From Marivirga harenae (GTDB lineage: Bacteria; Bacteroidota; Bacteroidia; Cytophagales; Cyclobacteriaceae), in the NCBI RefSeq assembly GCF_030534335.1, contig NZ_CP130565.1:317501-381500 (forward strand): DNA of 64,000 nucleotides. The letters are read 5' to 3'. The notes below the pieces were generated by a model. The model saw only the letters and a program-made list of their open reading frames with translations, was not told the DNA's origin and made no database searches. A program made the translations under genes and the position numbers. Positions 1-64,000 of this stretch are shown one piece after another (positions within the stretch are counted from its first letter, which is position 1; every line of letters begins with the position of its first letter).

Positions 1-581
1 CACTGAGCCTCACCTAGAATCGTACCTTTTTCGTTCTTTTGATAAACTCGGTTAACGCGATCCAAATGATCCCTATGATATCGGGCATCCAATAAAATCA
101 CTTTAATGGTATGTGATTTCCACTTTAAATTATAGGAAGAGTAAGCCCCTTCTCTTTCTCTTCTAGGATCATCTTGAGATACGTCAAAGAAATCTAAAAA
201 TAATTGTTGGCTCTCTTTCTTAAACTCATATTCTTGTCCAGCGTCATTTTTACCGTAATCATGATCATCCCAAACACCAATAATCGGCACTTGTTCTCTC
301 AGGGTTTTGTAATCAATCTGATTTTTCTGCAACTCATATTTCTCTCGCAAGACTGTCATGTCATCTGTATCACCATAAATATTATCCCCCAGAAACATAA
401 AAAGATCTGGACTATGTTCAATTATAGGTTGCCATAAGGGTTGTTCTAAGTTTTGTCGATTACATGAGCCAAAGGCCAAAGTCAATGTGTTTTTGGAGTC
501 GAATTCAAAAGTTTGATCCTGAGCAAAAACGGAAGTGATGGTAAAAAGAGAAATCAAAAATGATAAAGTAAATCTTGGCAT
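1..581 (-). CDS. PhoD-like alkaline phosphatase / metallophosphatase, 3' end cut by window edge
   Basis: The reading frame opens at an ATG at 581 and runs off the left edge, leaving about 193 residues. It starts with a signal peptide (MPRFTLSFLISLF... ending in VFAQ), so the product is exported. The motifs GSCNRQ, LGDNIYGD and WDDHDYG are those of the PhoD/PhoX-like metallophosphoesterase family, where the Asp, Asn and His residues bind the metal pair; LLDARYHRD and ILGEAQ follow in the expected order. In this family the role is phosphomonoester or phosphodiester hydrolysis in the periplasm. The C-terminal part of the catalytic domain is outside the window, so completeness cannot be judged. 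Confidence 0.85.
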   Translation of the reverse strand, partial: MPRFTLSFLISLFTITSVFAQDQTFEFDSKNTLTLAFGSCNRQNLEQPLWQPIIEHSPDLFMFLGDNIYGDTDDMTVLREKYELQKNQIDYKTLREQVPIIGVWDDHDYGKNDAGQEYEFKKESQQLFLDFFDVSQDDPRREREGAYSSYNLKWKSHTIKVILLDARYHRDHLDRVNRVYQKNEKGTILGEAQ

Positions 582-717
582 AGTTTCTTCGTTTGTCGAT
601 TAATCGCAAATTTATTGCATTAATCAACAATGACAGCTATTAAAGATTAAATTTTTGCTAATTTCTATTAAGAATTGATATTATTCGCAGCGCTATGCAG
701 ATAAAGGAAAACTGAAT

Positions 718-1542
718 CTATTGAGCCACAATTTTAAACACTGTATTGATACGCTCAGAATTATAAAGATTTAAGGCTTGCTGCAGTCTTCTTGTAGCCA
801 GTCGGTAATCTTGGTTGTGTATTGCAATCAGCCCCTGATTGAAATACTGTAATGCGCTTAATTGTCTCAAACTTATCTCTTTATAAATAGTCTTCGAATT
901 TGGTTGACCGTAGCTATTAGCTCCTACCGATTGCTGTTGATTCATCAAAGCAGAATTAGTATCCGGTAAAAAATCTTTTTTAAAATCCTGAACCTCTTCT
1001 TCATCAGAAATCCAACCGTTTCCCGGGTCGGTGGTTTCTAAAACATATTCTTGCTCACCTATTTCTGCAATTATAAAAACGTGATAGTCTGTTTCGATTA
1101 TCTTGTGGGTAATATCAAAATACTTTAACAAGATAGAATAAGTGATACTCGCTGATACGCAATCGTAATCCCCAGTTTCCAATAAATTATTGAAAGTAGT
1201 TCCTTTTTTATATTCTTTAAGAAGTTTTTGATGTGTTTTGTAAAACAAATACTCCAAAAAGTACTCGTTATCTGCTTTTGATTTGCTCTCTAACTTTCTA
1301 ATTAATCTATTCCAAGCATTATGATTTTCAAATTTATCAACTGACGCAATAAATGTAATGTCATTCAAAAGCTCTTTGTTCTTTGGGTCAAAATTTTGAG
1401 CTTTTATATGAAGTGTGCTTAAGAGAATTAAAACAAGCCCTCCTGAAATATAATTTAAAATATGCCGATATGGTGTTAAAACTGTTTTCAATATTACCTT
1501 AATGTTAACATACAACGATTTAGCATTATATAAAGTTAACAA
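718..1542 (-). CDS. Exported transglutaminase-like protein with C-terminal TPR-like repeat
   Basis: A 274-residue protein. About 30 residues precede a hydrophobic stretch (ISGGLVLILLSTLHIKAQ) that looks like a signal peptide or anchor; no other ATG lies between, so this start is kept, though a TTG around codon 18 is possible. The central part has the order Cys (GDYDCVSAS), His (DYHVFI), Asp (ETTDPGNGW), matching the catalytic triad of the transglutaminase-like cysteine peptidase fold. The last 50 residues (ALQYFNQGLIAIHNQDYRLATRRLQQALNLY, given here in part) resemble one TPR unit. The substrate is unknown; members of this fold can be peptidases or inactive binding proteins. It appears monocistronic. 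Confidence 0.6.
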   Translation of the reverse strand: MLTLYNAKSLYVNIKVILKTVLTPYRHILNYISGGLVLILLSTLHIKAQNFDPKNKELLNDITFIASVDKFENHNAWNRLIRKLESKSKADNEYFLEYLFYKTHQKLLKEYKKGTTFNNLLETGDYDCVSASITYSILLKYFDITHKIIETDYHVFIIAEIGEQEYVLETTDPGNGWISDEEEVQDFKKDFLPDTNSALMNQQQSVGANSYGQPNSKTIYKEISLRQLSALQYFNQGLIAIHNQDYRLATRRLQQALNLYNSERINTVFKIVAQ

Positions 1543-1637
1543 TTTATTAATAAATATAATAAATAGATAATATAAAATTTCTCTTAAGCAGTTTTTTAAT
1601 TGGCTGACTTATAGTTTTTTATACTAAACAAATCAGT

Positions 1638-3173
1638 TTAAAGCTCATTAACGTGTTCTAAATAGTAATCTGCTTGTTCTAATAATTTATGTTTCTCTTG
1701 ATCGGATTTTTTATCCCAGGTCCTGTACATCATCGAAACTCGCTGGTTTTTTTTCAGTTTATCCCTGTGTGTATTATAGAAGTTCCAGTAGAGACTATTA
1801 AAAGGACAAGCTTTTTCTCCTACTTTCTTCTTGTGGTCATAGAAACAATTGGAGCAATAATTACTCATTTTATGCATATAATTAGCACTAGCAAGATAGG
1901 GTTTAGAGCCTACGATTCCTCCATCTGCAAATTGGCTCATTCCTCTTGTGTTGGTTATTTCTACCCATTCTATTGCATCAATATAAATTCCCAGATACCA
2001 TTTATCCACCTCAGCAGGATTAGTCATGTTTAGTAATGCAAAGTTTCCAGTCACCATCAAGCGTTGGATATGATGAGCGTATGCATCAGATAAAGATTGT
2101 TTTATAGACTTCTCCATACACTTCATTTTGGTCTCCCCCGTCCAGTAGAAATCTGGTAGTTTTCTATCATGCTCGAAGAAATTCTTTTCTGCATAATCAG
2201 GCATCTTTGCCCAATAGATCCCTCTCATATATTCTCTCCATCCAATCACCTGTCGAATGTAGCCTTCCACCTGAGCGATGTTTATTTTATCCTGATTATC
2301 TTCCCATTCTTCAACGACTTTATCAACCAATTCCTTCGGTGAAATTAATTTTGAATTAAGGGCAAATGAAACTCTTGAATGAAACAAGAATTTCTGTTCT
2401 GTGTGCATGGCATCCTGATAAGTTCCAAAATTCTGCAACAGTTCACGGCAAAAATAGCGAGTAAATTGGAGAGCCTCCTTCCTATTTATAGGCCAATGAA
2501 AATTTTCGGCATCGATCTTACCTATAGTTTTGATTCCCGAATCCTCTATTTCTGACAGGACATCAGCAACATACGTTTTATAGCTGTATGCAGGAGGAAT
2601 TGGAACATCCCCCTTATATTTATTTCTATTTTCTTGGTCAAAATTCCACTTCCCTCCAACTGGCTCTTTTCCATCCATGAGAATATCGTGCTCTTTTCTC
2701 ATCTGCCGGTAGAAATTCTCCATTAAGAATTGTTTTTTACCTTCAAAAAATTCAGCAATATCACTTCTTTTCGTTAAAAAATGTTCCGAATCTACCGCAG
2801 CGGAAGAAATTGAAAGTTCCGTGCACAGGTCTTGCAACTGTTGGTCCAACCTATATTCATCGGGCAATTGGTATTCAAAATGTTCTATATTATTTTCCTG
2901 TATTATTCGATTAATGTTTTCTACTAGTGATTGTTTATTATTGCTATCAGATATTTTCAAATAGAGAAAATTATGACCTTTCTCTTCTAAAGAGATCTTA
3001 AAACTTCTCATAGCTGAAAAGAAAGCAACTACTTTTTGAATGTGATGAGTAACATAATCCGTTTCCTGGCGCATTTCCATCATCACATATAATACTTTGT
3101 CATTGACATCCGAAAACCAGGAATGTCTTTCATTAAGTTGATCTCCCAATACTAATCTTAAAGTCTTTTTCAT
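1638..3173 (-). CDS. Cryptochrome/photolyase family protein, FeS-BCP ((6-4) photolyase, PhrB-like) type
   Basis: From the ATG at 3173 the product has 511 residues and begins MKKTLRLVLGDQLN, the typical start of the family once called deoxyribodipyrimidine photolyase-related; an ATG 12 codons upstream is less likely. The N-terminal half is the Rossmann-like antenna domain and the C-terminal half the helical FAD domain. The cysteines fit the 4Fe-4S cluster of this clade: one in TKMKCMEK and then C440, C443 and C456 (YCSNC and KACPFN), a spacing almost the same as in Agrobacterium PhrB (established knowledge). Known members repair (6-4) photoproducts in a light-dependent way. It sits alone between unrelated genes. 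Confidence 0.9.
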   Translation of the reverse strand: MKKTLRLVLGDQLNERHSWFSDVNDKVLYVMMEMRQETDYVTHHIQKVVAFFSAMRSFKISLEEKGHNFLYLKISDSNNKQSLVENINRIIQENNIEHFEYQLPDEYRLDQQLQDLCTELSISSAAVDSEHFLTKRSDIAEFFEGKKQFLMENFYRQMRKEHDILMDGKEPVGGKWNFDQENRNKYKGDVPIPPAYSYKTYVADVLSEIEDSGIKTIGKIDAENFHWPINRKEALQFTRYFCRELLQNFGTYQDAMHTEQKFLFHSRVSFALNSKLISPKELVDKVVEEWEDNQDKINIAQVEGYIRQVIGWREYMRGIYWAKMPDYAEKNFFEHDRKLPDFYWTGETKMKCMEKSIKQSLSDAYAHHIQRLMVTGNFALLNMTNPAEVDKWYLGIYIDAIEWVEITNTRGMSQFADGGIVGSKPYLASANYMHKMSNYCSNCFYDHKKKVGEKACPFNSLYWNFYNTHRDKLKKNQRVSMMYRTWDKKSDQEKHKLLEQADYYLEHVNEL

Positions 3174-3443
3174 AACTGCAATTTCATAATCAACTATGAT
3201 TAAAATCAATTGTTAAAAGGTATCACTCCTAAATAATAAATTTCCTTTATCCTTAGTGCGAAGAAAGCCGTCATCTCTAACTTTGATTATTGTAATAGTA
3301 AAATCTCACTGCTCAGTTCAACAATCAATAAAAAACTAAGATGAATTATCAAAAACAGCAAAATGAGAAAGTAGGTCAAATAGTATTACGTAATGATTAA
3401 TAAAATAAATGATTAATAACAGTTCGATATACACTGCGTATTC

Positions 3444-3473
3444 TTTAGGTATTGTTTTTTATTTCTAAATTTA
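3444..3473 (+). promoter_or_regulatory. Candidate Bacteroidota-type promoter for the AsmA-like gene
   Basis: TAAATTTA at 3466-3473 is one base from the TAnnTTTG -7 consensus and lies 26 bases before the ATG at 3499. A TTTA at 3444-3447 is 18 bases upstream and could serve as the -33 element. The rest of the 325-base gap (3174-3498) is AT-rich and holds nothing else recognisable. Confidence 0.3.
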
Positions 3474-3498
3474 CACTAGTATAAAATTAAGAGAATTT

Positions 3499-6141
3499 AT
3501 GAGAAAGCTATTAATCGTCCTCGGTAGTATAATTGCACTTTTCGTGTTGACCATTATATTGGTTCCAGTTCTATTTAAGGATCGAATAGTTTCGGCTGTT
3601 CAGACGGAAATTGATAACTCGGTCAATGCTAATGTGAATTTTGAACTGTCAAAAATCAGTATTTCTTTACTCTCTAACTTTCCCGATCTAACGCTAGGTG
3701 TACGTGATTTTTCCATTACTGGCAAAGAAACATTTGAAGGGGATACACTTTTTTCCGCCAAGGATTTCGCTGTAGAAATGGATATAGTTGCTATTATAAA
3801 AGGAGAACCCTTAAATATTAAGGGGATTATGCTTGATCAACCCTTAATCAATATTCTAGTATTAGAAGATGGTTCGGCAAACTATGATATTACCTATCCT
3901 TCAGAAAACGAAGAAACTGAAGCGCCTTCTACTTCTCAAGAGGAGTTTAAATTTGGAATTGATCATTGGGAAATTAAGAATGGTAGAATCAACTATTATG
4001 ATCAAATGTATGAAGTGGCTATTTCACTAACGGGAGTCGATCACACTGGAAATGGTGATTTTACGCAATCTGTTTTTGATATGCAAACCAAAACTACAGC
4101 CGAAGATTTTTCTTTTGCTTATGGTGGCGATGTTTTTGTAGCACATAAAACCTTAGAAGCAGATTTATTTCTAGGGATGGATATGGAAAATATGAAATTT
4201 ACTTTTAAGGATGCTAAGGCAACCTTAAACGATTTCCACCTGAATTTTGATGGTTATTTCGCAATGCCCACCGATGATTATGATATGGATATCAATTTTG
4301 CTACTACTGATACCGAATTTAAAAATGTACTTTCTTTAGTGCCCGGAATGTATGCTGACGGTTTTGACGATTTAGAAACAAAAGGTGAATTTGATTTTTC
4401 AGGTTATATCAAAGGAATTTATAGTGATACCAAAATGCCCGGATTTGCTGTGGACTTAGTAGTGAGAGATGCATTTGTAAAGGCACCCGATGTTCCGCTT
4501 CCGATAGAGAAAATAGCAATGGAATTGCATGCAAAATCTGAATCAGGCGATTTAAAGGATGGATTTTTAGAATTGAAAAATTTTGGGCTGACTATCGATA
4601 AAGACCGATTTACCGCACAGGCCGTGGTCAATAATTTTGATTCCCCGATTTGGGAATTAAGTATGCAAGGAGGTTTAAATTTAGATATCATTTCTAAAAT
4701 AGAACCCTCTGAAGATTTCAAAATGGGCGGAATCATAAAAGCCGATATTAACTCTAAAGGTTCTTATGTAGATGTAGAGCAAGAGAATTATGATAAACTG
4801 ATCACCACGGGTAATCTTGTCATGCAAAATTTTTCCTATGCTGAAAAAGATGCTCCAGATTTTACAATTACGAACGCCACTATGGATTTTAATCCACAAT
4901 CCATCAATCTCACTGCTTTAACAGGAAACTACGGGAAAAGCGATTTTACTTTGAATGGAAGCGTTAGTAATTACATCGCCTATGCAATTGACGAGAATGC
5001 AATCATCCAGGGTAATATGAAATTGACCTCTAACCTATTGGATATCAACGAAATGATGGGCGTATCAGAAGAAGACACAACAGAAAGCTCGGAAGATTCA
5101 ACAGCAATGGAAGTCGTGGTGATTCCTAAAACTATAGATTTTACTTTCGATGCCACTGCACAAACTATCAAGTATGATAATTTTGTAATGAAAAATGCAG
5201 TTGGTCAAATTCAGGTAAAAGACGGAATCTTAACATTAGACCCTATGAAAGTAGATATGTTAGGAGGTTCTATTAAAATGGCTGGGGTTTATAATAGTCA
5301 AGACGAATATGAGCCAAAATTCAATTTCAGACTAGATATTTCTCAAATTAGCATTCCCGAAACATTCAAAAATGTAGTGACAGTACAAAAATTTGTACCA
5401 ATTGCTGAGAAAATGGAGGGTAAATTTAGTACAGACTTCACTATTGGCGGTTTGCTGACTCAAGAAATGATTCCTGATTTAGCAAGCCTGAGTGGTGGCG
5501 GATTGATCAAAATTGCAGAGGCAGCAGTAAAAGATTCGAAAGTCATCAAAGGAGTGACTTCTCTTTCAAAACTGGATAATACCAATGAAGTCAAAATCAA
5601 AGACATGAAAGTTCAAGCTGAAATTAAAGACGGTAGATTAAGTGTAAAACCATTTGATGTTAATATGGGGAAATACAAGGCCACCATTGACGGAAGTACA
5701 GGATTAGCAGGAGATATTGCCTATAACTTAAAAGTGAATGTACCAACAGGTAGTATAGGAAAGGCAGCCAATACTGCTATTTCCAATTTATTAGGAAGCA
5801 ATATAGAAGCTGTTGGGAGTTCTGTCAATCTAAATTTCAATATAGGTGGCACCTATACCGACCCACGTGTACAGTTAGGTAAAACCACAACTGAAGGAGG
5901 CAGCTCAGTTGCCTCTTCTGTAAAGGAGCAAGCAGTTGATAAACTAAATGAGGAGAAAGAAAAACTGAAGGCTGAAGTAGAGGAGAAAGCTCAGGCTGTG
6001 AAAGATAGTGCAAAAGCAGAATTGGAGAGAAAGAAAAAGCAAGCTGAAGAAGAGGCAAAGAAAAAAGCTGAAGAAGAAAAAGAAAAATTGAAGAAGAAAG
6101 CCAAGAACAAATTGAAAGATATGTTTGGTGATGGTCGCTAA
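3499..6141 (+). CDS. AsmA-like protein, envelope-anchored
   Basis: An 880-residue protein with one N-terminal membrane anchor (residues about 3-27, KLLIVLGSIIALFVLTIILV) followed by a long beta-rich region of the AsmA family and an AsmA_2-like C-terminal domain (around residues 640-780, GGLLTQEMIPDLASLSGGGLIKI). The last 80 residues are a Lys/Glu/Ala-rich coiled coil. AsmA-like proteins span the periplasm and are tied to outer-membrane assembly and lipid transport between membranes; the exact role in Bacteroidota is not settled. It has its own candidate promoter upstream and a strong terminator downstream, so it is probably transcribed alone. Confidence 0.8.
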   Translation: MRKLLIVLGSIIALFVLTIILVPVLFKDRIVSAVQTEIDNSVNANVNFELSKISISLLSNFPDLTLGVRDFSITGKETFEGDTLFSAKDFAVEMDIVAIIKGEPLNIKGIMLDQPLINILVLEDGSANYDITYPSENEETEAPSTSQEEFKFGIDHWEIKNGRINYYDQMYEVAISLTGVDHTGNGDFTQSVFDMQTKTTAEDFSFAYGGDVFVAHKTLEADLFLGMDMENMKFTFKDAKATLNDFHLNFDGYFAMPTDDYDMDINFATTDTEFKNVLSLVPGMYADGFDDLETKGEFDFSGYIKGIYSDTKMPGFAVDLVVRDAFVKAPDVPLPIEKIAMELHAKSESGDLKDGFLELKNFGLTIDKDRFTAQAVVNNFDSPIWELSMQGGLNLDIISKIEPSEDFKMGGIIKADINSKGSYVDVEQENYDKLITTGNLVMQNFSYAEKDAPDFTITNATMDFNPQSINLTALTGNYGKSDFTLNGSVSNYIAYAIDENAIIQGNMKLTSNLLDINEMMGVSEEDTTESSEDSTAMEVVVIPKTIDFTFDATAQTIKYDNFVMKNAVGQIQVKDGILTLDPMKVDMLGGSIKMAGVYNSQDEYEPKFNFRLDISQISIPETFKNVVTVQKFVPIAEKMEGKFSTDFTIGGLLTQEMIPDLASLSGGGLIKIAEAAVKDSKVIKGVTSLSKLDNTNEVKIKDMKVQAEIKDGRLSVKPFDVNMGKYKATIDGSTGLAGDIAYNLKVNVPTGSIGKAANTAISNLLGSNIEAVGSSVNLNFNIGGTYTDPRVQLGKTTTEGGSSVASSVKEQAVDKLNEEKEKLKAEVEEKAQAVKDSAKAELERKKKQAEEEAKKKAEEEKEKLKKKAKNKLKDMFGDGR

Positions 6142-6172
6142 CAGCTAGCAATTCGTTAAAATATGTATCTGA

Positions 6173-6201
6173 GCAGGAATTTCTAAATTCCTGCTTTTTT
6201 T
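6173..6201 (+). terminator. Rho-independent terminator after the AsmA-like gene
   Basis: Arms GCAGGAATTT and AAATTCCTGC form a perfect stem of up to ten pairs across a CT centre, followed by seven T. It starts 31 bases after the stop codon. Confidence 0.85.
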
Positions 6202-7027
6202 ATTTCAGTGTAATATTGCTTAATAAAAGATTTAAAATAAGGTCAATATCATACTATTTGATGTATAAGAATCTTTATGCCAATTGCTTAAGTTCCTGAA
6301 CCACTTTTAGCCACAAAATACAACTAAGATCTAATTCTGCAAATGGTAGATGGATTCAAAAGAAGCTATTACTTTGGAAGGAAGGCGGATGGAGTAAAAA
6401 GGTAATTCAGTGACAACAAGCAAGGAAAGTATAGAAAACTGCGGATAACGTTTTTGCTAATATTTAATTGGATAATAAGGAATCTCTAGAACCAAAAGTC
6501 ATTTTTCAATCGTAAACAAATTATTTTGCAGAAGCCATGAATTCTGAGTACCTTAATTAAAAAGGGAAACCCACTTTAGGACGGGCCAAAACCCTAATCT
6601 ATCCGTTTTACACTGTATTCTGCTATATTTAGGATATGAATGATTTTTATTATTCTTTTAAAAAATCCAAAATGTTGCTCTAAACTTATTTAAGCATAAT
6701 TTCAATATCGAATTCTTGCTTATATGAAATGATAAAATTCTAAGGTTTCCAAGAACTAAGTCACTGAAAGAAAAGAAAGTTCTATCAGCTTTTATTATCA
6801 CCAGTTAGTCAATGACTAATCACTTCTAAAACCAACAAGCTAAAAATCAACATTCTAACTCACTAAATACACAAAATACTGTATCAGAAAAATGCTTTCT
6901 ATCTAAACAAAATATTTTAAAAACGTAAGGGAGAATACAAGCTAAAATTTCATAGCAATTGGTAAGTCAAACTGAAATATTTACCTAATTTTAGCTTTTT
7001 AATTTTTACAGTTTAAATATTACAAAT
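6202..7027. other. Long AT-rich intergenic region upstream of pruA
   Basis: These 826 bases contain no open frame of convincing length on either strand and no RNA gene I recognise. The only structured element seen is the 15-base inverted repeat at 6805-6819. It may hold the pruA leader and control sites or the decayed remains of an older gene. Confidence 0.5.
6805..6819. promoter_or_regulatory. Perfect inverted repeat, candidate operator upstream of pruA
   Basis: TTAGTCAATGACTAA has 7-base arms around a single central base. It lies about 210 bases before the pruA ATG with no other gene between. It has no T-tract on either side, so it looks like a dimer-binding site rather than a terminator. 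Its function is inferred from symmetry only. Confidence 0.3.
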
Positions 7028-8656
7028 ATGCCAACAGCAATTTATAAGGTACCTATTCCGAAGAACGAACCGGTAAACAGTTATGCACCTGGAACTCCCC
7101 AAAGAGCTTCTTTACAAGCCAAAATCAAAGAATTGAGAGCTCAAGAAGTAGACGTTCCAATGTATATTGGTGCTGAAGAGGTAAGAACTGGAAAAACACA
7201 TCCTCTGAATCCTCCTCATGATCATCAGCATAAATTAGGACAGTTCCATGAAGGTGATGGCAGTCATGTTGAGCAAGCAATCAAAGCTGCTTTAGCTGCC
7301 AAGCAAGATTGGGCGGATTTACCGTGGCAACAAAGAGCGTCAGTTTTCTTAAAGGCCGCTGATTTGATATCAGGCCCTTACCGAGATAAAATTAATGCTG
7401 CTACCATGTTGGCACAGTCAAAAAATGCTTACCAAGCTGAAATAGATTCGGCATGTGAACTGGCTGATTTCTTAAGGTTCAATGTGAAGTACATGACCGA
7501 AATATATGAAGAACAGCCTTTTTCACCTGATGGCGTTTGGAATAAAATGGAATACAGACCTTTAGAAGGATTTGTGTTTGCATTAACTCCATTCAACTTT
7601 ACGGCAATTGCGGGTAATCTACCTTCGAGTGCAGCACTTATGGGGAATACTGTAGTATGGAAACCCGCTTATTCTCAAATCTATTCTGCTAATGTAGTAA
7701 TGGAAATTTTCCGAGAAGCTGGTGTACCAGATGGTGTCATCAACTTAATTTATGTAGACGGCCCTACTACCGGAGAAAAGATTTTCAAGCATCCTGACTT
7801 CGCTGGAATTCACTTCACAGGAAGTACTGGCGTATTCCAAAATATCTGGAAAACTATAGGGGAAAACATTGAAACCTACAAATCATACCCAAGAATAGTA
7901 GGCGAAACTGGTGGTAAGGATTTCATCTTAGCACATAAAACAGCTGATGCCAAACAAGTAGCGACTGCCATAACAAGAGGAGCATTTGAATTCCAAGGGC
8001 AGAAATGTTCTGCTGCTTCAAGAGTCTATGTTGCCAACAATATTTGGGATGAAGTAAAAGAAAACTTGGTTGCTGATATCAAAGATATCAAGATGGGTGG
8101 CCCTGAAGACTTTGAAAACTTCTTCAATGCAGTAATTGACAGAAAGGCGTTTGATAAAATCAAAGGATATATTGAAACAGCAAAAGAAAGCAATGTTGCA
8201 GAAGTAATTGCAGGTGGAGAATGTGATGATTCTAAAGGGTACTTTATTCAACCCACTGTCATCGTTACTAAAGACCCTCAGTTTGTAACTATGCAAGAAG
8301 AAATTTTCGGCCCAGTAGTAACAATCTATGTGTACGATGCGGAAAATTTTGAAGAAACATTAACTCTAGTTGATGAGACTTCTCCTTACGCATTGACAGG
8401 CGCGATTTTCAGTAATGACCGGTATATCATAGAAAGAGCGACAAAACGCTTAAGCCAAGCTGCTGGTAATTTCTATATAAACGATAAACCAACGGGCGCA
8501 GTGGTAAATCAAAATCCATTTGGAGGTGCTAGAAAATCAGGTACTAATGATAAAGCAGGTTCAAAACTGAACTTACTGCGTTGGTGCTCTGCGAGAATGG
8601 TAAAAGAAACATTTGTCACTCCTACCGATTACAAATATCCTTTCATGGGAGAATAA
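7028..8656 (+). CDS. pruA: L-glutamate gamma-semialdehyde (1-pyrroline-5-carboxylate) dehydrogenase
   Basis: A 542-residue cytosolic aldehyde dehydrogenase that oxidises glutamate semialdehyde to glutamate with NAD+, the second step of proline breakdown. Seen are the cofactor-binding region LTPFNFTAIAGNLP, the FTGSTGVF loop, the general base in GETGGKD, the catalytic Cys at about residue 327 (GQKCSAASRV) and the FGGARKSGTNDKAG signature, all matching the single-domain P5CDH subfamily that resembles the human enzyme. Length is normal. No proline dehydrogenase gene is adjacent. The long upstream gap suggests separate transcription, and a terminator follows 20 bases after the stop. Confidence 0.93.
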   Translation: MPTAIYKVPIPKNEPVNSYAPGTPQRASLQAKIKELRAQEVDVPMYIGAEEVRTGKTHPLNPPHDHQHKLGQFHEGDGSHVEQAIKAALAAKQDWADLPWQQRASVFLKAADLISGPYRDKINAATMLAQSKNAYQAEIDSACELADFLRFNVKYMTEIYEEQPFSPDGVWNKMEYRPLEGFVFALTPFNFTAIAGNLPSSAALMGNTVVWKPAYSQIYSANVVMEIFREAGVPDGVINLIYVDGPTTGEKIFKHPDFAGIHFTGSTGVFQNIWKTIGENIETYKSYPRIVGETGGKDFILAHKTADAKQVATAITRGAFEFQGQKCSAASRVYVANNIWDEVKENLVADIKDIKMGGPEDFENFFNAVIDRKAFDKIKGYIETAKESNVAEVIAGGECDDSKGYFIQPTVIVTKDPQFVTMQEEIFGPVVTIYVYDAENFEETLTLVDETSPYALTGAIFSNDRYIIERATKRLSQAAGNFYINDKPTGAVVNQNPFGGARKSGTNDKAGSKLNLLRWCSARMVKETFVTPTDYKYPFMGE

Positions 8657-8675
8657 TCGGAGAAAATCAAGATTT

Positions 8676-8710
8676 AAAGCCTTCGGAAGTGATTTCGAAG
8701 GCTTTTTTTT
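8676..8710 (+). terminator. Rho-independent terminator after pruA
   Basis: Arms AAAGCCTTCG and CGAAGGCTTT give a ten-pair stem around a ten-base loop, followed by a run of T. Confidence 0.9.
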
Positions 8711-8713
8711 ATT

Positions 8714-8818
8714 CTAAATCCTGAAGATTTCAACACTTACTTCATAGAAACCATTGAAAATACCAAGCAAGATGGGAAACTGGATAACCTCCTCAACTTA
8801 CTACAAAAAAGGGCTTAG
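8714..8818 (+). pseudogene. Orphan C-terminal coding remnant
   Basis: From 8714 to the TAG at 8816-8818 one frame reads LNPEDFNTYFIETIENTK and continues with QDGKLDNLLNLLQKRA. The composition looks like real protein, an amphipathic helical tail, but there is no start codon because it directly follows the T-tract of the pruA terminator. The likely explanation is the leftover 3' end of a deleted gene. The parent family is not recognised. Confidence 0.3.
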
Positions 8819-8909
8819 AAATTTAACAATAGGCAGAACAATTAGATGTAATATTTGTATTATATTCGCAATTAAATTAAAAAATAATTCAATCTAAAAC
8901 AATCGACTT

Positions 8910-10238
8910 ATGATGAAAAGACTTATGATCGGGTCTTTGTGTTTATTGATGGCCTACGGCTCAATGGCGCAAAAAAAGGAAATCGAGTTTACTGAATTCG
9001 ATTTAGACAATGGAATGCATGTGATTTTACATCAAGATAATTCCACTCCAATAGTGGTAGTTTCAGTAATGTACCATGTAGGTTCCAAAAATGAAAACCC
9101 TGAAAGAACAGGTTTTGCTCACTTCTTTGAGCACTTATTATTTGAAGGGTCAAAAAATATTGAAAGAGGTCAATTTGACAAATATATCACCAATGCTGGT
9201 GGTGTTAACAATGCCAATACGTCAAATGACAGAACTTACTATTATGAAATCTTACCATCAAATCAATTAAAACTAGGTTTATGGTTAGAATCTGAAAGAT
9301 TAATGCACGCGCAAATACAAGATATAGGTGTGGAAACACAACGCGAAGTTGTAAAAGAAGAGAAGAGACAAAGGTATGACAACCAGCCTTATGGGACTAT
9401 CTTACCTGAAATCATGAAAAGAGCATATACTGAGCATCCTTATAGATGGACGCCAATCGGCTCTTTGGAGCATTTAAATGCTGCGTCTTTGGATGAGTTT
9501 GTAGAATTTTACGAAACTTTCTATGTTCCTGAGAATGCGACTTTATCTATAGCTGGAGATATTGAAATTGATGAGGCCAAAAAATTAGTGAAAGACTATT
9601 TTGGTCCTATTGAAAAAGGTGGAAAAGAAATACCAAGACCAGACATAGTGGAGCCGGAACAAAAAGTAGAAGTTCGAGATACTATTTATGACAACATTCA
9701 ATTGCCTGCTGTAATTCAAGCATACCATATGCCAGCACAAGGCACCGAAGATTCATATGCGTTGGAAATGTTGAGCACGGCACTTTCCGGTGGTCAATCA
9801 GCCAGAATGTACAAGTCTTTGGTTGATGAACAACAAAAAGCACTACAAGTTGCCGCTATCCCATTTTCATCCGAAGATCCCGGATTGTATCTCCTTTTCG
9901 GATTACCTACAATAGGTGGTGATTTGAAAGAATTGGAAAATGCAATGGATGCAGAAATCCAAAAAGTACAAGAGGAACTTATTTCTGACCAAGAATTTGA
10001 AAAAATCAGAAACCAAAAGGAAAATGATTTTATTTCTGGTAACAGTACCATGGCCGGAATTGCAGAGAGTTTAGCAAACTATCATGTTTATTATGGCGAT
10101 GCTGACTTAATCAATAAAGAGATAGATCGATATATGAAAGTTACTAAAGAAGATATTAGAAGAGTAGCTCAAGAGTATCTCACTGAAGATAATAGAGTAG
10201 TACTTTATTACTTACCAAAATCTCAACAAAATCAATAA
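8910..10238 (+). CDS. M16 family zinc metallopeptidase, catalytic subunit
   Basis: A 442-residue protein with a signal peptide (residues 1-20, ending GSMAQ), so it is exported. The inverted zinc motif HFFEH is at residues 71-75 and the downstream metal-binding Glu is in the REVVKEEKRQ region. The C-terminal half is the inactive-like M16 lobe, but the usual Arg/Tyr substrate-binding pair is incomplete: ARMYKSLVDEQQKALQVAAI has the Arg and no matching Tyr. The next gene, 27 bases downstream, has that pair and lacks the zinc site, so the two probably form one heterodimeric peptidase, as known for mitochondrial processing peptidase and similar bacterial pairs. Likely role: degradation of short peptides in the periplasm. 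Confidence 0.88.
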   Translation: MMKRLMIGSLCLLMAYGSMAQKKEIEFTEFDLDNGMHVILHQDNSTPIVVVSVMYHVGSKNENPERTGFAHFFEHLLFEGSKNIERGQFDKYITNAGGVNNANTSNDRTYYYEILPSNQLKLGLWLESERLMHAQIQDIGVETQREVVKEEKRQRYDNQPYGTILPEIMKRAYTEHPYRWTPIGSLEHLNAASLDEFVEFYETFYVPENATLSIAGDIEIDEAKKLVKDYFGPIEKGGKEIPRPDIVEPEQKVEVRDTIYDNIQLPAVIQAYHMPAQGTEDSYALEMLSTALSGGQSARMYKSLVDEQQKALQVAAIPFSSEDPGLYLLFGLPTIGGDLKELENAMDAEIQKVQEELISDQEFEKIRNQKENDFISGNSTMAGIAESLANYHVYYGDADLINKEIDRYMKVTKEDIRRVAQEYLTEDNRVVLYYLPKSQQNQ

Positions 10239-10265
10239 TTCGATTCACGAAATAATTTTAGAAAA

Positions 10266-12302
10266 ATGGTTAAAAAGATATATTTAAGTTTCGTTTTCGC
10301 TCTGATGGCAAGTTTTGCATTTGCCCAAGTGGACAGAACAACTGCTCCGGAACCTACACCGGCAAAGGAAATTAATATAGGTGAGCCTACTACTTTCACT
10401 TTGAAAAATGGTTTAAAAGTATTTGTGGTGGAAAATCACAAATTGCCAAGAGTGGCATTTTCTTTAACTTTTGATAGAGATCCCGTATTGGAAGGAGATA
10501 AAGCTGGCTACGTGAGCATGGCAGGTCAAATGTTGATGAAAGGAACTGAGAATCGTACTAAAGCAGAATTAGATCAAGATATTGACTTCATAGGAGCTAA
10601 CATCAATACTTATTCAACTGGAATGTTTGCAACCTCACTAACTAAACATCAAGATAAATTGATGGAGTTAATGACAGATGTATTGTTCAACCCAGCATTC
10701 CCTGAGGACGAATTGGATAAATTAAAAAAGCAGACTTTATCCGGCTTAGCGGCTTCCAAAGATGATCCTAACGCAATCGCTTCAAATGTAAGAGGAAAAT
10801 TGGTTTATGGTGATAATCATCCATATGGAGAGTTTGAAACTGAAGAGTCAGTAGAGAATATAACTTTAGCGGAAATTAAGGCCTATTATGACAGTTATTT
10901 CAGACCTAACATAGGTTATTTGGCGATTGTCGGAGATATTACTCCTAAAGAAGCCAAGAAGCTAATCAAGAAGAATTTTGAGAAATGGGAGAAAGGTAAT
11001 GTTCCGACTGCTGAATACGAAATCCCTAGTCCTCCGGAAGAAACTTTAGTTGCTCTTGTGGACAGAGAAGCTTCTGTTCAGTCTGTAGTAAATGTAACCT
11101 ACCCTGTTGAATTAACAATTGGTGACGAGGATGTTATTGTTGCTAGAGTTTTAAATCAAATCCTAGGCGGTGGCTTCTCTTCAAGATTAATGCAAAATTT
11201 AAGAGAGGACAAGGCCTTTACTTATGGAGCAAGATCTTCTTTAAGCGCAGATGAATTTGTTGGTAGTTTTACTGCAAGTGCAAGCGTTCGGAATGAGGTA
11301 ACTGATAGTGCTGTAAACGAATTTATGGCTGAGTTAACGAAAATAAATGAAGAAGGTGTTACCCAAGAAGAGCTAGATGCTGCCAAAGCTTCTATTGCAG
11401 GTAGTTTTGCTCGATCGTTGGAAAGTCCACAAACAGTGGCATCATTTGCTATCAATACTGCTCGATATAATTTGCCAAAAGACTATTATGCGAATTATTT
11501 GAAAAATCTTGAGGCGGTAACTTTAGAAGACGTTAAAGCAGCAGCACAAAAATACATTTTACCAAATAATGCCAATATTTTGGTAGTGGGTAAAGGAGAA
11601 GATGTAGCAAAAAGCTTATCCCGATTTGGTGAGCTGAAATATTACAATCGAAAAGGAGAAGAATATGATCCGAATGATAAAAGCGCTATGCCTGCTGATC
11701 TAACAGCTGAAAAAGTATTGGAAAAGTATTTTGAAGCCCTAGGTGGCAAAGCGAAATTAGAGGCTGTTAAGTCAATGAAAACTTCTTATAATGCAAGTGT
11801 TCAAGGTCAAAACATTAGCATTAACGAAGTAAAAGATAATAGTAATTATAAGCAAGAAGTTGCAATGGGCCCAATGGTTCTCAGCAAAGTTTTGGTAAAT
11901 GATGAAGGCGTAAAGGTATTTCAACAAGGTCAAGAAGTTCCTTTACCAGAGCAAGCTAAGGCAGGAGTAAAAGCAGGAGCAAAGATTTTCCCAGAACTAC
12001 ACTATTCTGAAATGGGTGCTACGCTTGAACTAAAAAATGTAGAAGAAATAAACGGAAAGCCTGCTTATGGCGTGGCTGTTACTATGCCTTCAGGTCAAAC
12101 AAGTACTTCCTATTTCGATGCTGAATCAGGGTTAAAAGTAAAAACTTCTTCAGCTCAGGCTTCTGAGGAAATTAAAAGCTATAAAGAGGTAGATGGAATT
12201 ATGATTCCTGAAAAAAGAGCTATTAATCAAGGCTTCCAAATGAATGCTGATTTGCAGTCAGCTGAATTAAATATCGAGATTAAAGAGGATACTTTTCAGT
12301 AA
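10266..12302 (+). CDS. M16 family peptidase-like subunit without zinc site, fused to a C-terminal beta-rich domain
   Basis: A 678-residue exported protein (signal peptide ending SFAFAQ). It aligns with its upstream neighbour over the M16 fold, but the HFFEH position reads SMAGQ (in GYVSMAGQMLMKGT), so it cannot bind zinc in the normal way. It keeps the substrate-binding Arg and Tyr motif (SSRLMQNLREDKAFTYGA). After about residue 470 there is an extra domain of some 200 residues (LTAEKVLEKYFEALGGKAKLEAV in part) that resembles the LolA/outer-membrane-lipoprotein-sorting fold. The 27-base spacing and complementary active-site parts point to a heterodimer with the upstream gene. The job of the extra domain is unknown. 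Confidence 0.85.
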   Translation: MVKKIYLSFVFALMASFAFAQVDRTTAPEPTPAKEINIGEPTTFTLKNGLKVFVVENHKLPRVAFSLTFDRDPVLEGDKAGYVSMAGQMLMKGTENRTKAELDQDIDFIGANINTYSTGMFATSLTKHQDKLMELMTDVLFNPAFPEDELDKLKKQTLSGLAASKDDPNAIASNVRGKLVYGDNHPYGEFETEESVENITLAEIKAYYDSYFRPNIGYLAIVGDITPKEAKKLIKKNFEKWEKGNVPTAEYEIPSPPEETLVALVDREASVQSVVNVTYPVELTIGDEDVIVARVLNQILGGGFSSRLMQNLREDKAFTYGARSSLSADEFVGSFTASASVRNEVTDSAVNEFMAELTKINEEGVTQEELDAAKASIAGSFARSLESPQTVASFAINTARYNLPKDYYANYLKNLEAVTLEDVKAAAQKYILPNNANILVVGKGEDVAKSLSRFGELKYYNRKGEEYDPNDKSAMPADLTAEKVLEKYFEALGGKAKLEAVKSMKTSYNASVQGQNISINEVKDNSNYKQEVAMGPMVLSKVLVNDEGVKVFQQGQEVPLPEQAKAGVKAGAKIFPELHYSEMGATLELKNVEEINGKPAYGVAVTMPSGQTSTSYFDAESGLKVKTSSAQASEEIKSYKEVDGIMIPEKRAINQGFQMNADLQSAELNIEIKEDTFQ

Positions 12303-12324
12303 TTAAAATAATAAGTTTTTAAAA

Positions 12325-12364
12325 AAGCTCGAATAAAGGAATGATTTATTCGGGCTTTTTTTTT
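12325..12364. terminator. Terminator between the convergent M16 and ppc genes
   Basis: Arms AAGCTCGAATAAA and TTTATTCGGGCTT pair over 13 positions with one G-T pair, followed by nine T on the plus strand and preceded by six A. It serves the M16 operon and could also stop ppc transcription arriving from the other side. Confidence 0.85.
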
Positions 12365-12416
12365 CAGAACTCATTGGTTTATCTTCGTCAATTGCAAGTC
12401 TGCAAAGTTTCACATT

Positions 12417-14975
12417 TTATGCTGCATTTCTTGCTGCATTCACAATCCCAAACATACTTCTCAGAATCAATTTTTTATAGATATCTTCATTTTCCACACC
12501 TTCCCTTAACTTTTGAATTGCATACTGCTGAATTGTAATCAAAGGTAACACTATTCTCTCTCTAATAGCTATTGATGCTTGGGATACAGGAGCTTCATGC
12601 AATAGTCCTTTTTTACCACTGATTTCATCCAACTCCTCCTTACTCAGGTCGAATTCCTTTTTCATTAACTGCCAGAATTCTCCATATTCTTTATCCTTAC
12701 CTAGATAAGCCGTAGCAGGGTAAAAAGATTTTGCGATGGACTGCATGGAGTTGCCCAATAGGGTTCTAAAAAATAGAGAGTCAGAATATAATTGTTTGAT
12801 ATCCTTTGCTTTCCCTTTCTGCTTGAGCGTGCTAAGTGCAGTGCCTACTCCGTAAAATCCAGGGATGTTTTGTTTCATTTGAGCCCATGCACCAACAAAC
12901 GGGATAGCTCTAAGATCTTCAAATTTCAATTCACCTTTTTTTCCTCTACTCGTAGGTCTACTTCCGATATTGGTATCACCAAAGTATTTTAGTGGGGTTA
13001 CATTACCTAAATAGCTTGTGAATTTCTCGTGACTTTTAAAGTCCTTATAGAGTTGGTAAGCAGTTTCTGCCAACTGATCTAATAAGGCTCGTTCCTTTTC
13101 AGCAAGCACTCTATTATCATCGGCAAACAAATGATTTTCCAATCCTGCTGATAGCAACTGCTCCATATTATAACGACAAGATCCTACTTTCCCATAATTA
13201 GAACTGATGGTTTGACCTTGGATAGTCACTTGAACTTCCTCATCTTCTATTTTAGGGCCTAGGGAAGCATAAAAATCATGCATATTCCCGCCACCTCTTG
13301 CAGGAGGACCTCCTCTCCCATCAAAGAAAATTACTTTAATACCATATTCTCTTGAAATTTCCGTAAGTGCTTCCTTAGCCTGAAAAATTGACCAATTAGC
13401 TCGTAAATAACCACCATCTTTAGTACCATCAGAGAAGCCTACCATGATCGTCTGCTTATCTCCTCTGCTCTTAATGTGCTTTCTATAAAATGGTATTTCA
13501 TACAACTGCTTCATAATGTCTGAGGCATTAGCTAAATCATCAATGGTTTCAAATAGCGGAACTATATCTAGTGACTCATAAGCACTAGCACTTAATTTAA
13601 TCCTTGCTAACTGGAAAACCTCCATTACATGCAGAGCTGACTGACAATTACTGATTATGTATCGATGACAAGCTCTGTTTCCATTTCTTTTCTTAATCTC
13701 TTCCAATGCATCAAAGCTTTTTAGCATTTCTTGGTGAAAAGCATCGTAAATACTATTGTCACTTGGTAGTTTTTCAACGCCAAGTAGATGATTAATTTTG
13801 TCTTGCTCTGGCATTTTTTCATATTGAGCAGCAATATTTTTATCATCTTGATGCTCCAAAATATCTTCCCACAAAGCATCATGTTTGCGGCTATCCTGCC
13901 GGATATCCATGATGGAAAAATGGAAGCCAAATATTCTCACCTTTAAAATGAATTTCTCTAAAAGCTCAGAAAATATTCCGTTATGTTCAGCCTTCAGGTT
14001 TTTGAGCGCTTCTTTCAACATCCGGATTAATTCTTCCGGATTATTAAATCCCTTTGACTTATTTCCATAAAGAGAATCATAAACTTTTTGCTCTGCTTGT
14101 AGGATTTTATCCTCCACCCCTTTAAAAGTTAGTCTTCGTCTTATGGCACGTAGATCTCTGTAGTAGCATTTCAAAATAGTTTCTCTCAGCCTATCTGCTA
14201 CTTTAACAGTAATATCATGAGTGACAAATGGATTACCATCTCTGTCCCCTCCTGGCCAAAAACCAACGGTTAGTAAATCAGGATTTATCCAATCTTCCCA
14301 ATGCTCATCTAATTCTTCAACCAAATCATACAGAATTGAGGGTATACTTTTATAAAATACATTTTCTAAATACCAGCACAGACTAACTGCCTCATCGTAA
14401 GGACTTGGTTTTACTTTGTTAATAAAAGGGGTTTTTCCTAACTGCAACATCAAGGAATTAATAGAAGCTAGATCATTCTTTCTGATGGCGTTTTCGAGAT
14501 CAGTATTGATCGCCAAAACATTGCCAGGATAAAACTGAGTGGGGTGGGCAGTTAGCACAATTCGAACTGAAAAAGTCTCTAATTTTTCCTTTAGCTCCTT
14601 CAGTTTGTTCGCATGTCTGACCCTTCCAATGAGCTCTTTTATGGAACCTTTCCCTTCTACATTAAATATCTTTTCAAAAGCAGCATCTTCAATAGAGTCA
14701 AAAAGTAAAACCTGCCTTTCTACATACTGAATTAATTGAAACAGTAACTGATGAAGCTCTTTTTCATCTTTATCTCCTAAAATTTCCCTCTTAAATTGAT
14801 CAATTATCTCTATTGGTTCTTTTCCGTTCTTAAAACCTTGTTGGCTTAACTGCTCAAGTATGGGCAAAAGTGTCCCTGTCCTGTATATATGGTCATAAGG
14901 CAAATCTAAAAAAAGACTATTATATGCTGTATATCTAGTTGCCACTTCATCCTGATAATTGACTTTTTTCATCAT
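12417..14975 (-). CDS. ppc: Phosphoenolpyruvate carboxylase
   Basis: An 852-residue enzyme that makes oxaloacetate from PEP and bicarbonate, refilling the TCA cycle. Seen are the active-site His motif VLTAHPTQ, the GFWPGGDRDGNP block, MVGFSDGTKDGG, and the mobile-loop motif FFDGRGGPPARGGG. The usual C-terminal ending QNTG is replaced by NAARNAA. Length is slightly below the 880-930 of proteobacterial enzymes but normal for Bacteroidota. It is transcribed alone, converging on the M16 operon. Allosteric control is likely by family analogy but cannot be read from the sequence. Confidence 0.95.
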   Translation of the reverse strand: MMKKVNYQDEVATRYTAYNSLFLDLPYDHIYRTGTLLPILEQLSQQGFKNGKEPIEIIDQFKREILGDKDEKELHQLLFQLIQYVERQVLLFDSIEDAAFEKIFNVEGKGSIKELIGRVRHANKLKELKEKLETFSVRIVLTAHPTQFYPGNVLAINTDLENAIRKNDLASINSLMLQLGKTPFINKVKPSPYDEAVSLCWYLENVFYKSIPSILYDLVEELDEHWEDWINPDLLTVGFWPGGDRDGNPFVTHDITVKVADRLRETILKCYYRDLRAIRRRLTFKGVEDKILQAEQKVYDSLYGNKSKGFNNPEELIRMLKEALKNLKAEHNGIFSELLEKFILKVRIFGFHFSIMDIRQDSRKHDALWEDILEHQDDKNIAAQYEKMPEQDKINHLLGVEKLPSDNSIYDAFHQEMLKSFDALEEIKKRNGNRACHRYIISNCQSALHVMEVFQLARIKLSASAYESLDIVPLFETIDDLANASDIMKQLYEIPFYRKHIKSRGDKQTIMVGFSDGTKDGGYLRANWSIFQAKEALTEISREYGIKVIFFDGRGGPPARGGGNMHDFYASLGPKIEDEEVQVTIQGQTISSNYGKVGSCRYNMEQLLSAGLENHLFADDNRVLAEKERALLDQLAETAYQLYKDFKSHEKFTSYLGNVTPLKYFGDTNIGSRPTSRGKKGELKFEDLRAIPFVGAWAQMKQNIPGFYGVGTALSTLKQKGKAKDIKQLYSDSLFFRTLLGNSMQSIAKSFYPATAYLGKDKEYGEFWQLMKKEFDLSKEELDEISGKKGLLHEAPVSQASIAIRERIVLPLITIQQYAIQKLREGVENEDIYKKLILRSMFGIVNAARNAA

Positions 14976-15185
14976 TTCAAATTTTATAGGGTGATTTTAG
15001 AAGGTTTATATTTTAAATTTACGAAAATACTAACTTAATACACTTAAAAATGGACCGTCTTTTTTACAATAGATCAAAATTCCCCTCCCTATTCAGAATC
15101 AAAATCAAGGAAAAGTGCTCTTCAGAAGCTAGAAATAGTATTTTGATGTAATTAAAACTCAAGAAGTAATACTACTGGTCCTTTT

Positions 15186-16064
15186 TCACTTAGTAATTTG
15201 ACTTAGCAATTCTTGCTCCCGCACAACAAACCTTTTAAAGCTTCCTGGCTCATTTCCTGTAATTCTCAAAACTGAATCACTGGTATCAGGAGTAGCTTGG
15301 AATCTTGGGAAGTAATGTAACATTATCATTACTAAAATCAACATGGTAGGTACACCCTCTTTACTCTTTCTGATAAAGAAGGAGACCAAATTCGGAGACT
15401 TAAAGGTGATGCTCTGGCCAGTAATTTCGTTGATTTGATGAACCATTTCCCCAAAGGTCAGCTTTTCGTTATTTGTCAAATCGTAAGCTTCATTTTGATG
15501 ATCTTCGGAGCTTAGTAATATTTTAGCTGCCACTAAGCCAATATCTTTTGCATCTACCACAGTAAATTTTGCATTTCCAGCAGGTAAAAAAACCTCCGAC
15601 TTTTCAATTATGTCTTTTCTTAAAGTGGTAGTGAAATTTTGCATAAAATAAGCTGGTCTCAGAAATGTATAGGGAATCCCTGAATCCATTATCATTTTTT
15701 CGATTTTATAATGAGGAATGATGCTATTTTTATCAGCACCTTGAACCGAAAGAAAAACGATATGTTCTAAGCCCAACTTGATTGCTTCAGCAATTAAGGG
15801 TTGAAAATACTTCTTAGTGTCCGATATTTGCGGTGGCCTTAACAAAAATAAAGTATCAATACCCTCAAGATATTTATTGAATTGATCAACTTTTTCAAAA
15901 TCAAATTCTTGAAATTCAAGGAACTCGGGTTTTTCAAAAGCCATGACATCATTCTTAATATCCCTCAATCCAGCTACAACTTCAGCATCGATCTTGAGAC
16001 TTAACAAAGCATCGATAGTAGCTTTGCCAATATTTCCAGTTGCACCAGTAATTAATATCCTCAT
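15186..16064 (-). CDS. NmrA-like NAD(P)-binding protein (atypical SDR)
   Basis: From the ATG at 16064 (MRILITGATGNIG) the protein has 292 residues; an ATG three codons earlier is possible. The GATGNIG glycine motif is the dinucleotide-binding loop of the NmrA/HSCARG-type atypical short-chain dehydrogenases. The family sequence features LRPAYFMQN and VVDAKDIG follow. Some relatives are quinone reductases, others redox-sensing regulators without catalysis, so the substrate cannot be named. A second member of the superfamily lies just upstream on the same strand, 250 bases away, and may be a functional partner. Confidence 0.75.
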   Translation of the reverse strand: MRILITGATGNIGKATIDALLSLKIDAEVVAGLRDIKNDVMAFEKPEFLEFQEFDFEKVDQFNKYLEGIDTLFLLRPPQISDTKKYFQPLIAEAIKLGLEHIVFLSVQGADKNSIIPHYKIEKMIMDSGIPYTFLRPAYFMQNFTTTLRKDIIEKSEVFLPAGNAKFTVVDAKDIGLVAAKILLSSEDHQNEAYDLTNNEKLTFGEMVHQINEITGQSITFKSPNLVSFFIRKSKEGVPTMLILVMIMLHYFPRFQATPDTSDSVLRITGNEPGSFKRFVVREQELLSQITK

Positions 16065-16184
16065 AATTTCCAATTGCTATATTTAAAAACTTTGGACGTT
16101 TATCCCCTTATAATGCTTACGTATATTTAAGAAAAATCATCAATTGAATTGGTCAAAATTATGATGAAAATCCTATTACTTCTA

Positions 16185-16280
16185 TTACAATAAATCATTG
16201 AAATATTTTCGTTCGCTTTCCTGTAAAAACTTATTAAAATTAAACCAGAATAATCCATAGTAGCTATCGCCCAAAATCAT
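16185..16280 (-). other. Possible 31-codon small ORF in the gap between two SDR-type genes
   Basis: From ATG 16280 to TAA 16185 the frame reads MILGDSYYGLFWFNFNKF and continues LQESERKYFNDLL. The mix of aromatic and charged residues looks more protein-like than random AT-rich DNA. The frame is also open upstream to a stop near 16321, so it could be the tail of a lost gene. No family is recognised and there is no independent evidence of translation. Confidence 0.18.
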
Positions 16281-16315
16281 TTTTTTATACTGTTGCTTAA
16301 TTTTTGTAAGTAGTT

Positions 16316-16960
16316 TCAATAACTAACAAACGGCATTTGCTTGCCATATTTCTCAAATTCTTTTTCTTTACAAAGCTGCAGAATAAAATCAGCCAAATCC
16401 GCTCTGCCAATTTTCGTGCTAGCATCTACCCCTACCCAGCCGATTCTATAATCTTCCTTTTTAGTATCATCAGTCAACCTTGGACCTCGTACAATAATCC
16501 AGTCTCTATCACTTTTTTTCAATAATTCTGCATGGTCTTTGGCATCATTTAAGATTTTAGGTACCGCAATTTTCATGATGAATCGAATCATTTTATCAGG
16601 AAATTTAGGTTGATCTTTTTCAGGAAAAGGCAGCCCACCTCCTGACAAAGAAATGATTTGATTGATTCCCGATTCCTTCATAGCTCCTATGATATTTTTG
16701 GTGCCTTGCGTTTGTAAACCATCGGGCGATCCTTTCACATGACCAAACAAACTGACGACCATATCAGTACCAGACAGGGTTTTCGCTACATCTTCAGCAT
16801 TTAATACATCTCCTTTAATGACTTCTAAGTTTGCAGATTGATCTTGGATCTTACCAGGGTTTCTAGCTAACGCCTTTATTGAATAACCTTCTTTCAGCGC
16901 TTGATTTACAAATTGTGCTCCTGTCTTTCCACTTGCTCCGAATACTGCTAATTTCTTCAT
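16316..16960 (-). CDS. NAD(P)H-binding protein (BVR-B/YwnB-like atypical SDR)
   Basis: A 214-residue cytosolic protein beginning KKLAVFGASGKTG, the GxxGxxG nucleotide-binding loop of the NAD(P)H-binding family close to flavin reductase/biliverdin reductase B. The motifs LARNPGKI, VKGDVLNAEDV, ISLSGGG and the late DLADFIL are in the usual positions. It is transcribed away from an HxlR-type regulator with an 86-base shared upstream region, an arrangement in which the regulator usually controls the enzyme, often in response to electrophiles or quinones (inference from the families). Confidence 0.8.
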   Translation of the reverse strand: MKKLAVFGASGKTGAQFVNQALKEGYSIKALARNPGKIQDQSANLEVIKGDVLNAEDVAKTLSGTDMVVSLFGHVKGSPDGLQTQGTKNIIGAMKESGINQIISLSGGGLPFPEKDQPKFPDKMIRFIMKIAVPKILNDAKDHAELLKKSDRDWIIVRGPRLTDDTKKEDYRIGWVGVDASTKIGRADLADFILQLCKEKEFEKYGKQMPFVSY

Positions 16961-17000
16961 GACTTACTTTTTTGTCTTAGTTACTTGCTATTATACCTAT

Positions 17001-17008
17001 TAATTTTG
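17001..17008 (+). promoter_or_regulatory. Candidate -7 element in the divergent SDR/HxlR region
   Basis: TAATTTTG matches TAnnTTTG exactly and sits 38 bases before the HxlR start codon. No good -33 element is at the ideal spacing. Copies of TACTT and AAGTA flank it (for example near 17009 and 17042), which might be part of an operator. Confidence 0.3.
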
Positions 17009-17046
17009 TACTTGTTCCCACTACATATACACACCTTTTTGTAAGT

Positions 17047-17373
17047 ATGGAAAATGATTTGATTAAGGTTACACCAAGATGTCCGATTCGAACAACACTA
17101 GAATTGGTAGGTGGGAAATGGAAGCTCTTAATTATTATTCAATTGGCTACTGAACCCAAGCGTTTATCAAAATTGAAGCGAGACATCCCTGACATCAGTG
17201 AAAAAATGCTGATTCAAGAATTGAAGAATTTAGTGGACAGTGAATTAGTAATTCGAACCAATTATGGAGAAGTCCCGCCCAAAGTAGAGTATAAACTAAG
17301 TGATAAAGGTAAATTAGCTTTACCCTTAATTGGGCATATGAAAGAATTTGCTGAACAATATTTAGCCCAGTAG
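17047..17373 (+). CDS. HxlR-family winged-helix transcriptional regulator
   Basis: A 108-residue DNA-binding protein with the HxlR signature: CPIRTTLELVGGKWKLLII near the start, a winged helix with ISEKMLIQELKNLVDSELV as recognition part, and VEYKLSDKGKLALPLI at the end. The conserved N-terminal Cys (in RCPIR) is the residue that senses electrophiles in some members of the family. It is divergent from the NAD(P)H-binding gene at 16316-16960, its most likely target, and probably represses both itself and that gene. Confidence 0.88.
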   Translation: MENDLIKVTPRCPIRTTLELVGGKWKLLIIIQLATEPKRLSKLKRDIPDISEKMLIQELKNLVDSELVIRTNYGEVPPKVEYKLSDKGKLALPLIGHMKEFAEQYLAQ

Positions 17374-17512
17374 GGATATTCTGTTACTGTTACTTTTATT
17401 TTCAATTACAATATGTGATGAGGTATCTGCAAACTGTTTTGCAGAAGAAGTCGAATCTAGTATCCTTTTGTCTGGAATGGTCTTCCCTTTATTGACTCTG
17501 CTACAAAATAAA

Positions 17513-17537
17513 AAAAGGAGCCACCGAGGCTCCTTTT
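17513..17537 (-). terminator. Terminator for the minus-strand lipoprotein gene pair
   Basis: Perfect ten-pair stem AAAAGGAGCC/GGCTCCTTTT with a five-base loop. On the minus strand it is followed by a T-rich run, and it lies 22 bases past the stop codon at 17559. Confidence 0.85.
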
Positions 17538-17558
17538 GTAAATCATGTAGTAATTTGA

Positions 17559-18806
17559 TTAATGTCTTCCAGTACCATAATCGATATCCAGAATAATCTC
17601 ATCCTGGGAGTTTAAAAATAGGTCATTGCTATTATAAGAGAGTGAAAAGTTTCTTGGACCGACACGGTTAACATTTTCCAGATACCCTTCTCCAGTATTG
17701 TTAAGAATCAAATTTCCACTCCATTGGTATTCATCCCCTTTTTGAGTCCCTCCAATAATTTGAACATTAGCACCTTCTCCTGGAAGTTCCGCAAATTGTG
17801 GGACGATCTCTATGGAAAATTTCTCCCTATAGCCATTCCCTATATTGTAGCCGTAGTAATTACTTGCAATAGTACCATCATCAACAATAAAGTCTATATT
17901 CACTTTTTCATGAACAGGTTCGGTAACATATGCCACTGGTGTTGCAACGGAATAAAATTGAGTTCGATAGTTCTTATTATCAGAAAACGCAATTTCTCCA
18001 TTATTCGATTCAATTATATCAGAAACCGTCAAATAGCCTTGACCTTCTGATTCAATTCGACTACTTGTATTATATACATCATTTTTTAAGTACTCAAATA
18101 TAACAGTTGGTATAGCAGTGTAGGGAGAGGAATTTGCACTGTTGTCTAATTCAAAGTTCCATTGCGTTCTAAATTCCAATATTTCAAACGCAGCTGCTTC
18201 GTCCGGATTACCTCCTTCAAAACTAATAGTAGGATTGGTATAATTCTGGCCCTGCTCAATAATTTCTACACCCGTTATTTTTGAATTAAAGTTAACTGTA
18301 GCTTCCGACTGAGCATTTATATTCCATTGAGAAAAAGTAATTGTAATGCTATCGATTTTTTGCTCGTTGTAAAGCGAATAATAATTATCGCCAAACCATC
18401 TCCTGTTTTCAAAAACAAAAGATAAACTTTCATCTAATTGTTGCTGTGTAATTTTTCCGCTTTCATCAACAACAAAACCATTTGAATAAATACCAAAAGA
18501 TTCTACACAACAACTGGAATTATAGTAGCCTCGGATGTAATAATCAACATAATTTCCAGGAGTATATTGGCCACTGCTGTCTATTGTGATCGATTGTATT
18601 GCATATTCTGCTTTCGCTTCTAGTTCCGCTCCTTCACCAGTTGGATCACTTATTACCACTTCTGGAGTACCATTATAACCTGATCCTGCTGTAAAAGAAA
18701 ACAAAACCTCACCAAATTCCTGATTATTCGGTGAAACATCTATTTCATCATAATAATTTTGTACATCTGCAAATAATGCCCGGCCTGCCTTGGTAAAATT
18801 ATTCAC
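17559..18806 (-). CDS. C-terminal part of a probably frameshifted secreted lipoprotein (GxGY-repeat protein)
   Basis: A 415-residue frame with no ATG anywhere; the first possible start is a GTG at 18806, and the frame is open back to 18842, overlapping the end of the upstream lipoprotein gene. It has no signal peptide, which is odd for a protein with clearly extracellular character. It contains degenerate repeats of the GxGY...P.V.I..P type: GSGYNGTPEVVISDPTGEGA, GQNYTNPTISFEGGNPDEAA, GQGYLTV and GEGYLENV. The simplest reading is that it is the continuation of the 18817-19719 lipoprotein after a one-base frame change at 18817-18842. A separate protein started at GTG by translational coupling is the alternative. 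The function is unknown. Confidence 0.55.
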   Translation of the reverse strand: MNNFTKAGRALFADVQNYYDEIDVSPNNQEFGEVLFSFTAGSGYNGTPEVVISDPTGEGAELEAKAEYAIQSITIDSSGQYTPGNYVDYYIRGYYNSSCCVESFGIYSNGFVVDESGKITQQQLDESLSFVFENRRWFGDNYYSLYNEQKIDSITITFSQWNINAQSEATVNFNSKITGVEIIEQGQNYTNPTISFEGGNPDEAAAFEILEFRTQWNFELDNSANSSPYTAIPTVIFEYLKNDVYNTSSRIESEGQGYLTVSDIIESNNGEIAFSDNKNYRTQFYSVATPVAYVTEPVHEKVNIDFIVDDGTIASNYYGYNIGNGYREKFSIEIVPQFAELPGEGANVQIIGGTQKGDEYQWSGNLILNNTGEGYLENVNRVGPRNFSLSYNSNDLFLNSQDEIILDIDYGTGRH

Positions 18807-18816
18807 TTGAAAACCT

Positions 18817-19719
18817 TTACCTGGTGCTGGTGGCCTCCGGAATTAGTGTTTTGATTCCACTCACAAAAGGAACGTTGCTCACTTGCTCATTATAACCAAA
18901 AGTAGTCAAAACAGAATCTAAAACAGCTTCATCAGTCTCTGAATCAAAGTAGGCCAGCTTCTGCTTCAAACGCAATTGAGGAATCATTAAATCTACAGAG
19001 ACTCCTTCATTTCCCGTAGGGATTATAAGCTCATATTCTCCAAACTCATTAGTCACTGCTTCCCCCAGACCTCCTTCAACATTTAATGAATATTCAGAAA
19101 ATCTGATTCCTTCGCTTACATTCACAATATTCCCCGAAAAGTCCGCTTTTATTAATTGGCTTTTCACCGCTTCAGCTGTTTTATTGGTTAAGTCCGTTTC
19201 AATGCTAACTTTCCCTTTAATCTTAGCTGTATTGGTTCCATTTCCTTTGTTGTAAAGAGGTATTATTGCAGATTCGTTTTTTGTGATAGGTGCTACTATA
19301 TCATCAATAATTTCATAATTGTAACCTCTTTCAAATTTGAATTCAATCAATCCTAACGCAGAATAATATCCCTCTCTTTGGACTTCTATAATATTACCCC
19401 CAACAGAGACCTCATCAAAAACAACATTCCCTGATGCATCCGATACTTCTGTGAGTTCAATTAGTTCGCCATCTAATGAAGACGTAAGCTTCACTGCTGC
19501 TCCTTCAATTGGAGTGGTTCCGTCTAATATTTTCATGTTTACATTATAGAACTCGCCTGCCTTATTTAACATTGCCAACTGTTCAGCAATATTCATAGAA
19601 TCCTTCACATCATTAATAACTGTAATGTTATTGACATCTGGTTCAATAGGTGGTGCTTCTTCACAGGAAGTAAAAATGGTTAATCCAAGTAAAATTGATA
19701 GGTAAATAAATTTTTTCAT
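18817..19719 (-). CDS. Lipoprotein with carboxypeptidase-regulatory-like/Ig-like domains (N-terminal part of a split gene)
   Basis: A 300-residue product with a lipoprotein signal peptide (LGLTIFTSCEEAP, lipid-modified Cys about residue 19). Residues about 57-115 (VNMKILDGTTPIEGAAVKLT, then GNVVFDEVSVGGNIIEVQREGY) look like a carboxypeptidase-regulatory-like beta-sandwich, and a second such unit follows near residues 190-250. It ends abruptly in IPEATSTR 10 bases before the GTG of the next frame. The two frames together would give a protein of about 725 residues. It lies 190 bases downstream of a TonB receptor gene on the same strand and may belong to it as a surface partner (inference). Confidence 0.7.
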   Translation of the reverse strand: MKKFIYLSILLGLTIFTSCEEAPPIEPDVNNITVINDVKDSMNIAEQLAMLNKAGEFYNVNMKILDGTTPIEGAAVKLTSSLDGELIELTEVSDASGNVVFDEVSVGGNIIEVQREGYYSALGLIEFKFERGYNYEIIDDIVAPITKNESAIIPLYNKGNGTNTAKIKGKVSIETDLTNKTAEAVKSQLIKADFSGNIVNVSEGIRFSEYSLNVEGGLGEAVTNEFGEYELIIPTGNEGVSVDLMIPQLRLKQKLAYFDSETDEAVLDSVLTTFGYNEQVSNVPFVSGIKTLIPEATSTR

Positions 19720-19908
19720 ATAAAATAACTGTTAAATACAGTTGCGAAATAAGCTAAATTTATTTATTAACCATAAACATATACTAATTAATAATAATGA
19801 AATCGATAAAAATTGATAAACTTAGTTTTACAATTCAAAATATCCACTACTACCATTGAAAAAGCACCTCATCATAAGTACTTATGTTATTAATTACAGT
19901 GAAAAAAA

Positions 19909-22080
19909 TTACAGCTTAATTTTCAAGCCTCCATTGATAACGAAACCATCAACAGGAGCATAAATATCTCGGAATTCCGGATCATCTATACTTCCAGTAT
20001 AAATCGTATCAAATGCCGTTTGTCGTGTATCTAAAAAATTCTCGAAATTCAAAAAGACAGAAAAATATTCTCCGATAGTCTTTTCTGTCATCAAACCTGT
20101 AATCCAATACGCTTGCCCAATCTCACCGTCATTTAATTGTTGAGGGCTGAAATAATAAGCTTCCAAGCCTATCCAAAAATTTCCATGCTTTTCATACATC
20201 AATACATTATTTAATCTATTCTTAGCTACTAAGGGGAAGGTGCTTTGGTCGCCATTGGAATACGTATTTACATCTGAATAAGTATATCCTAGGAAGAGCT
20301 TGAAATCATGATAAGACCATTTCATATTAACTTCCGCTCCTTTGGTATCTATATAGCCATCAAATTGTTGAAATTCATAGGTAGTTCCAATATTTCTCAA
20401 CATCAGTGGATTTTCAATTTGCGTATAGAAAAACAAGACATTGCTAGAGAGCGTCAGCTCATCTGTAACGGATTTCTTATAATTGATATCGAAATTAGCA
20501 CCCAGCGATCGCTCAGCATCAGTCAAATTTGTATTGATGGGCTGAATATTTCTGAACTGCCTTTTCTCTGCATCTTCTGAAAAAACGGTAGGAGTCTTAT
20601 AGCCCAAACCTCCTCCTAGTCTTAAAGTAAGTTCCTGTTGAGGCTCAAACATTAAAGACAGCTTAGGCAAGGGAAATAATCCGTATTCGCTATGGTAGTC
20701 AATTCTGAAACCTGTTTCCAAGGTCCAAAGGTCTGCCATATTCCAGATATTTTGAGCAAAAAGTCCCACAGTGTTGTTCTCAAAATCTAACTCCTGATTA
20801 GGTGAACCTTCAAATTGATTAAACTGGTCTGTCCAAAGATTGGCACCAGCCACCCATTCAGAAACTTCATTAAAAGTTGAATAATTGATCTCACTAAAAG
20901 AAGAAATCTGCCTGCCGGAAAATGTAAAATCCGGAACTTCTATACTTCTATCATAAAAATTAATACTGTTTTTAACCTCTATTTGGGAATTTCCATCTGT
21001 TTGATGAGTGAAATTTAGCTGGGATGAAATCCTATCGGTTTCATTATTTTCGTAATAAGCATCGGTTACATTTTCTCCATTTACGTAATCCATATTACCC
21101 CCTAAACGATCTTCAGTCACGATATTTACACCAACATTCATTTCTGTTTCTTCATTGAAATAAAGAAATAAGCGAGGATTTAGAGTAAAACGATCAAATT
21201 TAGGAATAGCCGTAAGTCCAATATCTGCTGGATCGTATGCCGTTCCTTTATTATAGGAAGCAAAAATTGTTGTTCCGATTTTGTCATTTCTTTTAGAATA
21301 GAAAGTACTTGCATCTAAACCCAGTGCTGAAGTTCCGTTAAACATGAAACTTAATTCTCGATCTTCTTTTGGCTTTTTCGTGATTAGATTTACTAATCCT
21401 GCAATGGCTCCACCACCATATAAAGTGGAGGAAGAACCCTTGATCACCTCTACTTGCTTCAAATCAAGCGGTGCGATTTGCATGAGACTTAAGCCACCCG
21501 AAAAACCAGAATAAAGAGGCATACCATCACGCATTAATTGAGTGTACTTTCCATCCAAACCTTGGATTCTAATACTTGAATTGTAGCTGGTAGCAGAGGT
21601 TTGTTGGGTTTGAATACCCGTACTTTCATTCAGCAACATTCTAATATCACCTGGTTTCATATTTCCTTTTTCAGCCAACTCCTCGCCAGCAATCATCTCC
21701 ACTCTAGTAGGAATATCTTCTATAGTTCTACTACTTCTAGTAGAGGTAACCGTAACCTCTTCCATTTCTTCATGGTCATGATGCATTGAAATTTTTATAG
21801 GCAATAAATCATCCGAAATAGGAAATGAATATGTCTTTTTGATGGTTTCATAGCCTACATAACTAATTTGAAGTTGATGCTTGCCATCTGGAATGTCAGT
21901 AAAATTGACAGTTCCATTTACATCCGTGATTTTTCCCTTATCAAGATTGGGAAAGTAGACTGTGGCCCCTACTATCGGTTCAGCTGTCTCTTCATCTAGA
22001 ATAGCAGCTTTAAAAGAGTTTTGTGAATAAGTAATTTGACTGCTCAAAAAAAGCAGTGATAATAATATATATTTTAACAT
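19909..22080 (-). CDS. TonB-dependent outer-membrane receptor
   Basis: A 723-residue protein with a signal peptide (ending QITYSQ), a carboxypeptidase-regulatory-like domain (about residues 22-100), a plug domain (IRIQGLDGKYTQLMRDGMPL; EVIKGSSSTLYGGGAIAG) and a 22-strand type beta-barrel ending in GGLKIKL. Such receptors import a ligand across the outer membrane using TonB-ExbBD energy. The linker has a His/Asp/Glu-rich patch MHHDHEEMEEV, which with the Cys-rich small gene upstream hints at a metal or metal-complex ligand (inference). No SusD partner is adjacent, so it is probably not a polysaccharide system. Confidence 0.9.
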   Translation of the reverse strand: MLKYILLSLLFLSSQITYSQNSFKAAILDEETAEPIVGATVYFPNLDKGKITDVNGTVNFTDIPDGKHQLQISYVGYETIKKTYSFPISDDLLPIKISMHHDHEEMEEVTVTSTRSSRTIEDIPTRVEMIAGEELAEKGNMKPGDIRMLLNESTGIQTQQTSATSYNSSIRIQGLDGKYTQLMRDGMPLYSGFSGGLSLMQIAPLDLKQVEVIKGSSSTLYGGGAIAGLVNLITKKPKEDRELSFMFNGTSALGLDASTFYSKRNDKIGTTIFASYNKGTAYDPADIGLTAIPKFDRFTLNPRLFLYFNEETEMNVGVNIVTEDRLGGNMDYVNGENVTDAYYENNETDRISSQLNFTHQTDGNSQIEVKNSINFYDRSIEVPDFTFSGRQISSFSEINYSTFNEVSEWVAGANLWTDQFNQFEGSPNQELDFENNTVGLFAQNIWNMADLWTLETGFRIDYHSEYGLFPLPKLSLMFEPQQELTLRLGGGLGYKTPTVFSEDAEKRQFRNIQPINTNLTDAERSLGANFDINYKKSVTDELTLSSNVLFFYTQIENPLMLRNIGTTYEFQQFDGYIDTKGAEVNMKWSYHDFKLFLGYTYSDVNTYSNGDQSTFPLVAKNRLNNVLMYEKHGNFWIGLEAYYFSPQQLNDGEIGQAYWITGLMTEKTIGEYFSVFLNFENFLDTRQTAFDTIYTGSIDDPEFRDIYAPVDGFVINGGLKIKL

Positions 22081-22155
22081 TTCAATTGAGATTTAAGATG
22101 GTAATTTATTGCACATCCTGCAAATGGAGGAAGTGTTAAACTAAATGCAAAATTC

Positions 22156-22473
22156 CTAAATCTGTTTGGGAGGTTTTAGAAGAGAGGGGCTATATATTTG
22201 TGGTGCGCCCAGAAAGTAGCTAGCACTAAAGTCAGGCTGTTCATAGAATTGGGAACTTAAATTTGAGAATTCTAAATTAAGTAAGCTAAACCCAGTACAA
22301 GAACCACAGGAAAAGAAAGGTAAACATGGTAACTCCGGACTATCGTTTTCTGAAGACTGAGTAGCATCATCTGTACAGGAAACTTCCTCATGGCAGATCT
22401 CTTCATCTATACAACAGGGTGCAGCAGATAAACCTAGGATCAAAATTGATAGGAAAATAGTGATCACCTTCAT
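22156..22473 (-). CDS. Small exported Cys-rich protein (DUF6660-like) paired with the TonB receptor
   Basis: A 105-residue protein with a signal peptide (MKVITIFLSILILGLSAAPC). The mature part has several Cys and acidic residues: CCIDEEICHEEVSC and LPCLPFFSCGSC. This layout matches a small Bacteroidota family often coded just upstream of TonB receptors, annotated to my knowledge as DUF6660; the assignment is from memory. The Cys/His/Glu pattern would suit metal binding. It lies 75 bases upstream of the receptor start on the same strand, so the two are probably co-transcribed. A -7 element sits only four bases before its ATG. Confidence 0.65.
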   Translation of the reverse strand: MKVITIFLSILILGLSAAPCCIDEEICHEEVSCTDDATQSSENDSPELPCLPFFSCGSCTGFSLLNLEFSNLSSQFYEQPDFSASYFLGAPQIYSPSLLKPPKQI

Positions 22474-22477
22474 CCTG

Positions 22478-22485
22478 CAAAGATA
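22478..22485 (-). promoter_or_regulatory. Candidate -7 element giving a nearly leaderless transcript
   Basis: On the minus strand this reads TATCTTTG, an exact TAnnTTTG match, and only four bases separate it from the ATG at 22473. If used, transcription would start at or next to the start codon. No good -33 element is at the usual distance. Confidence 0.35.
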
Positions 22486-22544
22486 GTCGATTGGATTTCA
22501 AATACCAGTACTTGAACTAATTGTCAGTTGTATATTATTGAACT

Positions 22545-23234
22545 TTATTCTAAAAATCGAAGAATCGAATCAGCTAATAACTTAGGATTTACTTTTTCAA
22601 TTGGATGAGGGCAATTGGGAAAAACCTGAAATTCACCTTTCGAAAGTGACTTATAAAAAGCTATCGTTTCCTCAAAACTCACCATGTGGTCTTGATCTCC
22701 AAGTGCTAATCGAATAGGCAAATCGATAGCAGCAATATTTTCTGTAGTCAATATTGGGTTATGTCCTAAATCGAGCATCATATTAGCTGTTTGCTTACAA
22801 AGATTCATCCAATTTTTTCCATGTGAATTTTTTAGATGCTGCGCAAATTGCGGGACTTTCTCTTGAATTTTCTCAGGATTCAGCATTTTGCTCTCTTTTT
22901 CTGCTTGCTCGGGTTTCCAATCTAACTTGGTGCCTAAGGTAATTATTTTCTTGAAGAACTGCCCCCTTTTCAATGCTAAGGAAAGTGCAACATATCCGCC
23001 CATGCTAAAACCAAATACATGTGCAGACGGAATATTTTCTTTTTCCAGGATGGTTTCAAAATCTTCAACTAAATTTTCCATACTGAAACTAGAATCTAAA
23101 GTTGACCGCCTTCCATGCCATTTCAAATCCGGTACAAGGACATTGAAATCTTTTGATAAAAATGGGACTAAGCTGTCAAAAGAATTTGAGCTACCCAAAG
23201 CACCGTGAAGAAGTATTAGGTTTTGTTTCTGCAT
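22545..23234 (-). CDS. Alpha/beta-hydrolase fold protein
   Basis: From MQKQNLILLHGALG the protein has 229 residues (an ATG two codons earlier is possible). Seen are the oxyanion-hole region LLHGALGSS, the nucleophile elbow GFSMGG (Ser about residue 85-90), the acid in LALGDQDHMV and the late His in FPNCPHPIEK. This is the standard catalytic triad order. It is a small cytosolic esterase-type enzyme with no signal peptide; the substrate cannot be told. It stands between the TonB receptor pair and the YdcF gene on the same strand. Confidence 0.8.
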   Translation of the reverse strand: MQKQNLILLHGALGSSNSFDSLVPFLSKDFNVLVPDLKWHGRRSTLDSSFSMENLVEDFETILEKENIPSAHVFGFSMGGYVALSLALKRGQFFKKIITLGTKLDWKPEQAEKESKMLNPEKIQEKVPQFAQHLKNSHGKNWMNLCKQTANMMLDLGHNPILTTENIAAIDLPIRLALGDQDHMVSFEETIAFYKSLSKGEFQVFPNCPHPIEKVNPKLLADSILRFLE

Positions 23235-23425
23235 AATCATTCTTTTTTAATCATAGCGCTGATCGCTCTAACAGTTACAACCGTTATACCAAAAGCTAGT
23301 ATCTTACAAAAATTTGCACCAACACAATTTAAACATCTATTTGGACTTATTTAGCCATCAATATCAAAACTAGAATGAGATTATCAATCTCAAAAACCAC
23401 GATAGGACATCCCAGATATTTCAAT

Positions 23426-24187
23426 CTATAAATACCCCGCCAGCCAATAAGCTGAGTAGCCCATCCATTCTTTAAATAAAATATTCCATTTTAAGAGAGC
23501 ATCATCTGATGGTAAGAACATAGAAGGATTGATCATTTCATCATTAGTTAGAAAAACTGTAGAATAGGGCTGAATTTTATAACCTTCCTTTTCAAAACAA
23601 CCCATCGCTCTTGGCATATGGGAAGCACTAGTGATCAATAGGATTTTGTTTTGCTTGCTTAAATAATCATTGGCAAAACGTGCACTTTCTACTGTGTTTC
23701 TTGATTCATCCTCAATTATTACTTTATCAATCGGAAATTTTACAGACTTCAAATAGGATAATAACACTCTAGATTCTTGTAAATCCTTCCTTAAAGCAGT
23801 GGCACCTCCACCGGAAATGTACAAAGTATCAATAATTCCTTGCTCAAACAGCATCATGGATTGCAAAAGACGATCAGCATTTTGATTGAAATACACTCGA
23901 TCTTTAGGTTCTTTCAGGGTATTGGTCATGCCTGTTAAAAGAACTCCGTAAGTGAAATCATCACTTTTCAGCTGCTCCAAATCTGCAGGTTCTGTTTGCC
24001 AAGCTTTTAAAAAAGAGTTAGCTAAGAAATCATTAGTAAAAATAAGGAATAATGCAAAACCTAAAATGGCTAAATATTTTCGGAATTTCCATTTCCTAAA
24101 TATGAAAAATGCCAACCATGCCAAACCTACTAGAGTAGCCGGCATCAGTAAATAACTTATAGTTTTGGAGAGGATGAAAAACATCAA
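23426..24187 (-). CDS. YdcF/ElyC family (DUF218) membrane protein
   Basis: A 253-residue protein with two N-terminal membrane helices (residues about 5-30 and 37-55) followed by a DUF218 domain: GVLLTGM, the acid-rich RLLQSMMLFEQG, LYISGGGA, EDESRNTVESA and LITSASHMPRA. ElyC, the E. coli relative, affects envelope polysaccharide and peptidoglycan metabolism; a biochemical activity is not established. It lies 15 bases downstream of the acetyltransferase gene at 24203, so the two are probably one transcript. Confidence 0.8.
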   Translation of the reverse strand: MMFFILSKTISYLLMPATLVGLAWLAFFIFRKWKFRKYLAILGFALFLIFTNDFLANSFLKAWQTEPADLEQLKSDDFTYGVLLTGMTNTLKEPKDRVYFNQNADRLLQSMMLFEQGIIDTLYISGGGATALRKDLQESRVLLSYLKSVKFPIDKVIIEDESRNTVESARFANDYLSKQNKILLITSASHMPRAMGCFEKEGYKIQPYSTVFLTNDEMINPSMFLPSDDALLKWNILFKEWMGYSAYWLAGYL

Positions 24188-24202
24188 TAAAAATTAATTC
24201 AA

Positions 24203-24679
24203 TTAACTTTTATAAATCCCTTTATACTGATCTCTTTTCACAGTACAGTTTATCCATCCTTCATCTAAGTCCGCGCCAATTGCTTTATAAAATTCAATCG
24301 ATGGTTCGTTCCAGTCTAGTACTTGCCAAGTACAAAGTCGGCAGTTTTGTTCGTCTGCTTCCTTCAATATAGCATTCAACAATTTCCTGCCGTAGCCATT
24401 TCCTCTTTCTGACTCCGTTACCACTAAATCTTCCAAGTACATCACTTTCCCATTCCAAGTAGAATAGCGAAAATAATAAAGGGCAATACCTACAATTTCT
24501 TTTTCAGTTTCAGCCACAAATAGACCGTAAGCTGGGTTATCACCAAAACCATCTTTGATTAGCTCATCAACATCTACTACAACAGCCTCAGGTTCACGTT
24601 CGTAAACTGCCAACTCTTGGATTAATTCTAAAGTTCTCGGGATATCTTTCTCGGTTGCTTTTCTTATTGTTACGCTCAT
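24203..24679 (-). CDS. GNAT family N-acetyltransferase (SSAT/thialysine acetyltransferase-like)
   Basis: A 158-residue cytosolic enzyme. The acetyl-CoA pyrophosphate loop is ERGNGYGRKLL, preceded by VMYLEDLVVTE, and the C-terminal part WQVLDWNEPSIEFYKAIGA is the form seen in spermidine/spermine and thialysine N-acetyltransferases. The likely substrate is therefore a small polyamine or amino-thiol compound, by family only. It is followed closely by the YdcF gene. Confidence 0.82.
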   Translation of the reverse strand: MSVTIRKATEKDIPRTLELIQELAVYEREPEAVVVDVDELIKDGFGDNPAYGLFVAETEKEIVGIALYYFRYSTWNGKVMYLEDLVVTESERGNGYGRKLLNAILKEADEQNCRLCTWQVLDWNEPSIEFYKAIGADLDEGWINCTVKRDQYKGIYKS

Positions 24680-24692
24680 AGGTTAAAATTAA

Positions 24693-24716
24693 CCGCAAAG
24701 TCGCTAAGGCGCAAAG
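24693..24716. repeat. Three tandem degenerate octamers in the leader of the acetyltransferase gene
   Basis: CCGCAAAG, TCGCTAAG and GCGCAAAG follow each other without gap, 14 bases upstream of the ATG at 24679. A very similar phrase occurs in intergenic DNA of many Bacteroidota as far as I remember. Its function is unknown. Confidence 0.45.
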
Positions 24717-24758
24717 AATGCTGTAAATAAATCAGCAATCTTCAATTTAAATAAGGAG

Positions 24759-25208
24759 TTATGCCGTCTCCATAGCTTTTTTCGATTTGCGGTATAAGAA
24801 ACTGTTAAAAATATTTCTCTTGGCAAAGCGATAGGGTTTATCAGCATTCAAAAGCTTTTGATATACATTCTTATTCACTCCAAAATATTCATAAGTACTT
24901 CCATCTAAGAAGGAAACTTCAAGCAGTAAGCCTTTGTGTCTGAAATCTAGAATATTGGATTCAGTAGTGGTTTTGGTGTATTCTGCTAGATTTGCTTCTT
25001 TTGTTTCAGGAGATATACTGATGAGGAAATGATAACCGTCAATAATCTGCTGACTTTTGATTTCTGCTTCTTCTGCTTTAGGATCTCCAGCCTGAAATTT
25101 ATCAGGATGCCATTCTTTTACTAGATTTCTGTAGGTTGATTTTAACTGCTTCAGGTCGATTGGGCCTTCTACATTAAATAATTTTTTGTATTCGTTAATA
25201 CGCTTCAT
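24759..25208 (-). CDS. J-domain and KTSC-domain fusion protein
   Basis: A 149-residue protein. Residues about 1-65 form a J domain with the HPD motif (KEWHPDKFQ) and helix II/III flanks, suggesting interaction with DnaK. Residues about 85-140 are a KTSC domain (NILDFRHKGLLLEVSFLDGS, VYQKLLNADKPYRF), a small fold named for a lysyl-tRNA synthetase C-terminal relative. KTSC domains are thought to bind nucleic acid or protein. The fusion would link Hsp70 recruitment to that module; no substrate is known. It is in the same direction as the acetyltransferase but 80 bases away. Confidence 0.75.
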   Translation of the reverse strand: MKRINEYKKLFNVEGPIDLKQLKSTYRNLVKEWHPDKFQAGDPKAEEAEIKSQQIIDGYHFLISISPETKEANLAEYTKTTTESNILDFRHKGLLLEVSFLDGSTYEYFGVNKNVYQKLLNADKPYRFAKRNIFNSFLYRKSKKAMETA

Positions 25209-25390
25209 ATAGGTAATTTCTCAATTGGAGCGCAAAGGTAGTTAATAATAGTTCATAAATAGCTGTTGATGAAAAATATAGCGCTAGAATCTAGTTTTCT
25301 ATCTCAGCATTATTAACAGTACTTTTTGATGTACAATCGCATTGAAAAAGAGAGATGAACCATCTGCTAGGGGAGACTGAAAAACATTTT

Positions 25391-25963
25391 TTAAAATTCA
25401 TTTGCAATCTGAATCATTTTCAAATAATCGTTAACAAGCTCTTGATTGATTTTTTTAGGATCAATTTTACTGAGGATCAATTTTAACCGTTGAATGGCAG
25501 CTATTCGATCTTCCAATTCATCATCATCTATGCAATTAATCAAATCTATGCAGGCATCATATTTTATGGCACTGCTTTTGGGCAGCAGCTCTACACCTGT
25601 CATTAAAGATTGTAAGCTCACTTTCTGTCCGTGGCTGTCTCGCAAGAAATTCGATAAGTCTAAGATAAGGTTTTCAAGTGAAGTGGTTTTGAAACTAGCC
25701 AAGTGCTCTTGAATAATGATGGAAGCCCTCTGCTTTGCAAAATCAGTATCAATGTCGGGCGGTTTATCAAAATAGCCAACCAGTAGACCCATCACCAAAT
25801 GAAAAGGATTCAGTTTCACCTGTTCTTTATTATCAAATTTCATTTTTTCTTCTTCAGTCAGGAAATAAGGCAGACTGAAATCTTGCTGAGCATTTAAGCG
25901 AATCCCTATTTCAGAATTATGATTAAAATGCTTCCATATGACGGCATATTTTTCTGAACTCAT
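25391..25963 (-). CDS. Uncharacterised cytosolic protein
   Basis: A 190-residue protein with no signal peptide, no membrane segment and no motif that I recognise. It looks all-helical in the second half (LENLILDLSNFLRDSHGQKV; IAAIQRLKLILSKIDPKKIN) and starts MSSEKYAVIWKHFNHNSEIG. The codon use is like its neighbours, so it is probably a true gene. A perfect 10-base inverted repeat lies 25 bases before its start, which may be a control site. No function can be assigned. Confidence 0.6.
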   Translation of the reverse strand: MSSEKYAVIWKHFNHNSEIGIRLNAQQDFSLPYFLTEEEKMKFDNKEQVKLNPFHLVMGLLVGYFDKPPDIDTDFAKQRASIIIQEHLASFKTTSLENLILDLSNFLRDSHGQKVSLQSLMTGVELLPKSSAIKYDACIDLINCIDDDELEDRIAAIQRLKLILSKIDPKKINQELVNDYLKMIQIANEF

Positions 25964-25988
25964 GCGTATTTTCTTATTTCTTAAGGCT

Positions 25989-26011
25989 ACATGAAATCAT
26001 AGATTTCATGT
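25989..26011. promoter_or_regulatory. Perfect inverted repeat upstream of the gene at 25391-25963
   Basis: Arms ACATGAAATC and GATTTCATGT are ten bases each around ATA. It lies 25 bases before the ATG at 25963. A short T run follows on the plus strand, but no plus-strand gene ends here, so an operator or leader hairpin is more likely than a terminator. The rest of the 308-base gap (to 26271) shows nothing else. Confidence 0.4.
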
Positions 26012-26271
26012 GCTTTTTGGGTTTTGTATTCAACTTGCGGTGCAAAACTGCAATGTTTCATTTGCTTTAGCAAAATGAAGTATAGAAATAACATATATAT
26101 AATAGCACTACATAGTTATTTTATTCATTTTAGCACTGGAAAAATCATTGGGCCTAATTAAGTTGAGAAAACGATTTGCCCTGAAATCTATCACTAAATC
26201 AAGCTGATTGAAAACAAGCAGCCCACTGTCATTTTTGATCATCCATAAATCAGTTAATCTCCAGTTTTACT

Positions 26272-27165
26272 TTATTTGTCTTTGGCTTTAGCATGATCCG
26301 CAGGCTCCATTTTCCCATAATGATAATCAGAATACACTTTAGTGAACTCCGCTCCAAAGAAGACAATCATTGCAGAATAGGAAGTCCATAACAAAATCAA
26401 CACTACTGAACTGGCAGGCCCGTAGCCCGCTCCGGGATCAGCTGTACCAAAATAGAATCCCAAAGCAAATTCGCCTAAAACGAAGAGTAATGCGGTCATG
26501 AATGCCCCAATCCACACTGTACGCCATTGCACTTTTGCGTCTGGCAACACCTTTAGCAAAAGGGCAAATAGTAAAGTAATCACCCCAAGCGAAACCAGCA
26601 CGTTTAAAATCTTAACAATAAAAAGTAAGGCCTCGGAGAAATATTGTTCTATCCAAGTTCCAAAAGCTGACAATAAAGAGGAAAGGAGTAAAAAAACCAA
26701 CAACAAAAATCCGATTGATAAGATAACACCAAAAGAAAATAATCTTGTCCTGATGAACGGCCATACACCTGCCTTTTGTTTATCGCCTTCCACTTCCCAG
26801 ATTTCATTAAAAGACCTTTGCAACTGTGCAAAAACAGTAGTAGCCCCTATCAAGATGGTACCAAAACCAATAATACTGGCAAAAGTAGAATCTTCCGTCT
26901 CCAGAGATCTTTTCAGCAAAGCTTGAACAGAATCTGCTGTATTTTCTCCTATGGCATCAGAGATTTGGCGGTGCAGTTCTCCACTAACTACTTCATCCCC
27001 GAAAATGTAGCCTGCAATAGTTATAGAAACTACCAGTAAACCCGGGAGGGCAAAAATAGAATAATAAGCTATAATTGGGCCTTGTCTAAAGGGCTCTTTC
27101 GATATCCACTTTTTAGCTGTTTCTTTAATTAATTTCCAGAATGTCTGTAGATTTTTAATACCCAT
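26272..27165 (-). CDS. YihY/BrkB-family inner-membrane protein
   Basis: A 297-residue protein with about six membrane helices (for example ISFAL-like segment at residues 32-55, VILSIGFLLLVFLLLSSLLS, VLVSLGVITLLFALLLKVLP, AFMTALLFVLGEFALGFYFG). The family phrases PIIAYYSIFALPGLLVVSI, FAQLQRSFNEIWEVE and SSVVLILLWTSYSAMIVFFGAEFT are present (quoted in part). Its members are integral membrane proteins of uncertain function, once misnamed RNase BN. It stands alone. Confidence 0.85.
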   Translation of the reverse strand: MGIKNLQTFWKLIKETAKKWISKEPFRQGPIIAYYSIFALPGLLVVSITIAGYIFGDEVVSGELHRQISDAIGENTADSVQALLKRSLETEDSTFASIIGFGTILIGATTVFAQLQRSFNEIWEVEGDKQKAGVWPFIRTRLFSFGVILSIGFLLLVFLLLSSLLSAFGTWIEQYFSEALLFIVKILNVLVSLGVITLLFALLLKVLPDAKVQWRTVWIGAFMTALLFVLGEFALGFYFGTADPGAGYGPASSVVLILLWTSYSAMIVFFGAEFTKVYSDYHYGKMEPADHAKAKDK

Positions 27166-27633
27166 TTACAATTATTTAATGAAAAATTTTATTGAACGTT
27201 AATCTTTATTATTGATTAAACTTCGGGTCTCAAAAAGAGATAACTAACTGTTTTACAATGGCATTAGAGAAAATGTATATCGAAATCAAAACAGTTACAA
27301 TATATTACCAAAACCGAATTTTTCATAAATAGTTACAAATCTCTCCTATCAAATCATTTTTGACTTTATGAATTACAACTCGTTTGCTATTCTTTCAAAC
27401 TGGCCTAAAGATAAAAAAACAGGTATTAGCCAGCCCAAGACTTCTAGAGCATTGTGGAATTGAAAAAATAAGAATTTCCAATGAAGTATGACAATTGATT
27501 TGTGATGAAAGCAATCTGAATGAACAGCACGTAAAAAATGATTTTTTGAAAGTTAAGAGCAACCTTTAACTTATGGTAGAAATTTTCAAGTGATGCCATA
27601 GGTGTAACAAAAATGTCACGGGACCAAACTACT
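27166..27633. other. Intergenic region without recognised gene
   Basis: The 468 bases between the YihY-family gene and the terminator of the oligopeptidase gene are AT-rich. The only open frame is a 25-codon one starting with ATG at 27369, with no features. No RNA gene or repeat was seen. Confidence 0.5.
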
Positions 27634-27669
27634 TAAAAAAAAAGACCTGAAAAGTATTTTCTCAGGTCT
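27634..27669 (-). terminator. Terminator of the prolyl oligopeptidase gene
   Basis: On the minus strand AGACCTGA and TCAGGTCT pair around a loop of 11 bases and are followed by nine T. It begins 27 bases after the stop codon at 27697. Confidence 0.88.
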
Positions 27670-27696
27670 CCTAATTGGCAATCTAGTCAATTTCAA

Positions 27697-29832
27697 CTAC
27701 ATTTCCTCATCCATAGGAACCACCCCCATATTATACCAGGCAAAAGAATACTTATCCGCTATATCATCTATAATTTTATCCGTTGGTTTTCCAGCTCCAT
27801 GTCCGGCATTGGTTTCAATTCTAATTAAAACAGGACTTTCACCGGCATGTTTTTCCTGCAATTCCGCAGCAAATTTGAATGAATGAGCCGGCACTACCCT
27901 ATCGTCATGATCGGCTGTGGTAACCATAGTAGCTGGATATTTCACGCCTGCTTTCACATTGTGAACCGGAGAGTAGCCTTTCAAGTACTCAAACATTTCT
28001 TTGCTATCTTCTGAGGTTCCATAGTCATAAGCCCAGCCTGCGCCTGCCGTAAAAGTGTGATATCTTAACATATCCATTACCCCTACAGCCGGGAAGGCTA
28101 CTTGCATTAAATCAGGACGCTGGGTTATAGTAGCCCCTACTAGTAAACCACCATTAGAACCACCGGAAATGGCCAGTTTATCAGAACTAGTATAGCCTTC
28201 GGCAATAAGATACTCAGCAGCTGCAATGAAATCGTCAAACACATTTTGCTTTTGCATTTTAGTACCGGCTTTGTGCCATTCTTCTCCATATTCTCCACCG
28301 CCTCTTAAGTTGGGCTGTGCGTAAATTCCGCCTTCTTCCAACCATACCAATCGGGCAACACTAAAACTTGGACGCAAACTCACATTGAATCCCCCATAAG
28401 CATAAAGCTCCGTTGGATTTTTACCATTTTTCTCCATTCCTTTTTTGTAGGTAATGAACATTGGGATTTTAGTGCCGTCCTTGCTTTCGTAAAATACTTG
28501 CTCGGTTTCGTAATCTTCTGGATTGAAATCTATTTCTGGTTTCCAATACAATTCAGAAGTTCCTTTTTCAATATCATATTCAAAAATGGCTGAAGGATAA
28601 GTGAAGGATGTAAAGCTGTAATATAGTTTTTCATCTTCCTTTTCAGCGCCAAAACCACCGGCAGAACCAAGGCCCGGTAATTCTACCTGACGAACTTTAT
28701 TGCCTTCATAATCAAATTGATGGATTTCGGTCTTTACATCTACCATATAATTGGCAAAAATGTAACCACCTGCAGTGCTGACGTTCAATACATTTTCCGT
28801 TTCCGGGATGACATCTTTATAATTTTCGGTAGAAGGATCATTGGCATCCACCTCAACCAATCTTTTGTTGGGTGCATTCAAATTGGTTTCAATCAGTAAT
28901 CTATCACCATCATTATCCAAAACTGAGTGTTCGCTCTCAAAACCTTCGGCAATCGGAACAATTGGATTACTCCAGTCTGATAAATCCTTCACGTATAATT
29001 CATTTCCGCTTGTACTCACAGAGGCAGAAATAAAGAGGAATTTTTCATCATCACTTACATATCCGCCAATGTAGCGTCTTGGGGTTTCGCTTCCGCCAAA
29101 TATCAATTCATCTTCAGATTGAGGTGTGTTGAGTTTGTGATAATATAGTTTATGTTCCTGAGTTTTAGCTGAAAGCTCACTTCCTTCTGGTTTGTCATAA
29201 CTGCTGTAGAAAAAACCTTCATTTCCTTTCCATGAAACACCACTAAATTTCACATTGCGAATAGTATCTTCCACAATGGATTTATCTTCCGCATTCATGA
29301 CGATCACTTTTCTCCAATCAGAACCGCCTTCAGAAATGGAATAAGCCAAAAGGCTTCCATCTTTGGTAAAAAAAGTGCCTGCCAATGAAGTGGTAGCATC
29401 CTCAGAAAAGGTATTGGGATCAAGGAATACGCTTTCCGCACCATCTAAGCCTTTTTTTCGGTAAACTACCCATTGATTTTGCAAACCATCATTTTTGTAA
29501 GTGTAATAATAATCACCATGCTTTCTTGGGGCACTTTCCTTGGCATAATTCCAAAGTTCAGTTAAGCGCTCTTCAATTTTATCACGGAATGGAATATTAT
29601 TCAAATAGCCGAAAGTGACTTCATTTTGTGCCTTTACCCATTCTGCTGTTTGCTCAGAGCGATCGTCCTCCAGCCAACGGTAAGGATCAGGCACATCTGT
29701 ACCAAAATAAGTATCCACAGTATCTACTTTAGCTGTTTCAGGATAATCTTTTATCTCCATTTTCTGATTTTTTTCACCACTATTGCATGCAAAGAATGCC
29801 AAAGCAAGTGGAAAAGCCCATATTTTGTTCAT
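27697..29832 (-). CDS. Prolyl oligopeptidase family serine peptidase (S9), lipoprotein
   Basis: A 711-residue enzyme with a lipoprotein signal (ALAFFACNSGEKN, Cys about residue 16), so it is anchored in the envelope. A seven-bladed beta-propeller precedes the alpha/beta-hydrolase domain. Catalytic residues are the Ser in AISGGSNGG, the Asp in TADHDDRVVP and the His in NAGHGAGKP, in the standard order. It cleaves proline-containing short peptides after Pro. Length fits classic prolyl endopeptidases. It is transcribed alone and adds to the peptide-scavenging theme of the window. Confidence 0.93.
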   Translation of the reverse strand: MNKIWAFPLALAFFACNSGEKNQKMEIKDYPETAKVDTVDTYFGTDVPDPYRWLEDDRSEQTAEWVKAQNEVTFGYLNNIPFRDKIEERLTELWNYAKESAPRKHGDYYYTYKNDGLQNQWVVYRKKGLDGAESVFLDPNTFSEDATTSLAGTFFTKDGSLLAYSISEGGSDWRKVIVMNAEDKSIVEDTIRNVKFSGVSWKGNEGFFYSSYDKPEGSELSAKTQEHKLYYHKLNTPQSEDELIFGGSETPRRYIGGYVSDDEKFLFISASVSTSGNELYVKDLSDWSNPIVPIAEGFESEHSVLDNDGDRLLIETNLNAPNKRLVEVDANDPSTENYKDVIPETENVLNVSTAGGYIFANYMVDVKTEIHQFDYEGNKVRQVELPGLGSAGGFGAEKEDEKLYYSFTSFTYPSAIFEYDIEKGTSELYWKPEIDFNPEDYETEQVFYESKDGTKIPMFITYKKGMEKNGKNPTELYAYGGFNVSLRPSFSVARLVWLEEGGIYAQPNLRGGGEYGEEWHKAGTKMQKQNVFDDFIAAAEYLIAEGYTSSDKLAISGGSNGGLLVGATITQRPDLMQVAFPAVGVMDMLRYHTFTAGAGWAYDYGTSEDSKEMFEYLKGYSPVHNVKAGVKYPATMVTTADHDDRVVPAHSFKFAAELQEKHAGESPVLIRIETNAGHGAGKPTDKIIDDIADKYSFAWYNMGVVPMDEEM

Positions 29833-30243
29833 AGTTATAGCATTAAAATTTCACCTAAAATAAGGGCTTTTGTGGAGAAAAGCATGTGATTTATAAAAAC
29901 GGTGGATGTTGGGGATGGTGGGTTAAAATAGGAAGGTCCTTTTTATAGACAAAGCAGGCCTAATATGTAAGAATAAAAATCATGAATTGTAATTTTAATC
30001 TGGTATTTAAGAAAAGTAAGAGTCCATCATTTGAGTTTAGCTTAAATTTTAAAAGAAAAATTTTTAAAATTACTCGATATCTCTACTCCAAAAAAGGAAT
30101 TTTACCTAGTCAGTATTTTAGTAGATACATATTGAGGCTATTCATTGTACGAAGGTCACTCAAAGCACTTTTAACTCCATAGAAATCAAACAAGCTCATT
30201 TTTCAAACCCGAAGCACCTTAATTCATTTAGCATGAATGTTAA
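29833..30243. other. Intergenic region before the duplicated cassette
   Basis: These 411 bases contain one 66-codon frame (29982-30182, plus strand) with a Lys/Phe/Ile-rich composition typical of untranslated AT-rich DNA, so I do not call it a gene. From about 30165 onward the sequence resembles 33673-33760, marking the outer edge of the tandem duplication. Confidence 0.5.
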
Positions 30244-30273
30244 ATAGACGCCAGCTTTGGAACTGGCGCTCTA
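30244..30273 (-). terminator. Hairpin after the first cassette copy
   Basis: CGCCAG and CTGGCG pair around the loop CTTTGGAA, extended by outer ATAG/CTAT arms. It lies 19 bases past the stop of the lipoprotein gene. A close copy ends the second cassette at 33761. It has no strong T-tract, so it may be an intergenic repeat or weak terminator. Confidence 0.5.
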
Positions 30274-30291
30274 TATTCTTACACAATGAAT

Positions 30292-31296
30292 TTAATACGA
30301 TTCTATTTTTTTGAACAACCAGCTTTGCTCGTGATTCGTGCCCTGATCCCAAGTTAATCTTAATTCATCATCAATGACTTCTGCCGAAGGGGCAATGATC
30401 CCAATAGATCCATAATCGTATTGAACATTTCTATTAGGATCTATTAAATCAATATACGAAAAATCAACAGTACCCAACTCTCCCTTATTACCTGCATGCG
30501 ACCATTTCCCTGTATAGGCAAAATTCTCTTCAAAGTCTTTATACTTTTCCACACAAGCTTCTTGTGAGGCAGCGGAATCAACAATCTGATATTTCTTTTT
30601 GAAAGAGTTACGATAATCACCATTTTCCGAAAATTCTAGGAAGTAGTCATCGAAAGGAATTTGATATGATGTTTCTAAACTATTTCCGTCCTGACAGTCT
30701 ATTGATACATCTACCCATTCACCTAGATCATTAATTGGAATCTCCTCATCAATATTAAAAAATACTTTGTCTAACTTCCATTTCCCGGTAATAGAGTTCG
30801 TACCTCCCCAATCTCTTACTTCAACACATATTTCTTTTTTTTGACTTACACCCTGATTGCTGTAAACTGCCAAATCAAAGCAAAAAGACCCCTTAGTTAC
30901 TACCTCTTCAAAAACACCATCAATAATAACGTGCAATTGATTATCTACAGCTAAGTTGAAATGATTATCTACTTTATTTCCGTCTAAATCTTTTAACTGA
31001 ATAAGAATCCCATTGACGGACTCAAAGGCGAAATTTAATTCTACTCTAAATCCAGTGTTTAAAAAACCGCTAATGGATTCACTAATCTCAAAATCAAAAT
31101 TCTCAGTCGATGGAGGAATGTCTCCATTATTTATTTCAGCGTTTTTAATAAAAATTCCGGACTCAATATCAACTAAATTTATGGCTGGACCATTATCTTG
31201 CACTGGTCCTTCCCCTATCCTCTCCTCCTGGCATGAAATCAACATGAAAAGAAAACAAAACATTGCAATTGTGAATAAAGTATACTTAGCACTCAT
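30292..31296 (-). CDS. Lipoprotein with lipocalin-like C-terminal domain, cassette copy A
   Basis: A 334-residue protein with a lipoprotein signal (FLFMLISCQEERIGEG). The first half contains GFLNTGFRVELNF and IQLKDLDGNKVDNHFNLAVD, and the second half starts SITGKWKLDKVFF and ends in TGKWSHAGNKGELGTVDFSY, resembling the Bacteroidota lipocalin-like pattern GxWxL. It is a diverged paralogue of the 307-residue protein at 33815-34738, to which it has an extra Cys-containing stretch near residues 205-225 and 250-262. It is the last gene of its cassette. Function is unknown; surface display is likely from the signal. Confidence 0.7.
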   Translation of the reverse strand: MSAKYTLFTIAMFCFLFMLISCQEERIGEGPVQDNGPAINLVDIESGIFIKNAEINNGDIPPSTENFDFEISESISGFLNTGFRVELNFAFESVNGILIQLKDLDGNKVDNHFNLAVDNQLHVIIDGVFEEVVTKGSFCFDLAVYSNQGVSQKKEICVEVRDWGGTNSITGKWKLDKVFFNIDEEIPINDLGEWVDVSIDCQDGNSLETSYQIPFDDYFLEFSENGDYRNSFKKKYQIVDSAASQEACVEKYKDFEENFAYTGKWSHAGNKGELGTVDFSYIDLIDPNRNVQYDYGSIGIIAPSAEVIDDELRLTWDQGTNHEQSWLFKKIESY

Positions 31297-31331
31297 TTTC
31301 TATTATTTAGGTTATAAACTTATTAGAATAA

Positions 31332-31531
31332 AAGTAAATCAAGTTTCATGCCAAAGACAATAATGATCATCTGCAACGAGCGGTTTATTGCGACATTATC
31401 AAGGTTTAATTATAAAAGTGAAAAATTGATCTAGTAAAATGCCTAGGGAAAATATTTTACTTACAACGGATCGAAGATTTAAGTGTAATTCAAAATCCAG
31501 TAATCTCACACTTCACAATCGCCAGATTATC
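31332..31531. repeat. 200-bp direct repeat, copy A (perfectly identical to 34774-34973)
   Basis: Base-by-base reading shows 200 identical bases at an offset of 3442. The block covers the leader of the lipoprotein gene, the spacer and the last 14 codons or so of the propeller gene. It contains an 8-base inverted repeat, AGTAAAAT (31433) and ATTTTACT (31454). Genes on both sides of it have diverged, so the block was either copied recently or is under constraint. Confidence 0.95.
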
Positions 31532-32686
31532 TCCATCTTTAAAATTTTCAATTTTTGATAGTAGTCTTTGGTTCAGCTCACTTTTTGATGAATTTGTAAC
31601 TAGCGTTTTCCCAAAGTTTTCATTTTGTGCTTCTAAGCTTACAATAAAATAAATATCGTTACCATCCATGGCTACCGGTCTATATTGGTAGCCGATTTTT
31701 TCATCGGTTTTCAAACCGAAAACATCATTACTGATCTTATCAAAAACAGTTGATTCCCCTGTTTTAGTGTTGGTATAGAAATGAAAATTTTGCTCATTCT
31801 TCCTAACTGAAGCAAATAGTAGATTTTCTTCTAATAGAAAATTTCCTAGACCGTAGGCATATCCACTTTTGGCCATATCTTGGCTAAATTCTCTAACATC
31901 CTGATAAGAATTTTCAAACAATTCGGCCGGAATGTTATCTTGACCAAAATCAAGATATAAAGAATCTTTAACCGCATCTTCACCCAATTCATAAACGTAC
32001 TGATTGTAAACCTGATAGAAACTGGATGGATTCTTGGAGAAATTTCTCGGCTCTATAAAAAGCATAAATCCTGCCTTTTGCTCATCAAAAGGAATATAGC
32101 TGGACTTTACCTTTCCTTCATTTTTATTCCAAATTTGCATTTGATAACCTGACTTTCCAGCATAGAAATTGCCACCGAAAAGGAAATAGTGCTCTCCATC
32201 TATACTAAGAAGGCTTGTCACTTGTTGTAATTTTTCATTTTGATATACAGAAAGTAACTCACCTTCCATATTATAGGTTAAAATTTTTCGTGACTGTCCA
32301 TCGAGCAGCTCAATCTGCCCTTTCTTATTAATGAAAAAATTATTTAGCTTTTGATATTGATTGGACCCTTCTCCTTTAGCCGATATAATAAACTCTTTAG
32401 CTGTAAGCGTATTTTTAATGACAAGATAATCTAATCCCCAACCACAATGAAGCACTACATAATCATTATGAGTGGAAACTTTCATTAAATTATCCACCAC
32501 CAAACTATCAGAAAAATAAATGACATCTTTCAACTTAAAATGATCGCTTACTTTTAAGGTTTGGGCTTTGTCTAAGTTGATTTTGATTGTTTCATCTTGT
32601 GATTTTTCTTTACTCTCATTGTTTGTACAAGAAATAAGAAATACACTAAAAATTGATAAAATAATAATACTACTCGCTAATTTCAT
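31490..32686 (-). CDS. 6-bladed beta-propeller lipoprotein, cassette copy A
   Basis: A 398-residue lipoprotein (signal SVFLISCTNNESK). The segments ISAKGEGSNQYQKLNNFFIN and IELLDGQSRKILTYNMEGEL are the pattern of the Bacteroidota 6-bladed beta-propeller family, in which a blade reads GeGPgqf...i.v.D....kI..Y...G. The second half (NKNEGKVKSSYIPFDEQKAG; FDKISNDVFGLKTDEKIG) is almost identical to its paralogue at 34932-36128, while the first half is diverged. It follows the DUF1028 pseudogene on the transcript. It probably acts as a surface-exposed binding protein; no ligand is known. Confidence 0.75.
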   Translation of the reverse strand: MKLASSIIILSIFSVFLISCTNNESKEKSQDETIKINLDKAQTLKVSDHFKLKDVIYFSDSLVVDNLMKVSTHNDYVVLHCGWGLDYLVIKNTLTAKEFIISAKGEGSNQYQKLNNFFINKKGQIELLDGQSRKILTYNMEGELLSVYQNEKLQQVTSLLSIDGEHYFLFGGNFYAGKSGYQMQIWNKNEGKVKSSYIPFDEQKAGFMLFIEPRNFSKNPSSFYQVYNQYVYELGEDAVKDSLYLDFGQDNIPAELFENSYQDVREFSQDMAKSGYAYGLGNFLLEENLLFASVRKNEQNFHFYTNTKTGESTVFDKISNDVFGLKTDEKIGYQYRPVAMDGNDIYFIVSLEAQNENFGKTLVTNSSKSELNQRLLSKIENFKDGDNLAIVKCEITGF

Positions 32687-32716
32687 AAAGAGATTTAATT
32701 TGGGTTGAATATAATT

Positions 32717-33672
32717 TTATTTCAATAATTTTTTTAATTCTTGCTCCTCCACTTCCAACAAGCCAACCTTGGGTAATCTTTTCGTCAAATCTCGCCAATT
32801 CGCGTCTTGCTTATAAATCTTTTGAAGCATTTTTACTGCCTGATCTGTTTTGCCGTCATTTGCTAAGGTGATAGCGGTCCAATATTATATTTCAAGGTTT
32901 TCCGGGAACTTTTTCCATGGCCGCATTATATTGGTTCATTGCTTCTTGCATTTTACCCTTTTCCACAAAATAATCGCCTTGGTTCATGTGCTCATAGGCT
33001 CTATAAACTTTCACCAATCTGTTTAATTCCAGACCTGGATTTTGATGATCATCTACTCTTAAATCCAATACTCTATCATTCCAAGGTTCATTTGAAGCTT
33101 CTGCTTTTACCACCAAAAGTGCAGCAGATTGCTTTCCTCTGATATCTCCGCCCTGAGCTTGTGCGGCATCCAATACTTTGACCATACGCTCTGCCAAAGC
33201 CAAATCACTGTGTTTTTTCCAAGCTACTTCCATGGCAGGAACCACGGTTTCGTTCAGCATCATATTGGCTTGTACTGAAAAGTTATCGCCATTGGCATGA
33301 CCTGCTTCGTCTATACATTTCGCTCCTGTATGTGTGGCTACTCTTCCTTTGACATCTAAAATTGCGACTTGTCTGAAAGCTTTTCCATCGTCATTGTTCA
33401 ACAAACTGTCCATTGCTTCTTGAGGACTTAATCCTGCTTTGAGCATGGCCAAGCCTCTTAAGCCAAATGATTTATTGGTGAAAGATTGTGTGGCCACAAC
33501 CCCCACACCGGCTTCTCCCCAGGAAACAGCTGTTCCAACGCTGAACCAATGGCTCTGTACGGCTACTGCCATTTCACCAGTTTTAGCGTCTCTTGCTACT
33601 ATGGAATAGGTATGGGCAAGAGGATCGTTTGGTCTATTAAGTTGAGCTAATGAATTGAAACTGAAAAAAGCA
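32717..33672 (-). pseudogene. DUF1028 protein gene, truncated and frameshifted, cassette copy A
   Basis: It aligns with the intact gene at 36160-37143. Three lesions are visible. First, the start codon and first ten or so codons are gone: matching begins inside the signal peptide at AFFSFNSLAQ and stops at 33672. Second, one extra A in the run near 32914 shifts the frame and gives an early stop at 32892. Third, even in the restored frame a Gln codon has become TAA shortly after. The remaining frame (32892-33572) could still give a 226-residue fragment if it started at an internal Met, but it would lack the N-terminus and any signal peptide. Confidence 0.88.
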
Positions 33673-33760
33673 GAACTGCATCCTTAATAATGCGATAGCA
33701 ACCAAAGTCACTTGTTTTTCAAAGCAGAACGCTTTTAATTGATTTAGACACTTACATTAA

Positions 33761-33789
33761 ATGGACACCAGCTTTGGAACTGGCGCCAT
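33761..33789 (-). terminator. Hairpin after the second cassette copy
   Basis: The sequence ACCAGCTTTGGAACTGGCGC is shared with the 30244-30273 element, with ATGG/CCAT outer arms that pair with a bulge. It lies 26 bases past the stop of the 307-residue lipoprotein. As in copy A there is no strong T-tract. Confidence 0.5.
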
Positions 33790-33814
33790 ATTTTCTTTAA
33801 TACTTTAGCTGATA

Positions 33815-34738
33815 CTATTCTATTCTTTTGAAAACAAAGCTTGTCTCATAATTCGTGTCAAAGTTCCTAACTAACCTTAATTCATCATCAAAAACTCGAA
33901 CTGAAGAAATGGTAAAAATAGATCCATAATCGTATTGAATACTACTTTCAGGATTTATTAAATCAATAAAAGAAAAATCAATAGTACCCAACTCTCCTTC
34001 TTTAGCTGCAAACGACCATTTACCCTTGTAGTAATAATTCTCCTCAGAGTCTGAATCTACGATCTGATAATCTTTTTTGAAGTAACGCAGATAATCTCCA
34101 TTTTCCGAAAATTCAAAAAAATAATCAACCCAATCAATTGGAATCTGCTGATCATTGTGATCAAATGCTTTGTCAAATTTCCATATACCAATAATAGATG
34201 ACGTACCTCCCCATTCTCTCACATCAACACGTATTTCTTTTTTTTGACTTACACCCTGACTGCTGTAAACTGCTATATCAAAACTAAAAGACCCCATCCT
34301 AACTACCTCATCAAAAACACCAAAAAATCTACTGCTGCCTTGATCATTTACAGCTAGGTCGAAATGATTATCTACTTTATTTCCATCTAAATCTTTAAAT
34401 TGAATATAATATCCATTAATGGACTCAATTGAAGACACATCTCCTCTAAAGCCAGTATTTAAAAAACCACCTATAAAGCTAGTACTTGAAAAATCGGGTT
34501 TATGTGCAGATCCAATAACGGTAAAATTGAAATTCTTAGTCGCATTAGGAATATTTCCTTCATTTACTTCAGCGTTTTTAATAAATACTCCGGATTTAAT
34601 AACATCTAGACTGATAGAGTTTTCGGTTACAACTTGATTATTGACTGGTTCTTTCTCTATCTTCTCCTCTTTGCAAGAAAGCAGGATAGCAAGACAAAAA
34701 CAAACCGACAGGGTATATAAAGTGAACTTAACTCTCAT
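33815..34738 (-). CDS. Lipoprotein with lipocalin-like C-terminal domain, cassette copy B
   Basis: A 307-residue paralogue of the protein at 30292-31296, with the lipoprotein signal FCLAILLSCKEEKIEKE. Conserved landmarks are GFLNTGFRGDV, QFKDLDGNKVDNHFDLAVND, SSQGVSQKKEIRVDVREWGG and KWSFAAKEGELGTIDFSFID. It is shorter by 27 residues, mostly in the middle of the C-terminal domain. Much lower similarity than between the flanking genes suggests relaxed or diversifying selection on this member. It is the last gene of the upstream, apparently intact cassette. Function unknown. Confidence 0.7.
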   Translation of the reverse strand: MRVKFTLYTLSVCFCLAILLSCKEEKIEKEPVNNQVVTENSISLDVIKSGVFIKNAEVNEGNIPNATKNFNFTVIGSAHKPDFSSTSFIGGFLNTGFRGDVSSIESINGYYIQFKDLDGNKVDNHFDLAVNDQGSSRFFGVFDEVVRMGSFSFDIAVYSSQGVSQKKEIRVDVREWGGTSSIIGIWKFDKAFDHNDQQIPIDWVDYFFEFSENGDYLRYFKKDYQIVDSDSEENYYYKGKWSFAAKEGELGTIDFSFIDLINPESSIQYDYGSIFTISSVRVFDDELRLVRNFDTNYETSFVFKRIE

Positions 34739-34773
34739 TTCTTTTTATTTAGGTTATAAGCTTTTTACAATAT

Positions 34774-34973
34774 AAGTAAATCAAGTTTCATGCCAAAGAC
34801 AATAATGATCATCTGCAACGAGCGGTTTATTGCGACATTATCAAGGTTTAATTATAAAAGTGAAAAATTGATCTAGTAAAATGCCTAGGGAAAATATTTT
34901 ACTTACAACGGATCGAAGATTTAAGTGTAATTCAAAATCCAGTAATCTCACACTTCACAATCGCCAGATTATC
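34774..34973. repeat. 200-bp direct repeat, copy B (perfectly identical to 31332-31531)
   Basis: Second copy of the 200-base block, again spanning the end of the propeller gene, the spacer and the lipoprotein leader. The 8-base inverted repeat is at 34875 and 34896. Confidence 0.95.
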
Positions 34974-36128
34974 CCCCTCTTCAAAGTTTTGAATTCTGGA
35001 TAGCAGTCTTTGGTTAAGATCACTTTTTGATGCGTTGCTCATTAACTCTTCATCTAAGTGTTCATTTTGCGCTTCCATACTGACGAGAAAATAAATATGA
35101 TCACCATCCATGGCAACCGGTCTATATTGGTAGCCGATTTTTTCATCGGTTTTCAAACCGAAAACATCATTACTGATCTTATCAAAAACAGTTGATTCCC
35201 CTGTTTTAGTGTTGGTATAGAAATGAAAATTTTGCTCATTCTTCCTAACTGAAGCAAATAGTAGATTCTCTTCTAATAGAAAATTTCCTAGACCGTAGGC
35301 ATATCCACTTTTGGCCATAGCCTGGCTAAATTCTCTAACATCCTGATATGAATTTTCAAACAATTCGGCCGGAATATTATGTTGACCAAAATCAAGATAT
35401 AAAGAATCTTCTACCGCATCTTCACTCAATTCATAAACATGCTGATTGTAAACCTGATAGAAACTAGCTGGATTTTTGGAGAAATTTCTAGGCTCCATAA
35501 AGAGCATGAAACCCGCTTTTTGCTCATCAAAAGGAATATAGCTGGACTTTACCTTTCCTTCATTTTTATTCCAAATTTGCATTTGATAACCTGACTTTCC
35601 AGCATAGAAATTCCCCCCGTAAATGAAATAATCCTCACCATTTAGGCTTAAGAAACTGCCGGCATTTTGCAGTTTTTCATTTTGATATACTGACAGCAAT
35701 TCACCTTTTAAATTATAGGTTAAGATTTTTCCTGCTTGTCCGTCTAGTAACTCAATCTGCCCTTTATGATTAATGAAGAAATCACTTAGCTTTTGATATT
35801 GATTGGGACCTTCCCCTTTTGCTGATATCGCTACCTCCGCTCCCGTTTTCATGTCCTTTATGAGGAGGTAATCTAAACCCCAACCGCAATGCAAGACCAA
35901 TTTGTCGTTAACTACACTTGATTTTATTAGATGATCAACCACCAAACTATCAGAAAAATAAATGACATCTTTCAACTTAAAATGATCGCTTACTTTTAAG
36001 GTTTGGGCTTTGTCTAAATTGATCTTTATTGAGCGGCTGTCTAATTCTTCTGTTTTCTCGCTTTCTGCACAAGAAAAAACCAAAAGACTTAAAAAAGACC
36101 ATAGTACAATGCTACTTATTAATTTCAT
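34932..36128 (-). CDS. 6-bladed beta-propeller lipoprotein, cassette copy B
   Basis: A 398-residue lipoprotein (signal LLVFSCAESEKT), of the same length as its copy at 31490-32686. It shows the family pattern ISAKGEGPNQYQKLSDFFIN and IELLDGQAGKILTYNLKGEL, closer to the consensus (GEGPNQ) than copy A (GEGSNQ). Long stretches of DNA are identical between copies while others differ, a mosaic. It is 31 bases downstream of the DUF1028 gene. It is likely a surface lipoprotein; a role with the exported hydrolases of the same transcript is inference. Confidence 0.77.
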   Translation of the reverse strand: MKLISSIVLWSFLSLLVFSCAESEKTEELDSRSIKINLDKAQTLKVSDHFKLKDVIYFSDSLVVDHLIKSSVVNDKLVLHCGWGLDYLLIKDMKTGAEVAISAKGEGPNQYQKLSDFFINHKGQIELLDGQAGKILTYNLKGELLSVYQNEKLQNAGSFLSLNGEDYFIYGGNFYAGKSGYQMQIWNKNEGKVKSSYIPFDEQKAGFMLFMEPRNFSKNPASFYQVYNQHVYELSEDAVEDSLYLDFGQHNIPAELFENSYQDVREFSQAMAKSGYAYGLGNFLLEENLLFASVRKNEQNFHFYTNTKTGESTVFDKISNDVFGLKTDEKIGYQYRPVAMDGDHIYFLVSMEAQNEHLDEELMSNASKSDLNQRLLSRIQNFEEGDNLAIVKCEITGF

Positions 36129-36159
36129 AAAGGGCAGTTTATTTTGGTTGAAAACACTT

Positions 36160-37143
36160 TTACTTCAATAGTTTCTTCAATTCATTTTCGTCAACTTCCA
36201 ACAAGCCAACCTTGGGCAATCTTTTAGTCAATTCTCGCCAATTAGCGTCTTGCTTATAAATCTTTTGAAGCATTTTTACTGCCTGATCTGTTTTGCCGTC
36301 ATTTGCTAAGGTTATAGCCGTCCAATATTGCATTTCAAGGTTTTCCGGGAACATTTCCATGGCTGCATTATACTCATTCATGGCCTCTTGCATTTTTCCT
36401 TTTTCCACAAAATAATCGCCTTGGTTCATGTGCTCATAGGCTCTATAAACTTTCAAAAATCTGTTTAATTCCAGAACTGGATTTTGATGATCATCTACTC
36501 TTAGGTCTAATACTCGATCGTTCCATGGTTCATCAGAAGCCTTTGCTTTCACCACCAATAGGGCAGCAGATTGTTTGCCCCTGATATCTCCACCTTGTGC
36601 TTGTGCGGCATCCAATACTTTGACCATACGCTCTGCCAACGGCAAATCACTATTGGCTTTCCAGGCTTCTTCCATAGCAGGAACTACGGTATCATTCAGC
36701 ATCATATTGGCTTGTACTGAAAAGTTATCGCCATTGGCATGACCGGCTTCGTCTATACATTTCGCTCCTGTATGTGTGGCTACTCTTCCTTTGACATCTA
36801 AAATCGCGACTTGTCTGAAAGCTTTTCCATCGTCATTGTTCAACAAACTGTCCATTGCTTCTTGTGGACTTAATCCTGCTTTTAGCATGGCCAAACCCCT
36901 TAAGCCAAATGATTTATTGGTAAAAGATTGTGTGGCCACAACCCCCACTCCAGCTTCTCCCCAGGAAACAGCTGTCCCAACGCTGAACCAATGACTTTGC
37001 ACCGCTACTGCCATTTCACCAGTATTGGCATCTCTTGCTACTATGGAATAGGTATGGGCAAGAGGATCGCTAGGTCTATTGAGTTGAGCTAATGAATTGA
37101 AACTGAAAAAAGCAGCGCAAAGAATTATGAATAGTGGTCTCAT
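36160..37143 (-). CDS. Exported DUF1028 (Ntn-hydrolase-like) protein with C-terminal TPR
   Basis: A 327-residue protein with a signal peptide (CAAFFSFNSLAQ). The DUF1028 domain fills about residues 28-235: HTYSIVARDANTGEMAVAVQ, WGEAGVGVVATQS, GLRGLAMLKAG and KQSAALLVVKA. By structure DUF1028 proteins have the Ntn-hydrolase fold, so an amidohydrolase activity is possible. Instead of the peptidoglycan-binding domain found in some members, residues about 240-310 form TPR-like helices (YEHMNQGDYFVEKGKMQEAM). It starts 6 bases after the proline iminopeptidase-like gene, pointing to a shared transcript. A broken copy lies at 32717-33672. Confidence 0.82.
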   Translation of the reverse strand: MRPLFIILCAAFFSFNSLAQLNRPSDPLAHTYSIVARDANTGEMAVAVQSHWFSVGTAVSWGEAGVGVVATQSFTNKSFGLRGLAMLKAGLSPQEAMDSLLNNDDGKAFRQVAILDVKGRVATHTGAKCIDEAGHANGDNFSVQANMMLNDTVVPAMEEAWKANSDLPLAERMVKVLDAAQAQGGDIRGKQSAALLVVKAKASDEPWNDRVLDLRVDDHQNPVLELNRFLKVYRAYEHMNQGDYFVEKGKMQEAMNEYNAAMEMFPENLEMQYWTAITLANDGKTDQAVKMLQKIYKQDANWRELTKRLPKVGLLEVDENELKKLLK

Positions 37144-37149
37144 GAGTTT

Positions 37150-38088
37150 TTATTTTTGATTGGATAGAAATTCTTTTATGAATCGATTATAATCTTCAGG
37201 GTTATCATTTAAGGTGGAATGACCGGATGCTGGCACGACTTCAAATCTCGAATTGGGCACTAAACTGTTAAAATAATTAATCGTTTCAGGTCTAGCTTCA
37301 TCAAACTCTCCGGTTAAAAACAAAACTGGCACCTCAATTTCGGACAAGCTGGCTGTTCTATCAAAGTCTTTTAAAGTTCCCGTGCATCTAAATTCACTTG
37401 GGCCCCACATATAATTATAAATCACACTATTACCCGATATCTCAACCGTATCCATTGGATGAGATTTCTTTGATGTTCTCAATCCAAATTGACTCCAATA
37501 ATAGGAGTTCGCTTTATCATATTCAGGAGTATTATATTCTCCAGTTCTATTTGCTTCTAGCACTATTTTCTGTAAACTATCAGGTAATTGAGTGACTAAT
37601 GTATCAGCATCTGCTTCCCAACGCGGAGTTGAAATCAAAGGACTAGTGAGAATCAAACCTTCGATCCCTTCTGGGTGATGCATATAATATTCCACCGCCA
37701 AGGCGCCACCCCATGATTGCCCTAGCAAATAAAAATCTTCTAGCTTCAAATGATCTACAACCGCCTTCACTTGATTGACAAAATGATCAACCGTCATGAG
37801 CGTGGTATCATTATGATAATCTGACCTACCACTGCCTAACTGATCAAATAGAATTACTTTTCTATCTTCATTTTGAGGACTTAGTTTATAAAAATAACGA
37901 TGCGTCCCTCCTGGTCCTCCGTGTAAAGTTAAAATCGGAATACCATCTCCATCCCCCATTACTTTATACCAGATATCACCTCCTTCTACTTGAATTTTAC
38001 CTTCGTGAGCAGAAAGTTGATCCTTCGATTCTTTAGTTTGACAACTAATCAATAAAAAAAGTGACAACGCAGCTAAATAGATTTTCAT
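37150..38088 (-). CDS. Proline iminopeptidase-family alpha/beta-hydrolase, lipoprotein
   Basis: A 312-residue enzyme with a lipoprotein signal (LFLLISCQTKESK), so it is in the envelope. Seen are LTLHGGPGGTHRYF (the HGGPG motif of S33 peptidases), FDQLGSGRSD, the nucleophile elbow GQSWGG, the Asp in LTGEFDEARPE and the His in PASGHSTL. Enzymes of this kind release N-terminal proline or other residues from short peptides. It is the first gene of the cassette and is not duplicated; the duplication begins just inside the next gene. Confidence 0.85.
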   Translation of the reverse strand: MKIYLAALSLFLLISCQTKESKDQLSAHEGKIQVEGGDIWYKVMGDGDGIPILTLHGGPGGTHRYFYKLSPQNEDRKVILFDQLGSGRSDYHNDTTLMTVDHFVNQVKAVVDHLKLEDFYLLGQSWGGALAVEYYMHHPEGIEGLILTSPLISTPRWEADADTLVTQLPDSLQKIVLEANRTGEYNTPEYDKANSYYWSQFGLRTSKKSHPMDTVEISGNSVIYNYMWGPSEFRCTGTLKDFDRTASLSEIEVPVLFLTGEFDEARPETINYFNSLVPNSRFEVVPASGHSTLNDNPEDYNRFIKEFLSNQK

Positions 38089-38160
38089 GAAATAGTGATT
38101 TAATTAAATTTCAAATTAATAAATAAATCTTGAAGTATTTAGCTTTTCAAGTTAAGGCAT

Positions 38161-38194
38161 AAAAAAACGCATGAAGCAGAGCTCCATGCGTTTT
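38161..38194 (-). terminator. Terminator of the subtilisin gene
   Basis: AAACGCATG and CATGCGTTT pair around an 11-base loop; on the minus strand the stem is followed by seven T. It begins 25 bases after the stop codon. Confidence 0.88.
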
Positions 38195-38218
38195 CTAATT
38201 CAATTAATCTATCTATAA

Positions 38219-41200
38219 TTATTTCACAATGAAATTCGCACTTACAGCTTCTTTTGCTGTGTTCGCTTTCAAGATATACATTCCTTTTTCTAAAGTAGAA
38301 ACATCAATGCTATTGACATCTTTTCCAGTATTGATTGATTTTACAAGAGCACCATTGCTACTGTAAATCTTAATACCTTTTGAAGAATCGATATTTCTGA
38401 TATTTACATTTAGCTGACCTTGTACCGGATTTGGATACAAGCTAAAGTTTGCAATATTATCTTCTTTACCTAATAGCTCAGAATCGAAATCAGTCATAGC
38501 GTAGTTCGATGGACTATTCGTAATATTTACAGTATAGTCTTCTACTTCACCATAATTAAAGGTCTCACAAGGAGTGCCCTGAGCATTGTATTTCATCGTA
38601 ACTCTCATTCTTGTATTTCCTGTCAAAGCAGTAGATGGAATATTCAATGTAGCGCTCAATAAGTTACTACTACTTGAAGAACCATTAACTAATCTTTCAC
38701 CAGAACTGAAAGTACCATCCTGATTTAAGTCAATCCAAACACTCCAGTATTCAGTATAACTACTACCACTAAATCCGGCTTGAACATTCATAGAAGTCGA
38801 TGTACCACGCTGAACATTTGCAACTTGGTTAGTGAAATCAGCATAACCGCCATTGTCACCACTGGTATTGTCAATTGATCCTAACACAATTCTTTGAATC
38901 CACTCATAACTAGAATCATCTCCACTTGAGTTACAATATGTTATTGCAACCGGAGCGTCTGTCGTGAATAGATCAGAAGAAGAATAGTTAGAATTACTGC
39001 TTGAGCAATTACTTCGTACTTGCCATTCATATTCCGTGTCTGCTGAAAGCCCACTTACACTTCTTGAATTAGAAGAAGCAGATAATGTAGACCATGTGCT
39101 AGTTCCGTTTTCTCTGATTCTAACGGTATAGTCATTGGCAACACTTTCAGAAGACCAGCTCAATGTAGCTGTATTTTCTCCAATGCTTGATACACTTAAG
39201 CTTGAAGGGACAGTACATACTTCAGGAGTACCTGTAGTGATATTTACGGTATAATCTTCTACCTCACCATAAGAGAAAGATTCACAAGAAGTAGGTACTC
39301 CATTGTATTTCATAGAAACTCTCATCGTTGTGTTTCCAGATAGGGCACTGGTAGGTACCGTAAAGCTTCCACTAACTGGAGTGTTTTGCGTTGCAGACTG
39401 CGTCCAAACTTGCTCTCCTGCATCTGTAAAATCGCCATCCTGGTTATAATCAATCCAAACACTATAGCCTTCACTGTAAACTGTTCCAGTCCATTCTGGA
39501 GTTACTGTGATTGTATTAGCATCTCCTTTACCTAAATCAGTAGACTGAGAAGTGAAATCTGCATACCCAGAACCAGCAGCTCCAGACGAATTATCTAAGC
39601 TCGCAAGCTGAACTCTTCCAATATACTCATCAGAAACATTGTTTCCGTTTGAATCACAATATACTAACTGTACCTCTGTAGTTGTAAAGCTTACACTTGA
39701 AGAATAATTAGAGTTACTTCCGTCAGAACACTTGCTTCTTACTTGTGCTTCATATTGCGTAGTAGAACTTAATCCAGATAGAGTAATAGAACTAGATGAA
39801 GTACTTTCAGTTGTCCAAGAAGAAGTTCCTGAAACTCTGTATCGCACATCATAGGTAGTACCTGTTACCGCATCCCAGCTTAAATCAACACTATTTGAAC
39901 CTACGTTCGAAGGTGATAAGCTAGTTGGAGTAGTGGCATCACAAACAACTGGCGTCCCAGAAAGACCAGTTACTACTAATGAGAAATCTTGACTTCCACT
40001 TGCCAAAGATCCTTTGTGAGTTACTGTGATTGTATAAGAACCACTTGCATTATTGATATCAACTCTCTCGTATGGATCAACATTATTATCTCCTTTTGAA
40101 TTGCTATTCACACCAGTTAATCTGTAAGGTGAATATGTAGTAGAATTTTTAGTAACTCTAATATCTAAATCATTCACTAATACTGGAGTGCTAAGGTTTG
40201 TAGTTCCTGTATTTGCAGTACCGCCTTGGTCAGTCCAAGAAATTGAAGCCAATAACGGGCTCGTTCCATCAGATTCAACCGTAACAGAATATGATTGACC
40301 ATTATTCAAGGTCAATTCTTCTACTTTCGATATATCACCAGCACCGGTCATAGTTTCAGCTGCTCTTTTGGCATTCATTAAACCCCATCCCCAAACAGCA
40401 TCCGGACCTGTGATTCCTGCATCATCAGCAGTATGTAAAACAACACCTTTAATTGTGGCTGCTCTCGCATAATTTCCAAATACATTGTTTGCATGTTCTT
40501 GCAAAACTAAAATTGAACCTGCAACATTAGGAGATGCCATTGATGTTCCTGTAATAGAGTTGTAAGCGGTATTACTGCTTTCATAAGTCGAGTAAACACC
40601 AGTTCCATTACCCGTAATATCAGGCTTGATTCTATAATCATCAGTTGGCCCTTCACTTGAAGAACTATTAATGTTAACCCCAATTAAATTTCCATTACTA
40701 TCTACGTTAGCATCTTGCGCATTGGCAACAACCAAGTTATTCTTAGCAGTAGCATGTCCAGATAATTTGTCAAATGAGCTATTGCCACCTAATGGACTAC
40801 CGTTTGAAGAGTTATCGTTTCCATCATTACCGCCTGCAACTACCATCATATAATAAGGAGAATTGTACATCAGATTGTCCCAATCTCTAGACTCAGCTAT
40901 GTATGCACCAAAATACCAATCGGGTAATTGACTGGCTCTATATCCGTACGAGTGGTTGGAGACAAGCATTCCGTTAGAAGCTGCATTTGTAGCTTCCGAA
41001 AGATCACTATTCCAATCATAACCTATTGCATTTGCTTGTGGCGCCATTCCTTTTGCATTTGCTTGAACGCCAGATGCGATAATAGTACCTGTTACGTGCG
41101 CAGCATGAAAGTTCAATGTGCTAGATCCGTCACCTACTGAGAAACGATTAGAACCGCCAGGCCCATCGTATTCTTGGTGAGAAGCACGTGCTAAACCACC

Positions 41201-41596
41201 ATCCCAAACGTGAGCAGTCATATTATCTCCATTTAGGTTTAAACCTAATCCGCCTCCTGAATTCAGGAAATTTGTTCTAGTGGATCGGGCTGCATCAGTA
41301 TTATAAGTAATATAATAAATCGGCTCTCCTGTTGCAGTTACTTTTTGTAGTTCTGCATATCGACCATCGTCAAGATACATCTTTACTTCCCAGCCTTTTT
41401 GTTCAGCCATCGCGATAGCTTCTTCTTTTTCTTTTTGGGCTTTGGCTGAAAAATTTTGTTCGAGCTCCGTCAATACTTGTTTATTATATTGATTCGTGAT
41501 TTTTGCTCTTTGTTGACTTGTCTGACCCATAGCAGTGCTCCCAATAAGGAAACATGCCAAAGCTATGAGGTTTAGTTTTGTAAAAATTGAATTCAT
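38219..41596 (-). CDS. Secreted subtilisin-like serine peptidase (S8) with FN3, GEVED and T9SS sorting domains
   Basis: A 1125-residue protein. A signal peptide (to about residue 24, TAMGQ) and a propeptide-like region are followed by the S8 domain with catalytic D132 (HVWDGG), H167 (HAAHVTG) and S352 (GTSMASPN). The motifs VAGGNDGN and the P-domain-like region to residue 545 follow. Then come two fibronectin type III domains (near 550-640 and 790-880), each followed by a GEVED domain ending GEVEDYTVNI, and a C-terminal type A sorting domain (FSLYPNPVQGQLNVNI) that sends it through the type IX system. It degrades extracellular protein; no regulator is adjacent. Confidence 0.93.
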   Translation of the reverse strand: MNSIFTKLNLIALACFLIGSTAMGQTSQQRAKITNQYNKQVLTELEQNFSAKAQKEKEEAIAMAEQKGWEVKMYLDDGRYAELQKVTATGEPIYYITYNTDAARSTRTNFLNSGGGLGLNLNGDNMTAHVWDGGLARASHQEYDGPGGSNRFSVGDGSSTLNFHAAHVTGTIIASGVQANAKGMAPQANAIGYDWNSDLSEATNAASNGMLVSNHSYGYRASQLPDWYFGAYIAESRDWDNLMYNSPYYMMVVAGGNDGNDNSSNGSPLGGNSSFDKLSGHATAKNNLVVANAQDANVDSNGNLIGVNINSSSSEGPTDDYRIKPDITGNGTGVYSTYESSNTAYNSITGTSMASPNVAGSILVLQEHANNVFGNYARAATIKGVVLHTADDAGITGPDAVWGWGLMNAKRAAETMTGAGDISKVEELTLNNGQSYSVTVESDGTSPLLASISWTDQGGTANTGTTNLSTPVLVNDLDIRVTKNSTTYSPYRLTGVNSNSKGDNNVDPYERVDINNASGSYTITVTHKGSLASGSQDFSLVVTGLSGTPVVCDATTPTSLSPSNVGSNSVDLSWDAVTGTTYDVRYRVSGTSSWTTESTSSSSITLSGLSSTTQYEAQVRSKCSDGSNSNYSSSVSFTTTEVQLVYCDSNGNNVSDEYIGRVQLASLDNSSGAAGSGYADFTSQSTDLGKGDANTITVTPEWTGTVYSEGYSVWIDYNQDGDFTDAGEQVWTQSATQNTPVSGSFTVPTSALSGNTTMRVSMKYNGVPTSCESFSYGEVEDYTVNITTGTPEVCTVPSSLSVSSIGENTATLSWSSESVANDYTVRIRENGTSTWSTLSASSNSRSVSGLSADTEYEWQVRSNCSSSNSNYSSSDLFTTDAPVAITYCNSSGDDSSYEWIQRIVLGSIDNTSGDNGGYADFTNQVANVQRGTSTSMNVQAGFSGSSYTEYWSVWIDLNQDGTFSSGERLVNGSSSSSNLLSATLNIPSTALTGNTRMRVTMKYNAQGTPCETFNYGEVEDYTVNITNSPSNYAMTDFDSELLGKEDNIANFSLYPNPVQGQLNVNIRNIDSSKGIKIYSSNGALVKSINTGKDVNSIDVSTLEKGMYILKANTAKEAVSANFIVK

Positions 41597-42222
41597 TGTA
41601 TTTAGGTTTAGTGAAAAATATGTCGAGTATTGGTTCGACTTTAAAAAAAATTATAATTATTCTAACACTTACTGTTCAACCAGCCATGTCATCTAAAGTG
41701 ATAATCTTCTAAAAACATAATTTTAGGGTTAGACATACCATTTGAAATACATGTAAGTACATTGAATTTAAATGATATTTTTTGAGAAAGGTAAAGGACG
41801 TTTTTAAATAGCTCTTCAATATTATCCTTAAACATCTTAAAGTAGGTTTTGGTCAATTATGCGGTTAATTATCTTCATTTAACCACAATTATAAGAATTT
41901 TATTCTGAAAAAATAAATATAAAACAAATAAATATTTTGAAATGGAAACTGAAAACCCATGCACTTTTTATAAAATAAAGCTTAAAATCAACCTAAATGG
42001 AAATTCTACTAGATGTAATAAATTTATTTTATTTAAATATTTAATCAAGTTATTTTAACGGAAAAGTTATATTATAAGACAGAAAACTCAAGTAAACTAA
42101 ACCATTATAAATTTGCACATTTCTAATATATTGTACTTCACACCTATTTAAACTGGCTATCCACGGTTACATATGATATAAAATGATTATTTTCCATTGT
42201 TCAAATAAATCTTACGCAACCT
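41597..42222. other. Divergent intergenic region between the subtilisin and the beta-lactamase-fold gene
   Basis: These 626 bases are very AT-rich with no gene seen. Two weak symmetries are present: GTCGA/TCGAC arms at 41622-41639 in the subtilisin leader, and TGCGGTTAA/TTAACCACA arms (8 of 9 pairs) at 41860-41887. A -7 element for the plus-strand gene is at 42108. Confidence 0.5.
42108..42115 (+). promoter_or_regulatory. Candidate -7 element for the serine hydrolase gene
   Basis: TAAATTTG matches TAnnTTTG exactly, 107 bases before the ATG at 42223. No clear TTTG is at the -33 spacing. Confidence 0.3.
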
Positions 42223-43359
42223 ATGAAATTTCTCCTCCTATTAATTTTCAGCATATTCTTAATTTCTAATGAGGCTTTTAGCCAATATTATCCTGACCGA
42301 GAATGGGAAAGAAAATCTGCTAGTTCAATGAACATGAGCCAGCAATTACTAGATAGCGCTGTCAACATAGCAAGTCAAAATGAAAATTCTGTAGATAGGG
42401 ATTCGCGAATTGCCATAATTGAAGCTTTTTCCAGAGAGCCTTATTTTGAAATCCTGGGCAAAACCAAAGAACGAGCTGGAACTGCCGGTTTAATTGTAAA
42501 AGAAGGGTATATTGTTGGGGAATGGGGAGACATAAACCGTGTTGATATGACATTTAGCGTTGCAAAGAGTTATTTATCTACTGTAGCTGGTTTGGCTTTG
42601 GATAAAAAACTGATTGACAATATTGAAGATAAAGTACATGAGTATGTATGGGATGGAACTTTCCAAGGGGACCACAATCAAAAAATCTCTTGGGACCACT
42701 TGCTGACTCAATCTTCTGATTGGTCAGGGCAACAATTTGGGCTTTATGACTGGGCAGACCGACCTCCTAAGACTGGTAATATCGATGACTGGAGAGCAAG
42801 AACTTTACATGAGCCTGGTACTCATTACAAATACAATGACGTTAGAGTAAATGTACTCGCATATGCACTCTTACAAGTCTGGAGAGAACCGCTCCCACAC
42901 ATTTTGAAAGAGCATATAATGGACCCTATTGGAGCCTCTTCAAGCTGGAGATGGTTAGGTTATCCTAATTCTTTTGTAAATGTTGATGGATTAAAAGTTC
43001 AGTCTGTTAGTGGTGGTGGACATTTCGGTGGCGGTATATTCATTAACACTTTAGATCATGCTCGCTTCGGATTACTTTTCATGAGAAATGGAAAATGGAA
43101 TGACAAGCAGTTAATTTCGGAAAGCTGGGTCAAAAGCGTCCAAATATCATCACAGGCCAAGAATGATTATGGCTATCTCTGGTGGAACAACAGCCAAGAA
43201 AGTTGGGAAGGCGTATCCAAAGATGTATACTACGCTGCTGGTTTTGGAGGAAACTATATCATAATTGATGAAGAAAATGAATTGGTAATTATCACTCGTT
43301 GGATTGATAATTCCAAAATAGGTGATGTGGTTAGACTAGTTCAAAACTCAGTCAAATGA
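42223..43359 (+). CDS. Exported serine hydrolase, beta-lactamase/class C fold
   Basis: A 378-residue protein with a signal peptide (ending ISNEAFSQ). The serine motif SxxK is in FSVAKSY (about residue 110), the Tyr motif YxN in YKYNDVRVN and the third motif near SGGGHFGGG. This is the layout of the 6-aminohexanoate-dimer hydrolase/EstB/penicillin-binding-protein-like subfamily, whose members are mainly esterases or amidases; classic beta-lactamase activity is not implied. It is followed by a small exported protein gene overlapping its stop by four bases, so the two are translated in a coupled way. Confidence 0.85.
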   Translation: MKFLLLLIFSIFLISNEAFSQYYPDREWERKSASSMNMSQQLLDSAVNIASQNENSVDRDSRIAIIEAFSREPYFEILGKTKERAGTAGLIVKEGYIVGEWGDINRVDMTFSVAKSYLSTVAGLALDKKLIDNIEDKVHEYVWDGTFQGDHNQKISWDHLLTQSSDWSGQQFGLYDWADRPPKTGNIDDWRARTLHEPGTHYKYNDVRVNVLAYALLQVWREPLPHILKEHIMDPIGASSSWRWLGYPNSFVNVDGLKVQSVSGGGHFGGGIFINTLDHARFGLLFMRNGKWNDKQLISESWVKSVQISSQAKNDYGYLWWNNSQESWEGVSKDVYYAAGFGGNYIIIDEENELVIITRWIDNSKIGDVVRLVQNSVK

Positions 43360-43955
43360 AAAATATTCCAATCATAGCGTTGATGGTCTTGATGCTACTC
43401 ACGGTTTTCAGTGCAGTGGCTCAATCAGAATATCAGAATGGCTACATCGTGACTAATCAAAACGATACCATTTATGGCCAACTTCAGGATAGAAGTCCTG
43501 AGCCTTTTGGTAAAATATACAACAAAGTGAAAATGAAGGGCTATTGGGTGTTCAATAAAAAATATGGGCCTAAAGATATCGTTTTTTATCAAATTGGTGA
43601 TCTATCTTATGAATCGCTATGGTATGATAGCTACACTGAATTATTTACTGTATTCCATAGCAGCGTTCCTGGTCAAGGAAAGAAAGTTTTTATGCGATTG
43701 GCTGTAAATGGTGAAGTAAAATTGTATTGGGATGAATATAGAGATCCAGACAGCGGATATAAATTGGAAATCCCGTTCCTTCGAAAAGCAAATTCCACTG
43801 AAATGGTTAGAGTGACACAGGGAATCTTCGGATTTAAGAAAAAGCGTTTGGCCAATCTTTTTTCGGACTGCTCTGAACTTGTAGAGAAAATGAATGATGG
43901 CTATTTTGAAATAGCTGAGGAGATGGCAGATTTTTATAATCAAGAATGTTATTGA
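43356..43955 (+). CDS. Small exported protein of unknown function
   Basis: A 199-residue protein overlapping the serine hydrolase gene by ATGA. It has a signal peptide (LLTVFSAVAQ). The opening of the mature part, YQNGYIVTNQNDTIYGQL, is a pattern common in exported Bacteroidota proteins (GYIVTNxGDTIxGxI). The rest (KYGPKDIVFYQIGDLSYESL; GIFGFKKKRLANLFSDCSEL) has no known catalytic motif. The translational coupling suggests a link to the hydrolase. Function is not known. Confidence 0.65.
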   Translation: MKNIPIIALMVLMLLTVFSAVAQSEYQNGYIVTNQNDTIYGQLQDRSPEPFGKIYNKVKMKGYWVFNKKYGPKDIVFYQIGDLSYESLWYDSYTELFTVFHSSVPGQGKKVFMRLAVNGEVKLYWDEYRDPDSGYKLEIPFLRKANSTEMVRVTQGIFGFKKKRLANLFSDCSELVEKMNDGYFEIAEEMADFYNQECY

Positions 43956-43981
43956 CTTTCAATAAAGTAGGTTGTTTTAAG

Positions 43982-44983
43982 CTATATTTTCAAATCAGAG
44001 AATTTCTTTTTTCCCTTTACAAAAAATTGATTAATTATTGATTTCTGTAAAATCTCAGGATGTAACTGTCCAAATGAGGTATTAGCTTCGTAGTCATTTT
44101 TCATTTTGCGAAAATCCTGATGGGCTTTTAAAATTGCATTTGCATTTGCTCTTTTTCCTTTAGCCACAAATTGAATAGCTGCCAATACATCCAAACGCTT
44201 TCTACGCTTTCTAATAGCATGGAATTCTTCCTTACTGAGATTCTTATATAACAATAGCCAATTATTTCTAAAATTTAAATAGGTCTTGAAAGGACTCTCC
44301 GCTTGTAAGGTTCCTCCTCCCACATGGTAAACAGTACTTTCTCCACAATAATATATTTCATAACCAAGATTTTTGGCTCGCCAACAAAAATCAATTTCCT
44401 CCATATGAGCAAAGAATTTGTCATCAAGGCCTCCTACTTCATGAAAGGTCTGAGCTTTCACAAACAAACATGCCCCAGTAGCCCAAAACACAGGGATAGT
44501 GTCATCATATTGACCTTGATCTTTTTCCTGATGTGAAAAAATCCTTCCTCTGCAAAATGGATATCCTAAAAAATCAATAAATCCTCCTGCCGCACCGGCA
44601 TATTCAAAATATTCTTTCTGATGATATGACTTAATTTTAGGCTGACATGCCACTATATTTTCATTTTGCTTCATCAAACTTATGACTGGATCAATCCAAT
44701 TGGGGGTAGTTTCCACATCAGAATTTAGTAATATATAGAAATCAGATTTGATTTCTTTTAAGGCATAATTATAACCTCCAGCGTAGCCTAAGTTTTCTGA
44801 AATCTTAATTAATCTTATATCAGGATGACTTTCTTGCAGGAAATTAATTGAGTCATCTGTTGAAGCATTGTCTGCAACAATTACTTCATAGGGATGGGAA
44901 TTTTGTATAACAATCGGCAGGAATTTTTCTAGATAATCCCTGCCGTTAAAATTTAATATAACAACTGCTACGCTATCAGGCAT
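43982..44983 (-). CDS. Glycosyltransferase family 2 protein
   Basis: A 333-residue GT-A enzyme. The nucleotide-sugar region is VVILNFNGRDYLEKFLP and VIVADNASTDDS, the metal-binding variant of DxD is in LLNSDVE, and the later ATGACLFVKAQTF and AHMEEIDFCWRAKNLG segments are typical of rhamnosyl/galactosyl-type family 2 transferases that act on cell-surface polysaccharides. The sugar cannot be told. It overlaps the ybaB-like gene by eight bases and is the last gene of the hisS operon. Confidence 0.88.
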   Translation of the reverse strand: MPDSVAVVILNFNGRDYLEKFLPIVIQNSHPYEVIVADNASTDDSINFLQESHPDIRLIKISENLGYAGGYNYALKEIKSDFYILLNSDVETTPNWIDPVISLMKQNENIVACQPKIKSYHQKEYFEYAGAAGGFIDFLGYPFCRGRIFSHQEKDQGQYDDTIPVFWATGACLFVKAQTFHEVGGLDDKFFAHMEEIDFCWRAKNLGYEIYYCGESTVYHVGGGTLQAESPFKTYLNFRNNWLLLYKNLSKEEFHAIRKRRKRLDVLAAIQFVAKGKRANANAILKAHQDFRKMKNDYEANTSFGQLHPEILQKSIINQFFVKGKKKFSDLKI

Positions 44984-45314
44984 TGAACATATTACCTAAA
45001 TCCATTCCCGGTATGTTTGGGAGCGCACCATCTGTAGCTTTACGCATTTCTTCTTTTGCCAACACATCCACCTCTTCCATGGCTTTATTGACTGCAGCCA
45101 CAGTTAAGTCCTGGATCATTTCCTTATCATTATCATTCACCAAAGAATCATCTATTTCAATACTTACTAACTGCTTTTTTCCGTTTACTTTGGCTTTAAC
45201 CATCCCAGCACCGGCTTCTCCTTCTGCTGTAATGTGGACTAAATTTTCCTGAGCTTGCTTTACCTTGCCCTGTACTTCCTTAATTTGTCCCATCATTTTC
45301 ATCATGTCAAACAT
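44976..45314 (-). CDS. YbaB/EbfC-family nucleoid-associated protein
   Basis: A 112-residue protein with the family pattern: Gln/Lys-rich helix KEVQGKVKQAQENLVHI, central strands GAGMVKAKVNGKKQLVSIEI and second helix LTVAAVNKAMEEVD, ending in the variable tail LPNIPGMDLGNMF. YbaB homologues bind DNA as dimers; in Bacteroidota its usual partner recR or dnaX is not adjacent here. It lies two bases after the T9SS type B protein gene and overlaps the glycosyltransferase gene by eight bases. Confidence 0.88.
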   Translation of the reverse strand: MFDMMKMMGQIKEVQGKVKQAQENLVHITAEGEAGAGMVKAKVNGKKQLVSIEIDDSLVNDNDKEMIQDLTVAAVNKAMEEVDVLAKEEMRKATDGALPNIPGMDLGNMFNA

Positions 45315-45316
45315 AT

Positions 45317-47242
45317 CTATCTTATTAAATTAAAAACACCACTTTTATAATACTCTTCTCCATATTCATCTTTTACACGCACAGTATAGGTGTAAGTTCC
45401 CTCAGGAGCAGGGCGTGTAGGCAGAAATCCATCCCAGCCGCTTCCTAATGTGTTACTTCGGAAAATCAAAGTCCCCCATCTATTGTAAATACTAAACTCT
45501 ACTTCATCAATAAACTTACCCACCACAGTTATTTCCTCATTTAAGGCATCTCCATTAGGAGAGAAAGCCGAAGGGACAAAAAAACTTGACGGGATTTTAT
45601 ATCTCAGTAAATTAGAATACGCTATCAGCCCACTTTCCGAATGCGCTTCTACTTGGTAAAAAGCCAATTGATCAACACTTTGTGCTACGCTCTCACTGTA
45701 GAGGGTATCATTTCCAATACTATTTTCTTCGAGTAAGTTCATATTCTCATCATATTTCACTATAACATATTCGCTTAGACGTGAACTAAATCCAGTAAAT
45801 GAATTCCAAGTAAAGTTAACGTCAGATGCATCTTGATTAAAGTTCAATAGAATGTTTTGGGCTGTGGTAACTACTGGAGAAATGCCCCCGCAACTATTTA
45901 CATACGCCACTGAATAATAAAATTGCCTTTCTTCGAACCCAAACTCTTCATCTAAATATGAATTTCCGCTTGCCGAATCAATCCTAAAGAATTGATCATT
46001 AAGATTAAGCTTCTTATACACAATGAATCTATCAGGATCTAGGCCTTGCGGCACTTGCCAGCTTAATTCGAGTTCTGTATTTGATATTACATTGGTAGCA
46101 ATTTGATCAATCGGGACTGTTATGTTTCGTTTAATAGCTGCCACTTCTTTGGGCAGAGACCTTTGCTCCAAACCGTTTGCATCGGTTGCTATAATCTGAT
46201 ATTCGTAAATTTGGCCACATAACACACTCTCATCAATGAAAGGTGAATTTCCAGTATACACTACTTCTCCATTTTTTAGCACCTGCGAATTTTCAAAGCT
46301 ATTGCCATTCCATTCCACAATATTTCCTTGCAAATCAGCAATAGCAGAAAGTTGGATAGTACAAACTTCATTGGAAATCAACTGCTCTCCATCGCATTGG
46401 CTTGTAGCTACAATTCTGGCACAATAAAAATTTGCATTTAAATTTATACTCTGAAAAGTATAACTCCCAGTCCGTTGACCAGAAAAAGTAGTGACATTCT
46501 GGTAATTTCCACTTTCATTTTGCTTTAGTTGTAGCTGGTAACTTTGATTTTCATTTAACGAAAAATTGATTTCAAAACTGTTTTCTGATAAGATTTCAAT
46601 ACTGTTAATGTTGGCTTCGCTTTCGTTTTGATCAATTGGAACAAATGTCTTAGTAAAAATATTATTATTACAGTTATTATTTCCGCTATTATTAAATGAA
46701 CCGGACACAGTCATGGTATATTCTTGAGTAGGATTTGAATACTGATAAGTGAATGGAAATGCGGTAATGAATAACTCCTGAGGAGAAGATCCATCTCCAA
46801 AATCTACCTTATAAAAATCAAAGCTTTCCTGCTGCTGATCTAGATCTAAAATCAGATCATCATTACAACTGGTTAATGATACAAAAGGAGTATTGGGTTC
46901 TATGATTTCTATGGTTATGCTGTCATAAACTTGAGTATTCGATAATTGCCTTAGAAATAATATACTATAAGTACCTGCATCCTGATAGGTAAAGCGGAAA
47001 TCCTCCGCAGTTTGAGCCGGATTTCCGAAGCACTCGTTGTTTGAACCTATATTGGATAAATCAGCATCGAAACAAATAAAAGGTGTTCCAGTCGCATTGA
47101 CAGGGGTCACTTCAATTTGAGTAGATTCACACCCTTTAAGGTAGTTTACTGTAAATAAACCGTTCTCACTACTAAAACTTCCTTGCGCCAACAATGAGAT
47201 TGAATTAAAAACCAGAAAAGAAATAAATAGTAATATCCTCAA
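45317..47242 (-). CDS. Secreted protein with T9SS type B (gliding motility-associated, CHU_C) sorting domain
   Basis: A 641-residue protein. The signal peptide (LVFNSISLLAQ) is followed by PKD/Ig-like modules (FICFDADL...; VDFGDGSSPQELFI), FN3-like modules in the middle (VPQGLDPDRFIVYKKL) and the C-terminal domain FFVPSAFSPNGDALNEEITV, NRWGTLIFRS, GWDG and YTYTVRVKD that marks type B cargo of the type IX system. No catalytic motif is seen; probably a surface adhesin or structural protein. The start overlaps the hutH stop by four bases, so it is translated in the operon with hisS and hutH, an unusual place for a surface protein. Confidence 0.9.
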   Translation of the reverse strand: MRILLFISFLVFNSISLLAQGSFSSENGLFTVNYLKGCESTQIEVTPVNATGTPFICFDADLSNIGSNNECFGNPAQTAEDFRFTYQDAGTYSILFLRQLSNTQVYDSITIEIIEPNTPFVSLTSCNDDLILDLDQQQESFDFYKVDFGDGSSPQELFITAFPFTYQYSNPTQEYTMTVSGSFNNSGNNNCNNNIFTKTFVPIDQNESEANINSIEILSENSFEINFSLNENQSYQLQLKQNESGNYQNVTTFSGQRTGSYTFQSINLNANFYCARIVATSQCDGEQLISNEVCTIQLSAIADLQGNIVEWNGNSFENSQVLKNGEVVYTGNSPFIDESVLCGQIYEYQIIATDANGLEQRSLPKEVAAIKRNITVPIDQIATNVISNTELELSWQVPQGLDPDRFIVYKKLNLNDQFFRIDSASGNSYLDEEFGFEERQFYYSVAYVNSCGGISPVVTTAQNILLNFNQDASDVNFTWNSFTGFSSRLSEYVIVKYDENMNLLEENSIGNDTLYSESVAQSVDQLAFYQVEAHSESGLIAYSNLLRYKIPSSFFVPSAFSPNGDALNEEITVVGKFIDEVEFSIYNRWGTLIFRSNTLGSGWDGFLPTRPAPEGTYTYTVRVKDEYGEEYYKSGVFNLIR

Positions 47243-48729
47243 GCCAAATTATTTTTAATAAAACGAACTGCTTTTACAATATCATGATGCAAAATTCGGT
47301 CGTCCTCTATTAACGATACCTCTAGCCTAAAATTACGAATTATTTCTTCTAAATGTGAGCTTGTCTTTAACGGTCTTCTAAATTTTATTGCCTGCGATGC
47401 ATTTATCAATTCAATAGCTAAAACTTGGTAGGTATTTTCCACCACTTTATAAAGCTTAGTAGCAGCATTTGCTCCCATACTCACGTGATCTTCCTGACCA
47501 TTTGAGGAAACTATGCTGTCCACCGAGGCGGGAGTACATAACTGTTTGCTTTGACTCACCAAACTTGCTGCACTATACTGTGGAATCATCAAACCAGAAT
47601 TTAAGCCAGGATTCATCACAAGAAAATCAGGCAGACCTCGGCTTCCTGAAATTAATTGGTACGTTCTTCTTTCGGAAATACTTCCCAGTTCAGCTAAGGC
47701 AATCGCTAAAAAGTCCAATGAAAGTGCCAACGGCTGACCATGGAAATTACCTCCTGAGATAATTTCACCTTCTTCTGGAAATATATTGGGATTATCCGTA
47801 ACGCCAGCCAATTCTTTTCCTATGATTTTTCGAACATAATCAATAGCATCATAACTTGCCCCGTGTACTTGAGGAATACAGCGGAAACTGTATGGATCTT
47901 GCACATGGACTTTACTTTGATTGATGATTTCGCTACCATTGAGCAGTTCCAAAATTTTCTTGGCCACTATTTTTTGGCCATCCTGGTTCCTAATCAAGTG
48001 AATTTTGGAATCAAAGGGCTCGGGACGACCATCAAAAGCATCTAATGATAAGGCACTTATTGTATTTGCCCAATTCAAAATATCTTCAGAAGCTAAGACT
48101 GCATGAACACCAAAAGCATTCATGAACTGTGTTCCGTTTAATAAAGCTAAACCTTCCTTTGCTTTCAGATGTATGGGCTCCCATTGCATTTTTGCCATCA
48201 AAGCTTCCCCACTAATTTTTTCATTTTTGAAATGGACTTCTCCCTTACCTATAAGAGGTAATGATAAATGAGCCAAAGGAGCTAAATCTCCTGACGCACC
48301 CAAAGAACCTGATTCATAAATTACTGGAACAATATCCGCATTAAAGAACTCCACCAATCGTTGAACCGTTTCTAACTGAACTCCGCTATGACCGTAAGCC
48401 AAAGACTGGATTTTTAGCAAAAGCATGAGCTTTACAATGCGTTTATCAATCTCGGGCCCGGTGCCACAAGCATGTGACATCACCAAATTAGACTGTAATT
48501 GCTCTAAATCAGCTTTGGAGATATTTCGGCTATAAAGCGAGCCAAAGCCGGTATTTATCCCGTAAATAGGAGCTTCGGAAGACTGAATATGTTCGTCTAA
48601 AAATTTCCGACAATTAATTATTGCGTTCACGGCCTTTTCTGCCAGTTTCAGCTTTTTATTATCTGCTAAAATAATTCTTATCTCCGCTAGGGTAAGATCG
48701 TGCTCGCCAAGTACAAAAAAATCACTCAT
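47239..48729 (-). CDS. hutH: Histidine ammonia-lyase
   Basis: A 496-residue cytosolic enzyme that removes ammonia from L-histidine to give urocanate. The MIO prosthetic group is formed from Ala145-Ser146-Gly147 (GSLGASGDLAPLAHL). The YGINTGFG and NLVMSHACGTG segments are present, the latter with the SH pair typical of histidine rather than tyrosine specificity. It overlaps hisS by eight bases and the next gene by four. Other histidine-degradation genes (hutU, hutI) are not in the window, so the rest of the pathway, if present, lies elsewhere. Confidence 0.92.
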   Translation of the reverse strand: MSDFFVLGEHDLTLAEIRIILADNKKLKLAEKAVNAIINCRKFLDEHIQSSEAPIYGINTGFGSLYSRNISKADLEQLQSNLVMSHACGTGPEIDKRIVKLMLLLKIQSLAYGHSGVQLETVQRLVEFFNADIVPVIYESGSLGASGDLAPLAHLSLPLIGKGEVHFKNEKISGEALMAKMQWEPIHLKAKEGLALLNGTQFMNAFGVHAVLASEDILNWANTISALSLDAFDGRPEPFDSKIHLIRNQDGQKIVAKKILELLNGSEIINQSKVHVQDPYSFRCIPQVHGASYDAIDYVRKIIGKELAGVTDNPNIFPEEGEIISGGNFHGQPLALSLDFLAIALAELGSISERRTYQLISGSRGLPDFLVMNPGLNSGLMIPQYSAASLVSQSKQLCTPASVDSIVSSNGQEDHVSMGANAATKLYKVVENTYQVLAIELINASQAIKFRRPLKTSSHLEEIIRNFRLEVSLIEDDRILHHDIVKAVRFIKNNLA

Positions 48730-50110
48730 ATCCTAAAAATCGTTTTAAAATGCTTTCTGCATTCATACTTTCTTGCGTCCCTTCTTTCATATTCTTGAAA
48801 GTTAAATCGCCTGTTTTCATTTCCTCGGAGCCTACCAAAATCACAAATGGAATTTGCTTATCATTCGCATACTTCATCTGCTTTTTCAACTTTATCGGCT
48901 CTGGATAAAGTTCTGCTCTTATATTGGCAGTTCTTAATCTATGCAATACTTTCAAGCAGTATTTCCAGCTTTCTTCATCAAAACTCACCATCAATACTTC
49001 GGTACTGCTTTCTGCATTATCCGGATATAATTCGAGCTCTTCCAAAACATCATATATCCGATCAACACCAAAAGAAATCCCAACACCGGAAACGTCTGGT
49101 AAACCAAATGTATCCGTCAGCCCGTCATATCGTCCTCCACCACAAATACTGCCCATTTGCACATTTTTGGGTTTCACTTCAAAAATAGCTCCTGTATAAT
49201 ATGAAAGTCCACGAGCCAAGGTAACATCCAATTCCAACTGAGGCACATTTGCTCCGAACGAATCAAGAATATCAAATACATCAGTCAGTTCACTAATGCC
49301 TTTCTGACCCATTTCCGATTTCTTCAAGAATCCCTTTAAGAAATTCAATTGTTCTTTATTATCTCCGCTTAAAGCAAATAATGGCGACAAAGTATCGATA
49401 GCAGATTGCTCAAAACCTCTTTCTATGAGCTCTTCTTTAACTTTCTCCTCTCCTATCTTATCTAACTTATCAATAGCCACAGCGAAATCAGTTTCTTTAC
49501 CTTCTGCGCCCATTACCTCTACTATTCCTGATAAAATTTTGCGATTATTGATTTTGATAGCGTAATCCAAACTATTAGCCTTTTTAGCTTGCAAACTTTT
49601 GAAAACCTCCTGGATCATCAAGACTATTTCTGCTTCGCAAAGCATTGAGTTTGTGCCAATGGCATCCGCATCACATTGATAAAATTCTCTGTATCTTCCT
49701 CTTTGCGGACGATCAGCTCTCCAAACCGGTTGAATTTGATATCGCTTGAAGGGAAAAGTCAAATTATGTTGGTTCATTACCACAAATCGTGCGAATGGTA
49801 CGGTAAGGTCGTATCGAAGACCCTTTTCCGAAATTTTAGGCTGGAGAGATTTTGAATCAAATCGGTCCTCCTCTTCAGTTTTAGAAAGGAAATCTCCTGA
49901 ATTCAATATTTTAAAAAGCAATTGATCTCCTTCATCTCCGTATTTCCCTTGCAATACACTTAGATTTTCCATTGCAGGTGTTTCTATGGGTGCATAACCG
50001 TATTTTTGATAGACCTTTTTTATGGTATTTAAAATGAAATGTCTCTTAGCCATTTCAGCAGGTCCAAAATCACGAGTACCTTTAGGGATAGAAGGTTTCT
50101 GTTTGCTCAT
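48722..50110 (-). CDS. hisS: Histidyl-tRNA synthetase
   Basis: A 462-residue class II aminoacyl-tRNA synthetase. Motif 2 is VWRADRPQRGRYREFYQCD, the His-specific loops include SYYTGAIFEV and motif 3 region GGGRYDGL, followed by GVGISFGVDRI. The C-terminal anticodon-binding domain begins near STEVLMVSFDEESW. It begins KGTRDFGPAEMAKR as usual. It attaches histidine to its tRNA. It is the first gene of a five-gene operon with hutH, a T9SS protein, ybaB and a glycosyltransferase. Confidence 0.95.
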   Translation of the reverse strand: MSKQKPSIPKGTRDFGPAEMAKRHFILNTIKKVYQKYGYAPIETPAMENLSVLQGKYGDEGDQLLFKILNSGDFLSKTEEEDRFDSKSLQPKISEKGLRYDLTVPFARFVVMNQHNLTFPFKRYQIQPVWRADRPQRGRYREFYQCDADAIGTNSMLCEAEIVLMIQEVFKSLQAKKANSLDYAIKINNRKILSGIVEVMGAEGKETDFAVAIDKLDKIGEEKVKEELIERGFEQSAIDTLSPLFALSGDNKEQLNFLKGFLKKSEMGQKGISELTDVFDILDSFGANVPQLELDVTLARGLSYYTGAIFEVKPKNVQMGSICGGGRYDGLTDTFGLPDVSGVGISFGVDRIYDVLEELELYPDNAESSTEVLMVSFDEESWKYCLKVLHRLRTANIRAELYPEPIKLKKQMKYANDKQIPFVILVGSEEMKTGDLTFKNMKEGTQESMNAESILKRFLGYE

Positions 50111-50341
50111 TTTTTACTATTTATTTTTAGACAAATCTACAAAATTTTGCGAGAACTAGATCGGCAAATTAGGAGGTTTAGCTGTTGATAAGTAAGATGA
50201 AAAGAGAAGGGCGTATACTTGGTATTTCTAGTCAGACTGATCAGAAGCAAGTTGAAGTAGCACCCATATCCTGCAAACTCTCGATTTCGTTTAATTCAAT
50301 AATTCTCAAATAATCAACTACTTCAATACTCGACTCTGGTG

Positions 50342-50369
50342 TCTAGTTTCTAGTTTCTAGATTCTAGCT
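50342..50369. repeat. Four tandem copies of the heptamer TCTAGNT
   Basis: TCTAGTT, TCTAGTT, TCTAGAT and TCTAGCT follow directly, with a partial fifth TCT. It lies just past the stop codon of the rhomboid gene. A function, such as a terminator or slippage site, is not evident. Confidence 0.7.
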
Positions 50370-50375
50370 TCTTAT

Positions 50376-50993
50376 TTAAAACAAACTAAAAGTTCTCAAC
50401 TGCTCAATAAAATGCATAATAACTCCGGGCCAGATTGCAATCGTAATTAGTACCCCATACAGTGCACCAAATAAGTGAGCATCATGATTCACATTATCCC
50501 CTTGTCTTTTACCTTGATAATAAGAATAAATCACATAAATGGCTCCAAAAATAAAGCCCGGCAAACATAACAATCCATACAAACATAAATCTGTCATTGG
50601 GTTAAATAAAATACTACTAAAAACTACTGCAGAAACAGCACCCGATGCTCCCAGCGCATTATAATTCGGATTTTCTTTATGTTTTAAAAGGCTTGGAATA
50701 TCCGAAACTACTATTGCAGATAGATAAAGTGCCACATATAGGAAAGTGCCATAATTCGTCAATTGATTAAAATAGTACTCCACCGCATCTCCAAAGAAAT
50801 ACAGCGTAAGCATATTAAAAATTAAATGCACATAATCAGCATGTAAAAAGCCCGAAGTGATCATCCTGTAATATTGCTTTCTATACACAATTTGATAAGG
50901 ATTGAACATCCAAGCATACATTCGGGATGGATTACTGAAGGCTGGAATGCTAACTATACAAGTGACGATAATGATAATTAAAGTAGTACTCAT
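50376..50993 (-). CDS. Rhomboid-family intramembrane serine protease
   Basis: A 205-residue membrane protein with six or so helices. The loop residues LHADYVHLIFNMLTLYFFG contain the HxxxN pattern of helix 2, the catalytic Ser is in NALGASGAVSA and the catalytic His in NHDAHLFGALYG. It cleaves membrane-anchored proteins within the membrane; the substrate cannot be predicted. Its start overlaps the stop of the prenyl synthase gene by one base, so translation is coupled. Confidence 0.9.
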   Translation of the reverse strand: MSTTLIIIIVTCIVSIPAFSNPSRMYAWMFNPYQIVYRKQYYRMITSGFLHADYVHLIFNMLTLYFFGDAVEYYFNQLTNYGTFLYVALYLSAIVVSDIPSLLKHKENPNYNALGASGAVSAVVFSSILFNPMTDLCLYGLLCLPGFIFGAIYVIYSYYQGKRQGDNVNHDAHLFGALYGVLITIAIWPGVIMHFIEQLRTFSLF

Positions 50994-51973
50994 TACTGTT
51001 CTCTGTTAATAAGGTAATTGAAGAAATCTTTAATGACGAGCTTCTTCTCTGAAGGCACATCTAAGTCATCCAAATTTTTAAATGCCTTTTCAAAATACTG
51101 ATTCATTTTAGTTTCTGTTAGCTGCTTGATGCTGAGTTTATCATAAATCGCCTTCACAGCGTTTACTTTTTCACTACTATCAAAATCCTTCGCTCTTAAC
51201 CATTGATTAAGCTCGTTAGAATTTTCTCCGCTAGCTAATTCCTTTGCTTTGATTAATAGATAAGTCTTTTTATTGGCGATGATATCTCCACCTACTTGCT
51301 TTCCAAATTTCTCCTGATCAGCATAAACATCAAGCAAATCATCCATCAACTGAAATCCAATACCAGCATTAACTCCCATTTGATACAGCAATGCATGATC
51401 AGCTTCATTATCCATTGCAAAGATCCCTCCAAACTCAAGACTAAAACCCAACAGAACAGCAGTTTTCAAACGGATCATTTCTAAATACTCATCTTCATGC
51501 ACTTGCTCCTGATCTTCAAAATTCATGTCAATTTGTTGCCCCTCGCAAACTTCAATTGCACATTGGTTGAATTTTTCCAGGACCTCTGTGAGTTTCTCAT
51601 TCGGAACATATTGAATGAATTGCTGATAAGCTTTAACCAGCATTACATCACCTGAAAGTATAGCAACAGGCTCGTTCCACTTTTTATGCACCGTATCTTG
51701 ACCTCTTCTTAAAGGCGCCTTATCCATGATATCGTCATGCATTAAAGTGAAATTATGGAAGATCTCTACAGCTAAAGAAGCTGGTATAACTTTTTCAATT
51801 TCGTCTTGATAAAGCTGGTAGGCTAACAAACTTAAAAGCGGACGCATTCTCTTTCCTCCGAGAGCCATAATGTAACGAATGGGCTCATACAGTTCTTGAG
51901 GCTTGCTTCCAAAGTTCTCTCTTTCTATGGCAGAGTTTATAGAAACTATATAGTCTTTGATCGATGGATTCAT
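50993..51973 (-). CDS. Polyprenyl synthetase (geranylgeranyl/farnesyl diphosphate synthase type)
   Basis: A 326-residue enzyme. The first Asp-rich motif is MHDDIMD in NFTLMHDDIMDKAPLRRG, and the second is FQLMDDLLDVYAD. The DDxxD form of the first motif without the insertion seen in E. coli IspA, and Phe five residues before it, suggest a short-chain product such as geranylgeranyl diphosphate, used for carotenoids or quinones (inference from chain-length rules). It is transcribed before the rhomboid gene. Confidence 0.88.
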   Translation of the reverse strand: MNPSIKDYIVSINSAIERENFGSKPQELYEPIRYIMALGGKRMRPLLSLLAYQLYQDEIEKVIPASLAVEIFHNFTLMHDDIMDKAPLRRGQDTVHKKWNEPVAILSGDVMLVKAYQQFIQYVPNEKLTEVLEKFNQCAIEVCEGQQIDMNFEDQEQVHEDEYLEMIRLKTAVLLGFSLEFGGIFAMDNEADHALLYQMGVNAGIGFQLMDDLLDVYADQEKFGKQVGGDIIANKKTYLLIKAKELASGENSNELNQWLRAKDFDSSEKVNAVKAIYDKLSIKQLTETKMNQYFEKAFKNLDDLDVPSEKKLVIKDFFNYLINREQ

Positions 51974-52127
51974 CTAATAAATTAAATTTAAAGCCTAAAG
52001 ATATAGGAATAATAAGGGATATAAAAAGTTAATTTTACGTACGGAAATAATTAAGAGTGCTTGGAATTATTATAGAAAAAATTGATAATTCCATTTGAAA
52101 TATCAATCGAAACTTTTACACCTGCAA

Positions 52128-52158
52128 TTGTTATTCAAAATTTTCAAACTTACCTTTG
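52128..52158 (+). promoter_or_regulatory. Candidate promoter for the peroxiredoxin gene
   Basis: TTG at 52128-52130, a 20-base spacer and TACCTTTG at 52151-52158 fit the Bacteroidota consensus TTTG-N19/21-TAnnTTTG. It lies 221 bases before the ATG at 52380. Confidence 0.5.
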
Positions 52159-52281
52159 CAGTTCGAAAGAAAGTAAAGGTTTAGTCATTAGATAAAAGCA
52201 TTGATATATCAAACCTAATACACTTTTTAAGTGTCTTATGTACTTAACAAAAAACAATAAAAAGTTTATTGAAAAAATTAA

Positions 52282-52293
52282 TTCGTATACGAA
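52282..52293. promoter_or_regulatory. Palindrome TTCGTATACGAA in the peroxiredoxin leader
   Basis: A perfect 12-base palindrome 86 bases before the start codon, downstream of the candidate promoter. Its position would suit an operator for a peroxide-responsive or other dimeric repressor. The binding protein is unknown. Confidence 0.35.
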
Positions 52294-52379
52294 CAACATC
52301 ACTAGTATATGATCGTATTGAAAGGAAATAAGTATTTAAAATCAAATAATAAATTTTAACAATAATTAAATATTAGAAT

Positions 52380-53015
52380 ATGTCTTTAGTAGGAAAAAAA
52401 GCACCAGCATTTAAATCAGGAGCAGTTATTAATGGAGAAGAAATCGTAGAAGATTTTTCTTTAGAGCAGTACATCGGTCAAAAAGATGTGATGTTCTTCT
52501 TTTATCCTAAAGATTTCACTTTCGTATGCCCAACAGAGATATTGGCGTTCCAAGAGAAATTAGCTGAGTTCGAAAAAAGAGGTGTGGCGGTAATCGGTGC
52601 ATCTACTGACACTGAAGAAACCCACTTAGCTTGGTTATTGACTCCGCAAGAAAACGGTGGAATCGAAGGTGTTACTTATCCATTAGTTGCAGATGCTTCT
52701 AAAACTATTGCCAATAATTTTGGCGTTTTAGCTGGTGACTGGAACTATAATGAAGAAGGTGATTTAATCTTCGAAGGAACTCCTGTAGCTTATAGAGGAA
52801 CTTTCTTGATTGATAAAGAAGGAATTGTTCGTCATGAAACTATCAATGACCTTCCATTAGGTAGAAATATCGATGAGATGTTAAGAGTTGTTGATGCATG
52901 GCAACATGTTGAGAAGTTTGGAGAGGTTTGTCCTGCAAACTGGGAAGAAGGAAAAGAAGCGATGGAAGAATCAAGAGAAAGCGTTTCTTCTTACTTAGCT
53001 AAAAACAAGAAATAG
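52380..53015 (+). CDS. Typical 2-Cys peroxiredoxin (AhpC/TSA family)
   Basis: A 211-residue cytosolic enzyme. The peroxidatic Cys50 is in DFTFVCPTE and the resolving Cys184 in GEVCPANW, with RGTFLIDKEG between them. It reduces hydrogen peroxide and organic peroxides with electrons from thioredoxin or AhpF-like partners; no such partner gene is adjacent. It is about 20 residues longer than E. coli AhpC and closer in length to the Prx1/AhpC2 type. It is transcribed alone, with a long leader and a strong terminator. Confidence 0.93.
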   Translation: MSLVGKKAPAFKSGAVINGEEIVEDFSLEQYIGQKDVMFFFYPKDFTFVCPTEILAFQEKLAEFEKRGVAVIGASTDTEETHLAWLLTPQENGGIEGVTYPLVADASKTIANNFGVLAGDWNYNEEGDLIFEGTPVAYRGTFLIDKEGIVRHETINDLPLGRNIDEMLRVVDAWQHVEKFGEVCPANWEEGKEAMEESRESVSSYLAKNKK

Positions 53016-53034
53016 TTTTTGTATAATTAAAGTC

Positions 53035-53070
53035 AAAATCCTGCTCGGGCAACTGAGCAGGATTTTTTTT
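53035..53070 (+). terminator. Terminator of the peroxiredoxin gene
   Basis: AAAATCCTGCTC and GAGCAGGATTTT form a perfect 12-pair stem around an eight-base loop, followed by T. It begins 20 bases after the stop codon. Confidence 0.92.
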
Positions 53071-53192
53071 ATTCTTAGCTATTGGCCTTATAGGAAAATA
53101 TTTTTATAAAGGCGGTCTGACTACCGTCTGAGCTCGTCAATAATAATAAGCGCTAAAAATCAGGGATATATCATAATTGATTAACTGATATA

Positions 53193-53220
53193 AAAGGAAA
53201 GTTCTTTTGAACTTTCCTTT
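53193..53220 (-). terminator. Terminator of the M3 oligopeptidase gene
   Basis: AAAGGAAAGTTC and GAACTTTCCTTT pair perfectly over 12 bases around TTTT. It lies 82 bases past the minus-strand stop codon at 53303, with a weak T run after it on that strand. Confidence 0.7.
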
Positions 53221-53302
53221 CTTTAATTCGGGCTACTATAAGAAGAAGGAATTAAACGGTTTGATAACCTTCACATCGCTGTCCAAATTTCTAACTAGCA
53301 CC

Positions 53303-55021
53303 TTAAAGCTTATTCATCTCCTCTTTCACAAAATTCATCAATTCACTGATATTCTTTTTACTGAAATCAAATTTGATATCCGCAGCTTCGTAAACTTCAG
53401 GGATTGAACGGGTATAACCCATTTTCAGTGCTTTCATATAGGAATCTAATCCCTTTTCAGGATTCTCTTTGTAGTTTTTCCATACAGCCACGGCACCTAA
53501 TTGCGCCATACCATATTCTATGTAATAAAATGGGACTTCATAGAGATGCAGTTGCTTCTGCCACATATTATCTCTGAATTTTTCCAAGCCTGACCAATCA
53601 GTGATGGAATCTGAAAAATCATCTAGAATATCATTCCAGGCTTTAGTTCTCTGTTCCACAGTATGATCAGAATGTTCGTAAATCCAGTGTTGAAATTTAT
53701 CGATAGTAGCCACCCAAGGAAGGGTCTCTATAATTCCTTCCAGATGTTCTGTTTTAGCTCTTTTTAAGTCCTCTTCATTATCGAAAAACGTATCCCAATA
53801 ATCTAAGGTGATTAATTCCATACTCATGGACGCCAACTCAGCCACTTCAGAAGGTGGATTTTTGAAATCATTCAATTCCAAGTCATTCATTAAAAAAGAA
53901 TGAACTGCATGACCGCCTTCGTGTAGAAGGGTCACCATATCTCGTAATGTAGAAGTAGCGTTCATGAATATAAATGGCACACCAGTTTCTGAGAGCGGAT
54001 AATTATAACCTCCGGGTGATTTCCCTTTTCTAGAATCTAGGTCAAGATGCTTCATCTCAACCATTTTAGTAAGGCAATCTCCCAAAAAAGGATCCAATTG
54101 GTTGAATACCTTGATTGTTTTCTCTGTAAGATCATCAGCTCCTTTAAAAGGTGCCAATGCTTCTTTTCCAGATATATTAACCGCTTTATCCCACGGTCGC
54201 AATTTATCAATATCAAGCTTTTCTTTTCGTTCTCTGGCAATTTCATCTAAAAGTGGAACCACTTCAGACTTCACCGAATCATGGAAATCAAAGCAATCTT
54301 GTGGAGTGTAATCAAATCGCCCCATGGAAGCGAACATATAATCACGAAAGTTGTCAAAGCCAGCATTTATCGCCACTTCGGTTCTCAATTTCACTAGTTC
54401 ATTGAACAGATCATCCAGCTTCTCTTTATCGTCTAATCTTCTTGATGAAATCTTTTGGTAGATCTCTTCTCTTAATTTCCTATCAGTTGATTGTAACTTT
54501 ACTGCTGCTTGTTGAAGGGTTAATTCCTTTCCTTCATGCTCAATATCCATCGCCCCAGAAATAGCACCATATTGTTGTGAAAGGCTGGAAATTTCAGTTT
54601 CTAAGGGAATATTTTCCTCCCTGAATATTCTCACATCTTTCTCCATCTCTCTGATCATGATGTCAAAGCCTTCTTTTTCCTTAACAGCTGATAAATGGGG
54701 AGATGCCAATGCTTTCCTATTCAATTTATCGCTATAAGGAGCAATATGAGGTTGAATATTTCTTACGAAATCTTCAAAAGAAGCCGCTAACTTTTCATCG
54801 GTAGTATCGCAAGTCATTTTGATATAGCGCCAAGCCATATCTTCTGATACCACAGCTTCTAACTCGCTGAGGTCAGCAAACCATTTTTTCAGATCTGCAT
54901 CCGAATCAATGTCTTGATCCAATAATTTTTCAAAATATGGTTTTAGCGTTTCCCAATCTTTTACTTTAAAATCCTTGGGTAAAAATTGTCTTTCTTTTAT
55001 CTCAAAATCCATAATTTCCAA
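53303..55021 (-). CDS. M3 family oligoendopeptidase (PepF-like)
   Basis: A 572-residue cytosolic zinc peptidase. The HExxH motif is in LLHEGGHAVHSF, with the third ligand Glu in the ELASMSMELITLDYW helix. The N-terminal half is helical, and the late PFYYIEYGMAQLGAVAVW segment is typical of oligoendopeptidase F. It degrades peptides of about 6-20 residues. Length is typical. It follows the flavin/2Fe-2S reductase gene by 66 bases, but the terminator at 55032 separates them. Confidence 0.92.
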   Translation of the reverse strand: MEIMDFEIKERQFLPKDFKVKDWETLKPYFEKLLDQDIDSDADLKKWFADLSELEAVVSEDMAWRYIKMTCDTTDEKLAASFEDFVRNIQPHIAPYSDKLNRKALASPHLSAVKEKEGFDIMIREMEKDVRIFREENIPLETEISSLSQQYGAISGAMDIEHEGKELTLQQAAVKLQSTDRKLREEIYQKISSRRLDDKEKLDDLFNELVKLRTEVAINAGFDNFRDYMFASMGRFDYTPQDCFDFHDSVKSEVVPLLDEIARERKEKLDIDKLRPWDKAVNISGKEALAPFKGADDLTEKTIKVFNQLDPFLGDCLTKMVEMKHLDLDSRKGKSPGGYNYPLSETGVPFIFMNATSTLRDMVTLLHEGGHAVHSFLMNDLELNDFKNPPSEVAELASMSMELITLDYWDTFFDNEEDLKRAKTEHLEGIIETLPWVATIDKFQHWIYEHSDHTVEQRTKAWNDILDDFSDSITDWSGLEKFRDNMWQKQLHLYEVPFYYIEYGMAQLGAVAVWKNYKENPEKGLDSYMKALKMGYTRSIPEVYEAADIKFDFSKKNISELMNFVKEEMNKL

Positions 55022-55031
55022 TCGATTAAAT

Positions 55032-55058
55032 AAAAAAAGAGGACATATCGCCCTCTTT
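55032..55058 (-). terminator. Terminator of the flavin/2Fe-2S reductase gene
   Basis: On the minus strand AAAGAGG and CCTCTTT pair around a nine-base loop and are followed by further T. It lies 30 bases past the stop codon at 55088. Confidence 0.78.
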
Positions 55059-55087
55059 CTGTTTTACTGGTTTATTCTCTTAATGTT

Positions 55088-56194
55088 TTATCCTATTTCA
55101 ATTTTTACATCAGCTGAAGTCGGATGGCCAACACAATTCAACACAAATCCTTCCTCTTTTTCTGCATCTGACAAACCTTCATCTTCTTCCATTCGGACAG
55201 TTCCCGATAATAGCTTACCTCTACATGCTGTGCATAATCCGCTTTGGCATGAGAAAGGTAAATCGATATCCATATCTAATGCAGTTTCCAAGATAGTTTT
55301 ATCAGCTGGAACTGGAAATTTATATTCCTCTCCATCGAACAGAATAGTTACTTCATACTCATCACCTTGAGTTTCTTCGCTAACTGTCTTTTCCGCTTTA
55401 TCGATAGTTCCTTGTACGAAGCTCTCTTTGTAAACATTGGATTTATCAATACCAAAAATGTCTAAATGTTGCTCTACATTCTTCATCATCCCTTCCGGAC
55501 CACACATTAGGTATTGTGTCTGATCCTTACCCCAGTTTGGAATTCTATCTAAGATTTTTTTCAGCATCTCTTCATTCAGCAAACCGGATTCACCTTGCCA
55601 ATTAATTGGGGCATCATCCAGTACATGAATCACATGCATTCTGCCTTCATATTCATCTTCTAACTTATCGAACTCTTGTTTGAAGATTACTGACTCTAAA
55701 TTTCTATTAGCATAGATCAAAGAAATAATACTATCTGGCTCAGCATGCAGAACTGATTTTGAAATTCCCATCATAGGAGTTATTCCACTACCTCCGGCAA
55801 ACATGATCAGATGTCGCTTTTTATTAGCATCCACCTCAGTCGTGAAATTACCCATTGGTTCCAATACCTGAAGTTTATCGCCAGCCTTTAAATTGCTATT
55901 TAAATGATTGGACATCTTTCCATTTTCGACTCTTTTCACAGTAACGGCTGGGTATTCATCTACCAATGGAGAGGTGCAAAGAGAATAAGCTCTTCTTACG
56001 CTCTCACCATCAATATCAGTGATTAGCGTTAGGAATTGCCCCGCTGTATATGAAATTTCCCATTCAGGCTTTTCAAACTCTATTACAATCGCATCTGCCG
56101 TTGCATTGATGACTTGACGAACTGTTAACTCCTTGTATCGATTAGATTTCTTTTTCTCTTTATCTTCTTTCTTTTTGAAAAAATTAAATGCCAT
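55088..56194 (-). CDS. Ferredoxin-NADP reductase-type protein with C-terminal 2Fe-2S domain (PaaE-like)
   Basis: A 368-residue soluble protein. After a Lys-rich start come the FAD domain (RRAYSLCTSP; the LQVLEPMGNF loop), the NAD(P) domain (MFAGGSGITPMM; LMCGPEGMM) and a plant-type 2Fe-2S ferredoxin domain (LPFSCQSGLCTACRG, then LNCVGHP), giving C-x4-C-x2-C...C. The order FAD-NAD-ferredoxin matches PaaE and related oxygenase reductases. No oxygenase subunits are nearby, so it may serve a separate hydroxylase or act as a general reductase. It diverges from an unknown conserved gene. Confidence 0.87.
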   Translation of the reverse strand: MAFNFFKKKEDKEKKKSNRYKELTVRQVINATADAIVIEFEKPEWEISYTAGQFLTLITDIDGESVRRAYSLCTSPLVDEYPAVTVKRVENGKMSNHLNSNLKAGDKLQVLEPMGNFTTEVDANKKRHLIMFAGGSGITPMMGISKSVLHAEPDSIISLIYANRNLESVIFKQEFDKLEDEYEGRMHVIHVLDDAPINWQGESGLLNEEMLKKILDRIPNWGKDQTQYLMCGPEGMMKNVEQHLDIFGIDKSNVYKESFVQGTIDKAEKTVSEETQGDEYEVTILFDGEEYKFPVPADKTILETALDMDIDLPFSCQSGLCTACRGKLLSGTVRMEEDEGLSDAEKEEGFVLNCVGHPTSADVKIEIG

Positions 56195-56243
56195 GCTTCT
56201 TTAGTTTTATATGAGTAAACTCAATGTTTCTATAATAGTTAAG

Positions 56244-56251
56244 CAAAATTA
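56244..56251 (-). promoter_or_regulatory. Candidate -7 element for the reductase gene
   Basis: On the minus strand this reads TAATTTTG, an exact TAnnTTTG match, 49 bases before the ATG at 56194. The -33 element is not clear. Confidence 0.35.
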
Positions 56252-56358
56252 ACAAGCTTTGACAATTTTCGCTCATTAATTCGAAAAATGCTTACAATTT
56301 CAATTCATTTAATAAACTTTCCTTGTAAATAGATAGTTACAAAAAGAAAAATAAAATT

Positions 56359-56829
56359 ATGGCAAGACCCAATATAAAACTTATAAAAGCGATTAGAACT
56401 GCTGCTAAGAAAATTCAAGAGGGAACTCATTACCAATGGGGCCATATGGGCGGTTGTAATTGTGGACATTTAGCTCAAGAACTCACTCCCTACAGCAAAA
56501 GAGAAATCCATGAATATGCCATGAGAAAATCAGGTGATTGGACAGATCAAGTAGAGGATTATTGTAGCATTAGCTCCATGCCAATGGACGAAATCATATC
56601 CAGTATGATGGATTCCGGACTGGAAAGAAACGATATGATTGATCTGGAACGACTGAAGAATCAGGAAGTGAGAAGGTTTATGGGGGAAAGAGGAATAAAA
56701 TTACACCATAATAGCAAAGAAGATGTGGTGGATTATATGAAAGCTTGGGCAGATTTATTGGAAGAAAAATTGTTAGCTGATATCCAGTTGCCTGAGAATA
56801 TAGAGAATTATGAAGCAATTGACAGTTGA
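56359..56829 (+). CDS. Conserved protein of unknown function (Bacteroidota)
   Basis: A 156-residue cytosolic protein beginning ARPNIKLIKAIRTAAKKI. It has a short Cys/His cluster GHMGGCNCGHLAQELTPYSK (one CxC flanked by His) that could bind a metal, followed by IHEYAMRKSGDWTDQVEDYC and helices. I recognise it only as a widespread hypothetical protein of this phylum. It has a strong terminator and is divergent from the reductase gene. No function is assigned. Confidence 0.65.
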   Translation: MARPNIKLIKAIRTAAKKIQEGTHYQWGHMGGCNCGHLAQELTPYSKREIHEYAMRKSGDWTDQVEDYCSISSMPMDEIISSMMDSGLERNDMIDLERLKNQEVRRFMGERGIKLHHNSKEDVVDYMKAWADLLEEKLLADIQLPENIENYEAIDS

Positions 56830-56843
56830 TAAAATAAATAACA

Positions 56844-56876
56844 AAAAAAAGGTCTGAAATTTCGGACCTTTTTTTA
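56844..56876 (+). terminator. Terminator of the conserved unknown gene
   Basis: A7-GGTC and GACC-T7 arms pair around TGAAATTTCG, with a T-G pair closing it. It begins 15 bases after the stop codon and can work on both strands. Confidence 0.85.
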
Positions 56877-56885
56877 TTACTGTTC

Positions 56886-56905
56886 ATTCCCGCGAAGGTG
56901 GGGAT
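56886..56905. repeat. REP-like inverted repeat
   Basis: ATTCCCGCGAAGGTGGGGAT is a slightly decayed form of the short palindrome ATTCCCGCGAAGGCGGGAAT that occurs in many bacterial genomes (from memory). It is GC-rich in an AT-rich surrounding. Confidence 0.5.
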
Positions 56906-56978
56906 CTTGTCCCATTGAAAATCGGTTTCAATTTATAATGTCTGCCTTCAGAGCTGATATTATAATCAGATATTAAAA

Positions 56979-58688
56979 TCATTTCTCATAAACCACACGA
57001 CCATCAAAAATAGTCATAGCAACATTGGTATCTAGGATTTCATTCTCAGGAACAGTCATAATATCCTTATCAAAAATAGTGAAATCGGCTAGTTTGCCCA
57101 CTTCTATTGATCCTTTAATTTCCTCCTCAAAAGCACCATAAGCCGCATCTAACGTATAAGACCTTAATGCTTGTTCCCTAGTCATTTTTTGTTCTGGTTC
57201 GTATCCACCTTCAGGAGTTCCTTCTAAAGTTTTACGACTCACACTTGCGTAAAATGAAGCTAAAGGATCAATAGGTTCAACAGGCACATCAGTTCCATTA
57301 ACAATCGGAACTCCTGATTGTAATAATGCTTGCCACATATAAGCGCCCTCTTTAATTCTCTTTTCTCCTAATCTGTCAATCGCCCAAGGACGGTCGGAAG
57401 ACATATGAACAGCTTGCATAGCAGGAATAACACCTAATTCAGCAAATCTTGGTATATCATCGGGATGTAAATGCTGGGCATGCTCAATTCTGAATCGGTG
57501 GTTCTCAGTTTGATCAGCATTTTCTTTCATAGCTTTTTCATATCTGTCTAAAATTTCCTGATTGGCCCTATCTCCAATAGCATGAGAACAAACTTGAAAG
57601 CCATTTTGCAAGCCTTTGTTAGAAGTAGTGTAAACAAATTCCATTGGTAAAGTCTCATGCCCAAAGTGACCAGGTTGGTCGGTATATTCTTTCAAAAGCC
57701 ATGCCCCTCTTGATCCTAAAGCGCCATCGCAATTTAATTTAATGGAGCGAATGGTTAATAGATGAGCACTATCCACTTCTATCCCCTTCTTATACCATTC
57801 TTCTAAGAGCTCCTTATCCCAACCTGTGAGCATGGCATACATTCTCACATCCAATTTACCTTCGGCTTTCATATCGCGGTAAAGCTGAATATTTTCTCTA
57901 CCAATACCTGCATCATGAAAACTGGTAATCCCATTTCTATGGCTAGCTTTTACTGCTAATTCAAAAGCTTTTCGATCTTTATCCGGTGTGCTTTCAGGAA
58001 TATGCTGGGTAATTAAGGTCATCGCCCTTTCATTGAAAACGCCAGTTGGGTTACCTTTACCATCTCTAAAAATCTCCCCACCTTCGACATCCAGATTAGC
58101 CATACTCTCTTTAGATAAAGGTAATACGCCTGCAATTTGCATGGCCTTTTCATTAGCCATACCTGCATGACCGCTCGCATGACGTAAATAAACTGGATTA
58201 TTGGGTGAAACTTCACTTATCGCATGATGCAATGGAAAACCATTAATAGTATTATCCGGCATTTTATTCCATTTGCTTTGATGCCAACCTCTGCCTGTAA
58301 TCCATTGGCCCGGTTCTGCCGCATCAACAGCTTCTTTCACTTTTTGGATCACTTCATCATAACTTTTTGTCTGAAGTAAATCCACATTTAATTCATTGTA
58401 ACCTAAGCCCATAAAATGACCGTGCCCTTCAATAAAGCCTGGAGTCATAGTTTTCCCCTTGAGGTCAATCTGCTGAGTTTTTTCTGTTATATATTTTTCA
58501 GCTTCAGCCTCACTTCCTGCAAATAGTATTTTATTGTCTTTGACTGCGACCGCTTCCACAGTAGGTTGATTATCATTAACTGTATAAATGGTTCCTCCTT
58601 TTATGATGAGCTCGGCTGATTCTTGCTGATTTTGGCAACTCAAAAAGCTGAAAATTGCCAATATTGATAGTATAGTTTTTATTTTCAT
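56979..58688 (-). CDS. YtcJ-like amidohydrolase, lipoprotein
   Basis: From ATG 58688 (MKIKTILSILAIFSFLSCQ) it has 569 residues and a lipoprotein signal; the longer frame start adds 18 residues and hides the signal, so it is less likely. Metal-binding features are HxH in EGHGHFMG, the later His in SHAIGDRANQ and RIEHAQHLHP, and the Asp in NGTDVPVEP. This is the amidohydrolase_3 group (YtcJ). Its substrates are mostly unknown and may be N-formyl or cyclic amide compounds. It lies 146 bases downstream of hemB with a hairpin between. Confidence 0.88.
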   Translation of the reverse strand: MKIKTILSILAIFSFLSCQNQQESAELIIKGGTIYTVNDNQPTVEAVAVKDNKILFAGSEAEAEKYITEKTQQIDLKGKTMTPGFIEGHGHFMGLGYNELNVDLLQTKSYDEVIQKVKEAVDAAEPGQWITGRGWHQSKWNKMPDNTINGFPLHHAISEVSPNNPVYLRHASGHAGMANEKAMQIAGVLPLSKESMANLDVEGGEIFRDGKGNPTGVFNERAMTLITQHIPESTPDKDRKAFELAVKASHRNGITSFHDAGIGRENIQLYRDMKAEGKLDVRMYAMLTGWDKELLEEWYKKGIEVDSAHLLTIRSIKLNCDGALGSRGAWLLKEYTDQPGHFGHETLPMEFVYTTSNKGLQNGFQVCSHAIGDRANQEILDRYEKAMKENADQTENHRFRIEHAQHLHPDDIPRFAELGVIPAMQAVHMSSDRPWAIDRLGEKRIKEGAYMWQALLQSGVPIVNGTDVPVEPIDPLASFYASVSRKTLEGTPEGGYEPEQKMTREQALRSYTLDAAYGAFEEEIKGSIEVGKLADFTIFDKDIMTVPENEILDTNVAMTIFDGRVVYEK

Positions 58689-58760
58689 TATGGTATAATT
58701 AAAATTTTGATTGAAAGTAATTTTAAAATCACAGATAAACAATAAAGTTTATTTGAATGG

Positions 58761-58790
58761 AAAAGCTTGACACCACAATATCAAGCTTTT
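58761..58790 (-). terminator. Hairpin between hemB and the amidohydrolase gene
   Basis: AAAAGCTTGA and TCAAGCTTTT form a perfect ten-pair stem with a ten-base loop, 45 bases after the hemB stop. The T run is short (four), so it may be a terminator of moderate strength. Confidence 0.65.
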
Positions 58791-58834
58791 ACTCAGTCTA
58801 AGATAAGCACCATGCTGCGGATATGGTTAAAGCA

Positions 58835-59809
58835 CTATTTTCTCAATACTTGAGCAGCTTCTTTTGCAAAATAGCTTAATATCACATCTGCACCTGCTCT
58901 TTTGATACTCAATAAACTTTCCATCATTGCGGCTTCTCCATCTAGCCAGCCTTTCTCAGCAGCTGCTTTAATAAGACTGTATTCGCCACTTACATTATAG
59001 GCAGCTATTGGTAATTCATTGTTCTCTTTCAGCAAGTGAATCACATCCAAATAGGCTAAGGCGGGTTTAACCATTAAAAAATCTGCTCCTTCTTGCGCAT
59101 CTAACTCAGCTTCAATTAAAGCTTCATATTTATTAGCCGGATTCATTTGGTAGGTTTTTTTATCACCAGATTTCGGTGCAGAGTCCAAGGCATCACGGAA
59201 GGGACCGTAAAAAGCAGATGCATATTTAGCACAATAACTCATAATGGACGTATTTTCAAAACCATTTTCATCTAAGACATCTCTAATATATTCTACCCTG
59301 CCATCCATCATATCAGATGGACCAATTATATCAATTCCTGTTGCGGCTTGTGCCAAAGCCATGTCTGCCAAAACATCCAGCGTTTCATCATTGAGAATAT
59401 TGCCATTTTCGTCCACTATGCCATCATGCCCATCACTGCTGTATGGGTCCATGGCTACATCTGTCATAATGCAAGCCTCTGGAAAACTAGACTTAATTTC
59501 TTTTAAAGCTTTCAAGTAGAAAAAGTTCTCATCAGCACTTTTAGTTGCCATTTTATCCTTATGTTTTTCTTCAACCACAGGAAAGACGTCAAATGATTTA
59601 ATTCCCAGCTTTAGACAGGCTTCTATTTCTTTCAGCATCAAGTCAATTGAAAAACGATAAATCCCGGGCATACTATCGACCTCCACTTTTCTCTTTTGGC
59701 CTTCTAATAAAAACAAAGGGAAGATAAAATCTTTGGTAGTGAGGGTCGTTTCTTCGACCATTTCACGAATGGCTTTTGATTTACGGTTTCTTCTTGGTCT
59801 TATTAACAT
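58835..59809 (-). CDS. hemB: Delta-aminolevulinic acid dehydratase (porphobilinogen synthase)
   Basis: From ATG 59809 (MLIRPRRNRKSK) it has 324 residues, the usual length; an ATG eight codons upstream is less likely. It condenses two 5-aminolevulinate molecules into porphobilinogen in haem synthesis. Both active-site lysines are seen in SYCAKYAS and FLMVKPALAY. The region that in zinc enzymes holds three Cys reads DVAMDPYSSDGHDG, without them, so it is the magnesium-type enzyme. It is divergent from the acid phosphatase gene. Confidence 0.95.
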   Translation of the reverse strand: MLIRPRRNRKSKAIREMVEETTLTTKDFIFPLFLLEGQKRKVEVDSMPGIYRFSIDLMLKEIEACLKLGIKSFDVFPVVEEKHKDKMATKSADENFFYLKALKEIKSSFPEACIMTDVAMDPYSSDGHDGIVDENGNILNDETLDVLADMALAQAATGIDIIGPSDMMDGRVEYIRDVLDENGFENTSIMSYCAKYASAFYGPFRDALDSAPKSGDKKTYQMNPANKYEALIEAELDAQEGADFLMVKPALAYLDVIHLLKENNELPIAAYNVSGEYSLIKAAAEKGWLDGEAAMMESLLSIKRAGADVILSYFAKEAAQVLRK

Positions 59810-59943
59810 AAAATGTTCTTTTTGATCATTCAAATTTAAACTTTTATCAGATGGAAAATCGAATGTGAACTAAAAAATCGTGCATAAAAACTCAATTATA
59901 ATTAATTAATATAATAAAAATCATTCTTCCTGGCTACATAGTA

Positions 59944-59974
59944 TTTCTGTTTACCGAATTACCTTCTAAATTTG
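59944..59974 (+). promoter_or_regulatory. Candidate promoter for the acid phosphatase gene
   Basis: TAAATTTG at 59967-59974 is an exact -7 match 22 bases before the ATG. TTTCTG at 59944-59949 is 17 bases upstream as a possible -33 element. Confidence 0.45.
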
Positions 59975-59996
59975 CGGTAGGTTTAAAATTAAAGAA

Positions 59997-60803
59997 ATGC
60001 GTCCTGTAATTTTCATCATCGCCACCTTGTTTTTTAGCTCTTGCGATCATTTTTCAAGCAAAAAATCTCTCAGTTCGGCTGAAAAGCTATCCTTGCAATT
60101 AGGCAATGCTACTTTATGGTTTCAACAATCTGCCGAAATGGAGTTATCCTTTCTACAGGCATACGATAAAGGGAAAATGTTACTGAAAATGAAAATGGAC
60201 ACCTTAACCACTTCGGCTTTCCCTCCCGCAGTTGTACTTGATTTAGATGAAACTGTTCTGGATAACAGTCCTTTTGAGGCAAGATTATTTTTAGAAGGAG
60301 AAAATTACAGTTCAGAAAGTTGGGGAAAATGGTGCACAGAGGCCAAGGCTGAGGCGCTGCCTGGGGCCATTGACTTTTTAAATTTTGCTGATAGTTTAGG
60401 AGTAAAGATTTTCTATATCTCCAACAGAAAAATAAACGTCTTCGAACCAACGCTGAAAAACTTAAAAACACTTAAGTTGCCACAAGCTGAAAAAGACCAT
60501 TTATTCTTACGGACAACAAAAAGTGATAAGTCAGAGAGACGAGAAATGGTTGCGGCCAGGCACAACATACTCTTATATGTTGGAGATAATCTGACAGATT
60601 ACAGTCAGAAATTTGCAGAAAGAGATTCTACATTAGGAAAAAATTTAGTTAAGAAAAATTATAAAGAAGTACTACACAATTTCATAATACTTCCTAATCC
60701 AATGTACGGAGAATGGGAATCAGCAATTTATGAAAATGACTTCGCTAGAACTTACGAAGAAAAAATTGAAATGAGGAGAAAAGTCATTGACGCTGCAAAC
60801 TGA
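59997..60803 (+). CDS. Lipoprotein e(P4)-family HAD acid phosphatase / 5'-nucleotidase
   Basis: A 268-residue lipoprotein (signal IATLFFSSCDHFSS). The HAD catalytic Asp pair is in VVLDLDETVLDNS, the second motif Ser/Thr in YISNR, and the late acidic residues in LLYVGDNLTDY. This is the class C acid phosphatase family, which removes phosphate from nucleoside monophosphates and, in Haemophilus, helps uptake of NAD precursors. It works in the periplasm or on the outer membrane. Length fits. It is transcribed from its own promoter, divergent from hemB. Confidence 0.92.
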   Translation: MRPVIFIIATLFFSSCDHFSSKKSLSSAEKLSLQLGNATLWFQQSAEMELSFLQAYDKGKMLLKMKMDTLTTSAFPPAVVLDLDETVLDNSPFEARLFLEGENYSSESWGKWCTEAKAEALPGAIDFLNFADSLGVKIFYISNRKINVFEPTLKNLKTLKLPQAEKDHLFLRTTKSDKSERREMVAARHNILLYVGDNLTDYSQKFAERDSTLGKNLVKKNYKEVLHNFIILPNPMYGEWESAIYENDFARTYEEKIEMRRKVIDAAN

Positions 60804-60819
60804 CGCTCTGTAAGAAATA

Positions 60820-60832
60820 GGTCTTCCAGACC
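60820..60832. repeat. Short palindrome GGTCTTCCAGACC downstream of the phosphatase gene
   Basis: Five-base arms around TCC, 16 bases after the stop codon, followed by GCGTGTTTT. It could be a weak terminator. Its sequence is reminiscent of the CGGTCTGACTACCG palindrome at 53113-53126, so the two may be members of one repeat family. Confidence 0.4.
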
Positions 60833-60922
60833 GCGTGTTTTAACCTTTAATTATCCCAACTTATAGATTAAATTTCAGATACTTATATAATTTTCATATT
60901 TTGTTTAAATTTTAGACCGAAT

Positions 60923-62740
60923 ATGAGAATTCGAAGTGTCCTGATCATTTTTGTAAATCTCTTGCTTCTTTCGCAAGTTCCGGTGATGGGTCAGACTGAA
61001 AGCTGGCACCAAGCTCAAAAACAAGGTCATGCCAAACTAAATTTACATTGGTACATCTCTAATCCGTTTATTTACAAAAACCAGAGTGGAAATCCTGAAG
61101 GACTAGAGGTAGAGATTTTAGAATCATTTCAAATCTATATTCAAAACAAATATAATGTTACCCTTGAGTTAAAATGGATTGAAAATAATAGTTTTAATAA
61201 CATCTTAGAGCATATTAGCTCTGAACCAAAGCCTAATTCATTTGGGGTTTCAGCCTTTTCAATAACTGAGAAACGGAACACTATAGTAGATTTTACAAAA
61301 CCATACTTATCGGATGTTGCCGTACTGGTATCAAGTAAAGGCACCCCAATAGTTCGGACATTAGGGGAAATCAACAAAATGATGTCTCAAATGACGGCAG
61401 TCACCATTAAGGGAACTACTTATGAGCAATTTCTTTTGCAATTGAGAAAACAGCTGAACTTAGATTTTGAGATTTTATACATTGAATCTGATAAAAACAT
61501 CCTTGATGAGATTAGTCAGGATGACGATCGATTCGGATTTATAGACTTACCTATATACCTGATGTTGATTAAAGGAGGAGGAACATTGACACGACAAAAC
61601 TTCTTCACTATAAAAGGTAATGGGTATGCTTTTATTGCCCCTAAAAACAGCGACTGGATAGAAATTTTCAATGAATTTCTTGCGGATCCCAAAACCAGTA
61701 CCAAACTGGCAAATATTACTTCCAAATACATGGGGCCGGAACTCTATAATTTTATAGACGGCCTATATGGACAAGAGAATTTAGGTGCTTCTATTCTGAC
61801 TAAGGAAAAAGAAATTCAATTGGAGCAATTAAAGAATGCCAATTTATTAATAGAAAAAGAAAAAAATACCCGCGTCACTTACATTATAATAGCTATTGTT
61901 ACTACTGGTTTATTGGCTATCATTATTATACTCTTCTATAGAGAACAAAAAGTAGCGAAAATACTGAGTCGCAAAAACAAACAAATAGAGCGACAACAAC
62001 AAAGTATTCAAAATAAAAATGAACAGTTGTCTAATCGAAATTTACAATTGACTAATTTAAATGAAGAAAAAAATAACTTAGTAAAGATTCTGGCCCACGA
62101 TTTACGATCTCCAATTAATCAAATTACAGGACTGCTGGAGATATTAAAGGTAGGAAACAAAAATTTCAAAGATGATGATTTAAAAATAATACATCAAGCA
62201 AAGGATTCAGCCGAAAGATTGAACCAAATGATAACTAAGATCCTGGATTTTGATGCACTGGAGGGGAATAGAATGAAGGTTATTCCCGAAGATATTAATA
62301 TAAAAGAATTGCTAAAATCGGTAAAAAATGATTTAAAAGTTTCTGCCGATAAAAAGAAAATAAAAATACATTATAATTCGCAGGCAAACATCTCACTAAA
62401 ATCTGATCATCTTTTTCTTACCCAAATTTTAGAAAATATTGTAGTAAATGCCATCAAATTTTCTGAACGAGGCACCGATATTTTTGTAGATGCACAGCGA
62501 AAAAAGGGTAACATAATATTTTCAGTGCGGGACGAAGGTCCTGGCCTCACAGATGAAGATAAATCAATGATATTTAAAAAATTTCAAAAATTAAGTGCAC
62601 AACCCACGGGTGGTGAAAACTCTACAGGTTTAGGTTTATCAATAGTTAAGAAGTATGTGGATTTACTGAATGGCGAAGTCTGGGTAGAATCAGAAGAACA
62701 CAAGGGAAGTACATTTTACGTAGCACTTCCCATCTCGTAA
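60923..62740 (+). CDS. Sensor histidine kinase with periplasmic solute-binding domain
   Basis: A 605-residue inner-membrane kinase. The signal peptide (ending PVMGQ) is followed by a family 3 solute-binding domain (residues about 30-270, with NPEGLEVEILESFQ and FSITEKRNTIVDFTKPYLSD), a membrane helix at about 317-338, a coiled coil and the kinase core. The phosphorylated His392 is in LAHDLRSPINQ, the N box in ENIVVNAIKFSE, G boxes in DEGPGLT and GLGLSIVKKY. It probably senses an amino acid or peptide-like ligand. No response regulator is adjacent. It converges on a GAF protein gene, with three bases between the stop codons. Confidence 0.92.
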   Translation: MRIRSVLIIFVNLLLLSQVPVMGQTESWHQAQKQGHAKLNLHWYISNPFIYKNQSGNPEGLEVEILESFQIYIQNKYNVTLELKWIENNSFNNILEHISSEPKPNSFGVSAFSITEKRNTIVDFTKPYLSDVAVLVSSKGTPIVRTLGEINKMMSQMTAVTIKGTTYEQFLLQLRKQLNLDFEILYIESDKNILDEISQDDDRFGFIDLPIYLMLIKGGGTLTRQNFFTIKGNGYAFIAPKNSDWIEIFNEFLADPKTSTKLANITSKYMGPELYNFIDGLYGQENLGASILTKEKEIQLEQLKNANLLIEKEKNTRVTYIIIAIVTTGLLAIIIILFYREQKVAKILSRKNKQIERQQQSIQNKNEQLSNRNLQLTNLNEEKNNLVKILAHDLRSPINQITGLLEILKVGNKNFKDDDLKIIHQAKDSAERLNQMITKILDFDALEGNRMKVIPEDINIKELLKSVKNDLKVSADKKKIKIHYNSQANISLKSDHLFLTQILENIVVNAIKFSERGTDIFVDAQRKKGNIIFSVRDEGPGLTDEDKSMIFKKFQKLSAQPTGGENSTGLGLSIVKKYVDLLNGEVWVESEEHKGSTFYVALPIS

Positions 62741-62743
62741 TTG

Positions 62744-64000
62744 TTAAAGCTTACTTGCCAATTGTTTCCTTAATTCTTCATTTTCGTTTTGTGCATCAAC
62801 CAGCATCTTTTCATAATCTTTTTGAGTTCTTTGCATTTCTTCCTGTGTCGCAGATAATTCCTCCATATTCTGACGCATCTCCTCTTCCTGTGCTCTCATT
62901 TCTTCTGTCTGTTGCTGAGATTGCTGATAGAGCTCGGTGGTTTTTTGATTCACTTTGGCAGTGTTTAAAGCCACTGCGATACTCTCCCCTGCCTTCTCCA
63001 AGAAATCTCTTTCATATTCTTTTAATACTCTAAAGCTCGCCAGTTCCATTATCCCTTCAATATATTCATCTCTTTTAACTGGGGTAATTATTATAGACCG
63101 CGGATTGGCATCTCCTAACCCAGATTTAATGTTAATATAGTTTTCGGGAACCTCAGTAAGGTAAATGCTGTCTTTTTCCTGATAAGACTGACCAACCAAA
63201 CCTTCTCCAGGCTGAATTTTTTTATTGATTTTCTTTCTTCTATCATAAGCATAACAGCCTTCTAATTCGAGAAAAGTATCATCCCCCTCCTCTTTTACAA
63301 TGAAAAATCCTCCTTGATTGAGCTTCATATATTTTACCAAAAATTCGATAACCTCATAAGTCAAATCCTTAAGATTACTACCGTTATCTCGAATTATATT
63401 GGATAGTTCAGCCAAGCCCTTGTTCGTAAAACGCTCCTGTTCTTCTCTAATCGAACTTTTCTTTAAGCTTTCTCGCATATCCATCAGTGCACTACTTAAA
63501 GGATCTTCTTCGTTCAAATCAAATTCTTTATCATAATTGCTATTGGCTATTTCTTTAGCAAAAAGGATATTGGTTTTGGTTATATCTGCTTGCTCTTCAC
63601 TTTCAATCATTTTTTGAATCAAAAACTTTGACCTGTTTCGCGTGTATATAGAGTAGGACGCTGCAATTACTACAGCAACAGCAACCAAGCCAACATGGAA
63701 AAGGAATGTCTGCAAATCCATGTAATCCAACTGAGTGAAATAAACTGATTGATAGGTCTCCTCATTATTTACAAAACCCAAATACTGAATGTAAGCAAAA
63801 ATGCCGTGGTGCATTACAATGAAAATTGTAGCCGGTATAAATACTTTATAGTTTTGATAAGCCATTAAAACTATGACCGCAACAAAGGCTGTAAAATGCA
63901 TCTCAAACAACCCATGCATCTGATATATAAATTGAGCCATAAAAATAGCAACAACTAAGCTTCCTACGTAGTGATGGACGTATTTTCCACGGAGCAAAAA
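62744..64000 (-). CDS. Membrane-bound GAF-domain protein, 5' end cut by window edge
   Basis: The frame is open to the right window edge, so the true start lies outside; the apparent TTG start at 63997 is not trusted. The visible part has about four membrane helices (for example FTAFVAVIVLMAYQN, IPATIFIVMHHGIFAYIQYL, LVAVAVVIAASYSIYTRN), a linker of the HAMP kind, a GAF domain (FIVKEEGDDTFLELEGCYAY to VALNTAKVNQK in part) and a Gln/Glu-rich coiled coil. No kinase or methyl-accepting domain is seen. It could be a partner for another signalling protein. The membrane part with several His (HHYVGS, HHG) is like that found in some chemoreceptor and kinase N-termini. Confidence 0.75.
   Translation of the reverse strand, partial: FLLRGKYVHHYVGSLVVAIFMAQFIYQMHGLFEMHFTAFVAVIVLMAYQNYKVFIPATIFIVMHHGIFAYIQYLGFVNNEETYQSVYFTQLDYMDLQTFLFHVGLVAVAVVIAASYSIYTRNRSKFLIQKMIESEEQADITKTNILFAKEIANSNYDKEFDLNEEDPLSSALMDMRESLKKSSIREEQERFTNKGLAELSNIIRDNGSNLKDLTYEVIEFLVKYMKLNQGGFFIVKEEGDDTFLELEGCYAYDRRKKINKKIQPGEGLVGQSYQEKDSIYLTEVPENYINIKSGLGDANPRSIIITPVKRDEYIEGIMELASFRVLKEYERDFLEKAGESIAVALNTAKVNQKTTELYQQSQQQTEEMRAQEEEMRQNMEELSATQEEMQRTQKDYEKMLVDAQNENEELRKQLASKL

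What the first reader, a model, noticed from the sequence alone, without database searches (positions are those of the whole stretch)
30165..37125. 3.4-kb tandem duplication of a secreted DUF1028/propeller/lipoprotein cassette with a readable junction
Three genes plus their downstream hairpin occur twice in direct order at an offset of about 3.44 kb. The copy at 32717-33672 lacks its start because the duplication junction (33672) falls inside the signal peptide codons of DUF1028, and the DNA right after the junction resembles the DNA past the end of copy A (about 30165-30200). This shows unit boundaries and polarity: copy B is parental. The proline iminopeptidase-like gene heading the transcript was not duplicated.
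Basis: seen in the sequence. Interest (0 to 1): 0.62.

Follow-up and report, generated by a model that had tools for sequence, protein, structure and literature searches.

The report
Mosaic tandem gene cassette in Marivirga
A marine bacterium carries the same three-gene block twice in a row, but the second block, whose first gene is dead, is a patchwork partly matching a sister species rather than a plain copy of the first, so the pair seems to have been built by recombination between species and between the copies.

Summary
The repeat is real. On the minus strand of an unnamed Marivirga chromosome, DUF1028, a propeller lipoprotein, a second lipoprotein and a hairpin occur twice (A 30.19-33.673 kb, B 33.71-37.115 kb; main offset 3442). 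Copy A's DUF1028 is dead: no start, a +1 frameshift, a TAA. The nine other genus genomes held have at most one DUF1028 and no such lipoprotein. "B is parental" fails as descent: against M. sericea's single copy, affinities fall into 6 blocks (1 in each of 60 permutations; 1 block in two flanking genes). A's DUF1028 is nearest M. sericea (dS 0.065; A-B 0.384), although 42 ortholog pairs around the locus have median pS 0.71. Other tracts are A-B identical, including 200 exact bases, 158 noncoding. So the array is a mosaic of between-species exchange plus conversion between copies, in a slot whose genes also differ between two close relatives. A homologously anchored, illegitimately closed insertion, as proposed for orphan immunity-gene arrays, most likely made it; that step and its direction are inferred. 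Known kind of process; modest interest.

The parts
37150..38088 (-). Proline iminopeptidase-family lipoprotein, single copy, upstream of copy B
   Evidence: TIGR01250 268.3 bits, cut-off 167.65; pS 0.242 to M. sericea, lowest of 42 ortholog pairs
36160..37143 (-). Copy B: full-length secreted DUF1028 + TPR protein (327 aa)
   Evidence: PF06267 E 6.5e-72; 2imh_A E 3.3e-21
34932..36128 (-). Copy B: propeller lipoprotein (398 aa)
   Evidence: DUF5128 E 1.5e-19
33815..34738 (-). Copy B: second lipoprotein (307 aa), no Pfam/NCBIfam family
   Evidence: among 10 genus genomes found only in this one
33764..33787 (-). Copy B: terminator-like hairpin
   Evidence: z -4.04
33674..33711 (.). Junction stretch between the end of B and truncated DUF1028-A; origin unclear
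   Evidence: not significantly like the DNA past copy A (89 of 1000 shuffles as good)
32717..33673 (-). Copy A: DUF1028 pseudogene (start missing, +1 frameshift, TAA)
32576..33673 (-). M. sericea-like tract of copy A (over 32576-33639: 1028 of 1063 columns identical to M. sericea, 935 of 1063 to B)
31490..32686 (-). Copy A: open propeller lipoprotein gene (398 aa), mosaic
32171..32537 (-). Tract where B, not A, groups with M. sericea; within it A groups with G005 at about 32398-32503 (34 sites against 4 joining A with M. sericea)
31674..31825 (-). 152-nt exact A-B identity inside the propeller (conversion-like tract)
   Evidence: A-B dS 0.04 for codons 281-320
31332..31531 (-). 200-nt exact A-B identity, 158 nt of it noncoding (conversion-like tract)
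   Evidence: 31332-31480 folds no better than shuffles; 31300-31500 matches only this genome among 10
30292..31296 (-). Copy A: second lipoprotein (334 aa), 60% identical to copy B's
   Evidence: A-B dN/dS 0.44
30249..30268 (-). Copy A: terminator-like hairpin
   Evidence: z -4.74
27697..29832 (-). Prolyl oligopeptidase lipoprotein, downstream flank
   Evidence: pS 0.512 to M. sericea
38219..41596 (-). Secreted S8 subtilase with C-terminal sorting domain, upstream flank near background divergence
   Evidence: pS 0.607

Best explanation
The locus is a two-unit mosaic array, not one unit plus its copy. Shown: the second unit has lost the start of its DUF1028, the units' affinities to M. sericea switch in blocks, part of unit A is far closer to M. 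sericea than the general divergence of the two genomes around the locus, and other tracts are identical between A and B. Inferred mechanism: incoming DNA from a related Marivirga recombined homologously on one side (the iminopeptidase/DUF1028 stretch is the likely anchor, because divergence from M. sericea drops at the S8/iminopeptidase border) and was joined illegitimately on the other, inside the signal-peptide codons of the resident DUF1028. That puts a complete cassette upstream and leaves the older cassette behind it without its DUF1028 start. Later allele imports and conversion between the copies blurred the tracts. DUF1028-A decayed because one working copy sits upstream; the A propeller and lipoprotein stayed open. 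Product roles (cell-envelope peptide handling beside S8, iminopeptidase and prolyl oligopeptidase genes) are inferred from neighbours only.
For: Six affinity blocks in 388 variable columns of A/B/M. sericea vs 1 in each of 60 permutations, while the single-copy flanks S8 (first 700 of 1040 variable columns) and iminopeptidase (314) give one block each in the trio G000/M. sericea/G005; trees by block differ (A+sericea 96.8/97 and 90.5/88, B+sericea 91.5/91; A+B in the last block only 68.2/69); dS DUF_A-sericea 0.065, DUF_B-sericea 0.345, A-B 0.384, iminopeptidase 0.292, POP 0.861, S8 1.242; 42 ortholog pairs around the locus, median pS 0.71, the two lowest being the iminopeptidase 0.242 and DUF1028-B 0.276; synonymous sites of these genes are not constrained in general, since against G005 pS is 0.72-0.79; 200- and 152-nt exact A-B tracts with 72-79% identity on at least one side; G005 and G009 are 96.6-99.8% identical in the ten 1-kb windows 3623000-3632999 but 85-92% in iminopeptidase, DUF1028 and POP, with different genes in the slot.
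Against: No single-copy parent with the lipoprotein was found, so the direction (A resident and B newcomer, or the reverse) is not shown. No one-event scheme predicts all six blocks; the lipoproteins differ (60% aa) although the DNA just upstream is identical. The plain runs test is not specific: it is significant (0 of 10000) for all four trios tried, also those with one copy and G005, and the B/M. sericea/G005 trio gives 2 blocks, so uneven conservation contributes to clustering. Junction microhomology could not be read because the parental sequence past the hairpin is unknown. The G005-G009 comparison is patchy elsewhere too (83-94% windows beyond 3634000, and 13 kb unaligned on the POP side within the stretches fetched), so divergent segments are not unique to this locus.
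Confidence: 0.55

Rival explanations
1. Old tandem duplication in an ancestor of several Marivirga species, lost in the sampled relatives, with allele exchange and conversion acting on both copies afterwards.
For: A-B distance in the less converted parts of the propeller (dS 0.99 in codons 1-40, 1.83 in codons 81-160) is as large as between-species distances; the lipoproteins are strongly diverged (60%).
Against: No sampled relative keeps two copies; DUF1028-A has few lesions for an old pseudogene (dN 0.008 to M. sericea). It still needs between-species exchange for the dS of 0.065.
Confidence: 0.25
2. Recent within-genome tandem duplication of B giving A, then point mutation.
For: Collinear repeat, one sharp junction, A 5'-truncated, long exact tracts.
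Against: Of 361 two-against-one sites only 107 join A with B; 150 join A with M. sericea and 104 B with M. sericea, in blocks. Tree conflict.
Confidence: 0.08
3. The two-unit array was assembled in another, unsampled Marivirga and transferred whole.
For: Iminopeptidase and DUF1028-B share one reduced divergence level (dS 0.29 and 0.35).
Against: Divergence to M. sericea differs sharply between A, B and flanks, so one donor at one time is not enough.
Confidence: 0.1

Closest known systems
T6SS effector-immunity and Rhs orphan arrays made by displacement (Vibrio cholerae model, PMC5361080; passages read)
   Same: Conserved 5' anchor, complete module in front, older module behind with its leading gene lost or shortened and trailing genes kept; homology-facilitated illegitimate recombination is proposed there as a putative mechanism.
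   Different: Cargo here is a DUF1028 protein and lipoproteins with no sign of toxin or immunity; homologous cassettes (85% nt) rather than unrelated modules; only two units; conversion between them.
Gene conversion between tandem paralogues (general knowledge)
   Same: Near-identical tracts with sharp edges beside diverged ones.
   Different: Here mixed with exchange with another species.
Mosaic alleles from interspecies recombination (e.g. Neisseria mtr, PMC6083905; search listing only)
   Same: Blocks of a gene resemble a sister species.
   Different: Involves a duplicated locus and a pseudogene; no resistance or selection shown.

Membership tests
Simple within-genome tandem duplication | Direct collinear repeat with one novel junction | tested here: met
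Simple within-genome tandem duplication | The copies are each other's closest relatives along the whole unit | tested here: not met
   (testable only where M. sericea has a homologue: DUF1028 and propeller, not the lipoprotein)
Homology-facilitated illegitimate insertion (displacement array) | 5'-truncated leading gene behind a complete module | tested here: met
Homology-facilitated illegitimate insertion (displacement array) | Foreign sequence affinity in a unit | tested here: met
   which side gave is not shown
Homology-facilitated illegitimate insertion (displacement array) | Identifiable anchor crossover and junction microhomology | tested here: inconclusive
   divergence drops at the S8/iminopeptidase border (82.4% to 93.6% nt); junction stretch not resolved
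Gene conversion between copies | Near-zero synonymous/noncoding divergence in tracts bounded by diverged sequence | tested here: met
DUF1028 (PF06267) | Profile match above the gathering score | tested here: met
   B 241.8 bits, A (internal ORF) 209.9 bits vs 26.2
DUF5128 six-bladed propeller (PF17170) | Profile match above the gathering score | tested here: met
   propeller B 70.8 bits vs 22.9; propeller A, 81% identical, gave no hit at E 0.001
DUF5128 six-bladed propeller (PF17170) | Six-bladed propeller fold | tested here: inconclusive
   AlphaFold model too poor to use (mean pLDDT 46.5)

The most novel reading that the evidence does not exclude
The interval between DUF1028 and the prolyl oligopeptidase in Marivirga is a cassette-accretion slot that works like orphan-immunity arrays but with envelope lipoproteins as cargo: new cassettes enter at a conserved 5' anchor, push the older one downstream, kill its leading gene, and keep its propeller-lipoprotein pair as selected surface variants.
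Probability: 0.25. Interest if true: 0.5.

Novelty: new member of a known kind. Interest (0 to 1): 0.32.

Why it matters
It is a readable intermediate in which a tandem array, a fresh pseudogene, sister-species alleles and between-copy conversion all sit in 7 kb. It cautions that a truncated second copy with a sharp junction need not descend from the intact neighbour, and suggests that displacement arrays may form outside toxin loci.

Tried and rejected
Rfam over 27000-42000 at gathering scores: no family. The 200-nt identical stretch as a structured RNA: 31332-31480 folds no better than shuffles (z +1.13) and 31300-31500 matches only this genome among 10 genus genomes, so identity by conversion is preferred. 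Defence-system profiles: none for five proteins at E 0.01. Bacteroidota-type promoter pattern (recalled consensus): none, strict or relaxed, on the minus strand of 29900-38400, and none strict on the plus strand of 27001-42000. AlphaFold of the propeller was poor, so no fold search was made with it; the lipoprotein model (mean pLDDT 59.7) gave only generic Ig/FN3-like and fimbrial beta-sandwich matches (query TM at most 0.25 among the 50 rows shown), so no function is claimed. Lipoprotein relatives in 295 family genomes (own included): weak matches in 3 genomes of one other genus. Propeller profile in 291 order genomes: 23 with a match, own included, a widespread family. Assembly artefact rejected: the copies differ by about 15% and the genome is one contig. 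A first runs test included a tail where M. sericea is not homologous; it was replaced. Papers: the word DUF1028 is in 0 papers of the library.
Full report
Observation. The window lies in a single-contig genome of 4,373,458 bases. Self-comparison shows one direct repeat on the minus strand: copy A about 30.19-33.673 kb and copy B about 33.71-37.115 kb. Each unit holds a DUF1028+TPR protein, a propeller lipoprotein, a second lipoprotein and a hairpin. Copy A's DUF1028 has no start, a +1 frameshift and a further TAA. The propeller and lipoprotein of A are open. Neither the iminopeptidase nor the prolyl oligopeptidase is repeated at the locus.

Relatives. In the 59 genomes (own included) only this one has two DUF1028-domain places at E 0.001; second matches in three others cover only the TPR part. 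In 80 loci (the best 80 of 187 found) each has one within the stretch held. Of the nine other genus genomes, eight have one DUF1028 and G004 none (two of the nine, G001 and G007, are under 90% complete). A propeller lies next to it in five, two of these cut by a contig end; the second lipoprotein is in none of the nine. In M. sericea the propeller is followed directly by the prolyl oligopeptidase.

Mosaic. In a three-way alignment of A, B and M. sericea over the homologous part, 361 two-against-one sites split 150 A+sericea, 104 B+sericea, 107 A+B, in 144 runs (permutation mean 238, 0 of 10000 as low). The same test is also significant for the three trios that include G005, so clustering alone is not proof. 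Penalised segmentation is more telling: six blocks against one in each of 60 permutations. As controls, the trios with G005 give 5 (A/B), 3 (A/M. sericea) and 2 (B/M. sericea) blocks, and the flanking S8 (first 700 of 1040 variable columns) and iminopeptidase give one block each for G000/M. sericea/G005. The blocks: A is sericea-like from 33639 to 32576 (1028/1063, against 935/1063 to B); B is the sericea-like one from 32537 to 32171 (314/367, against 263/367 for A), and inside it A goes with G005 (32503-32398; 34 sites A+G005, 8 sericea+G005, 4 A+sericea); A and B are identical at 32154-32080 (75/75) and nearly so at 31805-31661 (144/145); 32075-31826 and 31660-31500 are mixed. Trees by block: A with M. 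sericea in DUF1028 (96.8/97) and around the propeller start (90.5/88), B with M. sericea in the next block (91.5/91), A with B near-identical further on but with weak support (68.2/69).

Synonymous change. DUF_A-sericea dS 0.065; DUF_B-sericea 0.345; DUF_A-DUF_B 0.384; iminopeptidase 0.292; POP 0.861; S8 1.242. Forty-two ortholog pairs around the locus have median pS 0.71; the two lowest are the iminopeptidase (0.242) and DUF1028-B (0.276); DUF1028-A is at 0.062. These genes are not slow at synonymous sites in general: against G005 they stand at 0.72-0.79. The DUF1028/iminopeptidase stretch has therefore most likely been exchanged between the two lineages after they split, A more recently than B or from a closer source. 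Which lineage gave and which received is not shown.

Conversion between copies. A 200-nt exact A-B match (31332-31531), 158 nt of it noncoding, and a 152-nt exact match (31674-31825) lie beside stretches of about 72-79% identity on at least one side. Protein-level constraint does not explain this, since synonymous change vanishes too (codons 281-320 dS 0.04; codons 81-160 dS 1.83).

A variable slot. G009 has the contig length of the M. arenosa ABR2-2 chromosome. G005 is a near relative; its length (4,022,893) fits M. arenosa BKB1-2 (4.02 Mbp; PMC11225308, passages read), for which that paper gives 97.8% ANI to ABR2-2, but the identification rests on length alone, and a collection with one genome per species should not hold both if they are one species. 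The two are 97.5% identical in S8 (3294/3378) but 85% in the iminopeptidase (796/933), 90% in DUF1028 (851 of 942 aligned) and 92% in POP (1335 of the 1448 bases held), and the interval holds a propeller and other genes in one, an ABC-transporter-like gene and others in the other (named by eye). The wider comparison is also patchy (other 83-94% windows, and 13 kb unaligned on the POP side within the stretches fetched), so this locus is one of several variable places.

Mechanism. A complete cassette in front and an older one behind that has lost the 5' end of its leading gene is the shape proposed for orphan immunity-gene arrays through a process akin to homology-facilitated illegitimate recombination (PMC5361080, passages read). 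The drop in divergence at the S8/iminopeptidase border (82.4% to 93.6% nt) fits an anchor there. The direction and the junction chemistry are not shown: the last 38 nt before the junction match the DNA past copy A no better than 89 of 1000 shuffles. Later imports and conversion are needed in any scheme. Of the three A-B gene pairs the lipoproteins have the highest dN/dS (0.44; propellers 0.21; DUF1028 0.065), none above 1.

Verdict. Modest interest.

Noticed in passing
window 52380-53015: Another gene unusually close to M. sericea (pS 0.434; 88.7% nt over 52348-53011) amid more diverged neighbours; a possible second exchanged segment.
   Followed up: no
L024 1552-2271 and L025 (reversed) 6120-6839: Two small lipoprotein genes nearly identical between G005 and G009 (343/348 and 331/336) sit amid otherwise different gene sets in the DUF1028-POP slot.
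   Followed up: partly
L126, L127: Distant relatives of the second lipoprotein occur in another genus of the family beside a ROK-kinase-like gene (name by eye), with no DUF1028 looked for there.
   Followed up: no
window 31490-32686: Propeller A gives no Pfam hit at E 0.001 although 81% identical to propeller B, which scores 70.8 bits; perhaps a search-filter effect.
   Followed up: no
L049-L059: Marivirga DUF1028 is about as close to that of Aequorivita and allied flavobacterial records (70-75%) as to that of Cytophagales-type records, hinting at wider transfer.
   Followed up: no
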